From assembly GCA_035610835.1 (NCBI GenBank), contig CM069441.1:85786677-85850676 (forward strand): a stretch of 64,000 nt of DNA, written 5' to 3'. Origin of the DNA: Ophiura sarsii (taxonomy: Eukaryota > Echinodermata > Ophiuroidea > Amphilepidida > Ophiuridae). Below, piece after piece: positions 1-64,000 of the stretch; within the stretch, counting starts at the first letter, position 1; every line of letters starts with the position of its first letter. The notes under the pieces were generated by a model. That model worked only from the letters and a program-made list of their open reading frames with translations, had not been told where the DNA came from and ran no database searches. The translations under genes and the position numbers were made by a program.

Positions 1-397
1 AAAATAAATATTAATAAGTCAGTATACAACTGTAAATAACAACAAAAGAATATATATCAAATGAAAACGAACGTTAATTATCAAAAACGATACCCAGACT
101 TTAAAGGCCGATATCTCAAAACGTCAAAATCGGTAATTAAGAAAACGCAAAAAAGTATAACTCAAAAGCGTAATATCGTATCACCATAATCTTTGGCATG
201 TAGAACAGACTTAGATCTACTGAACAATATACAAATCCGGCTCCATTAGTTCACTGCGTAGTGTTATACTCCTGCATATACCACCCACCACCCAAGTATG
301 GTGAAATTTGCATTTTTTGATTTTTAGTTAGGCTTGTTTTACTGTTCAGTCTGGTAACCAAGGAGAACTAGATCATTTTTTGAAATTCCATAAAAAT

Positions 398-793
398 AGT
401 GATTTTTACATTTTTGCCCAAAAATCACCTTTTGGCGCAAATTTTTTTCAGACAACCTAACAAGATCAGTTGTTGGTTAAAAATTTCACCAAAATTATCT
501 TCAGTCAATTATTTAGGATCCCTTTTTTTGGCTTAAAAATGTTTCGTTTTGAAAATATTGACAAAAAGTGCAATGTGATTTTTGAGATTAAAAACAAAAT
601 GTTTGCATTTTTTGGTCAATAATTTCAAAACTAAACATTTTTATGCCAAAATAAAAATGCGATCCTAGATCATTGAATTTAGATGATTTTAGTGAAATTT
701 TGTATTTTTTTAAACCAAAAACAGATTTTTTTAGGTTGTCTGAAAATATTTGGCGCCAAAAAAGTGATTTTTGGGCAAAAATGTAAAATTCAA
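398..793. mobile_element. Foldback element with GGCGCAA/TTGGCGCC arms
   Basis: The stretch from about 398 and its inverted match ending near 793 form long arms: GATTTTTACATTTTTGCCC on the left returns as its complement on the right, including TTAGGTTGTCTGAAAA. No coding capacity. A relative with TTAA ends lies at 14114-14511. Confidence 0.75.
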
Positions 794-1358
794 CTATTTT
801 GTACGTACTACTCTTACAATTTACTATAAAGAAAAAAGAAAGATGATTATTATTTCCCGTGAAATATATGATATTTCACATGCATTATCAAATACTTCTG
901 TTTTGTCCAAACCAGGGATGTTTTGTCTCGCACTGCTTGCATCCCTAGCTCACTCACTCACTTTAATTTTGCATGAGAACAAACAGCGGATAATAATATC
1001 AATATTGTACTTTTTGAAATTTGATTGTATTACGTATTTTATATGTAACTATCAAATGTCAAGTATCATGTATTTCTCATGCATTTTTGTAATCATGTCT
1101 ATTTATAATGTTGTAATGATGTGCTGTAACTAGGAGATGAAATAAATGATGTCTCCTGCTTGGATAAAAAGAAAATGTATCAACCACAATTTAAATAAAC
1201 AATCTACGCGTATAACTTGTGTAGAATGCTATTTTTAATTCCCTTTCTTATTGACGTTTAAGGCAAGAACTGCATTGTTATTTCATCAGGGACACATGTC
1301 TGTATGTTTTAAGAAATGTTTAAGTAATTTGGAGAGTTATTTCCTGTTTCAATAATCA

Positions 1359-1853
1359 ATGTCTTTAAGGGCAAATAAACTTTCATTAAATGTCTCTAAA
1401 ACTAACTACATACTTTTCTCATCTAAAACTCCTCACAAAATCACAAAATCACAATTGACAGTTATGATATCTCAAAAGTTCACACCACATAATTCCGAGG
1501 CATCACCATTGATGATAAACTCACTTGGAACCACCACATTAATAATTATAACCACGAAGGCATCTTATGCCATCGGTACCATTTACAGAGTTAGGGATAA
1601 TCTTCCTCGGCACATTCTGAAATTAATTTATAGTATGGTGGTTCTTCCACACCTCAGCTACTGCAACATTATATGGGCTTCGAATTACCAATCTAGACTC
1701 GCCAGCTTAAACATCATAAATGGGCCATTCGCACAATAACCTATTCACGTCGCATGACACACACTTTACCTCTCTTTCTCCAACTCAATACATTGAAAAT
1801 CAACGATATCAACCAACTAAAAACGACATTATTTATGCACGACTACTACTATA
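1359..1853 (+). pseudogene. Decayed non-LTR retrotransposon reverse transcriptase, C-terminal part
   Basis: Fragment reads ANKLSLNVSKTNYILFSS, then LPRHILKLIYSMVVLPHLSY followed by CNIIWAS, the thumb region seen after the catalytic core in jockey/CR1-like LINE reverse transcriptases. The frame is shifted between pieces (a segment like IDDKLTWNHHI is in another frame) and the catalytic motif is absent. It is interrupted by the foldback element at 1854-2556 and its 3' part appears to resume at about 2559. Confidence 0.7.
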
Positions 1854-2556
1854 CACATGGAAAAAAGTATCGCACCACTGCTTTTTTTTGAAAAGTGCAA
1901 ATGTGGCCTCGAATTTTGCCACCATGGTGTGATATTAAGCATCATTTGTTTGCGTAAGCTGTCCAACAAAATGTTGTGCAATAAAAGGGCCACATTTTAG
2001 TTTGTGACGTAATCGATGTAATGTTTTTTCAAGGCCAAGGGGAAAATGCATGTTTTTGTCCAAAAACATGCATGGAAAAAGTTTGGGTATAACGCGATAT
2101 TGAGATGATTAATCTCTAAAGTTGTAATCTTTGGTAACACAATTAAGTATTCCAAGGTCAAAGGTCATCTGGGGTCAAATTAAACAAAAAAAACTCCCTT
2201 TTTCGTACGCCCAACGGTTATGGGGTCTAAGGTCAAAATAGGTCAAATTTTAAAGAAGTTCAAATGACAAAAGCAATATCGCGAAGGTGTTGACCTAGGT
2301 CAAATAAACAAAAACAAAATCAACGGTGACTAATATAATGACTATTTTAAGTTTTTAAAGTCTATTCAATATCGCGTTATACCCAAACTTGTTTCATGAA
2401 TGTTTTTGCACAAAATCATGCATTTCCCCTTGGCCTTGAAAAAACATTACATCGATTACGTCACAAACTAAAATGGGGCCCTTTTGTTGCACAACATTTT
2501 GTTGGACAGCTCTTTGCACTTTTCAACAAAAAAGCAGTGGTGCTTTTTTCCATGTG
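1854..2556. mobile_element. Foldback MITE inserted in the LINE remnant, TA target
   Basis: CACATGGAAAAAAG at 1854 returns inverted as CTTTTTTCCATGTG ending 2556, with TA on both outer sides, as for Tc1/mariner-type insertions. Arms extend about 250 bp (for example TTGTGACGTAATCGATGTAA on the left and its complement on the right). The centre contains an AGGTCAAAGGTCA direct repeat at 2155-2167. Confidence 0.8.
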
Positions 2557-2558
2557 TA

Positions 2559-2760
2559 TATAACAACCTTCCCAATTTCAGATACACGCACACCATAAGG
2601 CAAGCACACAAATTTCATCTTCCTCTCCCAACGACCACATGAAAACATCAGATCCTCTGCTACGGTGCTAAGCTTTGGAACGCTCTCCCCAACACACTCA
2701 CAAATATCACAAACAAACAATCATTTCAGCTCAAAAGTCGTTACATTTCTACACCTACCA
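2559..2760 (+). pseudogene. 3' continuation of the interrupted LINE remnant
   Basis: After the foldback element the sequence reads like a LINE reverse-transcriptase tail in broken frames (NLPNFRYTHTIRQAHKFHLP, then FWNALPNT-like words), consistent with the fragment before 1854. No intact frame. Confidence 0.45.
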
Positions 2761-2812
2761 CACACACCAATCTTTTTCTAAGTTATACATAGACTTTGTA
2801 CAAAATGTGATC

Positions 2813-3059
2813 TTAACACTTTCCACGCGGCAGGCGTCTGCAGACGACATTCGAAAATGTCACAATTTTTTTCAAAAATATCAAAATTATTGGATTTCAT
2901 TACAATATTTGGAATCACCATGAGAAATGAATTGAAATAAGTACAAACATGCTTATTATTGGTTCAGTAAGCCTTTAGCTAGACCTTGAAATTTGGGAAA
3001 GGTTTCTGAAAAATCTGTTTTGTATATGGTCAAATCAATAGCCGCGTGGAAAGTGTTAA
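2813..3059. mobile_element. MITE with TTAA target duplication, family M1
   Basis: TTAA at 2813-2816 and 3056-3059 flank an element whose ends are CACTTTCCACGCGGC and its complement GCCGCGTGGAAAGTG. TTAA duplication suggests piggyBac-type mobilisation. Two truncated relatives occur at 34030-34210 (inverted) and 62388-62622, sharing GGCGTCTGCAGACGACATTC. Confidence 0.85.
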
Positions 3060-3415
3060 TAACATTGAAGATGAATTCCATTTTATTATGGAATGCAGTC
3101 TCTACAATGATCATCGGACTAAATTATTTTCAGACTTAAAAGAAATTCTGTGTTTGGATAGCTTATCTGATTATAATAGGTTTATTTTAATTATGTGTGC
3201 TAATGATTATGATGTGCTCAAAATAGTTATTGACTATGTTAATATATGCTTCGCAACACGTGAGAGTAATTTGTAATATTTCTCACATGCATTATATCAC
3301 TTTATTATATGAATGGTGCTTACATGTAGTTTATTCTTGTTTATTATGTATCGTTACTTTGATTATACCATAATGTTTGGTGAATGTCAATAAAAAATTC
3401 TATTCTATTCTATTC
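3060..3415 (+). pseudogene. CR1-like LINE 3' end with (TTCTA)n tail
   Basis: A 3' reading segment NIEDEFHFIMECSLYNDHR is the typical end of CR1/jockey-like LINE open reading frames. It is followed by an untranslated end with AATAAA and the short tail repeat TTCTATTCTATTC at about 3396-3415. Truncated at the 5' side by the MITE. Confidence 0.7.
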
Positions 3416-5939
3416 ATAAACTAAATTTACTGTATAAAGTTTGCTCCTCTTCCTTTCTTCTCATCTATCCTTTATTTTCATTCCTTCCTCTATCCTTCCT
3501 CTTGAAGTACATAACTAATGACTTACTATAAACTAGGCAACTTTTGTCTCCTGTCATGTCATGTTTATGTGTTCTGTCTTGTTCTCTTTTTGTTTCTGTG
3601 TCTTTGTCATGTATTGTTTTTGTGCTGTTCTGTATGAAATTAGGTTTTCCACTGGGACTCCTAGCCTCTCTTTCATATTGTATTATTATTTGTATATATT
3701 AATTTTGCTGAATAAATTAAATTGAACGATTTTAAAGCTGGCATACCACTTTGGCAGTTCACCACAGACGAACTGGCTGGTCATACACCTGTTCACTTGG
3801 TGACAGACTGTACAGAGTTAACATGGAGAAATTGTACCCTTGTCAAATCCCAGGACTGGATGTAGCTATATAGAAATCCAGAGTGGTAGCTCGCCTTTAA
3901 ATATCAATTCAGTATTGAGCACTATAGACTCAATTGACAATTGATTGACTCAATAGACCGACAATTTTGAACGGAGCTCTTTTACACAATGACTAGGTAC
4001 GAATTTGATTTCAGACAATTGCCATTGTTTCTAATGCACGCGCAAATTAGATTACATTTCATAAAGCTATATTTGATAAACAATAGATAATGAAACGACG
4101 AAACTGTGAAGTCACGTCAATAGAAAGCCAAATTAAAATATAAAGAAACAATAATAAATTATTAAACATGTGTGCTTATGAATCATAATGGTTTCAATAA
4201 ACAATAGTTAATAGGCTATGACACTAGTGACAAACAACGTCGTTCATTTACGAGTGATTATAAGCCATTATTGAAAAAAATTTGGATTCTTGATATTTCC
4301 TATCGTACGTTAATGATGCTTTCTAGACGTTTTCAAATAAATTTCGTAACGGTTGCGATTTTATTATTCTTATGTTAAATGATAGTTACTTTTTATTAAT
4401 GAAACCGTACGAAACATTTTCAATATGAGACATTAATTGAAATTTGAAATTGTGATCTACGGTTTCTTTTTTACAACTTACAAAACATATATCTTCACGT
4501 GAATACGATTTTTATCGGAACTCCATTTTCATAAATTTGCAAGAGAAGCAATTTCGCACGAAATTCGTTTTTGTAGTGAACGTATTTCTTGTTGCAATCA
4601 ATATAATCTAATGTGTAGATGTTTCATCAAACAATCAAACTGAAGTATTTTAAATATGTTAAACTCCATCTACCCATGTAAATAAACAAACAAACAAACT
4701 AACTAACAAACACCCCCCATAGACACCCCAACAAACAAACACCCTAACATAGAAACACACACCCAACCAAACATATTCAAACAACCACAAAGACAAACAA
4801 GCACATTTACATTAATTAATTAATTAATCGATATTAATTTATTAATAAATTACAAACTAGTTAATATTATGTTATTTGTACTGGTTCAGTTAAAAAGCAG
4901 TCACTCGATTTAGGAACAGAGTTAAGTACGTCCCCTTCACCAGAGTCGCTTTGTATATCTCCGTTAATCTCGTTCACACAGATTCGGTTAAATCGCAGTT
5001 GGTGTTTTGGGAAATCAGTAAATCAAGAAAGAGACTCCAGATGTAGTTATGTTTTGATAAAATACCCAATTATATCAAAACAATTACTAAATACATGTAG
5101 TGAATAATGATTGTGTGGCGTATGACCCCATAAGGACACAGCATCTCTGACCAACAAAAACTCACCTGTTTCCATCAGAGTAATTTTTTTCATCACTTTA
5201 CATGGCCTATTGGCTCTATTATTGCCCGTTTTTACATTAATGTATCTATATTCTTGGTATTTGTATTCTATATGTATCTATATTCTTGGTATTTGTATTC
5301 TATATACTTGTTGTATTTTTATAATACTTTAACTGTGTATATACTTTGATTGTATCTTTTAATATTTTATAATGTTGTTATTTGTATTGTGTACGGCGCT
5401 TTGATCTTTTTTGGAAAAGCGCCTTATAAATGCTCTGTAATAATAATAAATAATAACATTGTTCAATAGTTAGAGTCAATAAGACATGCACCACAGTTTC
5501 TATCTATCTGATGAAAAATAATAAGTATAACCAAACATTATTAGAGAGAGGGTAGTGGGCCTGAGACTTGAGGTCAAGTCTACAAGTATCCGGGATTCAT
5601 TACAAATTTTACGACCACTCCAAAGGACATTAAACGCAACGTGAAGAGGCTGTAAAACCAAAACGGCACTAAAAATGGACAGTTAAATCATCTTCAAACG
5701 TTATGCGCCTCGGGGTTGTGTTCACAATGTGAGGCGCATTATAAATGCCCTTTAATTATTATTGTTTTTATTATTCAATTATAAATTGAATACATAAAAA
5801 TACAAACAAATAAACAACATTATGCTACAAGTATGGGAGGGGTTGTTAGGATCCCGGATTACCACACCACTATTTCGAACGCTGAATACATTTATTGGTA
5901 TATAGTCATTTGTTATATCTTATGTCTCCATTATTTTAG
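3416..5939. other. Upstream repeats, no exon recognised
   Basis: Holds a second LINE-like 3' end (about 3420-3725, ending in AATAAATTAAATTGAA), low-complexity A/C runs near 4680-4800, a 35-bp tandem duplication (TGTATCTATATTCTTGGTAT, about 5237-5308), and two GCGC...TTATAAATGC tails near 5395-5440 and 5703-5760, common at ends of invertebrate LINE/SINE copies. No exon for the missing receptor N-terminus was found. Confidence 0.5.
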
Positions 5940-6077
5940 TGTCAAGCGGGACTCGGAACACGTGTTCTTTTTCACCAATTATTCAATAAACCGACAAAAT
6001 TAATGATTTTTGGACCGGCATGTTCAACTGCTACGCAAGCAATAGCTGGGACGTCGTATCACTGGAATCTTGTCATG
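5940..6077 (+). CDS. Copy A exon: VFT lobe 1 strand with GPACSTAT loop
   Basis: 46 codons, phase 0 at both ends, acceptor ttttag and donor gtaagt. Encodes KLMIFGPACSTATQAIAG, matching the GABA-B segment in which a serine after the conserved cysteine contacts the amino-acid ligand. That serine is present (ACS). This is the first recognisable exon of copy A; the preceding signal peptide and first strands are missing from the visible sequence. Confidence 0.88.
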
Positions 6078-9000
6078 GTAAGTTGTTTAGTTGCTAAATC
6101 TCAGTTCACTTACCGTCAAAATATGAATGTTAGCCTAACTAAGATGATGACCCATTAATGTCGTGAATTGCTAAAAATCCTTTCTCCCTGCCCAGAATAT
6201 TTCACTCAATTCAATGTTTTGTATCAATGTGGAATCTTTATCCATTAAAACCAGCATTTAGCGTAAGTAGTCTATAGTACTTCATCATGATGTGAAATTG
6301 TAATTTTATAATAGATTTTTACCAATCAAAAGAGTCAAAAACCGTAATGGGATGAAAATCCATGCCGAGAGTGATATGAGTATTAAATAATTAACAAAGA
6401 AATCACAAAAAACTATGGCTTGCTTCAGTAAATATAACTAAATGTAACATTACTGTGTTTTTGAATCCGAACTGATTTGTGATTTTCTTAGTTAGTAATT
6501 CTTAGTAATCAATTATGTGCATGGAATTCATGCATGGAACACATAATAAGTCAGGTGTATACATTGATCACACATTTAAATTGTTCGGATATATGTACAG
6601 AATTTAAATTTGAAACAGAGATAAAATAATGTCACTATTTGTGTTTATATTATGTAAAAGATCAGTGAGTGCACTGTACCATTTTATAGGCGATAGAGTG
6701 TCAATTGTTAATGAACGATGATGAATAGTATAATTGAATTGGGACTTTTAAGTATGATCCCGCACGATGTTTGGGTTTTAAAAATGTTCATTTTTAAATG
6801 TGCGAAAACATGTTTTCTGTCTCGATTTTGACGAACTAAGAATCTTGTGAAAGCTAATTTTTAATGCACAGATTTTTCAAAAACAAATTATCAAAGTTTA
6901 ATAAAGATTGGTTTTTAAATTGTAAATCATATTGCTATTTTTGGCCACTGTAAATCATATTGCTATTTTTGGCCATTTTATTCATGTAAAGCGCATTGAA
7001 GCTTGCGTATTTTACCCGCAAAATTAATCAGGGAATTCCCTTATGAGCTCAGTAAACCTCTGACAAACATCTTGAATGCATCCTTTCAAGAAGGTGTGGT
7101 TCCTCCACAATGGAGGCGTGCAATTGTAGTCCCCATTCCTAAGTCTAGCCCACCTACATGGAATCAACTTAGACCTGTTTCATTGACAGATCATTTTGCA
7201 AAGGTTGCTGAATCATTCATCACAGACTGGCTGATTAATGGCATTGATTCTGTGATAGATGATGGGCAGTTTGGGAATCGCAAAGGAAGGTCTACCTCGC
7301 ACTATTTAGTAAAGCTTAATGATAACATCTTAAAACATGCTGACAAACCAAAGTCAATATCACGTATCATAATAACTGACTTCAGCAAGGCTTTTGATAG
7401 GGTAGACCATAATATAGCGATCCCCAAGCTGCTCAAAATGGGAGCCAGACCAGGGGTTATACCTTGGATATGTAGTTTCTTATCTAACAGAGTCCAGTGT
7501 GTCAGATACCATAACACTTTGTCTGATTGAAGTGAACTCTCAGGTGGGGTCCCACAGGGCACGTTGAATGGTCCAACAATCTTTATGGCCTTAGCAAATG
7601 ATGCTGCCAGAGTGGAGGAGCCAAACAAACTCGCTTTGAAATATTTTGATGATTTAACTATTGTAGAAAATGTGTTTGGAAAACAAATTTCCACCATCCA
7701 ACATGATCTAGATAAATTTGAACAATGGGCTACAGAGAATCATATGAATTTAAACCCGACCAAATGCATGTTTATGGATGTCACCTTTGCGATGGATCCA
7801 CCGATACTTACCCCCACCTCCGTTTGTATGATCAAAACCTTCATTGCACTGACATGGTGAAGATTCTGGGCGTAAAAATTGCTAAAGACCTGAAATGGAA
7901 CACCCACATTGGTGACATTACGAAACGTGCAAGTGGACGGCTATTTATGCTTAACCCCTGAGAACTACCAGCCGATTGGTTGAAATTTAGAATGTGTCAA
8001 ATATTGTGCCAATCAGAGACATCGTTAGAATAATTACAATTTTCCAAAAATATTAGCATAAAATATTTATAAGCAAAACTGTAATTGGTTATCAAAATGA
8101 TTATATCATGTAATTGACCAATAGGAATCCTTGTACAAAGACAGGTAGTGCCCAGGGAGTTAACATCCTAAAACGGCATGGGCTAAGTGTTAAAGACCTG
8201 GTAACAATCTATGTTGGTTTTGTTCGCCCCCTTCTTGAGTATGCTCTACCAGTATGGCATCCTGGTCTGACAGAAAATCTCCACTATGATTTGGAGCGTA
8301 TTCAGAAGAGGGCGTGTAGAATCATCTTAGGTTTTAACTACACAGGCTATCAGGATGCCTTAATAACATGTGCTATTCCGGAACTCAGGAACCGTAGAGA
8401 CCAAATTTGTTTAAACTTTGCTGAATCCCTTTTGAAATCTAATGAGTTCCGTGGTTGGATACCAAAATCTAGAAATGAACAAGTGCATAATATGACTCTC
8501 CGTAGTGCTCACAAAATAACTGTTCCTAAAACACGTACCCTGCGTTACGCTCGAAGTTCAATTCCATACATGGTCAAACTCTTAAATCATACATTATAGT
8601 TCTGTTCCCAATCGGGGGTGGGTTGTTGTGTTATACATGCTTAGTTATATCTATGAATATATGTTGTTTCTATTGTTCTATAAATTACATATTGTAAATA
8701 TTGTTGTAATTCAGCATTTTGCTGCGATATAAATGATATGCTTATTAAACCTTGAATTGAAATTGAAATTGAATTGTACTGCGCTCTATAAATAACCACT
8801 GGATGTCTATTTTAAGCAAGATAAAACCGTACGATCTGATGCCAGTTATGAATATGGGATGTGAAAACATAACGTATGCGACATTGCAATTCGATATTCT
8901 ATTCAAGACACATTGCAGTTTAAATGTTAAAACAAGAATGCAACCCATCACATTTGAACATCGTCAGACTGCTACGTCACTATGATATCAGCATGGTTGA

Positions 9001-12000
9001 TGTGTAATTCCCGGTGTAACTACATCATTAGCAAACAAAAACAAACCAGTAATTTGAGATAACATGATCCGTACAAAGTGAATATTTTGTTAGTATACAC
9101 ATTTTTATGATAAAAAAAGGAAATTAGGTATACGGAGAAAAACCAAAGCATAAAATGATAATGTTGTGAGTGCAAACAACGGTCACAATCAATCAGTCAG
9201 CATGCTTGATATGCAATTCCCGGTGTAACTACATCATTAGCAAACAAAAACGACCTAGTAATTTAAGATAATATGTACCGTACACTGAAAAATAAATTGG
9301 TGTCACAGCGACGCCTTCTTGGAGTCAACTGTAAATGACACTTACAAAGGCGTTATTTTGACTCCAAAATTGGTGTAATCGTCAATGATATGGGTTTGCA
9401 CATAATTTACGGTGACACCGTTAAGTGTCCGACGGACACCTTTCAGTGATCATTTAGTGATTTACACCAAAACTGGTGTCAGATTAATTGAAATAACTCC
9501 AAGGGCGTCAATAGTTGGCGGGAAAGCTCACGGTTTTTAGAGGCGTCGAAGCAGCATGACACCAATTGGTGTAATTCTGACACCAGTTGGTGTAATTCTG
9601 ACACCAACTGGTGTAATTCTGACACCAATTGGTGTAATTCTGACACCAATTGGTGTAATTCTGACACCAAATTGGTGTAATTCTGACACCAATTGGTGTA
9701 ATTCTGACACCAATTGGTGTAATTCTGACACCAAATTGGGCGTCTATCAACATATCAACGCATGCGTTTTCTCGTCGCCATTTTGTTTGCATGTTACGAG
9801 CCGGTAAGACTGGTAAGTACCGATCTGCTCCATTTCCAGTCATTTTTGATAATAATTATGATACAATTAGCGTAATGTAAGCCTTGTTCATGTTGTTTAA
9901 TATTGCGCCAACTAACTGATGAAATGAATTACAATTTCATAGTCAGAGACTAGCATTTTGTTGGACTGTGTGTCAATGCATGGACCTACTAGTACTATGT
10001 GTGTGTTCGTCATGCATGCATACGATGATATGTGCAACATTACATACATGTAGCCCGATTTATCTGGCTCAGTGGTCATCTTTTTCATACGGACGTCTTA
10101 CATTACGCTAATTGTATCATAATTATTATCAAAAATGTCTGGAAATGGAGCAGATCGGTACTTACCAGTCTTACCGGCTCGTAACATGCAAACAAAATGG
10201 CGACGAGAAAACGGCTCCTAAACATGTGCTATCTCAATATGACTCTTAAGAGAGTCAATATTATACCCCATTTGGGGTGTAATGACATTTTTCGAAAATG
10301 GGTCCTCAGGTAACCACCCAAAGGTGTCAAAATGAATATGACACCCAAAGGTGTCATATTTGACACCCATAATTAGGTTGCCAACTTTAGGTGGCCAACT
10401 GAGGATCCATTTTTTGACGCTTGTTTTAGTGTCAAAATGACACCAAATTATTTGTCAGTGTACACAATTTCATTTTGTTAGTATACACATTTTTATGATA
10501 TAAAAAGGCATCCACTGCCTAATTGACAATCCTTTATTTATACGAAATAAACATCCCACTGGAGAACTTGCGCGCATCGACTCCTCGTGTTTTCAACGGT
10601 TATTCTTTTTCCCTGTAAATTAGGAGTTTCGGGTGATCAGAATTTTCCATTATACTCGTGTAAGACAGAGATTATCTTCAAACATCGAATTCGTGCTATA
10701 GTGCGAATTCACGTATATTCATAATTTATGTGTGTAAATAATAATTAATATTCACACATGAACTAATTTCATCGGTGATTTTTTTTGGTATACTTTAGGC
10801 AAAAATCGCACTCGCAGCATTAGCGATAGTATTACATTGTGACGCATAGTGTATACGTTACTATGTAAATCAAGATTAATGTTACCTTTTTGTACACCAA
10901 ATCATTTTTTTTGATTACCAATTAACTTTGAAACTTGGGTCTTTGTTGAAATAATAAAGACAATTATACTTCAAAACAATAGGTTATACACAACAAAATC
11001 GACCAAAGTTTACCATACGTCACTAAGTAATACCACCGACCGTACGTAAATTATGTGTTACCGCTGACGAATTAATACATGATTGACCAGCGTGTGTCTA
11101 TTCAAACAGGTCTCATATGCTGCCTCGTCTCCCGCTCTCTCCAACAAGAAGACCTACCCATATTTCTACCGCGTTGTGCTGCCTGATTCGAGATATAATC
11201 CTGCAAGAATCAAATTGATGGAACAATTTGGATGGAAACGAGTGGCTACAATTCATGAAAACCAGGAAGTGTTCTCATTGGTATGTCATAAATACTGATA
11301 GAATAGATTCCATTTATTTTATCGTATTGTGTGTCCTATTACTAAATTACTAAACATTTGAAGGCCCCTATTCTGACATCTGCATTACAATGATTCGCCG
11401 TGAAACAGATTATAACATAAACATTAACTTTTAGAAAATGAATAATATATAGATTCGGACAAACTGGTCTTTTAACAAAGCTTAAAATACATGTGTCGAA
11501 CCCCGGTCCCTCTTCACTATCACGGCGAAGAAGTACCCACTAGACCACAGAGGCTGTGTTTATTCGGGTGTCAGATGAACGAGCGCTTATATATCAAGCG
11601 GCTGAAATATATGTAGCCAATATTAGTTATGTTCGCTTATAAGCATGATTTAAGCAGAACCTATGACTAGCGAAACTCAATTAAATCCACATGAGGATCG
11701 AGCAAAGGATACAAGCAAAGTAAGTGAATTGAATAACTAATATATAGACTCGGACAAACTGGCGTGACTTAAATTGAGAAAGAACTTAAAATACACGGTC
11801 TCGAACCTCGGTCCATCTTCACTTTATAAAATACAATAGTAACACTAATTCACATTATTGTCAATACTGCATTTATTTCAGGCAATCGATAACCTGCATA
11901 CTCTGCTCAAGGAAGCCAACATCACACTGATCATATCCGAGAGTTTCGCTGACAATCCCGCTAATCAGGTGCAAAATATTAAGGTATTTATTTATTTAAT

Positions 12001-15000
12001 TGTTTCACACCTTTCTTAACCTCCGGTACCGTCTGATTACGATACTAAAATCCAGGTCGGCAAATCCCAAATAAAGGATGAGGACAATATAGAAAACACC
12101 CATCCCACTTCCTCGCAAATCATGTTTAATTGCGCAACTGAAAATGCTCAACTGGAGAAAAAATATCTATAGTGTTTACGGTATATATGTATAGAGGTTA
12201 TTCATGGGTTGTCGGGAATATAAACTGTGTTTAAAGGAAGTTTCCCCTCAAGCACAACATTGAGCATTATTTGTTAGAAAAATAATTATCGAGCCGAAAT
12301 TGCATAATTATATAGAACAAAACACCATACTAGTCACAAAAATGAATAAACACACCCATCACTCAACATGCAATTTTTAAAATTCGCGGCGATCGAAAGT
12401 CCCGGTTTCGATGACGTAGTGGGTATCGGTGCTAAAATTTGCGCATTGGATTGTATAACTATGACCTCATCGACACTGGGACTTTAGATCGCCGCGAATT
12501 TTAAAAATTGTATGTTGAGAGAATGCGGTTTTTATTTGTTTTTGTCATAAGTGTGGTGTTTCGTTCAATATAATTACAAAAGTTGGGCTCGATAGTTATT
12601 TTTCTAACATAATTATAATGCACACTTTTATGCTTGCGGGACACCTCTTTTAAGCATAGACCCTGAATTAAGATTTTCAGAGAGAAGACACAACCTGTTT
12701 CATGATATGCAGGCCAATGTGGTAGCATGATTCATGCTATGAATTGGACGTCATGCACCGATTAAATTGATGTGCATAGAATAGGCCAGGTGCGATTCCC
12801 CTATGTAGTCCGTTTCGCACGGCTACATGGATAACGTCTGTTAGGCCAAGTAACAAAAAGTACGTGTTTCACGTCCCCGCCCGCACCGATTTTTGACGCC
12901 GCTCCAATATTTTTCATTTTTTATTTTCAAAAATTCCTTCAAAATTCCAAAAAAAAGTTCGAACAAAATCAAAAATCTGTCTTTGTTGTGTGTGAGGGTG
13001 TACATCATTTTCAACTATATTTCAATGAAGTGAAGCGAGAAACACTCGTTGGCAAAGATAGTGATATGATTATCAAAAATATTCTTGCAAAAAGCTTGTA
13101 ATTTGGCTTCTGAAAAATAACAAAAAATCCAAAAATAACAAATAGTAAGGGCCGCCCTCACTGATTTTTAAAAAAAAGTCCGGACGAGAAACACGTTATT
13201 TTTGTTACTTGGCCTTATGTGAACGGCCCATTAAAATCTGATCTGGCAGTGATTTTGGAGTTGGTAAGCTGGTAGTACATCCCTCGATTCGTGTTAATCA
13301 AAAATATTCCCTGACAAATACATTAAATGGACTAACGTTAATGGGTTTATTTCGTATTTATTTTGAATTTATGTGGGTCCTGCTTTCATATGTATTTTTT
13401 ACCTCTTTTACACACAAAAAAGGAATATGTGAAGTTAAGTGAGGTTTTATTGTGGTTAAAAGCTAAGCACTTATACTATTGTCCCGCTAAAACGGAGCGA
13501 TTAAAAGATGCTTGAATGGTCACACGTTCCACACGTTCCATGTCACTCATGGTAATAAATATTGACTGATTTTTCATGTTTACTTTGCAGAATCAAGATG
13601 CGAAAATTATTGTGATCAATATGTACCAAACGATGGCACGGAGAGTATTTTGTGAGGTGTGTTTTCCAATTTCCTATACATTAGTATTTCAGTCAAAGCG
13701 CCAACTCTAATTTCCCGCAAATCTATACGTGACTAATGATTTTGTACTGTATAAACTGAGGACCAGTCAGTTTAAAATCATATCAAATTTTGTGACATGC
13801 CACGCACGCATGATTCTTTTCGGGTTTTTTAAAAGCATCGAGTAATGGCATATATTTTGTCCGTAATACCAATTTCCTAAGTAACACACACACAATTGAA
13901 CAGTAATCTCGTAAACAAAACCCAAATATCTCAGCAACTGACTGACTTTTCTTCCTATAATAGCTGCACGATTGAAAGGATTATATAAATAGACTGACCC
14001 AGTTTTGTAAATTAGTGAAATCGTTAGAACATTACTCATCCGCATCGTTTAGGATACCCGTATAAAGCCGTTTTCATCCTGATTAATTTACACAGAGGTA
14101 AAATTCATCTTAAGGGAAGTGTCAACCCTGTTTGGCGCCAAATTTATCAAGCACTTTAACTTTTGAAGTTTAAATGTGATGTACATAAAAGTATACATTT
14201 TACTTAATGAAATAAGTCGGAGAATCCATTTTTGATATCAAATTTTACTAAAAATTGTGATTTTTACATTTTAGCCCCAAAATCACCTTTTTTGGCGCCA
14301 ACATTTTTCAGACAACCTAACAAATCAGTTTTTGATTTAAATTTTGAAAATTTCACCAAAATCATCTAAAGTCAAATATCTAGGATCTTTTTTGGTTTTT
14401 TGGCTTAAAATGTTTGTAAATATTGACCAAAAGTGTCAACAATTTGTTTTTTTATCTCAAAAATCACATTTTGCTTGACACATTTCATAAAAAAGGGGTT
14501 TGACAGTACCCTTAAATTAGGCAATATTAAACACAGTCAAAAACGATGTTTTAAAGTGAAGAAAAAATAAAGTAAATAAGTTATCAAAGTAAAGCAATAA
14601 TAGCGATGATTGAACAGAACTCTGAGATTATTTCCATAATATATGAGAAATGAAATACTTTCATTTGATCAAAGTGTAATCTGACAGCTTTGGCATTAAT
14701 ACATTGGTATTAGATATTATCATATCGATATATTTGTCAACACAGGCTTACAAATTAGGAATGACAGGTGAAAGTTACGCTTGGCTTCTACTGGGTTGGT
14801 ACCAAAAGGGTTGGTATCTCGAACAAGATGATAACATCGATTGCACCAGAGAAGAGATGAGACAAGCCGTTGAGGGCTCCCTTTACATCTCCACTGAGAG
14901 TCTATATACGGGTACCAGCAAACGACCGACCGTCTCAGGCATTGTAAGTTAGCACGGGAGCATAAATTACAAGACGTGTTGGTTTGACCGCATCAATGCA

Positions 15001-18000
15001 TCGCAAGTAATCTTTGGCTCTATAATTACATTGATTACTAAATTATAGTTCTGTGAGAACGTCCTTGGCCTTCCTGAGTATAAAATAAATTCATTTTTTC
15101 CCCAAATAATTTCACACAAATTATTAGAATAATAACAAATATCTATATTACCTAATTACCGCAATCCAAGACATTCTCAATTTTGATCATCATCTTGACA
15201 TCAATGAATATGTCGAAATATCTTTAAATAAAATCATCAAGAAATGTTAATTAATGACAAATATTGTTGAACTACATGACGATATTCCTCGTTCTCCATC
15301 ATTCAATCCACATGGATATTATGTTATTGACATTCAAACAACCATCGTTATATCTTCGTCATTTGCCAAATTTGTTCCAGATTCATTAATAAAATCAGCA
15401 ACTTGGGCCGGCAATGTCCATAGATGGTATATTGGCAATGGGTAACGCGTTATCTGAATTTCTAATAAATTAATAAATCGTCGATTAAATCATGTTAATC
15501 ATATTATGACTTACGGCACGGCAGAACTAGAACGTATGCCTTATACGCATATAAGTGTCGTAGGCAGCACTGCAGAACTTTATAGTCTGTTTGGCCATAA
15601 CGAGACAGTGACGTAACTGCGTACATTCTACTAATTCCAGCACATAACGCGCACGCCTACTCGAGGCGCTGGCGTATACACACGAGCGTTGAAAGGCGGA
15701 AGATACATATGCGTGTGACAAGCTGCGCCTGTTAAGTTACGTCACTGCCCAGAGGAAGCCAAATAGAGTATAGTACGTATGCCCCATACGCATAAGTGTC
15801 TTAGGCAGCATTGCAAAACTAGTACGTATGCCTCATACGCATATAAGTGTCTTATGCAAAACTAGAACGTATGCCCCATACGCATAAGTGTCTTAGGCAG
15901 CATTGCAAACTATAGTACGTATGCCTCATACGCATAAGTGTCTTAGGTAGCATTGCAAACTATAGTACGTATGCCTTGTACGCATTTAAGTATCTTAGGT
16001 AGCATTGCAAACTATAGTACGTATGCCCCATACGCATAAGTGTCTTAGGCAGCATTGCAAACTATAGTACGTATGCCCCATACGCATTTAAGTGTCTTAG
16101 GTAGCATTGCAAACTATAGTACATATGCCTCATACGCATATAAATAGCTTAGGCAGCTGCAAAACTAGTACGTATGCCTCATACGCATATAAGTGTCTTA
16201 TGCATCATCGCAAAACTAGTACGTATGCCTCATACGCATATAAATGTCTTAGGCATCATTGCAAAACTATAGTTCGTATGTCTTATACGCATATAAGTGT
16301 CTTAGGCATCATTGCAAAACTATAGTTCGTATGTCTTATACGCATATAAATGCAAAACTAGAACGTATGCCTTATACGCATATAAATGTCTTAGGCATCA
16401 TTGCAAAACTATAGTTCGTATGTCTTATACGCATATAAATGTCTTATGTAGCATAAATGTCTTAATTGCTAAACTAGAACGTATGCCTCATACGCATATA
16501 AATGTCTTAGGCAGCATTGCAAAATTAGTACGTATGCTTCATACGCATATAAGTGAATTAGGCAGCATTGCAAAACTATAGTACGTATGCCTCATACGTT
16601 TATAAAAGGTAAGACCTTTACGATAGGCATCAACATAATATTTTGTCACCATACGTACAAGCACCCATAAAAATTGACCTGAGAGCAATGCACAATATTT
16701 CTACATTATGAGTGAAATATTGTATTGGTCTCATTTCAAATTTTAACAGAAAATATGACACTTGAAATGATCCCAGACCCTGTGGAATAAAGATTAATGA
16801 AAGGGGTAACCGCCCTTTGATGAAGAATTCATTATGCCATGATATTGATTCTAATCTACAGACAGTGTCAGAATTTGAAACAGAATTACAAGCAAGACTT
16901 GATCAGCCCGAGAACCAGATGTTCACGTGGAATGCCCGAGCTCCGTATTCTTATGACGCTATGTGGGCTGTTGCTCTCACGCTAAATAAAAGTGTGGAAT
17001 TATTAAAAACAAAGACATTTCGCGATTTGAAGACGCGGCGTCTGGAAGATTTTACTTATGATGATTACGAAATGGCCCAAATGTTTCTAGATATTCTGCA
17101 AGACATACATTATGATGGTGTTTCGGTAAGATTGATCTTTCTTAATTCACAGCCTTAATAACAATGACCGTTTATTAATTGTCAAAATACAATGTATTGT
17201 TATTTGCCTTTTAAAATAAATAAACTGTATCACTCAATTCTTCCCAGTAGCTACTTTGGAACTAGCTACCAGTTGCGGTCCTAACCGGAAAAACTGTGAA
17301 CGGCATTAACACAGTGTCAAACCGTGGGATTCTATTTACGAACGAAAAAAACCCACCACTTATTTCAAAATCTGATTTTGAAGTAATTGAAGATATTTTA
17401 GTCTCATGATTATAAATGTAATTTGACCAAATACATGCATCTCTAGGGGAAAAAAAATCAGAGATAGAGGGCGTTACATGAAGAAGATTGTATAATATGC
17501 CTTTAAGGTTAATACAACGTAATGGCATCATAGTTGACCATCATTATGTGTTACTTTTAAGGGATCTGTGAGTTTTGTGGGTGGTGATCGAGTTGCTAGC
17601 TTTCGCATCGAACAGTTTAAGGGTAAGGATACATCGGAAAAGGTTTCATTCAGGGGTTTCATTGTTGCCAAGGACTGTGATATATCAGTTCAAAGAGAGA
17701 TTACAAGAAAGTAAAGTATGTAAAATATTACACATTTGTAATGAAAATGATTGATCAAGGAATTAATTAATTAATCAGTCTATTTTGGCCTTTACACTTA
17801 ACTTGTTGATAGATAGCTTTTCCCATACAATGACAGTTTCAAAAGTCAAGGTGGAATCACACTTGGATTTCAAGATTTAAAATGGAACGTAGTTCCGTTG
17901 ACCCTATACAATGCCTATGTTCTAATCACCAAATGATAATTAAAATTAAAGCTGTAAATGTTTTCGTCAAAATGTCCCTTTTATAGGGTTTCTATAACCT

Positions 18001-21000
18001 CGTGAATTTAAATTGTGAGCAGTGCTTATTTAAGACTCCAACAGTATATTTGGTACCGATTTTGAGTCGAATGCGAACTCCAATTTGAAATATAAGGTGC
18101 TAAACAATCGCATGAAAATAACACAAGACCTGTGCTATACAAGGAGTGATGGAGTTATATCCGATGACTAATTTCACTATTTTAAACGCAAAACATCCTT
18201 CATATGACAATCCAAAATGTTCCTTTCTTCTTTAAATAATACATTTGGCTTTTAACAAGAATTTAGAAGGCTATGTAAACTGATACTATTTCTTAAATTT
18301 AATGTACCCATACTGATCTCTGCTGCATTTGACCGGCAGCATTTGTTGTTTTGTTTAATACCTTATAAAATAAAAAGAGAATCGTACTAATCAATCACTG
18401 TGTTAATAGATCAATTTGAATGTTATTGTAAGGGATGGCATCCAGATTGGTATGGATTGAAAACCGTCGAACGGAGAGGGTAAACGCAATGAGATAAACG
18501 GGCAGTTTTGTATAGATAAACGGAATGCAGTTAAAGAATGACCCGCAAATACGAAAAATAATGTTTGCTCCGTCGTAATTGCCCAATTATAGGTATTGAT
18601 CGATCGATATAGTATATTGTCCGCGTGTAATTGGTCAATAGTAAAGCAAACCAATTATCGGATAACAATAGGCCACTTCTCACCGTTTGTTTGCTTACTT
18701 CCCCGTGTGTCAATTCGGTGTTTCGGGAAATGCGTTTAGCGATGGTCATCGAACGCAATGAACAACTCCCTAGTACATACAGCCAATGCGTTTTGTCAAT
18801 GCGTCGAACGTTTTTCAATCCGTATGAATCTGGATGCCGTCCCTAACGACACGACCATTTTTGTATTTTGTGCACAGCATCATGCGATACAGGTTGGCAC
18901 GGTTATGGTGACGACTGTTTTTCCTACGTGGTTAACTGGTTACCATTTGATCTAGCCAATGAACAATGTTTACATCATGGTGGTTATTTAACAACCATCA
19001 TTAATAGAGAAGAAGAACAACTCCTAGTTGACATTTGGATGCGATGGGATTTACAAGAAAAACCTGATTCATGGTAGGTTATTTATATTGTATACAAAAC
19101 TGTTAATTTCCTGGCAACAAAGCGATTGTGTTTTGAAAATGTCACAGACGTCAGTGCAACATGTTTGAAGTTTGATTTGAAACTATATCAATATCAAGTT
19201 ATCAATTAAACGATGTAGTCAAATTTCTCCCATTTCTAACTCCACTTACACACTTAATAATAACTGAACTCACTACACATGCTATATACTTTTTTATTCT
19301 AACTTACTTGACAATTTTGATTAGCGTATTTTTATTTTTTTCGTATGGAGTGCATGATGTTATATAAAACATATTTTTAAGTTGAAAATCGTATAGCCCG
19401 TGAAAAGTATAATTATCTTAACACAATATGGATTATTTATTAAAATTGCTGGTAGTAATTAAGCATTTTGAATAAGTAATAACATTGCGTTATTATTGTA
19501 TTTATGTATTGAATGTATGACGTGCAAATGAATTAAAAAATAAACAAAAAATAAATAATATACTATTATTTAATAAAACCTCCTAAAACAATCTTACACT
19601 CTGTCGAGTAGGGGTGTGTTGACCTCCACTGAAATTGATGATTTATACATTGACATTAATTTTGATTTTAAGTTATTAGTAAGACAATGATCAAACTAAG
19701 AAAATAATGTTTCCAGGAGTTGATATATATCTAAGTCAGAGAGATGCGATATTGATGCTGCAATTATACTTGGCTCGTAGAACATTTTTCCCCTTTGTCT
19801 TGAGAACGTGAAGATATTCCAATTTATCAGGCGCACGTTTGTAAGTAAAATAATTTGAGGTTTTTCGAATGGAATAAAATATGTTATATAAATTTGATTT
19901 ATCTCAGTTCATGCTACATAAAACCTTTTAAAATAGGTATTGCACTCCGTTGAGTATGCGTGACGTGTGTAGACTTTCACTTGAATTTATTTTAAATTGA
20001 CATAGATTTTGATTTTAATTTATTTGTAAGACAGCAATTAATAATAGAAACAAAAAAGAAAATAATGCATCTGGGAGTTAATAATATATCTAAGTCAGTG
20101 TGATACAAAATTGAAGCTGCAATGGCTTGTAGAGCAGTTTGATTTCCGCGTTCTTTAAGATTGTGAAGATATTCCAATTTATTAGGTGCATCTTTATTTC
20201 TAAGTGAAATGGAGTATTCTGAGTTTTTGTATGGAATAAATGATGATATACTTCACTTGATGTAAATTAATTCATGCTACATTGAACCGTTTAAAAAAAG
20301 TCTTACACTGAAGTATGCGTGTCTTGGCCTCCACTTAAAATTGATTACTTATAATGAACTGATTTTGATGAAGGCCTATATGTACCTTTAGTAAGACTTG
20401 GCAAATAACAGTAAGAGAATAATGCATCAAGGAGTTTATGGTATATAAGACAAATAGACAAAATATTGGTGCTGTAATTTTAATTTTATTTTTCCCCCTT
20501 GATGCAGCTACATTGGACTGGTATGGAATGGCAGCGACTATAAATGGCTAGATCCAGGTGGCGTTGTTGATGTGATATGGCTGACAAAACACTTCGAATT
20601 ACCACCCTCGCCTCCCTATCAACGACGATGCGTGAGTGTTGATTTTAGCAGAAATGGTAAATGGACTGCTACCAATTGTTCTAAGGCAATGCCATTTGTG
20701 TGCAGAAAAAACAAAGGTAAAGTCAAACTTATTATTTATTGGTAAGGGTCTGTTTTATTTTTTAAGGTATGTATTGACCAGTTCGTCAAACGAACAAATA
20801 ATTAAGTATTGACCAAATAAATAAAAGAACAACATTTTGAATGATTCTTTTTTATGATCATTTACTTGTTGAGACATGTGGAGTTATAATATCTGATAAA
20901 AATAGTGAATAAATCACAAATTTCAATTAATGGTGGACAAGATAAATCTAAAATGTGATAAATACTTTCTTTTGTTTTGGTTTTTAGAATTTCGCTTATC

Positions 21001-24000
21001 GATTTCGTGTACAATCTAGATTTCATATGGAAGCAACCTTCTCAGACCAATTATCCAAATTTTCTGACGGTTTAACTAGACCAAGTTTTTATTGGGGCAA
21101 GAAGACACAATAAAGACCAATCGAAAATTATGATCAATACTTCCTTTTATCAAGAGAGGGTCGTATCAATCTTATATATAAACCAACCAGAACATGTAAT
21201 AATAGTGGGTGGGGTACCGCGCCATTTTGCGCGATATTTTGCGAAAATGATCGTGGTTATCACGTAATACGTACAGTGGAAAAAATAATTTACACTGTTT
21301 TAACAAAATGCACTATGGGATTGTGTTACCAGCCTAAAATTAAAGTGGTCGCAAACTTGCTTACAATTGTATATTAGCCTAGCTATAACAAATTAAAAGT
21401 GACATCTCTGAAAGTGTGCAAAGGAGAAATTGTTGGGCACACTGGTAAAATGATTTAACAACAAGTTTTGCTATCATTATCAATCTGAAATCAATCTAAA
21501 TAACTTATTTATCGAGCAATAATATAATTGTTTACGCATTTTAATTGTTTAGATACAAAGTTAAATAAATCAAGAGTTAAATGATAGATAAATAAAATAA
21601 AAAGAAACTATAAACGCATGGGCGGTCTTTATTATTAATAAAAATTGACATAACAATGATGTTACATTAATCCACCATCAAGTTTAAAAGATAGAAAAAT
21701 AAAAGGATAACAAGCAATTTACGGGAATCGAACCCGTGATTGCCGATTGCCAACGACATGGCCAACGTATTCACGCCACAGAGACCAATGAGAATAAATG
21801 TGATAGTTTAATTATTTAGCCATTTCCATTTATTTATAACGAACAGATTTTTATTGTGCCATTTTTGCCAAATGTGTGTGTTTCTTTCGCACAAAATGTG
21901 TTTATAATGTGATTATACTCCTTATTTTTGAAAGAACGGAAACAAACGTTGATATTTTCGAACACAAAAAATGTAATTCTACATTGCCGGCAAACACTCT
22001 GTTCAAAGGCACAAAAAGTGGACTTGTTTTAAGCATTTTTTTGCAATTGTGAGGTGTGTGGATCGTGTTTCTTTATCAAATTGGTTAGAAATCCATCCAT
22101 TTTAGAACATCTGAAATTTAAAGTTGACCCTTACACCTGGGAAAGTATGATGCCAAGGGCATATATTTTGCACGTAAATCCAAAACAAAGTTAAGAAAAT
22201 CGACCAAAATATGACGTCATGACCATTGCTTCGGGACAAAATGTCGCGGTACCCCCCCCCCCTTATGTATTTATTTCTAACCCCAAATGTTATGTCATGT
22301 CCACAATAGTCACTGTAGAGTTACATGTATTTCTCTTTATCTAGAATTTCTTGAAAAGCAAATTGGGATATATTCTCCGGACGATGGGGGCAGTATAGAG
22401 CTGTTTGAGAACATAACATGGGCAGGTAATTATCGGTTGCTACTGATGTTATTGTTACAGTAGACTTGAAGTAAGTGGCATATCGGGATCATGATCTAAC
22501 AACATTGTTACTCTGACGGGTTAATAAGAATGATATTTAGTGTGTTATATTTAGAGAATAAAGGTATTGTTTTTAGACCGTACCCGTGTTATATTGTCTG
22601 ACATAAATGCGGACGATAGTATTATTTTAAGTAGAACAACGACGCCGCAGGCGGAGTTGTTCTACGCAAAAAATAATACTATCGAACGCATTTATGTCAG
22701 ACAATATAACACGGGTACGGTCTAAAAACAATACCTTTATTCTCATTCTTAAACAATCATACTTTAGACATTTATCAAAGAAATAAGAACATTTTATTGT
22801 CCACATTTGACAATTTTTACCCCTGCTAGGATCGAATAACCCACAAACATTCCATCCAATCACATGCGATGAGTAAACCATGCGTAAGCGTCGCGCCGGC
22901 ATAAACGCTGGAAAAGCGCTAAAGACGCACTGTAGAAGTTCGCGTTATGGAGCAAACCACGCATTGTGAAGGTCGGGCGCACTGTTAAAACGTAAGCCCC
23001 ACCTCCCCGTGTTCTATTGTCTCATCTAGATGTCGCCGATTTCTCTGAGAACCAATGAGATTGCTTAAACTTTCTTAGCTGTTTAAGAATATACATTTAA
23101 GGTTTTCGTAAATGATTAACATGTACACAATAGTGAGGGTGGGGTACATGTATTGTGACGTACTAGGAACACGTTGACTTAGTAATCAGGTTATTTTGAA
23201 ACTCTTTTGCAGGAGGCAAAGTTCCTTTAGACCACACTCCAAAAATAATAATCAACATTGTGCGGATTCACGAAGGAATCGATTGGTATCTCTACACAGC
23301 CATGTGTCTTCTAGCCGGAATTGGAATTGTATTGGCGCTATTCTTTCTTGCATTCAACATTTTTTATCGAAATCAGAAGTATGTATCTGATGGTCTCGAT
23401 TTATTTCAATTCGATTCTTTTTTCAAAATCAAAATAAGTAGTTTAAACCCAATAATAAACTATAAAAGACATACACAATATTATAAGCCAGTATAGGCGC
23501 ATACCAGATCCGATCTTATAGCATGGTGTAAAGATTTATCGATTCGGATGCAAGGGATGACTCGCCATAGGGTTTTCCGTTGAAAGTAAATGAATACACA
23601 TTATGGTTGAGAATGTAAACAGTTGGATCATTCTGACACTCTTTCTATTCCCTTTTTAACTGGGGGTCTCTAAGTGGCGCAATTTAGACAATTTGCCAGT
23701 CTGACATTTCCTTAGCAATAGAGGGCGCTGCAATATAAAATATATAATGGTAATTTTACTCTTGATATCCATGCTCACAAAACAATTTCATTTCCAGAAA
23801 AAGGCTACATTGGTATTCAAATGCATTCAACATTATTGTTAACAACTATAAAACAATTCCTACCGCTTTAAAAAAGCAGTTCGATAGAATGTATGATCGA
23901 TACCTTGTTATTATGTTCATATTTAATGTATGTTTTGTTCAATGTCATTTATTCACAGATTTGTAAGAATGTCAAGTCCAAACTTGAATAATCTGATTAT

Positions 24001-27000
24001 ACTTGGAGCCATATTAATATATACCAGTATCTTTATTGCTGGCCTGGACAGCACCTTGGTTTCTGAAGCCATCGAGATAATTTCGTGCCAGGTAAAATAT
24101 AAAAGAACTGATTGACTTTTTATTTTGTAGGAATTTCTCTGAAGTCTTTATGAAGGAATGACATTTAGTGAATTTCTGAAAGTAGCCACCGTATCTATAG
24201 TCTATACATAAATCCCAATTCACAGGGTAAGAGTGTCGTCTGTACATTCCCAAGGTCGTCGGTTCGAATATCCAACTGAGAGCAGTTTTTTCTCTACATT
24301 TGTGTACTTTTAACCCTTTGATAAAAGATTGAACTCGAGTTATTTGAATTAAATATTTAGCAGTCTCTATTCCATGAACTGATCATAGATACAAATTCAA
24401 AAATAAATACTGTTCCCGTGAGTTATTATAATACAAACCTTACATATTTTGTATATTTGGTGTAAACACTGTTCTAGGTTCGAGCTTGGGTATTCTCCGT
24501 TGGATTCGTCTTAGCGTTTGGTTCCATGTTCAGTAAAACGTGGAGAGTGCATAAAGTTGCTGCTTTCAAACAGCCTAAACGAGTGGTGAGTATTATTATA
24601 TTTTGTTGTTCAAATCTCCCTAACATCCTTTTGACAAACCTGTATCCAAAGAAAAAATTGACAACATATATTGTATCTTTTAAACTTAAAAACAGGGTGA
24701 CGTTTACCTCAATTGACCTTTGTGCCATAACCCGTTAGTAAATATGTCTTCTTTCTCTTCATAGATTATCACTGACAACCAGCTCTTTATCATGGTTTTC
24801 GTTCTGTTTGCAATCGATGTGTTAATTTTAGCAGTGTGGCAAATTGTCGATCCATTACAAGTCGGAGTAAAGGATCTATTAGTACGAGTAAGTTAGTAGG
24901 GTCATCTCGAGTAATCCCGTGACCACGAGAGCAAAGATGCATCTCTCAGTGGATTTGTCTTCTAGGAAGGTCATTTAACATAATTATTAAGCGGGTGTGT
25001 CAAGGGCCATCAATCTAAAATGGACGGTCACAAATTAAAAATGCTTCAATTAAGCTGACAAGAATACCTAATCGGTTGTCTGAGCACAAGGATTCCAAAA
25101 ATAGTACATTTTGCCCCATTTTAGATGTTTGGTTACCACAAGTTGTCGCGAGTTACCATGGATCTTATTTGGTTCTCTCTGAAGATAGCCATTCTGTTCG
25201 GCTATCCATAACCGGTCTTCTGTAACATTGTAGCATGAGCGCTTATAAAATCGATCTGATTTCATCAACATGATGGGGACGTCTCTATTGTCCGAAGGCT
25301 CAATAATCCGAAGGTTCTATAGTCCGAAGGTTCTATAGTCCGACGCGTAATTTACCATTCGCTAGTCCGAATAAGATAAAAGATTCTTTAGTCCGATAAA
25401 AAGGGTTCTCTATTACGAAGGTTCTCTAGTCCTGTTAAAAAAGGTTCTCTAGTCCGAAAATAGGAAGGGTGTTCTTTAATCCGAATAATAAAAAGGTTCT
25501 TTGATCCGAATATTGCAAAGGGTTCTATAGTCCGAAAATTGGTAAAAGGGATCGGGTATCAATTATTTATTTTACAGGACGATCCAGACGTAGCTAATCA
25601 GCGCCTAGTACCATATGTAAAATTCTGTACATGCAATCTAATGTTCTATTGGCTTATACCACTGTACGCATATAAAGGACTTCTGTTGATCTTCGGGGCA
25701 TTTCTGGCCTGGGAAACGAGAAAGGTAAAGGCTTATATTATATTACATGCATTATACTTTTTTCTCTTTATTTATGACCTGCTAGAGTATTGTTAGCATG
25801 AAAATCATTAGAAAAATGTAAATTAGGAGAGATCCCTATTAACAATGATAGATTTGTTGTTACCTCCAACGTAGGTTACTATTCCAGCCCTCAACGACAG
25901 CAAACTGATAGGCATTAGTGTGTACAACGTCATCATTTTATGCGTAATAGGACTATCCGTGAGCTTCATCATCAGTGACGATCCATCTGCCTTATATATA
26001 TTCACCAGTTGCATCATTATATTTTGCACATCGATTACACTAATAGTTATTTTCACTCCAAAGGTGAGCATTAACCATAATAGATCGATGTTCACGCCAA
26101 GGCAACTAAGACACGTCAAGTCACCCTTCCTCCAATATAAATACAAATACCAGATAAATGGATCATCAATATCGCACACATTTACATGATTCATGATAAC
26201 ATAATAGGATTAATTTTCCTGTGTATATATGAACATTGAACAAGACCAACAATAATTGTAAACAGTTTAGTATTTCAATACTAACTGCCGTCGTTAATAA
26301 GGTTCGACGTCTTTATCCATTCCTTGCTGTCTGTGCAATCTTTATAATTGAAAAGCTTGTGTCCCTATTTTGTACTGTTATTAGCACATTAACCCCTAAA
26401 ACTCTGGCAGGCTCATTTTTATTCAAACTACGCACACAAAGCGATCGGTGAAGGGGGTACAAACTTGTACTTTGTCGCACCAGTGATTGAACCCGGGATC
26501 CTGCGTGGCAGGCCAGTGACTCGATCGCAACAACACTATGATGACGCGATGAGATATACCCAGGTAGACCGGGCTCAAAGCACACTGCCGGCGTGGTATT
26601 TCCTACTATATGGCTGGGTTATGGTTATGGTTAAGGCTCCCATAACAGAGCACCCTCGCTTTTATAGACAATCACGGTATAAGAAGAAACCTTGGGGACA
26701 AGACTGAGAACGATCCCGTATAAAAAAACACTTAGAGATGAACTTTGGAATTTGCCTCATTATTTCACTCTTTATTATATCATGACGAAATAAAGCTTAA
26801 TTCGAAAGAATACAAATTATAATAGGTATTACTTGATTCTAATTTTAATTTTTGTTTAGGGCGCTTTGTTCTTTCTGGAAAGGCACTTTATAAATGTTAT
26901 TTACGCATGGGGTGTGTATGTTTATGTGTATAGTATGTAGGGGTGTATTATGTAGAGATGGGTGTACTTGCGCACCCGCCAATTTGAGGACTTTTGTCAA

Positions 27001-30000
27001 TACCAGCCGGAAATGTGAGGACCCAAAAAAATGTGAGGACATTTTTCAAGTCCTCGGATTTGAAATGCATAAAAACGTATAGGTGTCCTCACCCCCTAAG
27101 GTGTATGGCAAACTATTCCATTAGACGTCAATATACATGACATACTTTTGTCCCATAACTAATTTTATATGTAGGGGTGTATGTGACATGTTAGTTTGAT
27201 ATGGCGTGGCACCATGTCAGGTAACTGACAAGGTTGATGACATTTAGTGTGTGCATGCATAATTCTGTCAATGTTTTGCCAACGCCTGACATAACAAAAT
27301 ACTTGCATGCTTTATAGTCAGCGTCGTAATGCTATGGACATATTCCAACAATGGGTGCGTATGTGTGTGTGGGGGGGTGCGTGCGTGCGTGCGTACATGC
27401 GTAAACCGGAAGTGCGTACCGGGTGGTTTCAAGAAATGACCACGCGTCCTGATTGGTCAATCGTGAAATCGTTTCCTGCATGAACGTATAGTTGTTCGCG
27501 CATTTCAGTCATCTGGATGCAGCTTCACAAACAAAAATAAAACATGCTCGCGTGAAATAGCTTGAATTACGTCCGTAGTATTATGACAGTGACTTATAGT
27601 ACATTATTTCATTTACAACCATTCACACTGACAATAACAATCTACAAATAACATCGGATGCTACCACACTCTTTTATTATTTGGTTTTACGGTTTACCTG
27701 TTATTTTTATACCGTAGATAATATCAGTGATTAAATATCCCGACGGCGAACCAATATCAACTATAAAAAATCGCTCTAATACAACTACAGACAAAATCGA
27801 CTCGGACCAATTAAATGGCGTTCTTCGTGAAGAGAATCGAAAGCTTAAGGAACAACTAAAGCAGGTAGCGTCATAGTTTGATCAGTTCCAAATTGTCGAA
27901 GCCTCCTTACAGCAGCGAATGAATAAAGAAGAACGCATGAAAGCAACGAGCGCACTGTTCATCATTATGTGTGACGCGTGCGTGTGGCCAAAAACATAAA
28001 CCATGCGGCCATAATTGCTCGCGAACGCTTGGATTACTTTTGCGCGCGGAGAGATCAAAACCGAATATTTCTTGCCAATTTGGAAATTATTAAACTATAG
28101 GTTTGTTTATCATATTTTATAATTTTTTCAATAAAGATAATGCAACAGAATACTGGTTCATAAAGGGATTGACCACACATACCATATGTTCAAAGAATAT
28201 TATTCTAACACCCTCTTTTCACCATGTTTATTAATAATTATTACCGGCTTCATCATCCCTTGCTCTAACTTTTATGGGTCATCTTACCCCAGGAAAGAGG
28301 GTACTTTTTTGCCCCCAGTTAGTAATTTGACGATTTGGTATGGCGTTGTTGCGCGACATAAACAAATCTTAGAAAGTAGGGGAGGGGGGAGGGGATGCAA
28401 CAAAATCCCGCTGGTGAGACTAGGGATATGTTGCATACGAATGGTTCTAAATATATCTTTAGACAATTTTGGATGAAACATTTATATAAATGTAATATTG
28501 TCATTTCAATATTATTATATCGTTCTAGAAATTCTTGCCGCGTATTCAGATTACATCATATATCCGGGGTTTATTTTGTATATATATTTCCGGGGTTTAT
28601 TTTTTATATTAAATATTTCCTGGACTTATTTTGTATAATATATTTCCGGGTTTTATGTTGTACAGGGTGTCCCAAAAGTCTATGCACGACTTCTAAGCTG
28701 TATTTCACAAAATATAAGTCGTATTGAAAATATGAATACATATTTAGAAAGAGGAGATGTGTGAAATAATTTTGATACCAAACATTGGAGTAACATCTGT
28801 TTGTAATGCCACCCTAGAAGTAAAATATGTATTACTGCAAACATGTAATTTTATACTTCGGAGTAATAAAGTTCATGAATCCATACCTATTGAGATTAAC
28901 AAAAATACGGAAAATGATCCGTCAATTGTAATAATATTTAAAATTTTACATTGATATCATCATAATAACAAACTATATCACACATCATTTTCGTTTCTAT
29001 AGTGAAATCTAATTTAAATGTTTTCCATGTATATAGAGACGTGGGCTAAAGCAGAAACACAGACCTAAACAATTGAATAACGTAACAGAAAAGTGAACAC
29101 ACACATCACACAGCTGTCAAACATGTTAAAATTTAAACTTAGTGGATTATTTTAATGCTGCTTGAAGGCCTCATCGAAGGTTGTTTTACCCATTTAGAAT
29201 ATGTTCCTGTGTTCAAAAATGTATCCACCAACTTCAGAATGGATATTCTTCCTGGTGCGCGTTTCACTTTGAAATGTTTTCTGAACTTTTGTTGAGTAAG
29301 TTGAACTGAATGTGTTTCAGCGTAGAACCATACAATTTGTATTCGCTTATCTATGCTGTAAACCATCTTGAATGAAGACTTTTGCTGTGCAATGTTGTCT
29401 ACTACGCTTATTTATGTTGTGAGTGACCGAGTTTGGTATTAAATAACATTAATGTTGCAAGGTAAGCAGTGAACGGTGACTAATGAGCAACGTTGCTTTC
29501 ATACCGTTAATTTATGCGCACCTTTAGCAACAATGTTGTGTACTTGGTATGGGTTGGTCTGGCACACGGCCAATGACTTTCAACCAGTTTTATAATGTTG
29601 TGGGTTCACCAATAGGGTTGTGTTTGGTATCAAATTAATTACCCAAATCTCGTCTATCAAAATATGGTTAAATTTATACCATATGATTTATATTTTATGA
29701 GATATGACTCTTCAAAAACGTGCATAGACTTTTGGGACACCCTGTATATAAAGAGCGAATGTAAACAATAACCAAACAGACATTAATAACGTTTCGTATA
29801 AGCGAATAGAACTGGCGACTCAAAGGAAGAGCTCTAATGGGCCAGTCAATTGTTTGATTGCTTCATTGCCTCAAATAACTAACTTACAATAATAATCGTT
29901 TACGGGATGTTGAAATCGGGTTTTAAATGCCAATGAAACAACGTACAGAGTTTAAATACGAGATGATGAGTAAGACATGATGTAAACTCACAATTAGTGA

Positions 30001-30175
30001 CTTCGTAATCATATTGTTTTAATGCGTTATCGTCCAATTCTCGCTCATTTGTATTGTACAGATTGAATCAGAATTGAAGAAAAAGAAAAACAATGAACTA
30101 AATGGAATCGGCTTATCCCGTGTGGAACTGGACCAACGAGAAGTGTCAACCGAGGAGACCAGTAACCCGATATAG
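5940..30175 (+). CDS. GABA-B-type receptor with inserted C-type lectin domain, copy A (18 exons, 5' incomplete)
   Basis: Family C G-protein-coupled receptor of GABA-B type, expected at the plasma membrane. Joined exons: 5940-6077, 11110-11280, 11882-11983, 13591-13656, 14746-14943, 16862-17125, 17562-17622, 18878-19073, 20508-20716, 22345-22425, 23213-23378, 23959-24091, 24478-24585, 24765-24887, 25578-25724, 25875-26063, 27718-27864, 30062-30175. They join in one open frame of about 870 codons with GT-AG introns. Order: Venus-flytrap domain, a two-exon C-type lectin domain inserted near its end, linker, seven membrane helices, C-terminal coiled coil, stop. The SSPALSN, LLGWYxxxW, SYDAMWA and LEDFTYDD motifs recall GABBR1; MSSPNLNNLIILG and the SKTWRVHKV end of helix 3 recall GABBR2. 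The signal peptide and first part of lobe 1 are not seen upstream within the window. The paralogue on the opposite strand has the same exon plan, which strongly supports the model. The ligand is unknown. Confidence 0.92.
7000..8776 (+). pseudogene. CR1/L2-like LINE reverse transcriptase, broken
   Basis: Encodes finger and palm motifs in order: QWRRAIVVPIPKS, LRPVSLTDHFAKVAE, GQFGNRKGRSTSHYL, IITDFSKAFDRVDH, SGGVPQG, catalytic YFDDLTI (usual YADD), then ILGVKIAKDLKW and the thumb GFVRPLLEYALPVWHPG, ending in LLNHTL. A TGA stop interrupts before SGGVPQG and there are frame changes near 7790-7860. A TTAA-flanked MITE sits inside at 7951-8163. The 3' end shows a short (TTGAAA)n tail at about 8750-8775. 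Endonuclease and first part are missing. It lies in the first visible intron of copy A. Confidence 0.88.
7951..8163. mobile_element. piggyBac-type MITE inserted into the LINE
   Basis: TTAA at 7951-7954 and 8160-8163 bound a 205-bp insert with imperfect inverted ends (CCCCTGAGAACTACC against GGTAGTGCCCAGGGAG). The LINE reading frame runs on correctly from one TTAA to the other, so the LINE was the target and the MITE is younger. Confidence 0.88.
8990..9280. repeat. Direct duplication beside the CACTG element
   Basis: The words AATTCCCGGTGTAACTACAT and CATTAGCAAACAAAAACRA occur at about 9007 and 9212. The first copy continues into GTTAGTATACACATTTTTAT, and the second does so only after the element at 9283-10460. 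The first copy thus serves as an empty-site reference. Confidence 0.75.
9283..10460. mobile_element. CACTG-ended foldback element
   Basis: Ends are CACTGAAAAATAAATTGGTGTC and the near-complement GACACCAAATTATTTGTCAGTG, with TA outside both ends. A 110-bp segment (9761-9880) recurs inverted at 10099-10211, including GAAATGGAGCAGATCGGTAC. No transposase found; non-autonomous. It contains a palindromic minisatellite. Confidence 0.85.
9558..9747. repeat. 21-bp palindromic minisatellite, nine copies
   Basis: Unit GACACCAATTGGTGTAATTCT starts at 9558, 9579, 9600, 9621, 9642, 9663, 9685, 9706 and 9727. Each unit contains the palindrome ACACCAATTGGTGT, which is the end-sequence word of the surrounding element joined to its own complement. 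Confidence 0.93.
11110..11280 (+). CDS. Copy A exon: VFT segment with SSPALSN motif
   Basis: 57 codons, phase 0-0, acceptor caaacag, donor gtatgt. Encodes VSYAASSPALSN, then YPYFYR, then FGWKRVATIHEN, closely following GABBR1 and GABBR2. The serine in SSPALS that binds ligand in GABBR1 is kept. The histidine seen in GABBR1 after the FFRT motif is leucine here (RVVLPD). Length equals the copy B exon at 63275-63445. Confidence 0.95.
11445..11825. repeat. Two tRNA-like SINE pieces
   Basis: About 11445-11560 and 11737-11825 share TATAGAYTCGGACAAACTGG and the T-arm-like TCGAACCCCGGTCC or TCGAACCTCGGTCC followed by CTTCACT. The first also has a stretch resembling a tRNA body. They are not functional tRNA genes. 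Confidence 0.5.
11882..11983 (+). CDS. Copy A exon: VFT helix and strand (LLKEANITLIISESF)
   Basis: 34 codons, phase 0-0, acceptor tttcag, donor gtattt. Encodes AIDNLHTLLKEANITLII and SFADNP, equivalent to the GABA-B segment containing the FSDP-like motif. It has the same 102-bp length as the copy B exon 62217-62318. Confidence 0.92.
12231..12653. mobile_element. Foldback MITE with TTAA ends
   Basis: TTAA at 12231-12234 and 12650-12653. The ends AAGTTTCCCCTCAAGCA and its diverged complement, plus inner arms (TTAAAATTCGCGGCGATC against GATCGCCGCGAATTTTAA), make an almost full-length foldback. Confidence 0.78.
12841..13217. mobile_element. MITE with TTA target duplication
   Basis: TTA at 12841-12843 and 13215-13217 flank ends GGCCAAGTAACAAAAAGTAC and its near-complement ending CTTGGCC. 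A 3-bp TTA duplication and GG-starting ends suggest PIF/Harbinger-type mobilisation. Confidence 0.75.
13591..13656 (+). CDS. Copy A exon: VFT strand (QDAKIIVINMY...VFCE)
   Basis: 22 codons, phase 0-0, acceptor tttgcag, donor gtgtgt. Encodes NQDAKIIVINMYQTMARR and VFCE, matching the RQDARIIVGLFYE...KVFCE segment of GABBR1, including its conserved cysteine. Too short to stand out alone; found by homology with copy B (61159-61224). Confidence 0.92.
14110..14515. mobile_element. MITE with TTAA target duplication, GGGWASTGTCAA ends
   Basis: TTAA at 14110-14113 and 14512-14515; ends GGGAAGTGTCAACCC and GGTTTGACAGTACCC. The inside shares GTGATTTTTACATTTTRGCC and TTCAGACAACCTAACAA with the element at 398-793. 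Confidence 0.8.
14746..14943 (+). CDS. Copy A exon: VFT lobe 2 with LLGWY motif
   Basis: 66 codons, phase 0-0, acceptor acacag, donor gtaagt. Encodes AYKLGMTGESYAWLLLGWY, then DCTREEMRQAVEG and YISTESLY. The GWY tyrosine, a ligand-contact position in GABBR1, is present. Same 198-bp length as the copy B exon. Confidence 0.95.
15530..16610. repeat. Satellite of about 50-60 bp units
   Basis: About 20 units of a pattern reading ACTATAGTACGTATGCCTCA, then TACGCATATAAGTGTCTTAG and GCAGCATTGCAA. The core TACGTATGCCTCATACGCATA is nearly palindromic. Unit length varies through short internal deletions. Reading frames in it are by-products. It lies in the intron before the 264-bp VFT exon of copy A. 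Confidence 0.93.
16862..17125 (+). CDS. Copy A exon: VFT with APYSYDAMWAVAL motif
   Basis: 88 codons, phase 0-0, acceptor ctacag, donor gtaaga. Contains APYSYDAMWAVALTLNKS and LEDFTYDD, the equivalents of GABBR1 APLAYDAIWALALALNKT and LEDFNYNN. The glutamate just before APLAYD, which contacts GABA in GABBR1, is arginine here. About 44 of 88 residues match copy B by hand alignment. Confidence 0.95.
17562..17622 (+). CDS. Copy A exon: last VFT strand before the lectin insertion
   Basis: 61 bp, entering in phase 0 and leaving in phase 1 at a gtaagg donor. Encodes GSVSFVGGDRVASFRIEQFK, matching GABBR1 [22 protein letters not shown]. The phase-1 donor creates the left boundary of the lectin module. 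Reading past the donor hits a stop after about 31 codons, but copy B does not support such an ending. Confidence 0.88.
18431..18844. mobile_element. Foldback MITE touching the lectin splice acceptor
   Basis: AGGGATGGCATCCAGATT at 18431 returns inverted as AATCTGGATGCCGTCCCT ending 18844, with inner matches such as GATTGAAAACCGTCGAACG. It ends 33 bp before the first lectin exon of copy A, so the pyrimidine tract of that acceptor lies directly after it. Confidence 0.8.
18878..19073 (+). CDS. Copy A exon: C-type lectin domain, first half
   Basis: 196 bp, phase 1 in, phase 2 out, acceptor gtgcacag, donor gtaggt. Encodes ASCDTGWHGYGDDCF, then ANEQCLHHGGYLTTI and REEEQLL, the N-terminal cysteine pair and first helices of a long-form C-type lectin fold. 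The last codon is split (tg plus the next exon). The acceptor lies only 33 bp after the end of a foldback element. Exon length is identical to copy B although only about 16/65 residues match. Confidence 0.92.
19560..20507. repeat. Degenerate tandem repeat, period about 350 bp
   Basis: Three diverged copies (about 19565, 19915, 20275) share YCTTACACTCYGTYGAGTA-like, TTGATTTTAAKTTATTWGTA-like and GTGAAGATATTCCAATTTAT words. The third runs up to the acceptor of the second lectin exon of copy A. Confidence 0.75.
20508..20716 (+). CDS. Copy A exon: C-type lectin domain, second half
   Basis: 209 bp, phase 2 in, phase 1 out. Encodes YIGLVWNGSDYKWLDPGG, then RRCVSVDF, GKWTATNC and PFVCRKNK, with the conserved C2, C3 and C4 cysteines. 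The split first codon reads Cys where copy B and most family members have Trp of WIGL. The calcium and sugar motif is not canonical: WTA replaces WND and no EPN or QPD is seen. Confidence 0.92.
21206..22262. mobile_element. Possible DNA transposon relic with GGGGTACCGCG ends
   Basis: GGGGTACCGCGCCATTTTG near 21216 and the inverted CAAAATGTCGCGGTACCCCC near 22239-22258 may be terminal inverted repeats of a 1.05-kb element. A tRNA-like stretch on the minus strand (about 21718-21787, with GGGTTCGATTCCCGT) lies inside. Confidence 0.45.
22345..22425 (+). CDS. Copy A exon: VFT strand resuming after the lectin domain
   Basis: 81 bp, phase 1-1, acceptor tctag, donor gtaatt. Encodes EFLEKQIGIYSPDDGG, then ENITWAG, matching the KKIGYYDSTKDDLSW...WIGG stretch of GABBR1. 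It therefore continues the VFT strand that the lectin domain interrupts. NIT is a potential N-glycosylation site. Confidence 0.85.
22552..22744. mobile_element. Near-perfect 85-bp-arm hairpin element
   Basis: The left arm from about 22552 (AGGTATTGTTTTTAGACCGT) is matched by the inverted right arm ending 22744, both carrying ACCCGTGTTATATTGTCTGA or its complement, around a short GC-rich loop (CGCCGCAGGCGG). Few mismatches suggest recent origin. Confidence 0.85.
23213..23378 (+). CDS. Copy A exon: membrane linker and helix 1
   Basis: 166 bp, phase 1 in, phase 2 out. Encodes GGKVPLDHTPKI (the GABA-B GGSPPADQT linker) followed by a hydrophobic helix, YTAMCLLAGIGIVLALFFLA, and NIFYRNQ, which is the GABA-B helix-1 exit motif. 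Confidence 0.95.
23671..23822. repeat. Dispersed repeat, AGAGGGCGCTGYAATAT family
   Basis: Shares AGAGGGCGCTGCAATATAAA, GATATCCATGCTCA and TTTCATTTCCAGAAA-like words with 62906-63048. The two copies lie in different introns of A and B, so they are dispersed repeats rather than relics of the gene duplication. Confidence 0.6.
23959..24091 (+). CDS. Copy A exon: helix 2
   Basis: 133 bp, phase 2 in, phase 0 out, acceptor tcacag, donor gtaaaa. Encodes VRMSSPNLNNLIILGAILIY and AGLDSTLVSE, very close to GABBR2 KMSSPYMNNLIILGG...FGLDGSFVSE. Confidence 0.95.
24180..24300 (+). repeat. tRNA-like SINE fragment
   Basis: GGTAAGAGTGTCGTCTGTAC followed by AAGGTCGTCGGTTCGAATAT resembles D- and T-arms of a tRNA promoter; arms do not pair well enough for a gene. 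Confidence 0.4.
24478..24585 (+). CDS. Copy A exon: helix 3
   Basis: 36 codons, phase 0-0. Encodes VRAWVFSVGFVLAFGSMF and SKTWRVHKVAAF. 34 of 36 residues match copy B, the strongest conservation found between the two genes and typical of the G-protein-coupling face of the GABA-B family. Confidence 0.95.
24765..24887 (+). CDS. Copy A exon: helix 4
   Basis: 41 codons, phase 0-0, acceptor catag, donor gtaagt. Encodes IITDNQLFIMVFVLF, then AVWQIVDPLQ, matching the KDQKLLVIVG...CWQAVDPL segment of GABBR2. Confidence 0.95.
25277..25545. repeat. Degenerate minisatellite TTCTATAGTCCGAA
   Basis: About ten units with the shared word GGTTCTATAGTCCGAA (variants TTCTCTAGTCCG, TTCTTTAATCCG), 22-30 bp apart, ending about 30 bp before the helix-5 exon of copy A. 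Confidence 0.85.
25578..25724 (+). CDS. Copy A exon: extracellular loop 2 and helix 5
   Basis: 49 codons, phase 0-0. Encodes DDPDVANQR, CTCNLMFYW, then LYAYKGLLLIFGAFLAWETR. The Y(A/G)YKGLL(L/M)LFG...LAWETR motif is diagnostic of GABA-B receptors. A degenerate minisatellite ends just upstream of the acceptor. Confidence 0.96.
25875..26063 (+). CDS. Copy A exon: helices 6 and 7
   Basis: 63 codons, phase 0-0, donor gtgagc. Encodes VTIPALNDSKLIGISVYNV, then two hydrophobic helices ending IFTPK, matching GABBR2 SIPALNDSKYIGMSVYNV...VFVPK. About 46 of 63 residues match copy B. Confidence 0.96.
26440..27110. repeat. SINE-like and low-copy repeats in the helix 7 intron
   Basis: 26455-26575 reads on the minus strand as a tRNA-like promoter region (GGATCCCGGGTTCAATCACT). 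26855-26900 is a GCGC...TTTATAAATG tail. 26965-27085 carries AAATGTGAGGACCCAAAAAA and related GAGGAC words around an inverted pair. No coding exon seen in 26064-27717. Confidence 0.45.
27718..27864 (+). CDS. Copy A exon: cytoplasmic tail with coiled-coil start
   Basis: 49 codons, phase 0-0, acceptor ccgtag. Encodes IISVIKYPDGEPI and the charged heptad stretch LREENRKLKEQLKQ, the position of the GABA-B coiled coil that mediates subunit pairing. The donor GTAGCG is weak and read-through stops three codons later, so a short alternative end is possible. Copy B carries the same boundary at 36920. Confidence 0.85.
28661..29746 (-). mobile_element. Mariner-like element, internally decayed
   Basis: Terminal inverted repeats CAGGGTGTCCCAAAAGTCTA at 28663 and its complement ending 29744, both followed outside by TA. 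On the minus strand 29366-29139 encodes MVYSIDKRIQIVWFYAET, then QQKFRKHFKVKRAPGR and LVDTFLNTGT, the N-terminal helix-turn-helix domain of mariner-family transposases; the catalytic DDE/D part is not recognisable. Confidence 0.88.
30062..30175 (+). CDS. Copy A terminal exon
   Basis: 37 codons plus TAG, acceptor tgtacag, phase 0. Encodes IESELKKKKNNELNG, extending the coiled coil, then a polar tail ending SNPI. No RxR-type retention signal is seen. No canonical AATAAA is seen close after the stop; the first noticed is near 30869. Confidence 0.85.
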   Translation: MESELKKKKNNELNGIGLSRVELDQREVSTEETSNPI

Positions 30176-30659
30176 AAGAAGGAATGATGTTTCCGGTTCA
30201 AGATAATTACTAAAACCGAGTTTGAAAATATGGAATGTTCCAAGTTGTGTCCTCTTATGAAACAAGAGTGAACATAAATATAAATTCCAATATATAATAA
30301 TATTCCATATTATGGACTGTAATTGAGAAATTGGTGGGAGAGGCGTCAGAGCATAGCCTAGTTCAAATACTTTTTAATCGTTGATATGGATAAGAACGGT
30401 TGATTTAATACAAATATTGATAGAGAAGATTAAAAAGATAGATAAAAGACTACCAGTAGAGTATGCCTATTACAAAGTCCTGGGGAATACCAATAATCAG
30501 TCTATTTGGGTGGTTGTGTGTGGCCTTAATCAAACGTAGATTTTCGACACTTTTTGAGGAATCTTCGTAGAACTGACCGTGTGGGGAAACGGTTTATTAT
30601 ACGGAGCTTTTTACAGACTGGTGATCACAAGTTGACGCTCAACGTGCTTGACTAAATAT
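30176..30659. other. Region just after copy A stop
   Basis: Presumed 3' untranslated region and flank. AT-rich, no canonical AATAAA noticed, no further exon recognised. Confidence 0.4.
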
Positions 30660-31170
30660 CGCTCCTTCTAAACATCCCTCAATAACGTATTCCACCGTCC
30701 CCTCTAATGATCACTCAATAACGTTTCCCTGGTAACAGTTCTCAATATTGATATCAATCAATAACCTTTCCCTGCTACAGGGCTCCTTCTACAAATCACT
30801 TAATAACGTACGTTACCTCGTTATCGCGCCCCTCTAAAGATCACTCAATTACGTATGTTTCCGCCTTTCAGCAATAAAGCACCCTTTCCCTGTTACAACG
30901 ATCTAAAGATCACCCAATGGTGTATGTTTCCCTGTCGCCGCGCTTCCTTTTAAGATCACACAATATCATTTGTTTCCCTGTTATAGAACTCACTCTAAAG
31001 ACCATTCAATGACGCAGGTTTCCGCTGTTCAGAAATAATGTACGTTTCCCTCTTCCAGTGATCCCTATGAAGATCTCTCAATAATGTATCACTCGATAAC
31101 GTTTCTTTTTCTGTTACAGCGATCCCTCTAAAGATGACCCAAAAACGTTTGTTTCTCTTTTTCAGCGTTC
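30660..31170. repeat. Degenerate minisatellite downstream of copy A
   Basis: Roughly nine units of 45-60 bp built on CTCTAAAGATCACTCAATAA, then CGTATGTTTCCCTGTTACAG. Strong drift between units. Confidence 0.85.
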
Positions 31171-31980
31171 ACTGTCAAATATTATTTGAAAGTGTATACC
31201 GTCGTCGCATCACATACTGAACTATTTGAGATTTTTGGGATTTTCTTTAAAGTTAACGTGTGGATATTATTTTTTTGAGCTCTTCAAATCCATCTAAGTT
31301 TTCATTTCAATTCTGAATATTTATTCAGATTGAAATAAACACAATTTGATATATTTACATATTTTAACATTTAGATTTACATGTTTGCACCAATGAAACA
31401 CACGTAAATGGAGATCGACAATTTGCGGCCGACTACAATGTTAGTGCATCACATAGATATCTGTTCGGGAAGAGTGTTTCACATACAGAACTATACAATA
31501 TCCTCCGATATGTAGAGGAATCTTTTCCCCACCACCAGTTGTTTCAGCTGTTGAGGGTGCGTCAGTAGGATGTATTGGTAACGATATGTTCGTATTTTGA
31601 CCAATAGATAACTTGGACATACACCCGATGATATGAATGACGGTTTGCTTGGATACGCTTGCCTTGCGTGTATTTTGGTGAACTTCCGGCATCACCACCC
31701 CTTGGTGCTGAATAGAAAACGCTAAACGGGGCCCCTGCGAGGATGCTCAAATGTGAAGACTGGAAAAAATACAGTTCTAAAAGTGTGCGTTGATAAAGTC
31801 GTGAAAAAATGAGCTTATTCACGCACCATCACGCCACAGAGCGCGGGTAGTTTCATGCGATAGGGCGCACGATTAGCCTCCCCGTGGCGCAGCGTGACGA
31901 TCGTTCGATGCACTGCCTTTGAATTGGACCAATCAGGTGGTATTTCTGTTGTTGCTGTGTACAAATGCGCATGCACGGTA

Positions 31981-32135
31981 CGCGATTATTTTTTTCGTAC
32001 ATAAAAAAAACCAAAATCAGTTCATTTGATTAAAAATGTAAAAAAATCATTTTATTCAGTGAATTTTGCTTTATTTCGTATTAAAACGGAATAAATAAAT
32101 TTTGGTTTTTTTGATGTACGAAAAAAAAAATCGCG
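31981..32135. mobile_element. Foldback element CGCGATT...AATCGCG
   Basis: CGCGATTATTTTTTTCGTAC at 31981 is matched inverted by the arm ending TCGCG at 32135, with ACCAAAAT inside both. Just outside, 32151-32173 holds the palindrome TTTGTCGTGGAATTCCACGACAAA in near-perfect form. Confidence 0.75.
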
Positions 32136-32562
32136 CACGGTACTGGTATTTGTCGTGGAATTCCACGACAAACCGCACACTTTTTGGACGTACTATTTTC
32201 CCAGTCCCTATATTAATTGGTCCGCCATTTTTAAAGATGGCGGCCATATAGAGGGACGCGGGTACCCAGTCTAGGATGATTGCGCCCTATGGTCGGTCGA
32301 GTATTAGTACTGATGTGTCTATGAGTTGAGAATTGAATGTCTGACCTCATTATATAAAACAGATATTATAGGGCCTATGCCTTTTTTGTTTCTGCAATTC
32401 TTAAAATATATCCCTCGGTCCTATTAAGACTGTTTCATTACACTTGGCGACGCCTCGGGTAACGGAAAGGTCCCAAATTAGATCTTGCGATTTAGTTTGT
32501 ATTATATAACACATACAAATATTACTGTCATTTGATTGGTGGATACTACATCATGTGACATG

Positions 32563-32682
32563 GACTATTTCCCCGCTATTTCACAGGAGGGAAAAAGTTC
32601 CCATAACAAAGTACTATTTCCCTGTGATGAAGAGCTGCGAGGGAAATAGTACCTTTTTATGGGAACTTTTGCACCATCTCCC
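32563..32682. repeat. Inverted repeat GGGAAATAGTAC
   Basis: GAAAAAGTTCCCATAACAAAG with TACTATTTCCC is mirrored by GGGAAATAGTAC and TTTATGGGAACTTTT around a short centre, a hairpin next to the larger foldback element at 32706. Confidence 0.7.
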
Positions 32683-32705
32683 TCATGAACAGTAAATATT
32701 TGTAT

Positions 32706-33022
32706 ATTATTACACCTCATAAATACTCATGAACTAATCATGGCAATTCATTGGCCAATTCCTATCACAAGTACTATTTCCCTAGGGAAATAGTTTTGAC
32801 TATTTCCCTACAACCTCATCCCCAGAGTCACAGTGAGGTGTAATAAAACAAATACTACATGGTATGATCGGGGAAATAGAGCAAACTATTTTCCCTCGGT
32901 ACTGGCTACGGGCCTATCAATCCCCACCCTTCGGGTTCGGGGTGACAGGCCCGTAGCCAGTACCTCGGGAAAATAGTTTGCTCTATTTCCCCTCTACCAT
33001 GTAGTATCTGTATACTATCACA
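32706..33022. mobile_element. Hairpin MITE family H, copy 1
   Basis: Starts TATTATTACACCTCATAAAT and contains a strong stem: CCTCGGTACTGGCTACGGGC pairs with GCCCGTAGCCAGTACCTCGG around CCCACCCTTCGGGTTCGGGG. The outer part ACTACATGGT pairs with ACCATGTAGT. Copy 2 lies at 44205-44585. Confidence 0.85.
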
Positions 33023-33586
33023 CTCCCAGGCATGCAAAAGTTTGGTGAACACTCTTCACTGGTATAAATGCAATTGCCTTTTTCTAAAATGGTGCTGATA
33101 AATAAATAGGATCAAACAATGCACAACAAACAACCAATCAAATGACTGCACAGAACCTTTTGATATAACTGTTCATTATATACATGTACTTCAGCCCTCT
33201 TCTTACACAGGTCTAACATTTCATACGATGTTTCAGAGTATGGAAGTTTTTGCGAACCGACCAAATCTTTTGGCTCACGTAATAATTTAAATTAATGAAA
33301 TAATGAACATGAGGCCCATGTATATATCAGGTATTTGAGGAAATAAAGTACATAATGTGGCTTTACCGGGATAATTAATTTACCGTGTAATTACAACATA
33401 CCATATATATACCTAAAAATTCATTCTAAGTGGAGTTTATGTGGGTGCCAAATTATTAATTCAACAAGTGATTTGTTTGTTTGTTTTTTATCCAACAATG
33501 ATTTCATTGCCATAATTCGAATGTATGTATTGGGGTTACGAGATTTCAAAAAATTTAAACTAAACTTTCATTTCGAGACATCCTAT

Positions 33587-33587
<1 letters not shown>

Positions 33588-33640
<53 letters not shown>

Positions 33641-34025
33641 CATTTATAAAGCGCATTAAACAAGTGGTATCTATGCGCTGTACAAACTATCAAACTACTA
33701 AAGACCAATTTTAAAACTATGTAAAACATAAACAATTTAAGACAGCTAAAGATTAAAACCCAACTGCCAGCAGGTGGCTAGAAGACGCAAGAGTAATGCA
33801 ACTGCAAGTAAAACGAGCAGATGCAACATAATACACTAAAATTACAATATATAATTACGATGATATGAGTATAAAACAATAAAATACATTAATAGCAGAG
33901 CGTCAATATACAAGTATTAAAACACAAATAGATATTTTTAAAAAACACAACTGAAGCATATAGTACATGGTTGACTAAAAATCAGATGCCATAGGCAGTT
34001 TTAAAAAGATGAGTCTTAAGGCCTG
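33588..34025. repeat. (TAA)n run and adjoining LINE/SINE-type repeat
   Basis: About 18 TAA units (33588-33641) followed by CATTTATAAAGCGCATTAAA and a body ending near AAAGATGAGTCTTAAGGCCT. This is an A/T-tailed retroelement end read from its tail. Confidence 0.65.
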
Positions 34026-34029
34026 ATTT

Positions 34030-34210
34030 GAACTTTAAGGTCTATCTCAAGGATTACTTAACCAGTACTAGGCATGTTTGTACTTATCTAATGCATTTCC
34101 CACGGTGATTCCAAACATGGTATTGAAATTCTTTAATTGTGACATTTTTGAAACATGTTGTGAACTTTTGGAATGTCGTCTGCAGACGCCAGCCGCATGG
34201 AAAGTGTTAA
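34030..34210. mobile_element. Truncated inverted copy of TTAA MITE family M1
   Basis: Ends GCCGCATGGAAAGTGTTAA at 34192-34210 and contains GAATGTCGTCTGCAGACGCC, complementary to the copy at 2813. The other end is missing. Confidence 0.75.
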
Positions 34211-35022
34211 CTCCACAGTCTAGAAACTGTTTTTAAATCAATGGATAACCTGTGGGGACTGTTGTTAATGCCCAATACCCAGGGACAATTTTTGACGTTT
34301 GCAACAGGGAGACTTGGTATCCAACATACAGACATCAGTCCTTATTGAAAGATTTTCGTGATTAAAAAACAATTATGTCAAATTTAGGTTTTTTAACCAC
34401 AGTAAAGAAATTTCATGGTATGTAAATGTTGTTTTGAGGGTAATTAAAGAAATAGTTACGACTAGGGTATCATTTAAATTGAAATGGTTGTTTGCACATT
34501 CTATGTAAGATGGAATACATTAGTACAAAAAAATAATATTTCATTGAACACATTGAATGGAAGTCTAATATAAGTAGTTAGAGAGGTACATACTGTCAAA
34601 GTATTTTCTCGACCACACATCGCAGTATCACACACTTGAAAAACTAAATAAGCCGCCACATTATGTTGACGTTGGTCCAACTTCATAATTGTTCACTTCA
34701 CTTTGGCATGCCAAGCACCTCTAGTAATGAATGAATAACACAAGTTCCAATTATTGAGTGGTGACATGCAAAATCAAAAGCTCATTGTTAACTTGATTTA
34801 GCTATAAGATATTCATTTTCATGGTCGGCCTGAAACAGTACCGTACGTCAAAAGACGCGATGCGCCCTTCCTCCTTCATCGCACAAACATCAAACACAAA
34901 ACGGTGGGTAACATTAATTACGATGGACATCCAATCAACCTCTTCTTCACCATTTTCACGTTCCTTGTGTTCATTACATACTGGCAAGTCGCTGGTCGCA
35001 GCACGTAGTTATCGCTAGCTCA

Positions 35023-35078
35023 AAGTAGTTCGATGCGATCTATGGCGACTATAAATCGCCATAGGTCGCATCGAACTA
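35023..35078. repeat. Near-perfect hairpin GTAGTTCGATGCGA
   Basis: GTAGTTCGATGCGATCTATG and GCGA pair with TCGC, CATAGGTCGCATCGAACTAC around CTATAAA. GGTCGC words recur to 35380, suggesting part of a larger decayed foldback. Confidence 0.8.
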
Positions 35079-35565
35079 CTACAAATCGCTGGTAGTCTCA
35101 CGTATTTCATGTTTGTTTGGTCGTGCAGACGACATGACGTTACACAGCCCGTATGCTTGATAAATGGCTGTGTATAATGATTATGCTAGTTTTCACTCAA
35201 AATAACATATCTCTATTGGTTGAAAAACTATGGTGTTATCATTACGTCATTAGCGACCGATCGTTCGAGTTAAACTAAAGTCAACTGGCCACGACCAGTC
35301 TTTTCCCGTCAAGCGATCTCTTGATTGATGTATCAGGAAGTCGTTGCAGGTCGCTGTGATGGTCGCTATCAGAGGAAGGTTTTTTTGGATTATGACGTAA
35401 AACCCGTCATAAGAGCGACCCGGATGTGATATTTTTTTTACCGTAAACAACATTTGGATTGAAACTGATAAACATGTATGTATACAAGTGTTTTGCACTT
35501 GTACTTACATTACATTATATCCTATGTCGAAAAAATATCAGACATGGTTTAACGTAAAATTCTAC

Positions 35566-35640
35566 GATACCGGGATTCGAACCAGTAACCTTTCGTTTAT
35601 AAGACCTGTTCGATAGCCATTAGAACACGAGGAGTTGGCT
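35566..35640 (-). repeat. tRNA-like sequence (pseudo-tRNA or SINE head)
   Basis: On the minus strand, TCTAATGGCTATCGAACAGG, CTTATAA loop, then TGGTTCGAATCCCGG. The T-arm pairs, but the anticodon and acceptor stems do not, so a working tRNA is unlikely. Confidence 0.5.
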
Positions 35641-35893
35641 GACAGCGATTGGAATTTCAATCGATATGATTTTTACGGAATAAAGCTTATCTGTTTTAAC
35701 AATATATATAATACAATAGAAAGTGAAATTCAAATATGTATAGCGTACAGCGAGCTTTCTTTGAACTACGCCCGCGCTACGATGTTATTATTACGCATTT
35801 AACTAGCCTATCCAAATGTTGGTTACGGTAAAGAATTTCGCGACCCGGATCGCGAAGCGTCCTTAGTGTGTTAATCATCATTATATTATTTAG

Positions 35894-36109
35894 TCACACT
35901 TTCTCAATGTCATTTCCATTGTTATCATAACCCTGTTTGTCGTCATTAACGGTGTACGATTCCGATTTGGAGTATACCGTCCCCGATGAACAGCATTCGC
36001 AAACCATAGGGCCACACCATATGCCACATCCTGAAGTCGAGCTGTCGTGAATTCCAGCACTCGATGTTGAAGAGGTTCCGTTGCTCTGTTTCGTCAACTC
36101 TGTTTTCAA
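35894..36109 (-). CDS. Copy B terminal exon, cysteine- and serine-rich tail
   Basis: 71 codons plus TGA, acceptor tttgtag. Begins LKTELTKQSNG, continuing the coiled-coil register, then SSTSSAG and a cysteine cluster (CGIWCGPMVCECC), ending NDIEKV. Nearly twice the length of the copy A tail and unrelated to it after the first ten residues. The cysteine cluster might be lipid-modified and the E-K-V end could fit a class III PDZ ligand; both are inference. Confidence 0.82.
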   Translation of the reverse strand: MKTELTKQSNGTSSTSSAGIHDSSTSGCGIWCGPMVCECCSSGTVYSKSESYTVNDDKQGYDNNGNDIEKV

Positions 36110-39100
36110 CTACAAATGAAATAAGTACCATCAACATCGCATTAGTTGTTTTCACAAATTAACAGTTTTATAGAATTGGTTTATGTACAGACAAAGTAAT
36201 GCATTAACATGGTCTTAAATGCACCATTTACAATGTAGCTCTATACCCATAGGCGTATGTTGAGCATTATCTCAGATCTACATACTACTCAATTTCTTAT
36301 CCGAACCTACGGAGCGTTTAAAGTGCCATTAGATGGCTACATAATTATCTTGACAAGTCGACATATTATCAACGTTATGTTGAGATAGTCACATATTTTT
36401 TCTCACATTCTTGACTTAGACAGTTTTTTTAGTCGTCATGATGATATAGACTATATTGTCAAGTTGACTTTACAAAACATAGATGTCGTCATGGCGAGAT
36501 AGGTTAACTTGAAGAGTCAACTTCACAAAAAGTAAATGTCGTCATGGTGAGATAGATTATCTCGTCAAGTCGACTTCACAAAAAGTAGATGTTGTCATGG
36601 TGAGATAGATTATCTTGCCAAGTTGACTTCATAAAAAGTGAATGTCGTCATGGCAATATAGACTTTATCGTCAAGTCGACTTCACAAAAAGTAGATGTTG
36701 TCATGGTGAGATAGATTTTTTTCCCCATTTTAGGTTCTTCTACAAAGATAACTCAAAATATATTGTGCGAGTGCGATTTGCACTCGTATTTGATAGTGGA
36801 CTAATTTGGCTTACCAACAGGCCGTTTAAAAAAACAAAAAGACACGGGATGTATTTTTAGTTAATTTTCAAACTCGTGGGACACTTTTTTGAGACACCCT
36901 GTATGTATTGAAAACGTACCTCTTTCACCGTGGACCGTAGCTTGTCACATTCTCCAGATAAATCAATACTTATTACGCTTGTACGACTTCTGAAAACTGG
37001 TTCACCCTCTGGGTGTTTATATACAGAGATTACCTATTATAATTAATATAAACAAACCAATAATTTGTTATCTTGATAAGGCTCATCACATCAAAGTTTT
37101 TTGGGTGTTTTTTTGTTGTTGTGTGTTTTAGTTTGTATTTTGTTTTGTTCTGAAACTTCTGTGAAATTAAGGTTGCATCTTCATCCAATATTTTCATAAC
37201 GAAATGGATGATATCAAAACACTATAGTGGTAGTAGGCCTAATATTTGATACTGATGTTAATACAGTGCAACAGGCCATAAACACTCCAAAATGCATCTT
37301 TTCATATTTATGGCCACCATTCAAATGTAAATGATCCAATCAACTTGGGACTTTCACAGAGTTTAAAATAGTAAAGCATCTACCAGTTTGTAGTGGGTTT
37401 TTTTAAAAAAAATGTCTTATTTGCATCTCATTTGCATTTATGCTGTTTTAAGTTGGAATTAATATTTTCAATGATTTCGTCAGACATTTTGGCGAAACAT
37501 GTTTTATCTAAAATTTGTACAAGAGGATTTGTTGATATTATTTTTAACTGGAAATCCATCCCCTGGCAACTCTTGACTGTCTTCATTAATGCCTTATTCT
37601 TGCGTTTTCCACCAATAGCTGCATTTGAAAGTTATGATAACGGAAAATGTGATGTGTCGATGACCTGTTGCGCTGTACACACATGTGTTATTTTTTTTTT
37701 TAATTTCGAGAAATACAAAACCGACTTAAACTAGACCTTTGTGCCAGAAAGAAGGTTATTTATGATAGCATATTTCAAAATCGAATACCTTAATTTCTTG
37801 CATTTGAATGTCTAATTAAATTCCATTATAAACTTGAAAAACAGATCTCTAGCAGCAATAACACAGTGTATAAATTCATTGATAAATGGACACAATTTAA
37901 AAAGTGTTGTAACGAGTAATAATTGTATAACTTTATACTTAATTGTGTGCTTTATTCATGTTACTCAGGTGGTGTACTGTATGTTTTATGTATTATTGTA
38001 ACTTTATTGTGATTTGTATATGTTTTGAGCGATATGAAAATATAAAAGAAGAAAGCAAAGTGTGTGCAGTGACGTCAGCGCGTATTGAACTGATTGCACC
38101 TCATTATCGCGCGCGTTGAAATACGCTGACGAATCACAGCACTCACACCTTCACGTAAATGCTACTTCGACCTCTAAAATGAAATTGACTATCGGCAGCT
38201 TGAAAGTTACCCCCTGCATCGCGCTGGTTCCTAATTTGGAATACGATTTATTCCGTTAAATACACAGTCGAGTTTCCTTTCATATTTAAACTCCAGAAAG
38301 TGAGATTCCTCTAAAATGCGCTCTAGTATCACGGAGTTGATAAATGAAGTATATTATACAAATATTGACTGCAATGAGGGGCATGGTTCAAATTATAGGC
38401 CCAAGGTGATCTCGAAAACCAGACTATGCCCCGTGGCGTTAGCCGAGGGGTATAGTCTGGTTTCGAGATCACCGCGGGCCTATATACCCGATGAAAGCAG
38501 TCAATATTTGCGAATGATTTATATACCAAATATAAAGATTGTTGTCATTTGATTGGTTAAAAGAACATTTACTATAGACTTATTCACCTTAGGCCAACCA
38601 AAGTTCCATGAAATGAAGGTAAACGAGACCAAACCTTCACTGTTCTGTTGCCTAAGGAAAAAGAAAAATCGGACAAAAATATCGATTTCCGAATTTGGAA
38701 GGTTTGTCACTGTTTATTCTTACCGCTAAACTGCTAGAGGTAGCGATTCTAACAGCGTATTTCACTTGACATATTACATTTAGGCTAGCTGAATCCATGA
38801 TATCTTTGATACCTTCTTCGTCAACAAGCAAAACCAGAGCTATTTGCTTTTTAGTCATTTCTTAAAACGGTACAACAACACGAGACTGACCATAAAATTG
38901 TAAAAAAACCTTTACGCAGCAGAAAAAGGTAAATGTGCAAAGTCAAAAGTCAGCTGTCAAGCAACGCGTAAATATATACAGGGTATTCAAAACGAAATTG
39001 TTCGCCGTCTTATTGCGTTTCGTCAATCAGGGCCCGGGCGATTCGGGTGTTAGAAACGGGTCGCGGAATGCAGATCGCTTGATTCGTGAACCATGGGGTG

Positions 39101-42100
39101 TGGCGTCATCAAAAAAAACTATGCCCGGGCATAGTTGATTTTCATGACGTCATATTGAAATTGAAGGCATAATTTGATTATCCCCTCACTTTTAACCAAT
39201 CAAATGACAGGAATCTATGCATACGGTATATAAAACATTCTATACTGGAAACAAAACAATTTTGTCCGTATAGTGGAACCCACTATGGCTCAAGTGACTC
39301 AGATTTTTTGTGTTCTGTTTGGCCTTACCTTTGGTGTGAATAGAACCACTAAAGTGAGCGTGGTACAAAATATTATGATGACGGAGGTGAATATGAACAG
39401 CGTAGACGTGTTATTACTGATGAGAAAACTAACGGAAACTCCCACAATGCATAGCACGATGACGTTGTAGACACATATTCCTATGAGCTTACTGTCGTTT
39501 AGGGCCGGCATTGTGACCTACGAATATATATATAAAAACATTTCAGATTCAAAATATGGCTATGGAAAATATATGTGCTTGATTAAAAACATCGTGTAAG
39601 TCTTTTATCATATCGGAAATATTTCAATACCGTATACCGTATAACATTTGCATGATTTTCTTGGGTGTAAATAAATTTCGTTAGTCATAGGTTCGGCTAG
39701 AATCATGCTTAGGTATAGGTCAACAGATACCTACTAATTTTTTACCTAGATTTACAACATGTATTTCTGCCGCTTGAGATTCTCACCAAAAATTTGGTAT
39801 ACATTAGCGTTCGTAATTCTGGTGCCAAGTGGGTAAACTTGTAGCGTTAGGTCTTTGTTAATTCCATTCACGCCAGTTAGTCCGAATCGTTATATCTTGT
39901 AAAATATTATAGCTATTTTAGTACAATTCCAATACAAACTGCAATAAAGGCAGTATTGATTTGAGCGAATAGCAGCTGAATCTTTTTTGACCAAAACCTT
40001 TTTTGTTAAAGACCAATGATGATATATCACAAACATATTTTCAAAAAATAATATGATCTCGTATAATCTAAACAAAAATGTGTCGATCACAGCGTCATGA
40101 TTCGTGCGCTCACGATCATTACAAAGGTTGAGCGTGTCCTTACATGCAGTGCGTTCCGAAACAGTCGCGATTGGTCAATTACCTATTTGTTTACAACTAC
40201 GTAACATCTTCCGGTTTTACTGCGCCCTTGCCATCGACACATTTTTGTTTTTGATTATAGCAGTAATAAATTAAACAATGTATTACCTTTCTCGTTTCCC
40301 ACGCCAGAAACGTGCCAAATAGCATCAGAAGTCCTTTGTAACCGAACGACGGCACAAGCCAATAAAGGAGGTTCTTACAAGAACATTGTTCAATATAGGG
40401 AATGATGCGCTGATTCTGAACATCGGGATCATCCTGTAACGGTTAGTAATCGACAAAATGATGTCATAATGTTTGTTATAATAAATTTACAGAACGCGTT
40501 CATCCTTTAACCATGACAGTTACCCTATTGCTCTCGCAACTTTTATAGTTGTTTGTACGCGTAAATTTATCCATAAAAAACCCTAACATTTTCACGTCTC
40601 ATACTATAGTTTCACGAAGTGTAACTTATTTTAATTTTTTAAAAACTTACCCTTTCGGACAAGTTAGTTATTGCCACATACAGTGGATCAAAAATTTGCC
40701 AAGCAGTCAAGATACACACATCAATGATGAAGAATGCAAATACCATGGCAAACAGTTGGTTATCTGTGATAATCTGTAGGGAAGGGAATAATAAATAAAG
40801 AGTTAAAAACTATGTCCCTTGATAAATGAATAATATATTACTTTATATATTACGGGTATTCCTAATATAGATAAAGAGTTAAACGAGCTCGCTGGCGGAT
40901 AACTCTTGATGTATTATATAACTTTATTAAGTATTTTTATTAAGTCGAACAGAAAGATACTTCAAATAGCATTTGCATAATACTACATTACGGCTTATTA
41001 GTTACCACTCTTTTCGGTGTTTTGAAGGCAGCCACTTTGTGAACACGCCACGTTTTGCTGAACATTGATCCGAACGCCAGCACGAAACCAACAGAAAACA
41101 CCCAGGCGCGAATCTGAAAGCAAGAAAGCCTTAAGATTTAATAGATACACAATATCTTGATGCCTAAATGACAATTACATTTGTGGACATTTAGGATGCC
41201 CCATGTAAAGTAAAACTAACAGGCAACAATTCATATAATAGTTCACAATAGGATATTCCAAAACTGACACTAAACTTCAAAAGCCATAAGATCATGCAAA
41301 ACAAAGCATTTAAAAAGATTTAAAAAGGTTTGTTGAATTTCATAGAAGTAAAAATGCTTTTCGAAACCAATATATGAATACTCACATATTAATATTTCAT
41401 CCTCATATATCGAAGGATTATATCAGAATGGCAATGATCCACTTTGGCGTGAAAATCTTCAGAGATGCCAGTTGGTTTTAGTAGTAGATCATAGACGTGA
41501 CTGAGCAAGTCCTTCTAGTACACCTAAGGGACCACCCTCAAAACTAGCAACTGTATCTACGAAATCTTTTTACAAAAACTGCAAGTTGACGTATGTTGGT
41601 AAGACCTCTCGACTTTTTGGAGTCCGCTTAACAGAACATCAAGCTGAGACAATACACGAGATCAGAGAGAAAGGTATCGGAGCAAGAACAGTCAAAACCA
41701 GCTTTTTCGGAGCTAGGGCAAACCATGTAATAGACTGGGATGAGGCCATCATATTAAGTCGTGAACACAATAGGAGATCCAGAGAGCTATGCAAGGCGAT
41801 GGAAATCAGAAAGAGAGGGGACCAAACACTCAACCGAGAGGAGGGGACTTTTTTGCTCAGTCATGTCTGTGATCCACTACTAAAACCAACTGGCAACTAT
41901 GAAGATGCCGTTTCTTCCCGCCAAAGTGGATCATTGCCATTCTGATGATATCCTCCGATATATGAGGATAAAATATGTATATGTGAGTATTCATTTATTG
42001 GTTTCGACAAGCAAATTGTTTACTTCGATTAATGTTCAGTTTCCCCCCGCAGTGAGTCAACTATCATATCTGTAAAAAGTTACACGAGGGTCATTTAAAA

Positions 42101-43528
42101 AGTTCTACCTCCTCAATCATAACGTCGCTAATACAAATGTCAGCCACATGACATTTGTCATGAATATAGCTCTGAATCATAGCTACACATTTATAGTAAA
42201 TCTTAAATTATATATGTTTCACTTTTGTTATGATGCGGTCAAAGCCAGAGAGATATTTTGCAACCATTATTCGTTATTAATTCAGTAAATCGTTTCCGAA
42301 GTTTCACGTATGAATACAACAAAACATAATTTGTCCTTCACATGGAACGTGTACCAGCAAAGACGCTTTCTTGAGCAACACCAGCATGCTTCACTTTCAT
42401 CACATGACCACTGATTTCTGTCACCAGTGTCCACTGGTTCCCATTGACATTGCATTGCAATGTAAAGCTTATATTGTGATAATGTGGGGAAACGAGGGTC
42501 TTTTAAGACAATCCTGCTGCAAGTAGTATTTTTGATGTGACTTTAATTCCGTCAGCTCTTGATTTTCTTAAAGACCCTTTATTTTTTGAATAACACATTT
42601 TAGTTGAGATTCAACTTCTTTTCACATCTGTGGCAAAGATGCCTATCTGTACCATGTATATGAACGTAGAAGTCAGACGATCTCCAACTGTTAATTACTT
42701 TAACACGTGTTTTGCACTGTTTGTTTGAAGGAATGTTCATGTTGTTACCGTAGTGGTGCTACGCATGATGGACTACACAATACATCTTCGTTGATGTTCC
42801 AGTATATATAAGGTTTCTTTTGTTTAACCAAAGGCAAGGAATCTACTAAATCTATCGTGACTATTATATTGTCATATACATTTAGGTCATACCAACCTGG
42901 CACGCTATCGCCTGGACCTCTACTGACACCATGGTACCATCAAGTCCTGCAAACATGATCGCAACGTATACAAAGATACATCCCAATATGATGAGATTGT
43001 TGAGACTTGGACTGGACATCTTCACAAACCTTGAAATTAGATTACAAACAATATATTGTCATTGTAGTGCACCACTGTAGTATTGGTAGAAGGGCCCGGC
43101 GGGCACAGTGTTCATTTTGACGTCGATACCACGTCTGAATGTCGAAAATGGTTGTCACCTGATTTAATATTTAACTTTTCTTATAATATGTCAGTGGTTT
43201 TTAACATTTGTAATAACGTTATCTATCGCAATATGGGTTTGAAACAATCCCTACGTCGGGAAACGTATATCTAACCAAGTAAAACCATTATTAAAGCAAT
43301 ATTACATGATCTTTTTTCAAATATGTATACTTTATTTTTCTCTCTCTTATATTGATGAAGTTTGACTTGTCAGGAAAGAGTATTATGTCGTTATAGTGCT
43401 AGTAAAATTGGAGTATGATGATCTCTTAACATTTTTCACTTATAACAAACCAGGTATTGTATCTTTCGTATGATCTCTGTGTAACGTCAAATAAAAGTGG
43501 GGATTTCAACAACAACAACAACAACAGC

Positions 43529-43568
<40 letters not shown>

Positions 43569-43571
43569 GCC

Positions 43572-43668
<97 letters not shown>

Positions 43669-46600
43669 CGGATTAATCAATAAATCAATCAATCTTACCC
43701 ATCATGTCATTACCTTTGGTTTTTAAATTTGATATTAAATCCCAGAAAAAAGAATGCTAGTAGTATCCCTACTCCAGCTGGAATACAGATGGCAATGTAT
43801 AAATTCGCACTGATGCCTAGGTGAATTCGAATGCGAGTTATGACGATCTCCGGGGTATGGTCTAGAGGAATCTTTCCATCTGTGTGAATAAAGAATATTG
43901 ATAGATATCAGATTTAAAACAATGAAATGGTCTTTTCATTGCTATATCAGTTGTATTATTCATATAATGTACATATCGCTTGCAGACATGTACGTTACAA
44001 GGGTTGGCTTAAACATTTTCTTCAAATCCTCTTTGACAGATACTGATGTGTATGATTGATTACTTCGCGTTATATTACTGATTGTTATTATCCTTCATGA
44101 GTTTATCAACCCGCAAATTAAGTGCATTGTACAATTTCTTGTAACTTCAATTTTGTTAGATTAGAGGGTCAATTATAAATAATTGCTAATTATTGATAAT
44201 GGGTATTATTACACCTCATAAATATTCATGAGATAATAGGCATAAATACTGCAATTTCATTGGTCAATTGAACTGGCCACAGTGATAATAAATTGAGCTA
44301 TTGAAGAAGTTGAGCTATTTCCCGTGTGGTAGTTTTGGCTACTTCCCTACAACCTCATCCCCATAGTCACAGTGAGGTGTAATAAAGCAAATACTACATG
44401 GTATGATCGGGGCAATAGGGCACACTATTTTCCCTCGGTACTGGCTACAGGCCTACCACCCCTCACCCTCCGGGTTCGGGTGGTAGGCCTGTAGCCAGTA
44501 CCTCGGGAAAATAGATTGCACTATTTCCCCTCTATTTCGCCTCTAACCATGTAGTATTTGTATACTCTTTCCATGAGTAGTACACAACCTTTGCATCTGT
44601 TAATGGAAATTCAAACAACGTATAAAGTTGTCACAATTTATAAAAAAAACCATTCAAAACTGTTCATTTTGACCAGTTGAGCAGTTCTTTTAGCAACTGT
44701 ATAATTTAAACTCAAAAGTGAAATTCACCTATATCTCTTATACATAAGATAACAGAAACGAATCGTCTGATTGTTAGTATTGCATCATTGACTTCAAAGG
44801 CAAACCTCTAGCAGACTCATTTCTTCTTCTTCAATTTTAAATTACAACGAATTATAACGAACCTCTCCAAATGATGTCAGACTCCCATTCAAGAATATCA
44901 CCTTTTGTCGTGTACAATGCAACCCGCTTTTCCGAATACTCTGTGATTTAAGATAATTGGTTTGATCAGCATAAAGATGAGAGAGAGAATCACGGAATTG
45001 ATAATCCAAATTCTTAAGCGACAAATATATCTATATATGTATGCAATGATCAAAATGGACTGTGTCAAAATAGTTACATTTAATTTAGACACAGCCAATT
45101 ATAGTCTTTATAACAATTTGCTGTTTTGGTATTACATATGGAAGATATTATCGGAGAAATATTGGCGTTCGAACCATGCATTGTTTTCGTAGTGTGTGGT
45201 TATAAATTATCGCTATGCGTGATAACGAAAATGCTAGATTGTAATACATATAAGGTATAGATATCGTACTATTCTATGTAGTGCTGAATGGAAGTATTCT
45301 GATTGAAAGCCAAGGAACATTATCCAATGATAAAGGGCATGTGGAATACGTATGGAAATGCGATTGTTGTTTTTTTGCACCAAAGTAAAACTTGGTCATA
45401 CACTAACTACCATCTTAAACCGTTTACCTTTATTCGCAGCATATCATGTAATATTGCACGAATTGGTAATTTCGATGTAGATCACATCGACATTATCGGC
45501 AGAATTCGGCACATATGACTTCACCAGAATGTCTATCTACCATCACTTCAACCCTTTTCTCATGAAATATTACGTTTCAGTGTTCTATTATACCTTATCT
45601 ATTGAAACTATTTTTTTCTTCAAATTTGTCGTGTACAATGCAACCCGCTTTTCCGAAACTATTTTTTTCTTCAAATTTCAAATTTTATCGCCAATCTCTG
45701 TGCCCCTTTAAGGTTCAAAAACCAGGCATTATATAAATAGCGTACGGGGTGATTGCCCGTGGTAGCAAATACAATTTTGAATTTTCATCCCTAAAATTTA
45801 ATAACATTATTATCAATGTCTTTACCTCCATTCGTTCGGCAAATAAATGATAACATTTCCGTACAACTCGTCGCAACCCATCTTCCCGAAGAGTCAGTAT
45901 AGTCCATAGAAACGCAATCTCCTGGTCTATTGGAGTGTGGCAGAACACTGCCGGTAGGCTGCCATGTATGGTAGGAATAATTGTGAACAGGTGCTATCCA
46001 AGTATAATTCATAGCTGTATTGTAATACTTCAGACCGATAAACCTGGTATGAAAGTGTTAAATATAAGAATGAAAGACCCTTTTTTTCAAAAATGTCAAC
46101 TTAATTAATCGAGTTCAGAAAATGGCATAAATGAAAAGAAACATGACTAGAGATAATTCGTGATCAGAGATCACGGACTTTTGTCGAGGCAGGACGCTCA
46201 TTTGATGTCATTGATAGTTTGACGATGACCCCACCTATATACAAATGACATTAGATGACCCTGAATTATTGCCACATATTTTCATGAATACGTACTACGA
46301 CAAAACACATTACGTTCCATTTACCTGTATAGTGTGCGATATATTTTTTGACACGTTGGCAGGCCATGGAGCTAGTACTTGCTCCATTGACACCCTGCTG
46401 GACCATTTATTTTGTATATAAAGAGCAAATGTGAACAATAGCCCAACAGACATTAACAAGGTTAATGAACTAAGTGATTAGAAATCAAACTAGTAACTCT
46501 CTGAAAAGAGCTCTGAAAGGCTAATCAAATTGGATCACTGTCACTCAGAAAATATGCAATATACAAGAAACACAAATAGGCAGGGGTTACAAATGCAAAT

Positions 46601-49600
46601 GAAAGTGACATAAAAATAAGATAAAGCCCAAACATACATCAAAATATAAATAAAAGAAGAAACAAATATATCTAGAGGTCTGATGGGCATCAAGAGAACG
46701 TACACCAAATCTACCAGGAGCTGCCTGTTGTCACCTGTTGTGGCGTGTCCGTGTCACCAGCCCAGCTGGCTAAATGTCGGACCCTTGCATCGCCATAGGA
46801 AAATCAACAGTCTTGCGACATGTCTTGACACATAATTAACTTTCAGCTCCCATTGGGCTAATTTTTCAAACTAAAATCTGCTCTAGGGATTCTATATCGT
46901 GACTTTTTTCCGAAATTGGAACTTTTGATTTTACAAAATCTGAAATATCACTAGTTTTTTCTGATCATAAATCATAAATATATTCCAAGTTACAGAGCAA
47001 TACGATTCCTAATAACCTCAGAGTGAATTTCGAGTAAAATTTGAAAAATAGATTGTACCGCTCGGTACAATCTATTTTTCAAAACATGATTTTGATGTAA
47101 TTAGGAATCGTATCCATCTGTAACTTAGAAGATCTTTATGATTTATGATAAAAAATGCAAATCTGCAAGAAAATCTGCTTTCATAGTAAAAATCAATGAT
47201 AGAGGGCGCTACTTGGAAAAGATCACATAATATGCCTTTACATACATTAAAACAACTCAGAGTTGAAATTGGAGCAAGTCTTAAATTTTGCCCCAGAAAA
47301 AATGAAAATTTACATTTTGACAATCAGTGACCGCTTTTGGATGTTTGACCCGAATGTGATTACATAATAAGTGCACACAGTTTTATTTATCGAATTACGT
47401 CTTAGATGTTGACCCCAAATTGACTGCTGACCTCTATTGACCTCTAATTGACATTTGACTCCGAAGTAATGATTGACTTCTTTTCTTGCGCAGTCGAAAT
47501 TGGATAAAGTCAGAAATTGTACCCCCTTGGGAATGATCCGGTTGACCTCTGAACCGGATGTCACGATCCATTTTTGTCTTGCCTCATCAAAGTTAATTGA
47601 TACAAGTCCGGTTGAAATCGGAGCATTTCTTAAAAGTGTGGCCATATATATTGACCTCTGATCGCTAGCGACCGTATGTGGATAATACCGTAAGCTTTGA
47701 TATGATAACAAATACATTTTCATCAGAAGTGACCTACCATTTTACCGATCGCTCGTCAGAATCCAGCTCATTCATCACACTTTTCAGGTATTCATGTTCG
47801 TTTTGGTTAGAGATTGTAGCTAGGTGAGCACCTCGAGTCTTACAAAAGACCTCTGCGTCAGCAAAGGTACGCGCGTCTTTTCCCAAATAATAACAGTGAC
47901 CACGGTGCAAATACCAATCCTTTTCACATCCAGCTGTAAAGAAAATTGTACTAAATTAAAACTTATGATTGGATTAATCCATGTGAAAAAACAATCTGCT
48001 CTGCTCACGGTACAGAGGATATTACTGAGTGTTTCGATATGGCACCCAACCTCTCTTCGGACCCCTAAACTCCCTAGATATGAGTATAGATATATCTTTC
48101 ATACCTTGTAATTGTTCCACCTGGGTGATTCCTACTCTGTCTCCATCTCGGAAGCTCACCGGTCCCTGGTATGAGAAGAAGAAACAAAAACTCAAAATTT
48201 CGTAATTGCATTTTTCTCATATTTATATATGCATACTTTACATTTTCTCATAAAATATCATGTTAAAATGATAATATTATGAGTAAATTAAGTGAAAAAA
48301 GATGGTATATTAGAATGGACATACACGGCAATTATTTAAAATTCTCAAAGTGCTCTTTATGTTAATGAAAATGGTCTCAAATTGTTCTGGTAGCTACAAC
48401 AATTCATAAATAAATAGTACGCTACCTCTTTAAGGTCAACGTCTAGTAATATGATTCAGTAAAAGGTCAGGAATGCTAATGAAACTAATAATAGATAATA
48501 AACTCGGTGTTAGTTCCCAAAGTGCGCAGTTCGAAATTGCGTGGTTCGTTTCGGTGATAATTGACCTTCTACTATTGTTCGCCGCTAACTTGCTCTCTAA
48601 TAAGTCATGATTAGGACCATTTAATGAAAATCCGAGCCGTTTCCAAATTCACATTTTCAACAAATTAAGCGGGGAGAAAAGTCCACATGTTACCTGTTCA
48701 CAAACAAATTGCTCACTCGCTCAGGCACGAACCAACTCAGTGTTACTGTGTGATCAATATCCCTTTCATTCCTGGCCATTCAAGTGCCACACATAGCATT
48801 TTCTCGCCGCTTGCGTGCTTTGAAAATGTGAATTTAGTAACGTCACGGATTTGTATTAAATAGTGTTAATAATGGTTTATCTTTGTTGTTTTGTGGCATG
48901 TTTGGTTCCACATTGTTCCAAAAAAGATTCATCTAAATGTCTATATAGCCTGTTAGGACAAAAAATATTCGAAAGACCCTCCATAGGACATAACCAAAGT
49001 GTATGACTTTCTATTGATGAACATTTTACTTCTCTGAGGGAGCGGAATGAAAAAAGTAAGAGATATGAGAAGGAGGACCAAATATGGCAATCATGGCTAC
49101 ATCATTTGTGGGCATATCATTGGTGTAAGACATTCGTAAGTTAGACTAATGCAAAGACTATATTACGGAGTAAACTGTATAAATCTGTACTCCGTCAATA
49201 GGATTTTGTGCTCTAGGTTAATTCCGTGTTGTTTACTACTTTACTTGACGTAAAATGTGACTACTTTTCCCTGACGTTAACACCGTGCAGGTGTCTAAAG
49301 AATGCTTTAAAATCACGGATTTCACTTTGAAAACATAAAACACACTTGATACAATGCAGAATCAAGGACCCTTGCTGATTATAAATGATGATTCACAAAG
49401 ACAGACATGCTATAAACATAATAAACCTCTTATACGAAATACGTTAAAAAGGACATATTAGACAACAATTTTCCCTTCCCCACACCCCATCCATTGATCC
49501 ATGTTGGGACCCCTTCAACAACTGCTGAAGCCATTAACATTCCTCAAAATTGCACGGGAGAAAGGGTGTGATAGTTTAAGACTTTTTTCCAGGATTGTAG

Positions 49601-52600
49601 ATTATATTTATTCCGTTAAAGCGTCCTCAACTAAATAGTTTAAGAATGTAGGATATCCAATATTCACTGTTTAAGAATGTTGGCTATCCAAAATTAATTG
49701 TTTGAGTATTTTCACCTCCCCGACCTCCAACCCCCTGAATGTTTTGACATAAACTTATTCATTAATATCGTTTCAGAGGTGTTTTTAAATGTTTAATTAT
49801 GCCTTGGATATCCTTCATTCATAAACTATTTTGTCAGTGTTTTTGCGCTTTATTCCGTTGAGGGCGCTATAGCGGAATAAAGCTTATCTAGATTAACAGA
49901 TTATAATCTGTCATACAAATCAACATGGGATTGTGTATCTCAATCCCAAGTACATTTGTACATTCTATATGTACTGGGTAACTTTCTGTTCAGTTGAGGA
50001 CTTCGATCACTATATTGTCATTGATGATTCACACAAAAATCGTAAACACGTGAAACAATGTAGAACAATATCGATTGTCGATCAAATAATTGGCAAGGAT
50101 AGTGTGAGTAATTATATAATTGTATAATATTGAATGGCTTTGAGGGATCTTTTATCACCCGAAAATAAGACATTCAATATCATTATTATTTAGGCCTATA
50201 TAACAGACTGTTTTGATAAAAATAAAGAAGCTGGCCCGAACCGACCTTAATCTCAGCGAGATTGAAACGCCGATCCCAAAACTGTACTCATACGCATCAT
50301 CTGTGCATATACTCACGTGCACATCTTCTGCGCTGCACACAAAAATATTGGACGCCAATATTTTTAGAATATTGGTCGTATCCGGGTACTTTGGTTGAAC
50401 AATATTCAATACACAGCTTTATTGTACCGTTATAAAGCCTGATATAAATAATGACAGATTGTATATCTACACTTACGGTTATTCCAATAAAATCTGTTTC
50501 CTTCAAAAGATCAAAAAACACATCTGCCATCTCCTTGTCGTCATAAGTGAAGTCTTCAAGTCCTCGGGTACTGTTATCTGAAAACACCTTTTCTTTCAAT
50601 ACCTCTGTACTTTTGTTAAGCATCAAGGCTATGGCCCAGGCTGCGTCATACCCGAACGGGCTTAGTGAATTCCGTGTATAATTTACATTTGCTGGTAAGT
50701 CCAATCGGTCATCAAGCAAATCAACATACTGCTGTGGTGTCTAATAGGTATAGAATATAATTTAAAAAATAGATACGATGTTAATATTCAATTACTACGA
50801 ATCTTATATTAAAATCGAAGGTATGGGCCTAGGCAATATAGAATAGTTTGTAAAGGCCATTTCAGGCACATGTTGTATGGATAAAAGATAAAAAGAACTT
50901 CTCAAGACACAAAATTGTAGACCTATATTTTTTTGGGAAATGAGTTTTTAAAATATAATTGGATGATATGTAGACCATACATTGGGCTATTCCAGATAAG
51001 AATGAACCCCCCTATAGAGGACAATTTTGTTAATCATTTTTTAGTCCAGAATTCCATAACTCTCTCTATGAAAAGTATATGGAATTCCAGATCAAACTTC
51101 AAAAAAGTATGGAATTCCAGATCAAACTTCAAAAAAAGTATGCAATTCCAGATCAAACTTCAAAAAAGGATGGAATTGGTGAGAACAAGTCTGATGTCCT
51201 CTATAGTAGGGGGGGGGGGGGAGGGGGTCTAAATTGTAAAAAAGTCCATTGAAAAATTGGTGGGGAAAAAAAGTCTGGAATTCCGATGTCCTCTATAGGG
51301 GGGGGGGGGGGGGGGGGAGGTCATTATTATCTGGAATAGCCCATTCTCTTGGTGATAGAACAACTCTCAAATTCGTCGATATTTTCAGCAGTCATTATTA
51401 AATATTAACATCGGTAAGAACACTCCGGAGTAATATTTCTTATAATGAAAAACACCATAACAAAATAAAAACAAAATATTGAAGAAAACAATCATAAATT
51501 CAAAACTATCCATTTGATTTTCATGAATGAGGTATAATAATAGTGGATATTTATAAAAGCGATGAAACTACGGGAACAATATTTGCTCATTAAATATATC
51601 TCTCAGATTTGTTGTACCAATTATATTATTAATTTTGGAATAGCCAACATTAAAGCACCTGGTTCGGGATTGTTTGTGTAACATTATACGGCCAAGTGCA
51701 CCAATGACGGGTAACTTAATAGGGAGGTAAGCTACCTCCCTAGTAGTTATGCCCAAACTGTAGCGTAACTTACTAACGATGTAATTCTTAGAGCATAACT
51801 GGCGAGTAACATCAGAATAGCAACTAGCGAGGTAAATATCCACATTAATCAGCATCGTCCCCTTACAAAATTAATTGGCGCATATGCCAAGTGTTAACCT
51901 ATAGTTTACTGTAAAATTCTGACGTCAATGGTCCTCCGTAATATTAAAAACGTGTCGTCACTCGCTAGGTCATAGGTGAGTGTAAATCAAGAATTACGTG
52001 GAGTCGGCCTGCGATCCGGAAAAAATGATGCCATTTTATGGCCAACAATTTCGAAGTTTGTTTACCGCTTTTTCAAAAATAAGGACTATTATGACATTAC
52101 AAACATATTTTGGGCGAGGGGCACATACAATCATTGCACCAAAAAGCACAATTTTAATGACAAACACAAGCACCCGATGGAAACAATTATATACAATTAT
52201 AACACATCTCTTAACACAAATACTTCCGTGGCGTGGATACCTTGTCCTTCGCTTGGTAACCACGGAACCCTGGTTCGATCCCCAGACCACGCACGGAACG
52301 ATATGCTTTTTTTTTAAATTTTCGTTCGTCTAGTTCTATCCTTCCACTCATAATAATGTTGAAACTTGGCTTTATCAGTTTTTAATTAATAAAAACAATA
52401 ATAAGTTTATTTATTTAGTCCTCATTTAAGATCCTTGGACAATGAGTACATTTTGGTCAAAATATGACCCAAAGTCGGTGCGATTAGTGTTTGAATGGGC
52501 AAAAGGAGTTGATCTAAATTTTGACTAAAAAAATAACCAAATTGCATGAATGGATTTTCAAAAATATAACATCTTTCAGATTATTAGGGGTCACATTCCA

Positions 52601-55600
52601 CTTCAAATAGACACCTCCTGGTCATGCAAGCGCAATTGGTCCTTCAGAATTCACACCACCAAATGCTTTCCCTATGCGTTTACATGTAAAATGGTAGTTA
52701 CAAAAAGCCCATTTTCTCGCTTATAAAGCGACTGGAATTTTCAATTTGACATTTTCCTTAAATTTCATGATATATTTGATCATTTAATCAAAACAAATAT
52801 ATATGGTATCCCCGAAAGTTCTGAGAAACAAGACCCCAAAGTTGGACAATTGATGTAGCGCCCTCATTTATCAGAAAAAGTTGAGAAATGTTGCCAGATC
52901 ATTTACAATCAAAATACATCCAAAAAACCTACAAAATGCATTGAAAATATGTCTTTTTCCACTGTGGTATTAGGTAGTAGTCCTAAAATCAGGATTAAAC
53001 TACAACTTTAATCATTTGGGAGCAATAAGTACCATTTCTGATTAATTCTATAATCAATGGGCCACAGGATGAAATCTAAGAAAAAACTTTTGATTGTCGT
53101 CTCTACAAGGACTGAAATTATTTACTGGCGTGGAATCTTCAGCATCAGCGAATCATCCCCTCCAATGTTCACAACAAATTTATGCTACTGCTAGAATCGA
53201 CTGACTTGTGGCATAAAACGTTATGCCCCAACTTACTCTTTGGTCCGGTTAGGTATAACAGTTAGCGTAAATTACCCGCCAGTTACTAGCCTAGTAGCTT
53301 ACCCCGCATTGGCGCTCTCAAAATTGTGGGTTACACCTCAGTTACTAGCGAGGTAGCGCTATTCTTCAGCTACCCGTAATTGGTGCACTCGGCCGCTTAA
53401 GGTGTATAATAACATCATACTTACTATGCCCGATACAACTGGATCTGTTTTAGGGCTGATCTGTAAAGCTTCGGTGGAGATATACATGGTAGATAATACG
53501 GCTTCTGTCATCTCTTCTATCGTACAGTCAATGAACTCGTCCTCTACGGCCCACCATTTATCAGCGTACCATCCCATCAGCATCCAAGTGTAGTCTGGAC
53601 CAGTCATGTCTAATTTATACGCCTGTGAAATTTCGATCAAAGTTCATATATAAAATTTAAAATCGTGCTTTTTCGGGATTTATGCCATTCAAAAAAAGTA
53701 TACTTACTTCTTAGAAACCCAGTATTTAAAAAAAAAATGAATTGCTATTTTATTAATTATGCTCATAAGAATAGATTTCTCATATTCCGATCAAAATCGT
53801 GCAATATTAACATGGAAGGTAAAATGTTTAATATTGGAGAATCATCATTGTGTTTAAAGTGCACGACATTAAAAAGTATTATACCGTTGCTCTAAAATCT
53901 ATAATCTAATAATATTGATAGTCAATGATAGTAAGCAATATCGTTTCATTCGCAGGTATTTTAAGTCAGATGTGGGCTCCTATGGTTTTCGGGATTTAAC
54001 ACTTTCGTAATTTAATGTTGGTTATAGGAGCTACGCAGTGTGGTTACTTTAACCTCATTTTACATGTCCGTTTCAAGCGTGTCACCTCACCACTAGGCCA
54101 TATCACTTTTAATTAATTTGTTCATGGGCTCTGTAGATACACGCTCGCGCTCATTACATATATAAAAGTATACTTACTTCTTAGAAACCCAGTATTTAAA
54201 AAAAAAATGAATTGCTATTGTATTAATGATGCTCATAATAATACCAGCAAACCATTTCGATGATTTTATGTGTCAGTAAAGGTTAATTAAGTGAAGTCTT
54301 TATAGACATTTGAAAGATTTAACAATATCATCGAATTTTGTGTCATTTTAATCTCTCTTTTAAAGAAGTAACACAACCGGCCGACTACTAATATCTCTGC
54401 AATACAGGGTGTATCAACAAAATTAGGACTCTGTTTCATGACGGTGTGATTCTTATTGTAATCATTGGACCATGACCAATTTAGAATATAATTTATAATA
54501 TCTATTGGTCCGCCATTTTATGGTGTCAAAAGACGGAAATGACAAACAATCATTAGTGAGCCCGAATTACACTTGACCATTCAAGCTACACAATAGATGA
54601 GTACTTGTTTACGTGCGTCGTCATAACAGCACTGCTTGAATTCTTTGTTGCTAAAGCCACGGCCTACTATAACACAGGTCGTGCGCACCACGTGACAACA
54701 TACAGACTATTACACTAGATATGGTCATTATAGATATCAACAACACAACAGCATGAACACTCACTACGTTAACATCATTAAAATCTAAGCAGCTTCCAAC
54801 ATTATGCCTACATCAATAGGCCTATATCCAATATAATGTTGAAATGTTGCTTATTTAAACCGACATATTCATGTCAATGCTCAACCTGTTTAATATCTAT
54901 ACTCCATGCAAATAAGGCCGCATCTGATCACACTAAACTGTAGATCTGAAACTAGTCATGCTATTTTACCCAAGTATCAATCTATTTATGTTCTACATAA
55001 TATGTAAAACTTGTTATGTAATTCTACCACTGTCTATCAAGGCCAACCGTTTTCTAAAAATGATGATGCAAGTGATTCCCGTAGCCTCGGTTAGTTCAGG
55101 TTGTTTTGGGCGGACCCTCACTAAATGCTATACGAGTCAACTCTACTCTATGGTACTAGTGATTCTATACTCTCAATGTAGAGCCCAATTATTTATTATG
55201 ATATCCTGAAAATATGAGATCAATCCGATGAAAAATAAGAAAACTAGCGTACTTTGTGTAAACCATGTCATTTACTGGTTTGTACAATGGGAATTCACAC
55301 GGTAACAGTCGAGTAACATGAAAGTAACTAAATGAACCATCCACAGTGGGTTCGAGAACTGTTTAACAACACTTTTTTAATTTGCACAGAATATGCATGC
55401 ATCTGTTTTGCAGATTTTTTTTAGCCAGTATTGATTTGTGCCAGAATTAAATGGATTACCAAACTTAACTTTGCTATTGACTGATAGATTATTTACTATG
55501 TTGACAATTATTATAACGTATTGAAACGTAAACCATGTTATGGTCTGTACATGTAGATCTCATTGTACAAACCAGTAAATGACATGGTTTACGCATAGTA

Positions 55601-58600
55601 CGCTAGTTTCCTTATTTTGCATCGGATTGATCTTACATGTATATTTTCAGGATATCATAATAATTAATTGGGCTTTACATTGAAATTAAATTGGTCATGG
55701 TCCAATGATTATAATAAGAATTACACCGTCATGAAACAGAGTCCTAATTTTGTTGATACACCCTGTATATCTACACAAAACAAAAAAACCAATAAGTTCC
55801 TCACCTTTGAAATCTCGTTTAGCGTTCTCAATCATCTGACAATTATATTCTTCTCATTGTAGATCAATGTGTGCTAATGTGCTGATTACTTTCTTTCGCT
55901 TCATTTACTTGTTACCTTGATTTTTTTCGAAAATCAAGGTACTCTATCTCTGCCGTTTCTTTCTTTCTTTATATTAGTCGAGAAACGACTAATATTAGGC
56001 ATAGCACACATAACATTCAAATGATTGCGACATGTACAAAATTGGATTCAAATGAAAGATTGCAATGAAATATTTATTTTCCAAAAAGAATTATGACAAT
56101 CGGTCAATGCATTATTGTGGTACGGTGTTTTGAGATACTCGGAAAATGGCCGAAAACCTGCCAAAACAGTAACAATGCCCACAAATATAATTTATCAGGA
56201 TTTAGAGAGCTCAATTTGTTAATAATGTAACATTTAAAACAACATTTACACATATTTCTTTAACAATTGAATATCTATATACCATGTTAAATTAAAAAAT
56301 ATGGTAAAATTATATTGCATTAAGCTAAAATAACCTAGTGAAATTGGTCATTTTGACCAGTTTTACTGACTGCAATCAAAAAAGTGACTAAGTCCAGCTA
56401 ATTAATTAAGTGGAGCTGCATACATTATATGAAAAGATTGTTTTTCATAAGGGCTTACAGACCACTCCTACATGTTACTCATTTTGCATGATTAATTAAT
56501 CCAAATATTGTATGGCTGTCTTCATAACTTGGATTAGTGCATCCATGCACGCCAATTGAGGCAACAATACAAAACCACATTCCACATCGTGAATAGCCAT
56601 TCATTCAATAATGCAAAATGAGTAACAGGTAGAAGTGGATGTAGGGCTTTATGCAACACAGCTTTTCATATGTTGTTGTTCACTGGTGTAATGCTCCCAG
56701 TGGCAGACTCTGTGTGTGTGCATTGTGCTATGCCTACTAATATACTGTATTCTACCTGTTTCTTCTTCTTTCTTCAGCCATGGGACCTATAGCTCCGTAA
56801 CCATTGACCCGAATTTGACCATATTTGGTCATAAGAACCCTTATGTGCACCACTACTCAGGTTGTAAAGCATAAGGGTAACTAGGGGTCAAAACGTGATT
56901 TTGACTTAAAACGCATTTGCAATTTATTGAAATGACCTAGGATCGTGAGAATTGGCCAACATATTCCTTTTGACCGTACGCACATATAATAGTTCGGTTT
57001 TTTAAATCAAAAAATATTTGGGGTCACTAGGTGTTAAAATGTAAATTTTCAATTCTCGCACTAAAAATGCTATTTTTTCGAGAGGAAATGACCCAGAATT
57101 GGTCAAAAGATTCCTTGTATCAATCTACACATAGGGTCTTAAAGGTAGATGACCCGATCACATTTTCATAGCACAGATTTTTCTCAAACATATGGAGATT
57201 TTCATATCATATGAAAGCTCGTATTTTTCTCATCATCATACTGAAATTTGACGGCCTAAATCGGTATAATTACGGAGAAATCGATGAAATAACGTCGAAT
57301 TACCGCGAAAGGTGGTATACCACCAATATCGTTTGTGTACAACTCAATGGGTACATTTCACGGCATCTTTTGCGTCTAAAATAAGAACTATTAGAGTTAT
57401 GCAACTCAAACTTTGGAATACGACTTTTTTAAGGATGACCTTTCATGTAGAATAGAAAACTTCAAGTTCAAAATCGGAATGTGATCGGGTCATCTACCTT
57501 TAAGCGATTAAAAGTGACATGTCATATGGGGTCACTAGGGGTCATTGACCTAAACAGGGGTAAAATATAAGACATGCTCCGATTTTGACCGGTCATGTTT
57601 CATCTTGTAGGTATTGATGAGACAAGAAAAAAAGTCAATCATTACCTTGGGGTCAAAGGTCAACAAAGGGTCACTATAGGTCAAAACGTTAATTTTCACT
57701 CCAGTCATTCAAAATGCTATTTTTTCGAGAGAAATTGACCAATGATTATCAGAATTGGTCAAAAGATTCCTTGTATCCATGTACACATAGGGTCTTAATC
57801 GATTAAAAGTGACATGTCATATGGTGTCACTAGGGGTCATTGACCTAAACAGGGGTAAAATGTTAGACATGCTCCGATTTTGACCGGATTTGTTTCATCG
57901 TGTGTGTAATGATAAGTCAAGAAAAATGTGAATAATGACCTTGGGGTCAAAGGTCAAAAAAAAACTAGGGGTCAAAATGTAAATTTTCATTTATTTCAGG
58001 CATGCAATTGCTATTGTCCAACAGGAAATGACTGATGATTGGCAAAATTAGCCACAAAGTTCCATACGAATGAGAGCGTATTGCCATCAGCAGGTCAAAG
58101 GTCAACGCGACCTCGACTAATATCCGTGATCTCCGATCACAATTTATCTCTAGTTCTTTATATTAGTCGAGAAACGACTAATATACTGTATTCTACCTGT
58201 TTCTTCTTTCTTATATTAGTCGAGAAACGACTAATATACTGTATTCTACCTGTTTCTTCTTTCTTCTTCTTTCTTCAGCCATGGGACCTATAGCTCCGTA
58301 ACCATTGACCCGAATTTGACCATATTTGGTCATAAGAACCCTTATGTGCACCACTACTCAGGTTATAAAGCATAAGGGGTCAAAGGTCACACAGGGGTCA
58401 CTAGGGATCAAAACGTGATTTTCACTTAAAACGCATTTGCAATTTAGTGAAATGACCTATGATCGTCAGAATTAGTCAACATATTTCTTTTGACCGTACG
58501 CATATATAAAAGAAAGGTTTTTAAAATCAAAAAATATTTGGGGTCACTACGGGTCAAAATGTAAATTTTCAATCCTCGCACTAAAAATGCTATTTTTTCG

Positions 58601-61600
58601 AGAGGAAATGACCCATGATTATGAGAATTGGTCAAAAGATTCCTTGTATCCATGTACACATAGGGTCTTAAGCGATTAAAAGTGACATGTCATATGGGGT
58701 CACTAGAGGTCATTGACCTAAACAGTGGTAAAATGTAAGACATGCTCCGATTTTGACTGGTCGTGTTTCATTTTGTAGGCATTGATGAGACAAGAAAAAG
58801 AGTCAATCATTATCTTGGGGTCAAAGGTCAACAAGGGGTCACTATAGGTCAAAATGTCAATTTTCACTCCAGTCACTCAAAATGCTATTTTTTCGAGAGG
58901 AAATGACCCATGATTATGAGAATTGGTCAAAAGATTCCTTGTATCCATGTACACATAGGGTCTTAAGCGAATAAAAGTGACATGTCATATGGGGTCACTA
59001 GAGGTCATTGACCTAAACAGGGGTAAAATGTAAGACATGCTCCGATTTTGACCGGTTATGTTTCATTTTGTAGGCATTGATAAGACAAGAAAAAGAGTCA
59101 ATCATTATCTTGGGGTCAAAGGTCAACAAGGGGTCACTATAGGTCCAAATGTCAATTTTCACTCCATTCACTCAAAATGCTACTTGTCTGAGAGGAAATG
59201 CTTGATGATTGGCAAAAATGGTCTCAAGGTTCCATTCAAATAAGAGCATACTGTCATCAGCAGGTCAAAGGTCAACACGCCCTTGACTAATATCCGTGAT
59301 CTATGATTATGAGAATTGGTCAAAAGATTCCTTGTATCCATGTACACATAGGGTCTTAAGCGATTAAAAGTGACATGTCATATGGGGTCACTAGAGGTCA
59401 TTGACCTAAACACGGGTAAAATGTAAGACATGCTCCGATTTTGACGGGTCATGTTTCATTTTGTAGGCATTGATGAGACAAGAAAAAGAGTCAATCATTA
59501 TCTTGGGGTCAAAGGTCAACAAGGGGTCACTATAGGTCAAAATGTCAATTTTCACTCCATTCACTCAAAATGCTACTTGTCTGAGAGGAAATGCTTGATG
59601 ATTGGCAAAAATGGTCTCAAGGTTCCATTCAAATAAGAGCATACTGTCATCAGCAGGTCAAAGGTCAACACGCCCTCGACTAATATCCGTGATCTATGAT
59701 CACAATTATCTCTAGTTCTTCTTTCTATCAAACCCATCTACAAAATGCTATTTTTCTACAGTTTACATGCTACAATCACCAGACTTGGTCAGTAGAACCC
59801 CCCCCCCCCACCAAACCTTCATATAGGGTGTTCACCGTTTGGGGTCAAAGGTCACACAGGGGTCACACGGGGTCAAAATGTGATTTTTACTTAAAACGCA
59901 TTTCCAATTTAGTGAAATGACTTAGGATCGTCAAAATCGGTCCACATATTCCTTATGACTGTACGCATATACAATAGTTCGGTTTTTAAAAATAAAAATC
60001 ATTTGGGGTCACTTGGGGTCAAAACGTCAATTTTCACTCCAGTCACTTAAAATGCTATTTTGTCAAGAGGAAATGACCCATGATTATCAGAATTGGTCAA
60101 AAGATTCCTTGGGTCCATGCACATATAGGGTGTTCAGCGATTAAAAGTGACATGTCATACGGGGTCACTAGGGTTTTTTGGAACGGGTTTGTTGCATCTT
60201 GTTTGGATTGATGAGCAAAGAAAATAAGTTAATCATATTGACCAGGTCAAAGGTCACGAAGGGGTCAAGAGGGGTCATTGAACTTTACAGGGGTAAAAGT
60301 AAAGATTTTGACCGGGTTTGTTGCATCTTGTTTGGATTGATGAGCAAAGAAAATAATTCAATCATATTGACCAGGTCAAAGGTCAAGAAGGGGTCACTAG
60401 CGGTCATTGAACTTTACAATGGTAAAAGTAAAGACATGCTCCGATTTTGACCGGGTTTGTTGCATCTTGTTTGGATTGATGAGCAAAGAAAATAATTCAA
60501 TCATATTGACCAGGTCAAAGGTCAAGAAGGGGTCAATAAGGGTCATTAAACTTTACAAAAATTGGTCAAAAGATTTGTTGGATCCATTAAAAGTGACATG
60601 TCATATGGGGTGACTAGAGGTCATTAATCCATAACAAAATCAAGGTGTCCTGGTCTCAGACCAGAACTATGTCTAGTTCATTCTGTATTGTGTTGTTGTC
60701 TGCTCGGCGCGCGGGCTAGTCTTATTGGTTGGTGTGGAATCTCATGTATTATTTACGCCTGTTATTTATGCCTGAGACTAATATAACTTAGTTATATTTA
60801 GGCACAAAAACAAAACATGTTTGTCTCAGAAGACCGCGCGTGTAGCCTTTTAAATACGCATTTCAGCGCAGAACTTTTTTCTTTCTTTTTTTCTTGAACT
60901 TTTGAAAATGATGCTTCTTCACATTTTAATTTCATATTGTACTATATCAGCTTCATGTTCTTGCTTACAAGAGTAAAATTGCCACATACAAATAATAAGT
61001 TAAATGCAGTTCAACAAAATTTGTTTCTACTATGGTAGTATTAAAATATACATTTCACAGAGCCCGTCTCATGTTTACTAAAAATATATTCCATTTCGAA
61101 TAGCCTGTTTTCAGGTTTCTTCTCAGACAAACTTGTGCCTTATCTTTAGTTAGCTTACCTCACAGAACACTCTCCTTGCATAGTTCTCATACATATTGGC
61201 CACTATGATCTTGGCATCTTGATTCTGGGGAAATAAAAGAAACAGAAAAATGCAATGCACACAAATGGCAATTAGCATTATGTTATAAGATTCACCGTAT
61301 TCAATGACGATGTTTTAAAGGCATATTATGTAATCTTTTCCAGGGAGCGCCCTCTATTCATGATTTTGTTTTATAAAGTAGATTTTCTTGCAGATTTACA
61401 TTTCGGATCATAAATCATAAATATATTCCAAGTTACAGAGCGATACGATTCCTAATTACCTCAAAATCATGGTTTTAGAGTGAATTTAGAGTAAAAATTA
61501 GTGGTCGACGCAGACTCCGACAGTTTATTTTCACTCTAAAACCATGATTTTGAATTAATTAAGAATCGTATATCGCCCTGTAACTTGGAATGTATGTACA

Positions 61601-63445
61601 ATTTATGATCAGAAATGTAAATCTGCAAGAAAAATCTGCTTTCAATTTCTTTCGAGGATTGAGGGCGTTCCCTGAAAAAGATCAATGATCACTAACTACT
61701 AGCTCTGATGCAGAGTTCAGATTTTCTTATTTTTACCCGCCTGGTTTTTCCCATTTTTATCTTATGAATCCGAGTTCGAGAAACACCTATAGATGTAGAT
61801 CAATCATCTACCAAATTGCTATATTTAATTCAGCATGTTACATGTCTAGGCTCTGTAGCAGAGCTTAATGATCACGGTCTTCGGAGCATTATGTCACCTA
61901 GGAATGTAGCCTACCTTGCTCGATCCATGTCATGTAGTTTAAGAACAAATCCTGAAGTTTAATGCCACATATTCATTTGAAATTATTATTTTACAAATGT
62001 TGGTAATTTTTTACTCTTTTATCCGAATAGGCCTACTTATCTAACGTTGTTAACTGAGCTGTGCATCGATGCATCATTATTTTGCAATGAGAAACTGAAG
62101 ATGTGTAATGCATGTGTCAATTGAATCCAACAAATGCATAAAAAGGCGCCCTAAAACTAGTGGTTTTTTTTAGGCCAACACGTGTCAATAGTTCAACTCA
62201 ATTAAAAGATACTTACCATGATATTTACAACTTGATTTTTTGGATTTTCAGCAAAGCTCTCTGATGTAATAATCGTGATATTAGCTTCACCAAGCAGCGT
62301 GAGAAGATCATTGATAGCCTGAATATACAGACGAATAATAAGAGGTTAACAGCTGCATATCAGAGGGAGAGGATGCTGTGGACATTCTTAACACTTTTCA
62401 CGCGGCAGGCGTCTGCAGACGACATTCTAAAATGTCACAAAATGATTTTCAAAAATGTCAAAATTATTGAATTTCATTACCATATTTGGAATCACCATGA
62501 TAAATGAATTACAATGAGTACAAACATGTCTAGTATTGGTTCAATAATTCTTGAGATAAACTTTGAAAGTTGGAAAAGGTTTCTGAAAAATCTGTTTTGT
62601 ACATGGTAAAACCAATAGCCGCTCTATTGGAACCGAGCAAACTCCGATGAACGATAGAGTACAACGCTAAACCGACGTAGAAGGAAATATAGTCCCTTGG
62701 AGCCATAGTCCGGCCTGCACAGTAAAGAATATCTAGGTAATCATCTCGACACGCAACATTAGTTTCACGCCTAATTCCGTGTATGTCTATGGACGACAGC
62801 TCCAGCAGGCTATAACTCCTTTCACAATGGTTTAAATGGTATAAATGTCTCGGTCAGGGTGATTTGAGCCATGGTGAAATAAATGACAATGTTAAAGGGG
62901 GCGTCAATTCATTACATGTGGCTGGATTCAGACAATGTGCCAATCTGACCAATTTCTAGCAAGAGAGGGCGCTGTAATATCAAATGGTTATTGACATCCA
63001 TGCTCAATAAACAGTTTCTAATCCAGAAATAAGCTAAACTGGAATTTCGAATATTATTTAGTATAAATCACTCGATATTCAAAATATTATCGTTAGTGTA
63101 AATGTAATTCTCACACATGACTCTAACGAATACCCGACATCATCAGCATACATATTAATCACTTTAACCTGTCATCCAATCACGAAATTTATTTTAAATT
63201 TAATGCACTTGTTGTTAAAGGTATTCGTTCAGGGTGTATCACAACATATGTGTGATAATACATGCATATCTTACCAGTGAAAAAAGCTCATGATTGTAGT
63301 GTATCGTAGCCACCCGTTGCCAACCGAAGTCCTTGATTAACCGGACTCTAGCGGGGTTCACGGCGGCGTCTGGCATGTACGTACGATAGAAATACGGATA
63401 TTTCTCTCGGTTTGATAGCGCTGATGACGCGGCCGAGTAAGACAT
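35894..63445 (-). CDS. GABA-B-type receptor with inserted C-type lectin domain, copy B (17 exons, 5' incomplete)
   Basis: Paralogue of copy A in opposite orientation, the two 3' ends facing each other about 5.7 kb apart. Exons in gene order: 63445-63275, 62318-62217, 61224-61159, 53622-53425, 50740-50477, 48165-48105, 47933-47738, 46043-45826, 44940-44863, 43879-43714, 43029-42897, 41113-41006, 40773-40651, 40433-40287, 39517-39329, 37033-36920, 36109-35894. One open frame of about 849 codons. Twelve of the sixteen internal-type exons equal their copy A partners in length exactly and the rest differ by multiples of three; the first is complete only from its acceptor. The lectin domain is present at the same point but strongly diverged, with the canonical six cysteines. 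The GABBR1 ligand-contact glutamate is replaced by leucine. Earlier exons lie past the window end. Confidence 0.92.
36430..36718. repeat. 58-bp minisatellite in the last intron of copy B
   Basis: Five units with GTCGTCATGGYGAGATAGRT, then CTYGYCAAGTCGACTTCACA and AAAAGTAGATGT, ending at about 36718. Confidence 0.88.
36725..36902. mobile_element. Mariner-type end remnant
   Basis: CTCGTGGGACACTTTTTTGA followed by GACACCCTGTATG resembles a mariner terminal repeat running into TA. The opposite end is not found and may have been replaced by the minisatellite. Confidence 0.45.
36920..37033 (-). CDS. Copy B exon: cytoplasmic tail
   Basis: 38 codons, phase 0-0, acceptor taatag, donor gtacgt. Encodes VISVYKHPEGEPV and ECDKLRSTVKE, partner of 27718-27864 but 11 codons shorter. 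The coiled-coil heptads are weaker than in copy A. Confidence 0.85.
37034..38327. other. Intron sequence without recognised gene
   Basis: Contains a 113-codon open frame at 37393-37734 (+) and a polyadenylation-like 3' region to about 38055 (WTQFKK-like end, TTATTGTAACTTTATTGTG), which resembles the tail of a retroelement, but no diagnostic motif was recognised. Confidence 0.3.
38328..38560. mobile_element. Hairpin MITE with CCAGACTATRCCCC stem
   Basis: GGTGATCTCGAAAACCAGAC and TATGCCCC pair with GGGGTATA and GTCTGGTTTCGAGATCACC around GTGGCGTTAGCCGA; outer GGCCC and TATTGACTGC also pair. Confidence 0.8.
38712..38858 (-). pseudogene. Unassigned exon-like open frame
   Basis: Minus-strand frame MTKKQIALVLLVDEEGIKDI continues to SSSLAV and then a GTAAGA donor-like site at its end. 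Not recognised and absent from copy A. It lies in the intron after helix 7 of copy B. It could be a processed or transposon-borne fragment or chance. Confidence 0.2.
39329..39517 (-). CDS. Copy B exon: helices 6 and 7
   Basis: 63 codons, phase 0-0, acceptor cgtag, donor gtaagg. Encodes VTMPALNDSKLIGICVYNV and two helices ending LFTPK; partner of 25875-26063. Confidence 0.95.
40287..40433 (-). CDS. Copy B exon: extracellular loop 2 and helix 5
   Basis: 49 codons, phase 0-0. Encodes DDPDVQNQRIIPY, EQCSCKNLLYW and GYKGLLMLFGTFLAWETRK, the diagnostic GABA-B helix-5 motif. Confidence 0.95.
40651..40773 (-). CDS. Copy B exon: helix 4
   Basis: 41 codons, phase 0-0. Encodes IITDNQLFAMVFAFFIIDV, TAWQIFDPL and TNLSER; partner of 24765-24887. 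Confidence 0.94.
41006..41113 (-). CDS. Copy B exon: helix 3
   Basis: 36 codons, phase 0-0, donor gtaact. Encodes IRAWVFSVGFVLAFGSMF and SKTWRVHKVAAFKTPKRV, 34/36 identical to copy A. Confidence 0.95.
41355..42012 (+). mobile_element. Penelope-like element fragment with inverted terminal copies
   Basis: A GIY-YIG-type endonuclease domain (see 41541-41945) is flanked by inverted arms of about 155 bp: 41355-41508 and 41853-42012, sharing TGGATCATTGCCATTCTGAT, CTACTACTAAAACCAACTGGC-like words and TGTGAGTATTCAT. The right arm includes the end of the coding frame, so the left arm is an inverted partial copy of the element's own 3' end, a structure known for Penelope-like elements. Confidence 0.85.
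41541..41945 (+). pseudogene. Penelope-like GIY-YIG endonuclease domain, 5' truncated
   Basis: Reads YKNCKLTYVGKTSRLFGVRL and TEHQAE, then NHVIDWDEAIILSREHNRRS, CKAMEIRKR and LNREEGTFLLSHVCDPLL. Typical Penelope C-terminus with YVG of the GIY-YIG fold, an arginine after it, EH and the AMEIRK and LNR-G motifs. The GIY half and the entire reverse transcriptase are missing. Lies in the intron between helix 2 and helix 3 of copy B. Confidence 0.85.
42897..43029 (-). CDS. Copy B exon: helix 2
   Basis: 133 bp, phase 2 in, phase 0 out, donor gttggt. Encodes VKMSSPSLNNLIILGCIFVY and AGLDGTMVSVE, matching GABBR2 helix 2. Confidence 0.94.
43509..43669. repeat. (CAA)n microsatellite
   Basis: About 53 CAA units with two single-base variants (CAG, CAC), about 45 bp from the donor of the helix-1 exon of copy B. 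Poly-Asn and poly-Leu reading frames here are artefacts. Confidence 0.97.
43714..43879 (-). CDS. Copy B exon: membrane linker and helix 1
   Basis: 166 bp, phase 1 in, phase 2 out. Encodes DGKIPLDHTPEIVI, a hydrophobic helix beginning LYIAICIPAGVGILLAFFFL, and NIKFKNQ. The intron after it contains a long (CAA)n run only about 45 bp from the donor. Confidence 0.93.
44205..44585. mobile_element. Hairpin MITE family H, copy 2
   Basis: Colinear with 32706-33022, from TATTACACCTCATAAATATT to ACCATGTAGTATTTGTATAC. The stem reads TACTGGCTACAGGCCTACCA against TGGTAGGCCTGTAGCCAGTA. Relative to copy 1 both partners of one stem pair have changed (G-C to A-T). Confidence 0.85.
44863..44940 (-). CDS. Copy B exon: VFT strand resuming after the lectin domain
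   Basis: 78 bp, phase 1-1, acceptor atcacag, donor gttcgt. Encodes EYSEKRVALYTTKGD, then SDIIWR; partner of 22345-22425, one codon shorter. The donor is non-consensus after GT. A stretch of about 32 bp of this exon is copied in the intron near 45626-45659. Confidence 0.78.
45603..45690. repeat. Duplicated piece of a receptor exon inside the intron
   Basis: TTGTCGTGTACAATGCAACC followed by CGCTTTTCCGAA (about 45627-45658) repeats part of exon 44863-44940 on the same strand. It is framed by two copies of GAAACTATTTTTTTCTTCAA, at about 45604 and 45655. Confidence 0.88.
45826..46043 (-). CDS. Copy B exon: C-type lectin domain, second half
   Basis: 218 bp, phase 2 in, phase 1 out, acceptor ataccag. 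The split codon gives Trp, so the WFIGL core motif is intact. Continues with NYTWIAPVHNYS, GDCVSMDYTDSSGRWVATSC and FICRTNG. WND is replaced by WVA, so canonical calcium-dependent sugar binding is unlikely. Confidence 0.93.
46860..47245. mobile_element. Foldback MITE family K, copy 1
   Basis: ATCATAAATATATTCCAAGT and ATACGATTCCTAAT return inverted as ATTAGGAATCGTAT around a centre with GATTGTACCGCTCGGTACAATC. Ends with AGAGGGCGCTACTTGGAAAA and GATCACATAATATGCCTTTA. Related to 61316-61690 and to a fragment at 17455-17507. Confidence 0.8.
47738..47933 (-). CDS. Copy B exon: C-type lectin domain, first half
   Basis: 196 bp, phase 1 in, phase 2 out, acceptor tttacag, donor gtaggt. Encodes AGCEKDWYLHRGHCYYL, ADAEVFCKTRGAHLATIS and NEHEYL, a more typical C-type lectin first half than copy A. 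Confidence 0.93.
48105..48165 (-). CDS. Copy B exon: last VFT strand before the lectin insertion
   Basis: 61 bp, phase 0 in, phase 1 out. Encodes GPVSFRDGDRVGITQVEQLQ, with the EQLQ end of the GABBR1 strand preserved. Same length and phases as 17562-17622. Confidence 0.9.
48880..49120 (+). pseudogene. Possible zinc-finger (THAP-like) remnant
   Basis: Plus-strand words CLVPHCSKKDSSKCL, then IDEHFTSLRERNEKSKRY with a stop between them. CxxxxC near a start and an EHF motif recall THAP domains, often transposon-derived, but spacing is poor. Confidence 0.2.
49605..49870. mobile_element. Decayed foldback element
   Basis: TTTATTCCGTTAAAGCG, AACTAAATAGTTTAAGAATG and GGATATCC on the left return in approximate inverted form (GGATATCC, CATTCATAAACTATTT, CGCTTTATTCCGTTG) by about 49860. 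Confidence 0.5.
50477..50740 (-). CDS. Copy B exon: VFT with SPFGYDAAWAIAL motif
   Basis: 88 codons, phase 0-0. Encodes TPQQYVDLLDDRL, SPFGYDAAWAIALMLNKS and LEDFTYDDKEMADVF. The residue matching the GABA-contacting glutamate of GABBR1 is leucine; the aspartate of YDA is retained. Confidence 0.95.
50982..51345. mobile_element. MITE with TGGGCTATTCCAGATAA ends
   Basis: TGGGCTATTCCAGATAAGAA at about 50983 and the inverted ATTATCTGGAATAGCCCA ending 51344. CCCCCCTATAGAGGAC and GTCCTCTATAGGGGG pair inside. Holds three or four units of a 37-bp repeat (ATTCCAGATCAAACTTCAAA) at 51080-51170 and long G runs. Confidence 0.85.
51685..53399. mobile_element. 1.7-kb inverted-repeat element beside an exon
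   Basis: ACGGCCAAGTGCACCAATGA and CGGGTAAC at 51688 correspond to the inverted TACCCGTAATTGGTGCACTC and GGCCG ending about 53396; TAGCGAGGTA words recur at both ends. No transposase recognised. A tRNA-like sequence on the plus strand at about 52233-52300 (CCTGGTTCGATCCCCAG) lies inside. Its right end is about 25 bp from the donor of exon 53425-53622. Confidence 0.65.
53425..53622 (-). CDS. Copy B exon: VFT lobe 2 with LMGWY motif
   Basis: 66 codons, phase 0-0, acceptor ttcacag, donor gtaagt. Encodes AYKLDMTGPDYTWMLMGWYA, DCTIEEMTEAV and MYISTEAL, closer to GABBR1 GWYADNW...DCT(V/I)(D/E)EMTEAV than copy A is. The donor lies about 25 bp from the end of a 1.7-kb inverted-repeat element. Confidence 0.95.
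53690..54240. repeat. 75-bp duplication, about 470 bp apart
   Basis: AGTATACTTACTTCTTAGAA and the following ACCCAGTATTTAAAAAAAAA occur at about 53697 and 54166 with two or three differences. No exon seen in 53623-54404. Confidence 0.8.
54403..55767. mobile_element. Mariner-type element with long TIRs and an inner hairpin
   Basis: CAGGGTGTATCAACAAAATT at 54405 and its complement ending 55765, flanked by TA on both sides. Arms match for about 80 bp, up to GGTCCAATGATT and CATGACCAATTT. An inner inverted pair, 55180-55290 with 55556-55675, shares ACTGGTTTGTACAATG and GATATCCTGAAAATAT-like words. No transposase frame survives. Confidence 0.85.
55906..56770. other. Approach to the AGGTCA array
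   Basis: Carries one copy of the hairpin ATATTAGTCGAGAAACGACT (55971 onward), whose two other copies lie at about 58161 and 58213. Between 56000 and 56770 an inverted pair with CAAAATGAGTAACA and TGTTACTCATTTTGCATG suggests a further decayed foldback. Confidence 0.5.
56771..60630. repeat. Long complex repeat array rich in GGGTCA/AGGTCA
   Basis: Units of about 300-393 bp and, at the end, about 120-150 bp, recur: for example GAGAATTGGTCAAAAGATTC at 58624, 58919 and 59311, and the head CAGCCATGGGACCTATAGCT at 56777 and 58277. Nearly identical open frames at 59058 and 59451 are by-products. Direct repeats AGGTCAAAGGTCA or GGGTCAAAGGTCA occur at least 13 times from 57.6 to 60.5 kb. It fills much of the intron between exons 61159 and 53622 of copy B. 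Confidence 0.92.
61159..61224 (-). CDS. Copy B exon: VFT strand (QDAKIIVANMYENY...VFCE)
   Basis: 22 codons, phase 0-0. Encodes NQDAKIIVANMYENYARR and VFCE; partner of 13591-13656. It was found through the copy A homology. Confidence 0.92.
61316..61690. mobile_element. Foldback MITE family K, copy 2
   Basis: AAAGGCATATTATGTAATCT, GGGAGCGCCCTCTAT, ATTCCAAGTTACAGAGCGAT and CATGGTTTTAGAGTGAA on the left, returning inverted (TTCACTCTAAAACCATG, CCCTGTAACTTGGAAT, GAGGGCGTTCCCTG). More complete than copy 1. Confidence 0.85.
62217..62318 (-). CDS. Copy B exon: VFT helix and strand
   Basis: 34 codons, phase 0-0, donor gtaagt. Encodes AINDLLTLLGEANITIITSE and SFAENP, partner of 11882-11983 in copy A with identical length. 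Confidence 0.92.
62388..62622. mobile_element. TTAA MITE family M1, right end lost
   Basis: TTAA at 62388-62391, CACTTTTCACGCGGCAGGCG, then colinear with 2813-3059 to CCAATAGCCG, where similarity stops before the right terminal repeat. Confidence 0.8.
62906..63048. repeat. Second copy of the AGAGGGCGCTGYAATAT repeat
   Basis: Colinear with 23671-23822 on the same strand of the window; shares AGAGAGGGCGCTGTAATATC, GACATCCATGCTCA and CCAGAAATAAGCTA. Elsewhere in 62623-63274 no feature was seen. Confidence 0.6.
63275..63445 (-). CDS. Copy B exon: VFT segment with SSALSN motif
   Basis: 57 codons, phase 0-0; acceptor at 63446-63447, donor gtaaga. Encodes MSYSAASSALSN, YPYFYRTYMPD and FGWQRVATIHYN. 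Its first codon is ATG, but homology and the preceding acceptor show it is internal. Confidence 0.95.
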
Positions 63446-63683
63446 CTATGTGAAAAAAGAGAACACAAATTATACCACGTTTGAAACAAATAGTAATTAT
63501 TGCATCACAGATTGTCTGCGTTTATTAACCATGAAGATTATTTAATTATAGTAGCCAACATGTGACTACACGGATTGTTTTAAACACAATAATTCACAAT
63601 TGCATTGCAATAAAAATATGGTATTGGTTGGGATGCGATGTTGATGTTGATGTATATGCATAATTTTGATGTATATGTATAAT

Positions 63684-63841
63684 TTTGATGTTGATGTTGA
63701 TGTTGATGTTGATGTTGATGTTGATGTTGATGTTGATGTTGATGTTGATGTTGATGTTGATGTTGATGTTGATGTTGATGTTGATGTTGATGTTGATGTT
63801 GATGTTGACGTTGATGTTGATGTTGACGTTGACGTTGACCT

Positions 63842-63882
<41 letters not shown>

Positions 63883-64000
63883 TTGACGTTGACGTTGACG
63901 TTGACGTTGACGTTGACGTGATGTGATGTGATGTGATGTGATGTGGCGTGACGTGACGTGACGTGATGTGATGTGATGTGATGTGATGTGATGTGATGTG
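63684..64000. repeat. Compound microsatellite at the window end
   Basis: (GATGTT)n gives way at about 63808 to GACGTT, then (GACGAT)n, (GACGTT)n and finally the pentamer (GTGAT)n, with some GTGAC, to the last base. The Asp-Val and Met-Leu reading frames in it are artefacts. Confidence 0.97.

Follow-up and report, generated by a model that had tools for sequence, protein, structure and literature searches.

Does a C-type lectin domain lie inside the Venus-flytrap domain (VFT) of a GABA-B-type receptor, or do the lectin exons belong to a separate gene? A first-pass annotation of a 64,000-nucleotide stretch of the Ophiura sarsii genome (hereafter the window) raised this question by placing such a domain at 17562..22425. 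The window contains two convergent neighboring genes, each predicted from its exons to encode a VFT / C-type lectin / seven-helix (7TM) receptor. Gene A, on the + strand, spans 5.9-27.9 kb and reaches well past 17562..22425 on both sides; gene B, on the - strand, spans 63.4-35.9 kb.

The splice model of gene A starts with a VFT exon at 5940..6077, also supported by tblastn, and N-terminal segments of five relatives, used as tblastn queries, gave nothing convincing in the window before 5940. VFT exons follow at 11110..11280 and 11882..11983, and then at 13591..13656, 14746..14943 and 16862..17125, to which pocket alignment assigns the Y250 equivalent, the W278 equivalent and the E349-equivalent region, respectively. 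The strand ahead of the insert (...RIEQFK) is encoded at 17562..17622 (phase 0-1), the lectin by two exons with Pfam support at 18878..19073 (phase 1-2) and 20508..20716 (phase 2-1), and the strand behind the insert (EFLEKQIGIY...) at 22345..22425 (phase 1-1). Pfam also supports the exon for the stalk and first helix (23213..23378) and the 7TM exons at 23959..24091, 24478..24585, 24765..24887 and 25578..25724. The last 7TM exon, 25875..26063, encodes a third intracellular loop (ICL3) that is GB2-like by loop comparison. A coiled-coil-like tail exon lies at 27718..27876; alternatively, a donor at 27864 may lead to a further last exon, and tblastn found no such exon in the window.

Gene B has the same plan. 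In its splice model, VFT exons at 63275..63445 (the first found), 62217..62318, 61159..61224, 53425..53622 and 50477..50731 (acceptor at 50731 tentative) precede the exon for the strand ahead of the insert (48105..48165, phase 0-1). The lectin exons, again matched by Pfam, are 47738..47933 (phase 1-2) and 45826..46043 (phase 2-1), and the strand behind them is at 44863..44940 (phase 1-1). The stalk and first helix (43714..43879) are followed by 7TM exons at 42897..43029, 41006..41113, 40651..40773, 40287..40433 and 39329..39517, the last with a GB2-like ICL3 by loop comparison. A coiled-coil-like tail exon, its end taken from the donor list, lies at 36920..37033, and a probable last exon with a cysteine-rich tail and a stop, placed by tblastn and a frame check, at 35894..36109.

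The four insert-region exons of gene A have GT-AG sites and compatible phases (0-1, 1-2, 2-1, 1-1), by which the lectin exons splice into VFT exons on one side and VFT/7TM exons on the other. The corresponding phases in gene B are identical, and the two genes share 54% identity. In both, two exons flanked by phase-1 introns form a lectin cassette between the last two VFT strands, and its length (405 nt in A, 414 nt in B) is divisible by three only as an exon pair. Removing either lectin exon alone from gene A produces stops, and skipping both leaves the frame intact in both genes. In the alignment, human GB1 joins the two flanking strands by a short turn, just as the annotation had said of GABBR1.

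Pfam searches of the joined proteins, which the annotation had proposed, matched ANF_receptor (4.8e-48 in A, 4.5e-36 in B), Lectin_C (1.7e-9 and 8.6e-17; bit scores 38.8 and 62.3, cut-off 22.6) and 7tm_3 (5.3e-57 and 7.5e-57), in that order along both chains. The lectin is the sole extra match above cut-off in either protein; a Peripla_BP_6 match in A fell below it. Neither protein has NCD3G between ANF_receptor and 7tm_3, which places both in the GABA-B type of class C receptors in the broad sense. The Pfam scores in two genes, together with six cysteines in all 26 rows of the alignment described below, rule out a chance lectin match. Splice sites, phases and Pfam matches bear out the annotated complete lectin fold between the RIEQFK and EKQIGIY strands, and gene B repeats the architecture with matching phases and the same domain order.

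We picked 24 near-full-length relatives from 94 matches and aligned them with A and B; counts over 26 rows refer to this set. These counts omit lectin-free rows such as P0021, P0025-P0027 and P0029-P0031, as well as the fragmentary or mixed models P0023, P0032, P0033 and P0089. All 24 relatives share the insertion site and the six lectin cysteines; they represent brittle star, starfish, sea urchins, sea cucumbers and acorn worms. Eight of the 24 have no precomputed PF00059; they do match a profile of the family itself, for whose construction they were used. The profile search also matched two lectin proteins that lack receptor domains (P0148, P0149). Annotated lectin-bearing models are present in 12 species, and four relatives (P0023, P0033, P0109, P0110) are annotated with a partial lectin. 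Databases name family members as ordinary GABA-B subunits, for example 'GABA-B receptor subunit 1/2-like'. Among the matches listed (7,991, 1,184 and 7,990 candidates scored), no lectin-bearing receptor came from outside Ambulacraria. The architecture seen in the two genes is therefore real yet not peculiar to this genome, and because it is shown by 24 echinoderm and hemichordate relatives, the lectin-bearing receptors are an old ambulacrarian family.

The trees were quick ones without bootstrap, built from 62 and later 81 rows of 149 proteins, with the excluded rows brought in only partly; the order of their deep branches is weak and gene A's place inside the clade is not fixed. With lectin columns removed, one branch of the 81-row tree (SH-aLRT 100) separates the lectin receptors from both GABBR1 and GABBR2. 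The lectin receptors fall outside GABBR1 across this branch, and in the quick tree they also fall outside GABBR2, though their ICL3 motif is GB2-like. Nine lectin-free rows, all from Amphiura, lie on the lectin-receptor side. Every other sampled clade row from four echinoderm classes and acorn worms has the insert, apart from one partial Holothuria row.

Of the residues that form the GABA pocket in GB1, S130, Y250 and W278 are kept across the alignment, S153 is kept in 7 of 26 rows and H170 in none. The E349 column has E in two rows, both from acorn worms, in a comparison disturbed by a one-residue gap. As judged from the alignment, a full GB1 GABA pocket appears to be absent, with H170 lost and E349 mostly lost. 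ICL3, the loop that faces the G protein, has a GB2-like motif in 24 of 26 rows.

A structure model, another check the annotation had suggested, points to a VFT left intact by the insert. In the AlphaFold model of the relative P0001, 405 of 407 residues of human GB1 superposed at 1.9 A, as expected of a GB1/GB2-like VFT fold. The lectin insert is confident in this model, but at a pTM of 0.60 its angle relative to the VFT is not fixed. The 50 matches listed by each structure search were taken up by the GABA-B fold and other clamp folds, with no solved lectin chain among them. The tails of A and B contain a heptad-like helix by eye, and the P0001 model has a helix at 964-988 of low to middling confidence.

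The splice phases, domain order, common insertion site, six-cysteine frame, intact predicted VFT and clustering of the lectin receptors in the trees establish the architecture. What the receptor does has to be read from it more cautiously. We lean toward the view that A and B represent a third GABA-B-type subfamily of Ambulacraria, with a ligand other than GABA and a lectin fold that serves as a Ca2+-independent docking module. A single insertion would have placed a C-type lectin-fold domain, carried as a phase-1 exon cassette, in the hairpin joining the last two VFT strands. A small ligand other than GABA, still with a carboxylate anchor, would close the VFT, and closure may be passed on to the GB2-like helices for Gi/o coupling. 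The lectin would not bind sugar through Ca2+ and may instead dock a protein or other partner beside the C-terminal hairpin, on the same cell, an adjacent cell or the matrix. Its occupancy could tip the balance of the VFT between resting and active states, or decide which receptors pair. Several observations count against this reading: some Amphiura paralogues have no lectin, E is present at E349 in the two acorn-worm rows, S153 persists in only seven rows, and the lectin is the least conserved part and shortened in some starfish, which also fits a tolerated spacer.

A more demanding version, which we regard as doubtful, is a two-input receptor: one chain would combine a GB1-like pocket of altered specificity with a coupling-competent GB2-like bundle, and signaling would require a small ligand within the clamp and, at the same time, a protein docked on the built-in lectin. 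If true, this would be a contact-gated metabotropic receptor dating from the echinoderm-hemichordate ancestor.

The conservation of the lectin bears on a different possibility, that it has no partner and serves as a structurally tolerated spacer or an aid to pairing, with its disulfides kept only for folding and ER exit. Mean pairwise identity is lowest in the lectin (27.2%), compared with 49.7-60.3% in the three VFT parts and 56.8% in the 7TM, and the lectin measures 100 and 107 residues in the starfish P0020 and P0022. The cysteine frame alone is well kept, all 26 rows having the six-cysteine long form of the C-type lectin-like domain, and some Amphiura genes lost the insert while retaining the rest of the receptor. 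However, all other sampled clade rows but the partial Holothuria row kept it, and in gene A either lectin exon alone would disrupt the reading frame. We consider a mere spacer unlikely, if far from negligible.

The insert might also make these proteins true carbohydrate receptors, in which the lectin binds glycans of microbes, mucus or neighboring cells and reports through GABA-B-type helices. Its C-type lectin fold is complete by Pfam, and among solved structures the gene B lectin best matches mannose-receptor-family lectin domains in sequence. Ca2+-dependent sugar-binding C-type lectins carry EPN or QPD in a loop and WND before the fourth cysteine. Near-matches occur in the loop (KPD in P0001, QPT in B and P0016, EPS in P0022), some lectin-like receptors bind sugar without Ca2+, and fast change in the lectin would suit changing targets. 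Against this, WND ahead of the fourth cysteine occurs in none of the 26 rows, nor does the loop carry EPN or QPD in any of them, and the alignment shows the loop cut short in some starfish; EPN in P0014 and WND in P0034 both lie away from the sugar-site positions. On sequence grounds, canonical Ca2+-dependent sugar binding would not be expected. The annotation had left a glycan, a protein or another partner open; since none of the 26 rows has the WND that forms part of the Ca2+/sugar site, the glycan is now the least favored of the three, and we rate a carbohydrate receptor as rather improbable.

It is very unlikely that the main transcript skips the lectin exons and yields an ordinary GABA-B-like receptor. 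Such skipping preserves the frame in A and B, and the annotations of P0023, P0033, P0109 and P0110 include just a portion of the lectin. However, lectin-bearing models are annotated in the 12 species, and the half-lectin models look like annotation errors because they would be out of frame under gene A's exon phases. A separate lectin gene nested in a receptor intron, the outcome that the annotation said would refute it, has no point in its favor and is scarcely credible, since the phases fit on both sides in two genes, the cassette keeps frame only as a pair, with half-cassettes giving stops in gene A, and annotated relatives have the insert at the same residue.

Text searches, with full text for the open-access subset, found no published description of a lectin inside a GABA-B-type VFT, in agreement with the annotation. 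The accessible part of a 2025 class C receptor survey gives GABA-B receptors an ANF domain only and describes the class C layout as under constraint in animals (PMC12716839), and that of PMC13228809 contains nothing on lectin-bearing GABA-B-type receptors. A and B resemble GABBR1 and GABBR2 in having a VFT, a short stalk and a 7TM_3 bundle, with no NCD3G match in Pfam; in the A/B family the VFT of the P0001 model superposes on human GB1, the ICL3 is GB2-like and the tail looks coiled-coil-like by eye. The A/B family differs in its lectin within the VFT, its separate tree position, the loss of H170 and the predominant loss of E349. GABA-B1a also has an extra ectodomain module, N-terminal sushi (complement-control) domains that bind protein, but these are appended before the VFT rather than inserted within it; one Xenopus GABBR1 row lists PF00084. 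The mannose-receptor-family lectin domains share the six-cysteine long form, whereas the A/B-family lectin is inserted in a GPCR VFT and lacks WND. Polycystin-1 and other membrane signaling proteins carry an appended C-type lectin domain; polycystin-1 is of another protein class, and its lectin is outside any ligand-binding clamp, unlike that of A and B.

Class C receptors are usually pictured as a clamp and helices, in some cases with a cysteine-rich spacer between them; here a whole domain lies inside the clamp. Evolution shows that the insertion site is tolerated, and the family is a natural experiment in how clamp closure can be influenced by a module built into the clamp. Studies of GABA signaling in echinoderms would otherwise misread these proteins as GABA receptors.

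The window contains two convergent GABA-B-type receptor genes that face each other, gene A (5940 to ~27876, + strand, 17 exons found) and gene B (63445 to ~35894, - strand, 17 exons, one of them a probable tail exon). In both, the internal splicing uses GT-AG sites of consistent phase. Each gene is missing its first exon: the 5' end of gene B lies outside the window, and tblastn queries from the N-terminal regions of five relatives gave no convincing match ahead of 5940 for gene A. The joined A protein (836 aa) is 54% identical over 785 columns to that of B, of which 776 aa were scanned. Pfam searches of the joined proteins, which the first-pass annotation had proposed, matched ANF_receptor, Lectin_C and 7tm_3 in this order in both. 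These matches bear out its claim of a C-type lectin within the ligand-binding Venus-flytrap (VFT) clamp of a GABA-B-type receptor in two genes, and we regard the architecture of VFT, lectin and seven-helix bundle (7TM), taken alone, as close to certain.

The lectin is encoded by a cassette of two exons, 196 and 209 nt in gene A (+ strand) and 196 and 218 nt in gene B (- strand), with a phase-1 intron on either side of the pair. Neither exon length is a multiple of three by itself, but each pair is. When both lectin exons are removed, a normal hairpin results in A (...RIEQFKEFLEKQIGIY...) and in B (...VEQLQEYSEKRVALY...); removing a single exon from A produces stops. In human GABBR1 (GB1) a short turn joins the equivalent two VFT strands, as the first-pass annotation had stated, and in the aligned relatives the insert lies between the same two strands as in A and B.

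By eye, frames resembling non-LTR element reverse transcriptase are seen on the + strand at 1356-1739, ahead of the first found exon of gene A, and at 7000-8599, in the intron that follows it. A tandem array (15769-16606, units of ~51-142 bases) lies in the intron directly preceding the gene A VFT exon at 16862. In the intron that follows the gene A strand exon (22345-22425), inspection by eye shows a nearly perfect inverted repeat at ~22555-22735, possibly a small mobile element. Gene B has tandem arrays at 58540-60558, within a large intron and with repeat periods of 295, 393 and ~129-139 bases, and long simple repeats close to its coding exons, (CAA)n at 43507-43669 and (GATGTT)n at 63637-63944. 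Its tail (36109-35894), like that of several relatives, is closed by a short cysteine-rich motif resembling GCGxWCxGxxCGC, possibly a lipid-attachment site; this motif was not found for gene A.

The top match in the protein collection was P0001 from Amphiura filiformis (58% identity to A), which is annotated 'GABA-B receptor subunit 2-like' and has the same three Pfam domains as A and B. Among the capped number of candidates scored in three protein searches, 27 proteins had precomputed PF00059 plus PF01094 or PF00003, and every one of these is named as an echinoderm or hemichordate protein. A lectin profile built from A, B and 24 chosen near-full-length relatives, which match it by construction, matched 41 of 149 proteins. 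Of these, 39 are GABA-B-type proteins, and the other two (P0148 and P0149) have a lectin but lack receptor domains. P0023, P0033, P0109 and P0110 matched over part of the domain only. The 39 receptors represent 12 echinoderm and hemichordate species: Amphiura filiformis, Patiria miniata, Asterias amurensis, Asterias rubens, Acanthaster planci, Lytechinus variegatus, Diadema antillarum, Holothuria leucospilota, Apostichopus japonicus, Ptychodera flava, Glandiceps talaboti and Saccoglossus kowalevskii. The crinoid rows P0094, P0135 and P0140 did not match the profile, and they fall outside the lectin clade (P0094 in a 62-row tree, P0135 and P0140 in an 81-row tree).

Both trees were quick, made without bootstrap and with the lectin columns left out; the order of their deep branches is weak, a number of rows are long, and gene A has no firm place within the clade. 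A branch with SH-aLRT 100 separates, in both, the lectin receptors from GABBR1 rows (including fish, frog and acorn worm in the 81-row tree) and insect GABBR2 (GB2) rows. Gene B and P0001 pair with SH-aLRT 100 (62 rows) and 99 (81 rows), a pairing that makes a brittle-star source of the window probable. The lectin side of the 81-row tree holds 47 rows: 34 with lectin, four with a partial lectin (three Amphiura, one Holothuria) and nine without, all nine from Amphiura. When partial rows are omitted, lectin presence changes four times in the 81-row tree and three times in the 62-row tree, a pattern compatible with a single gain and few losses but no proof of the direction. Lectin-free A. filiformis paralogues (P0021, P0025, P0026, P0027 and P0029), whose contigs share one listed length (67502775), group inside the lectin clade. 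In the four of these five whose models cover the region, the join is QQLREDLLEHKIGDF or near it, as expected had the cassette been cut out cleanly; we consider this the most telling case. The group probably reflects secondary loss of the lectin, then duplication.

Six cysteines are present in 26 of 26 lectins (A, B and the 24 chosen relatives). WND ahead of the fourth cysteine occurs in 0 of 26, as does EPN or QPD at the loop. The EPN of P0014 and the WND of P0034 lie at other places in the domain, and near-matches at or near the loop are EPS (P0022), KPD (P0001) and QPT (B and P0016). The lectin is the fastest-changing part of the receptor, with a mean pairwise identity of 27.2% (325 pairs) compared to 60.3, 54.3 and 49.7% for three VFT parts and 56.8% for the 7TM, and some starfish lectins have largely lost the long loop (P0020, 100 residues; P0022, 107). 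To judge from sequence, the missing motifs, fast change and loop loss speak against Ca2+-dependent sugar binding and for one of two readings that they do not tell apart, a changing protein partner or a tolerated spacer.

For the receptor pocket, we used human GB1 residues given in an excerpt of PMC12499500. Y250 and W278 are retained in all 26 receptors and S130 in 22 of the 23 rows having a residue at that column; S153 is conserved in 7 of 26. None of the 26 has H at H170, and two of the 26, both from acorn worms, have E in the E349 column, which a one-residue gap adjoins. We take H170 and E349 to be the residues that hold the amino end of GABA in GB1. In the third intracellular loop, 24 of 26 have [AG]LNDSK, which resembles the insect GB2 rows aligned alongside and differs from the NDHR of vertebrate GB1. 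The best-matching chains for A are GB1 over the VFT and GB2 over the helices. With these GB1-like and GB2-like parts, one chain seems to combine a ligand-type clamp with a coupling-type bundle.

Taken as a whole, we lean slightly towards a Ca2+-independent docking role: a partner would bind a putative site on the lectin adjoining the hairpin and tune clamp closure or receptor pairing, and the receptor would respond to a ligand other than GABA and couple to Gi/o. A spacer or pairing element is a less probable reading. That the lectin is a carbohydrate receptor is unlikelier still, given the complete lack of WND and of EPN or QPD at the expected positions. It is very improbable that the in-frame cassette is mostly skipped, and a separate nested lectin gene is scarcely credible.

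Literature searches limited to open-licence full texts yielded no published account of this architecture, in agreement with the first-pass annotation, which knew of no described GABA-B receptor with a lectin at this site. The predicted proteins are already in protein databases, so the sequences are not new; recognition of the lectin-in-VFT architecture appears to be. Excerpts of a 2025 class C receptor survey (PMC12716839) describe the ANF domain as the only one that GABA-B receptors contain and the architecture of metazoan class C receptors as under functional constraint. The lectin-bearing GABA-B-type family is an exception to this description.
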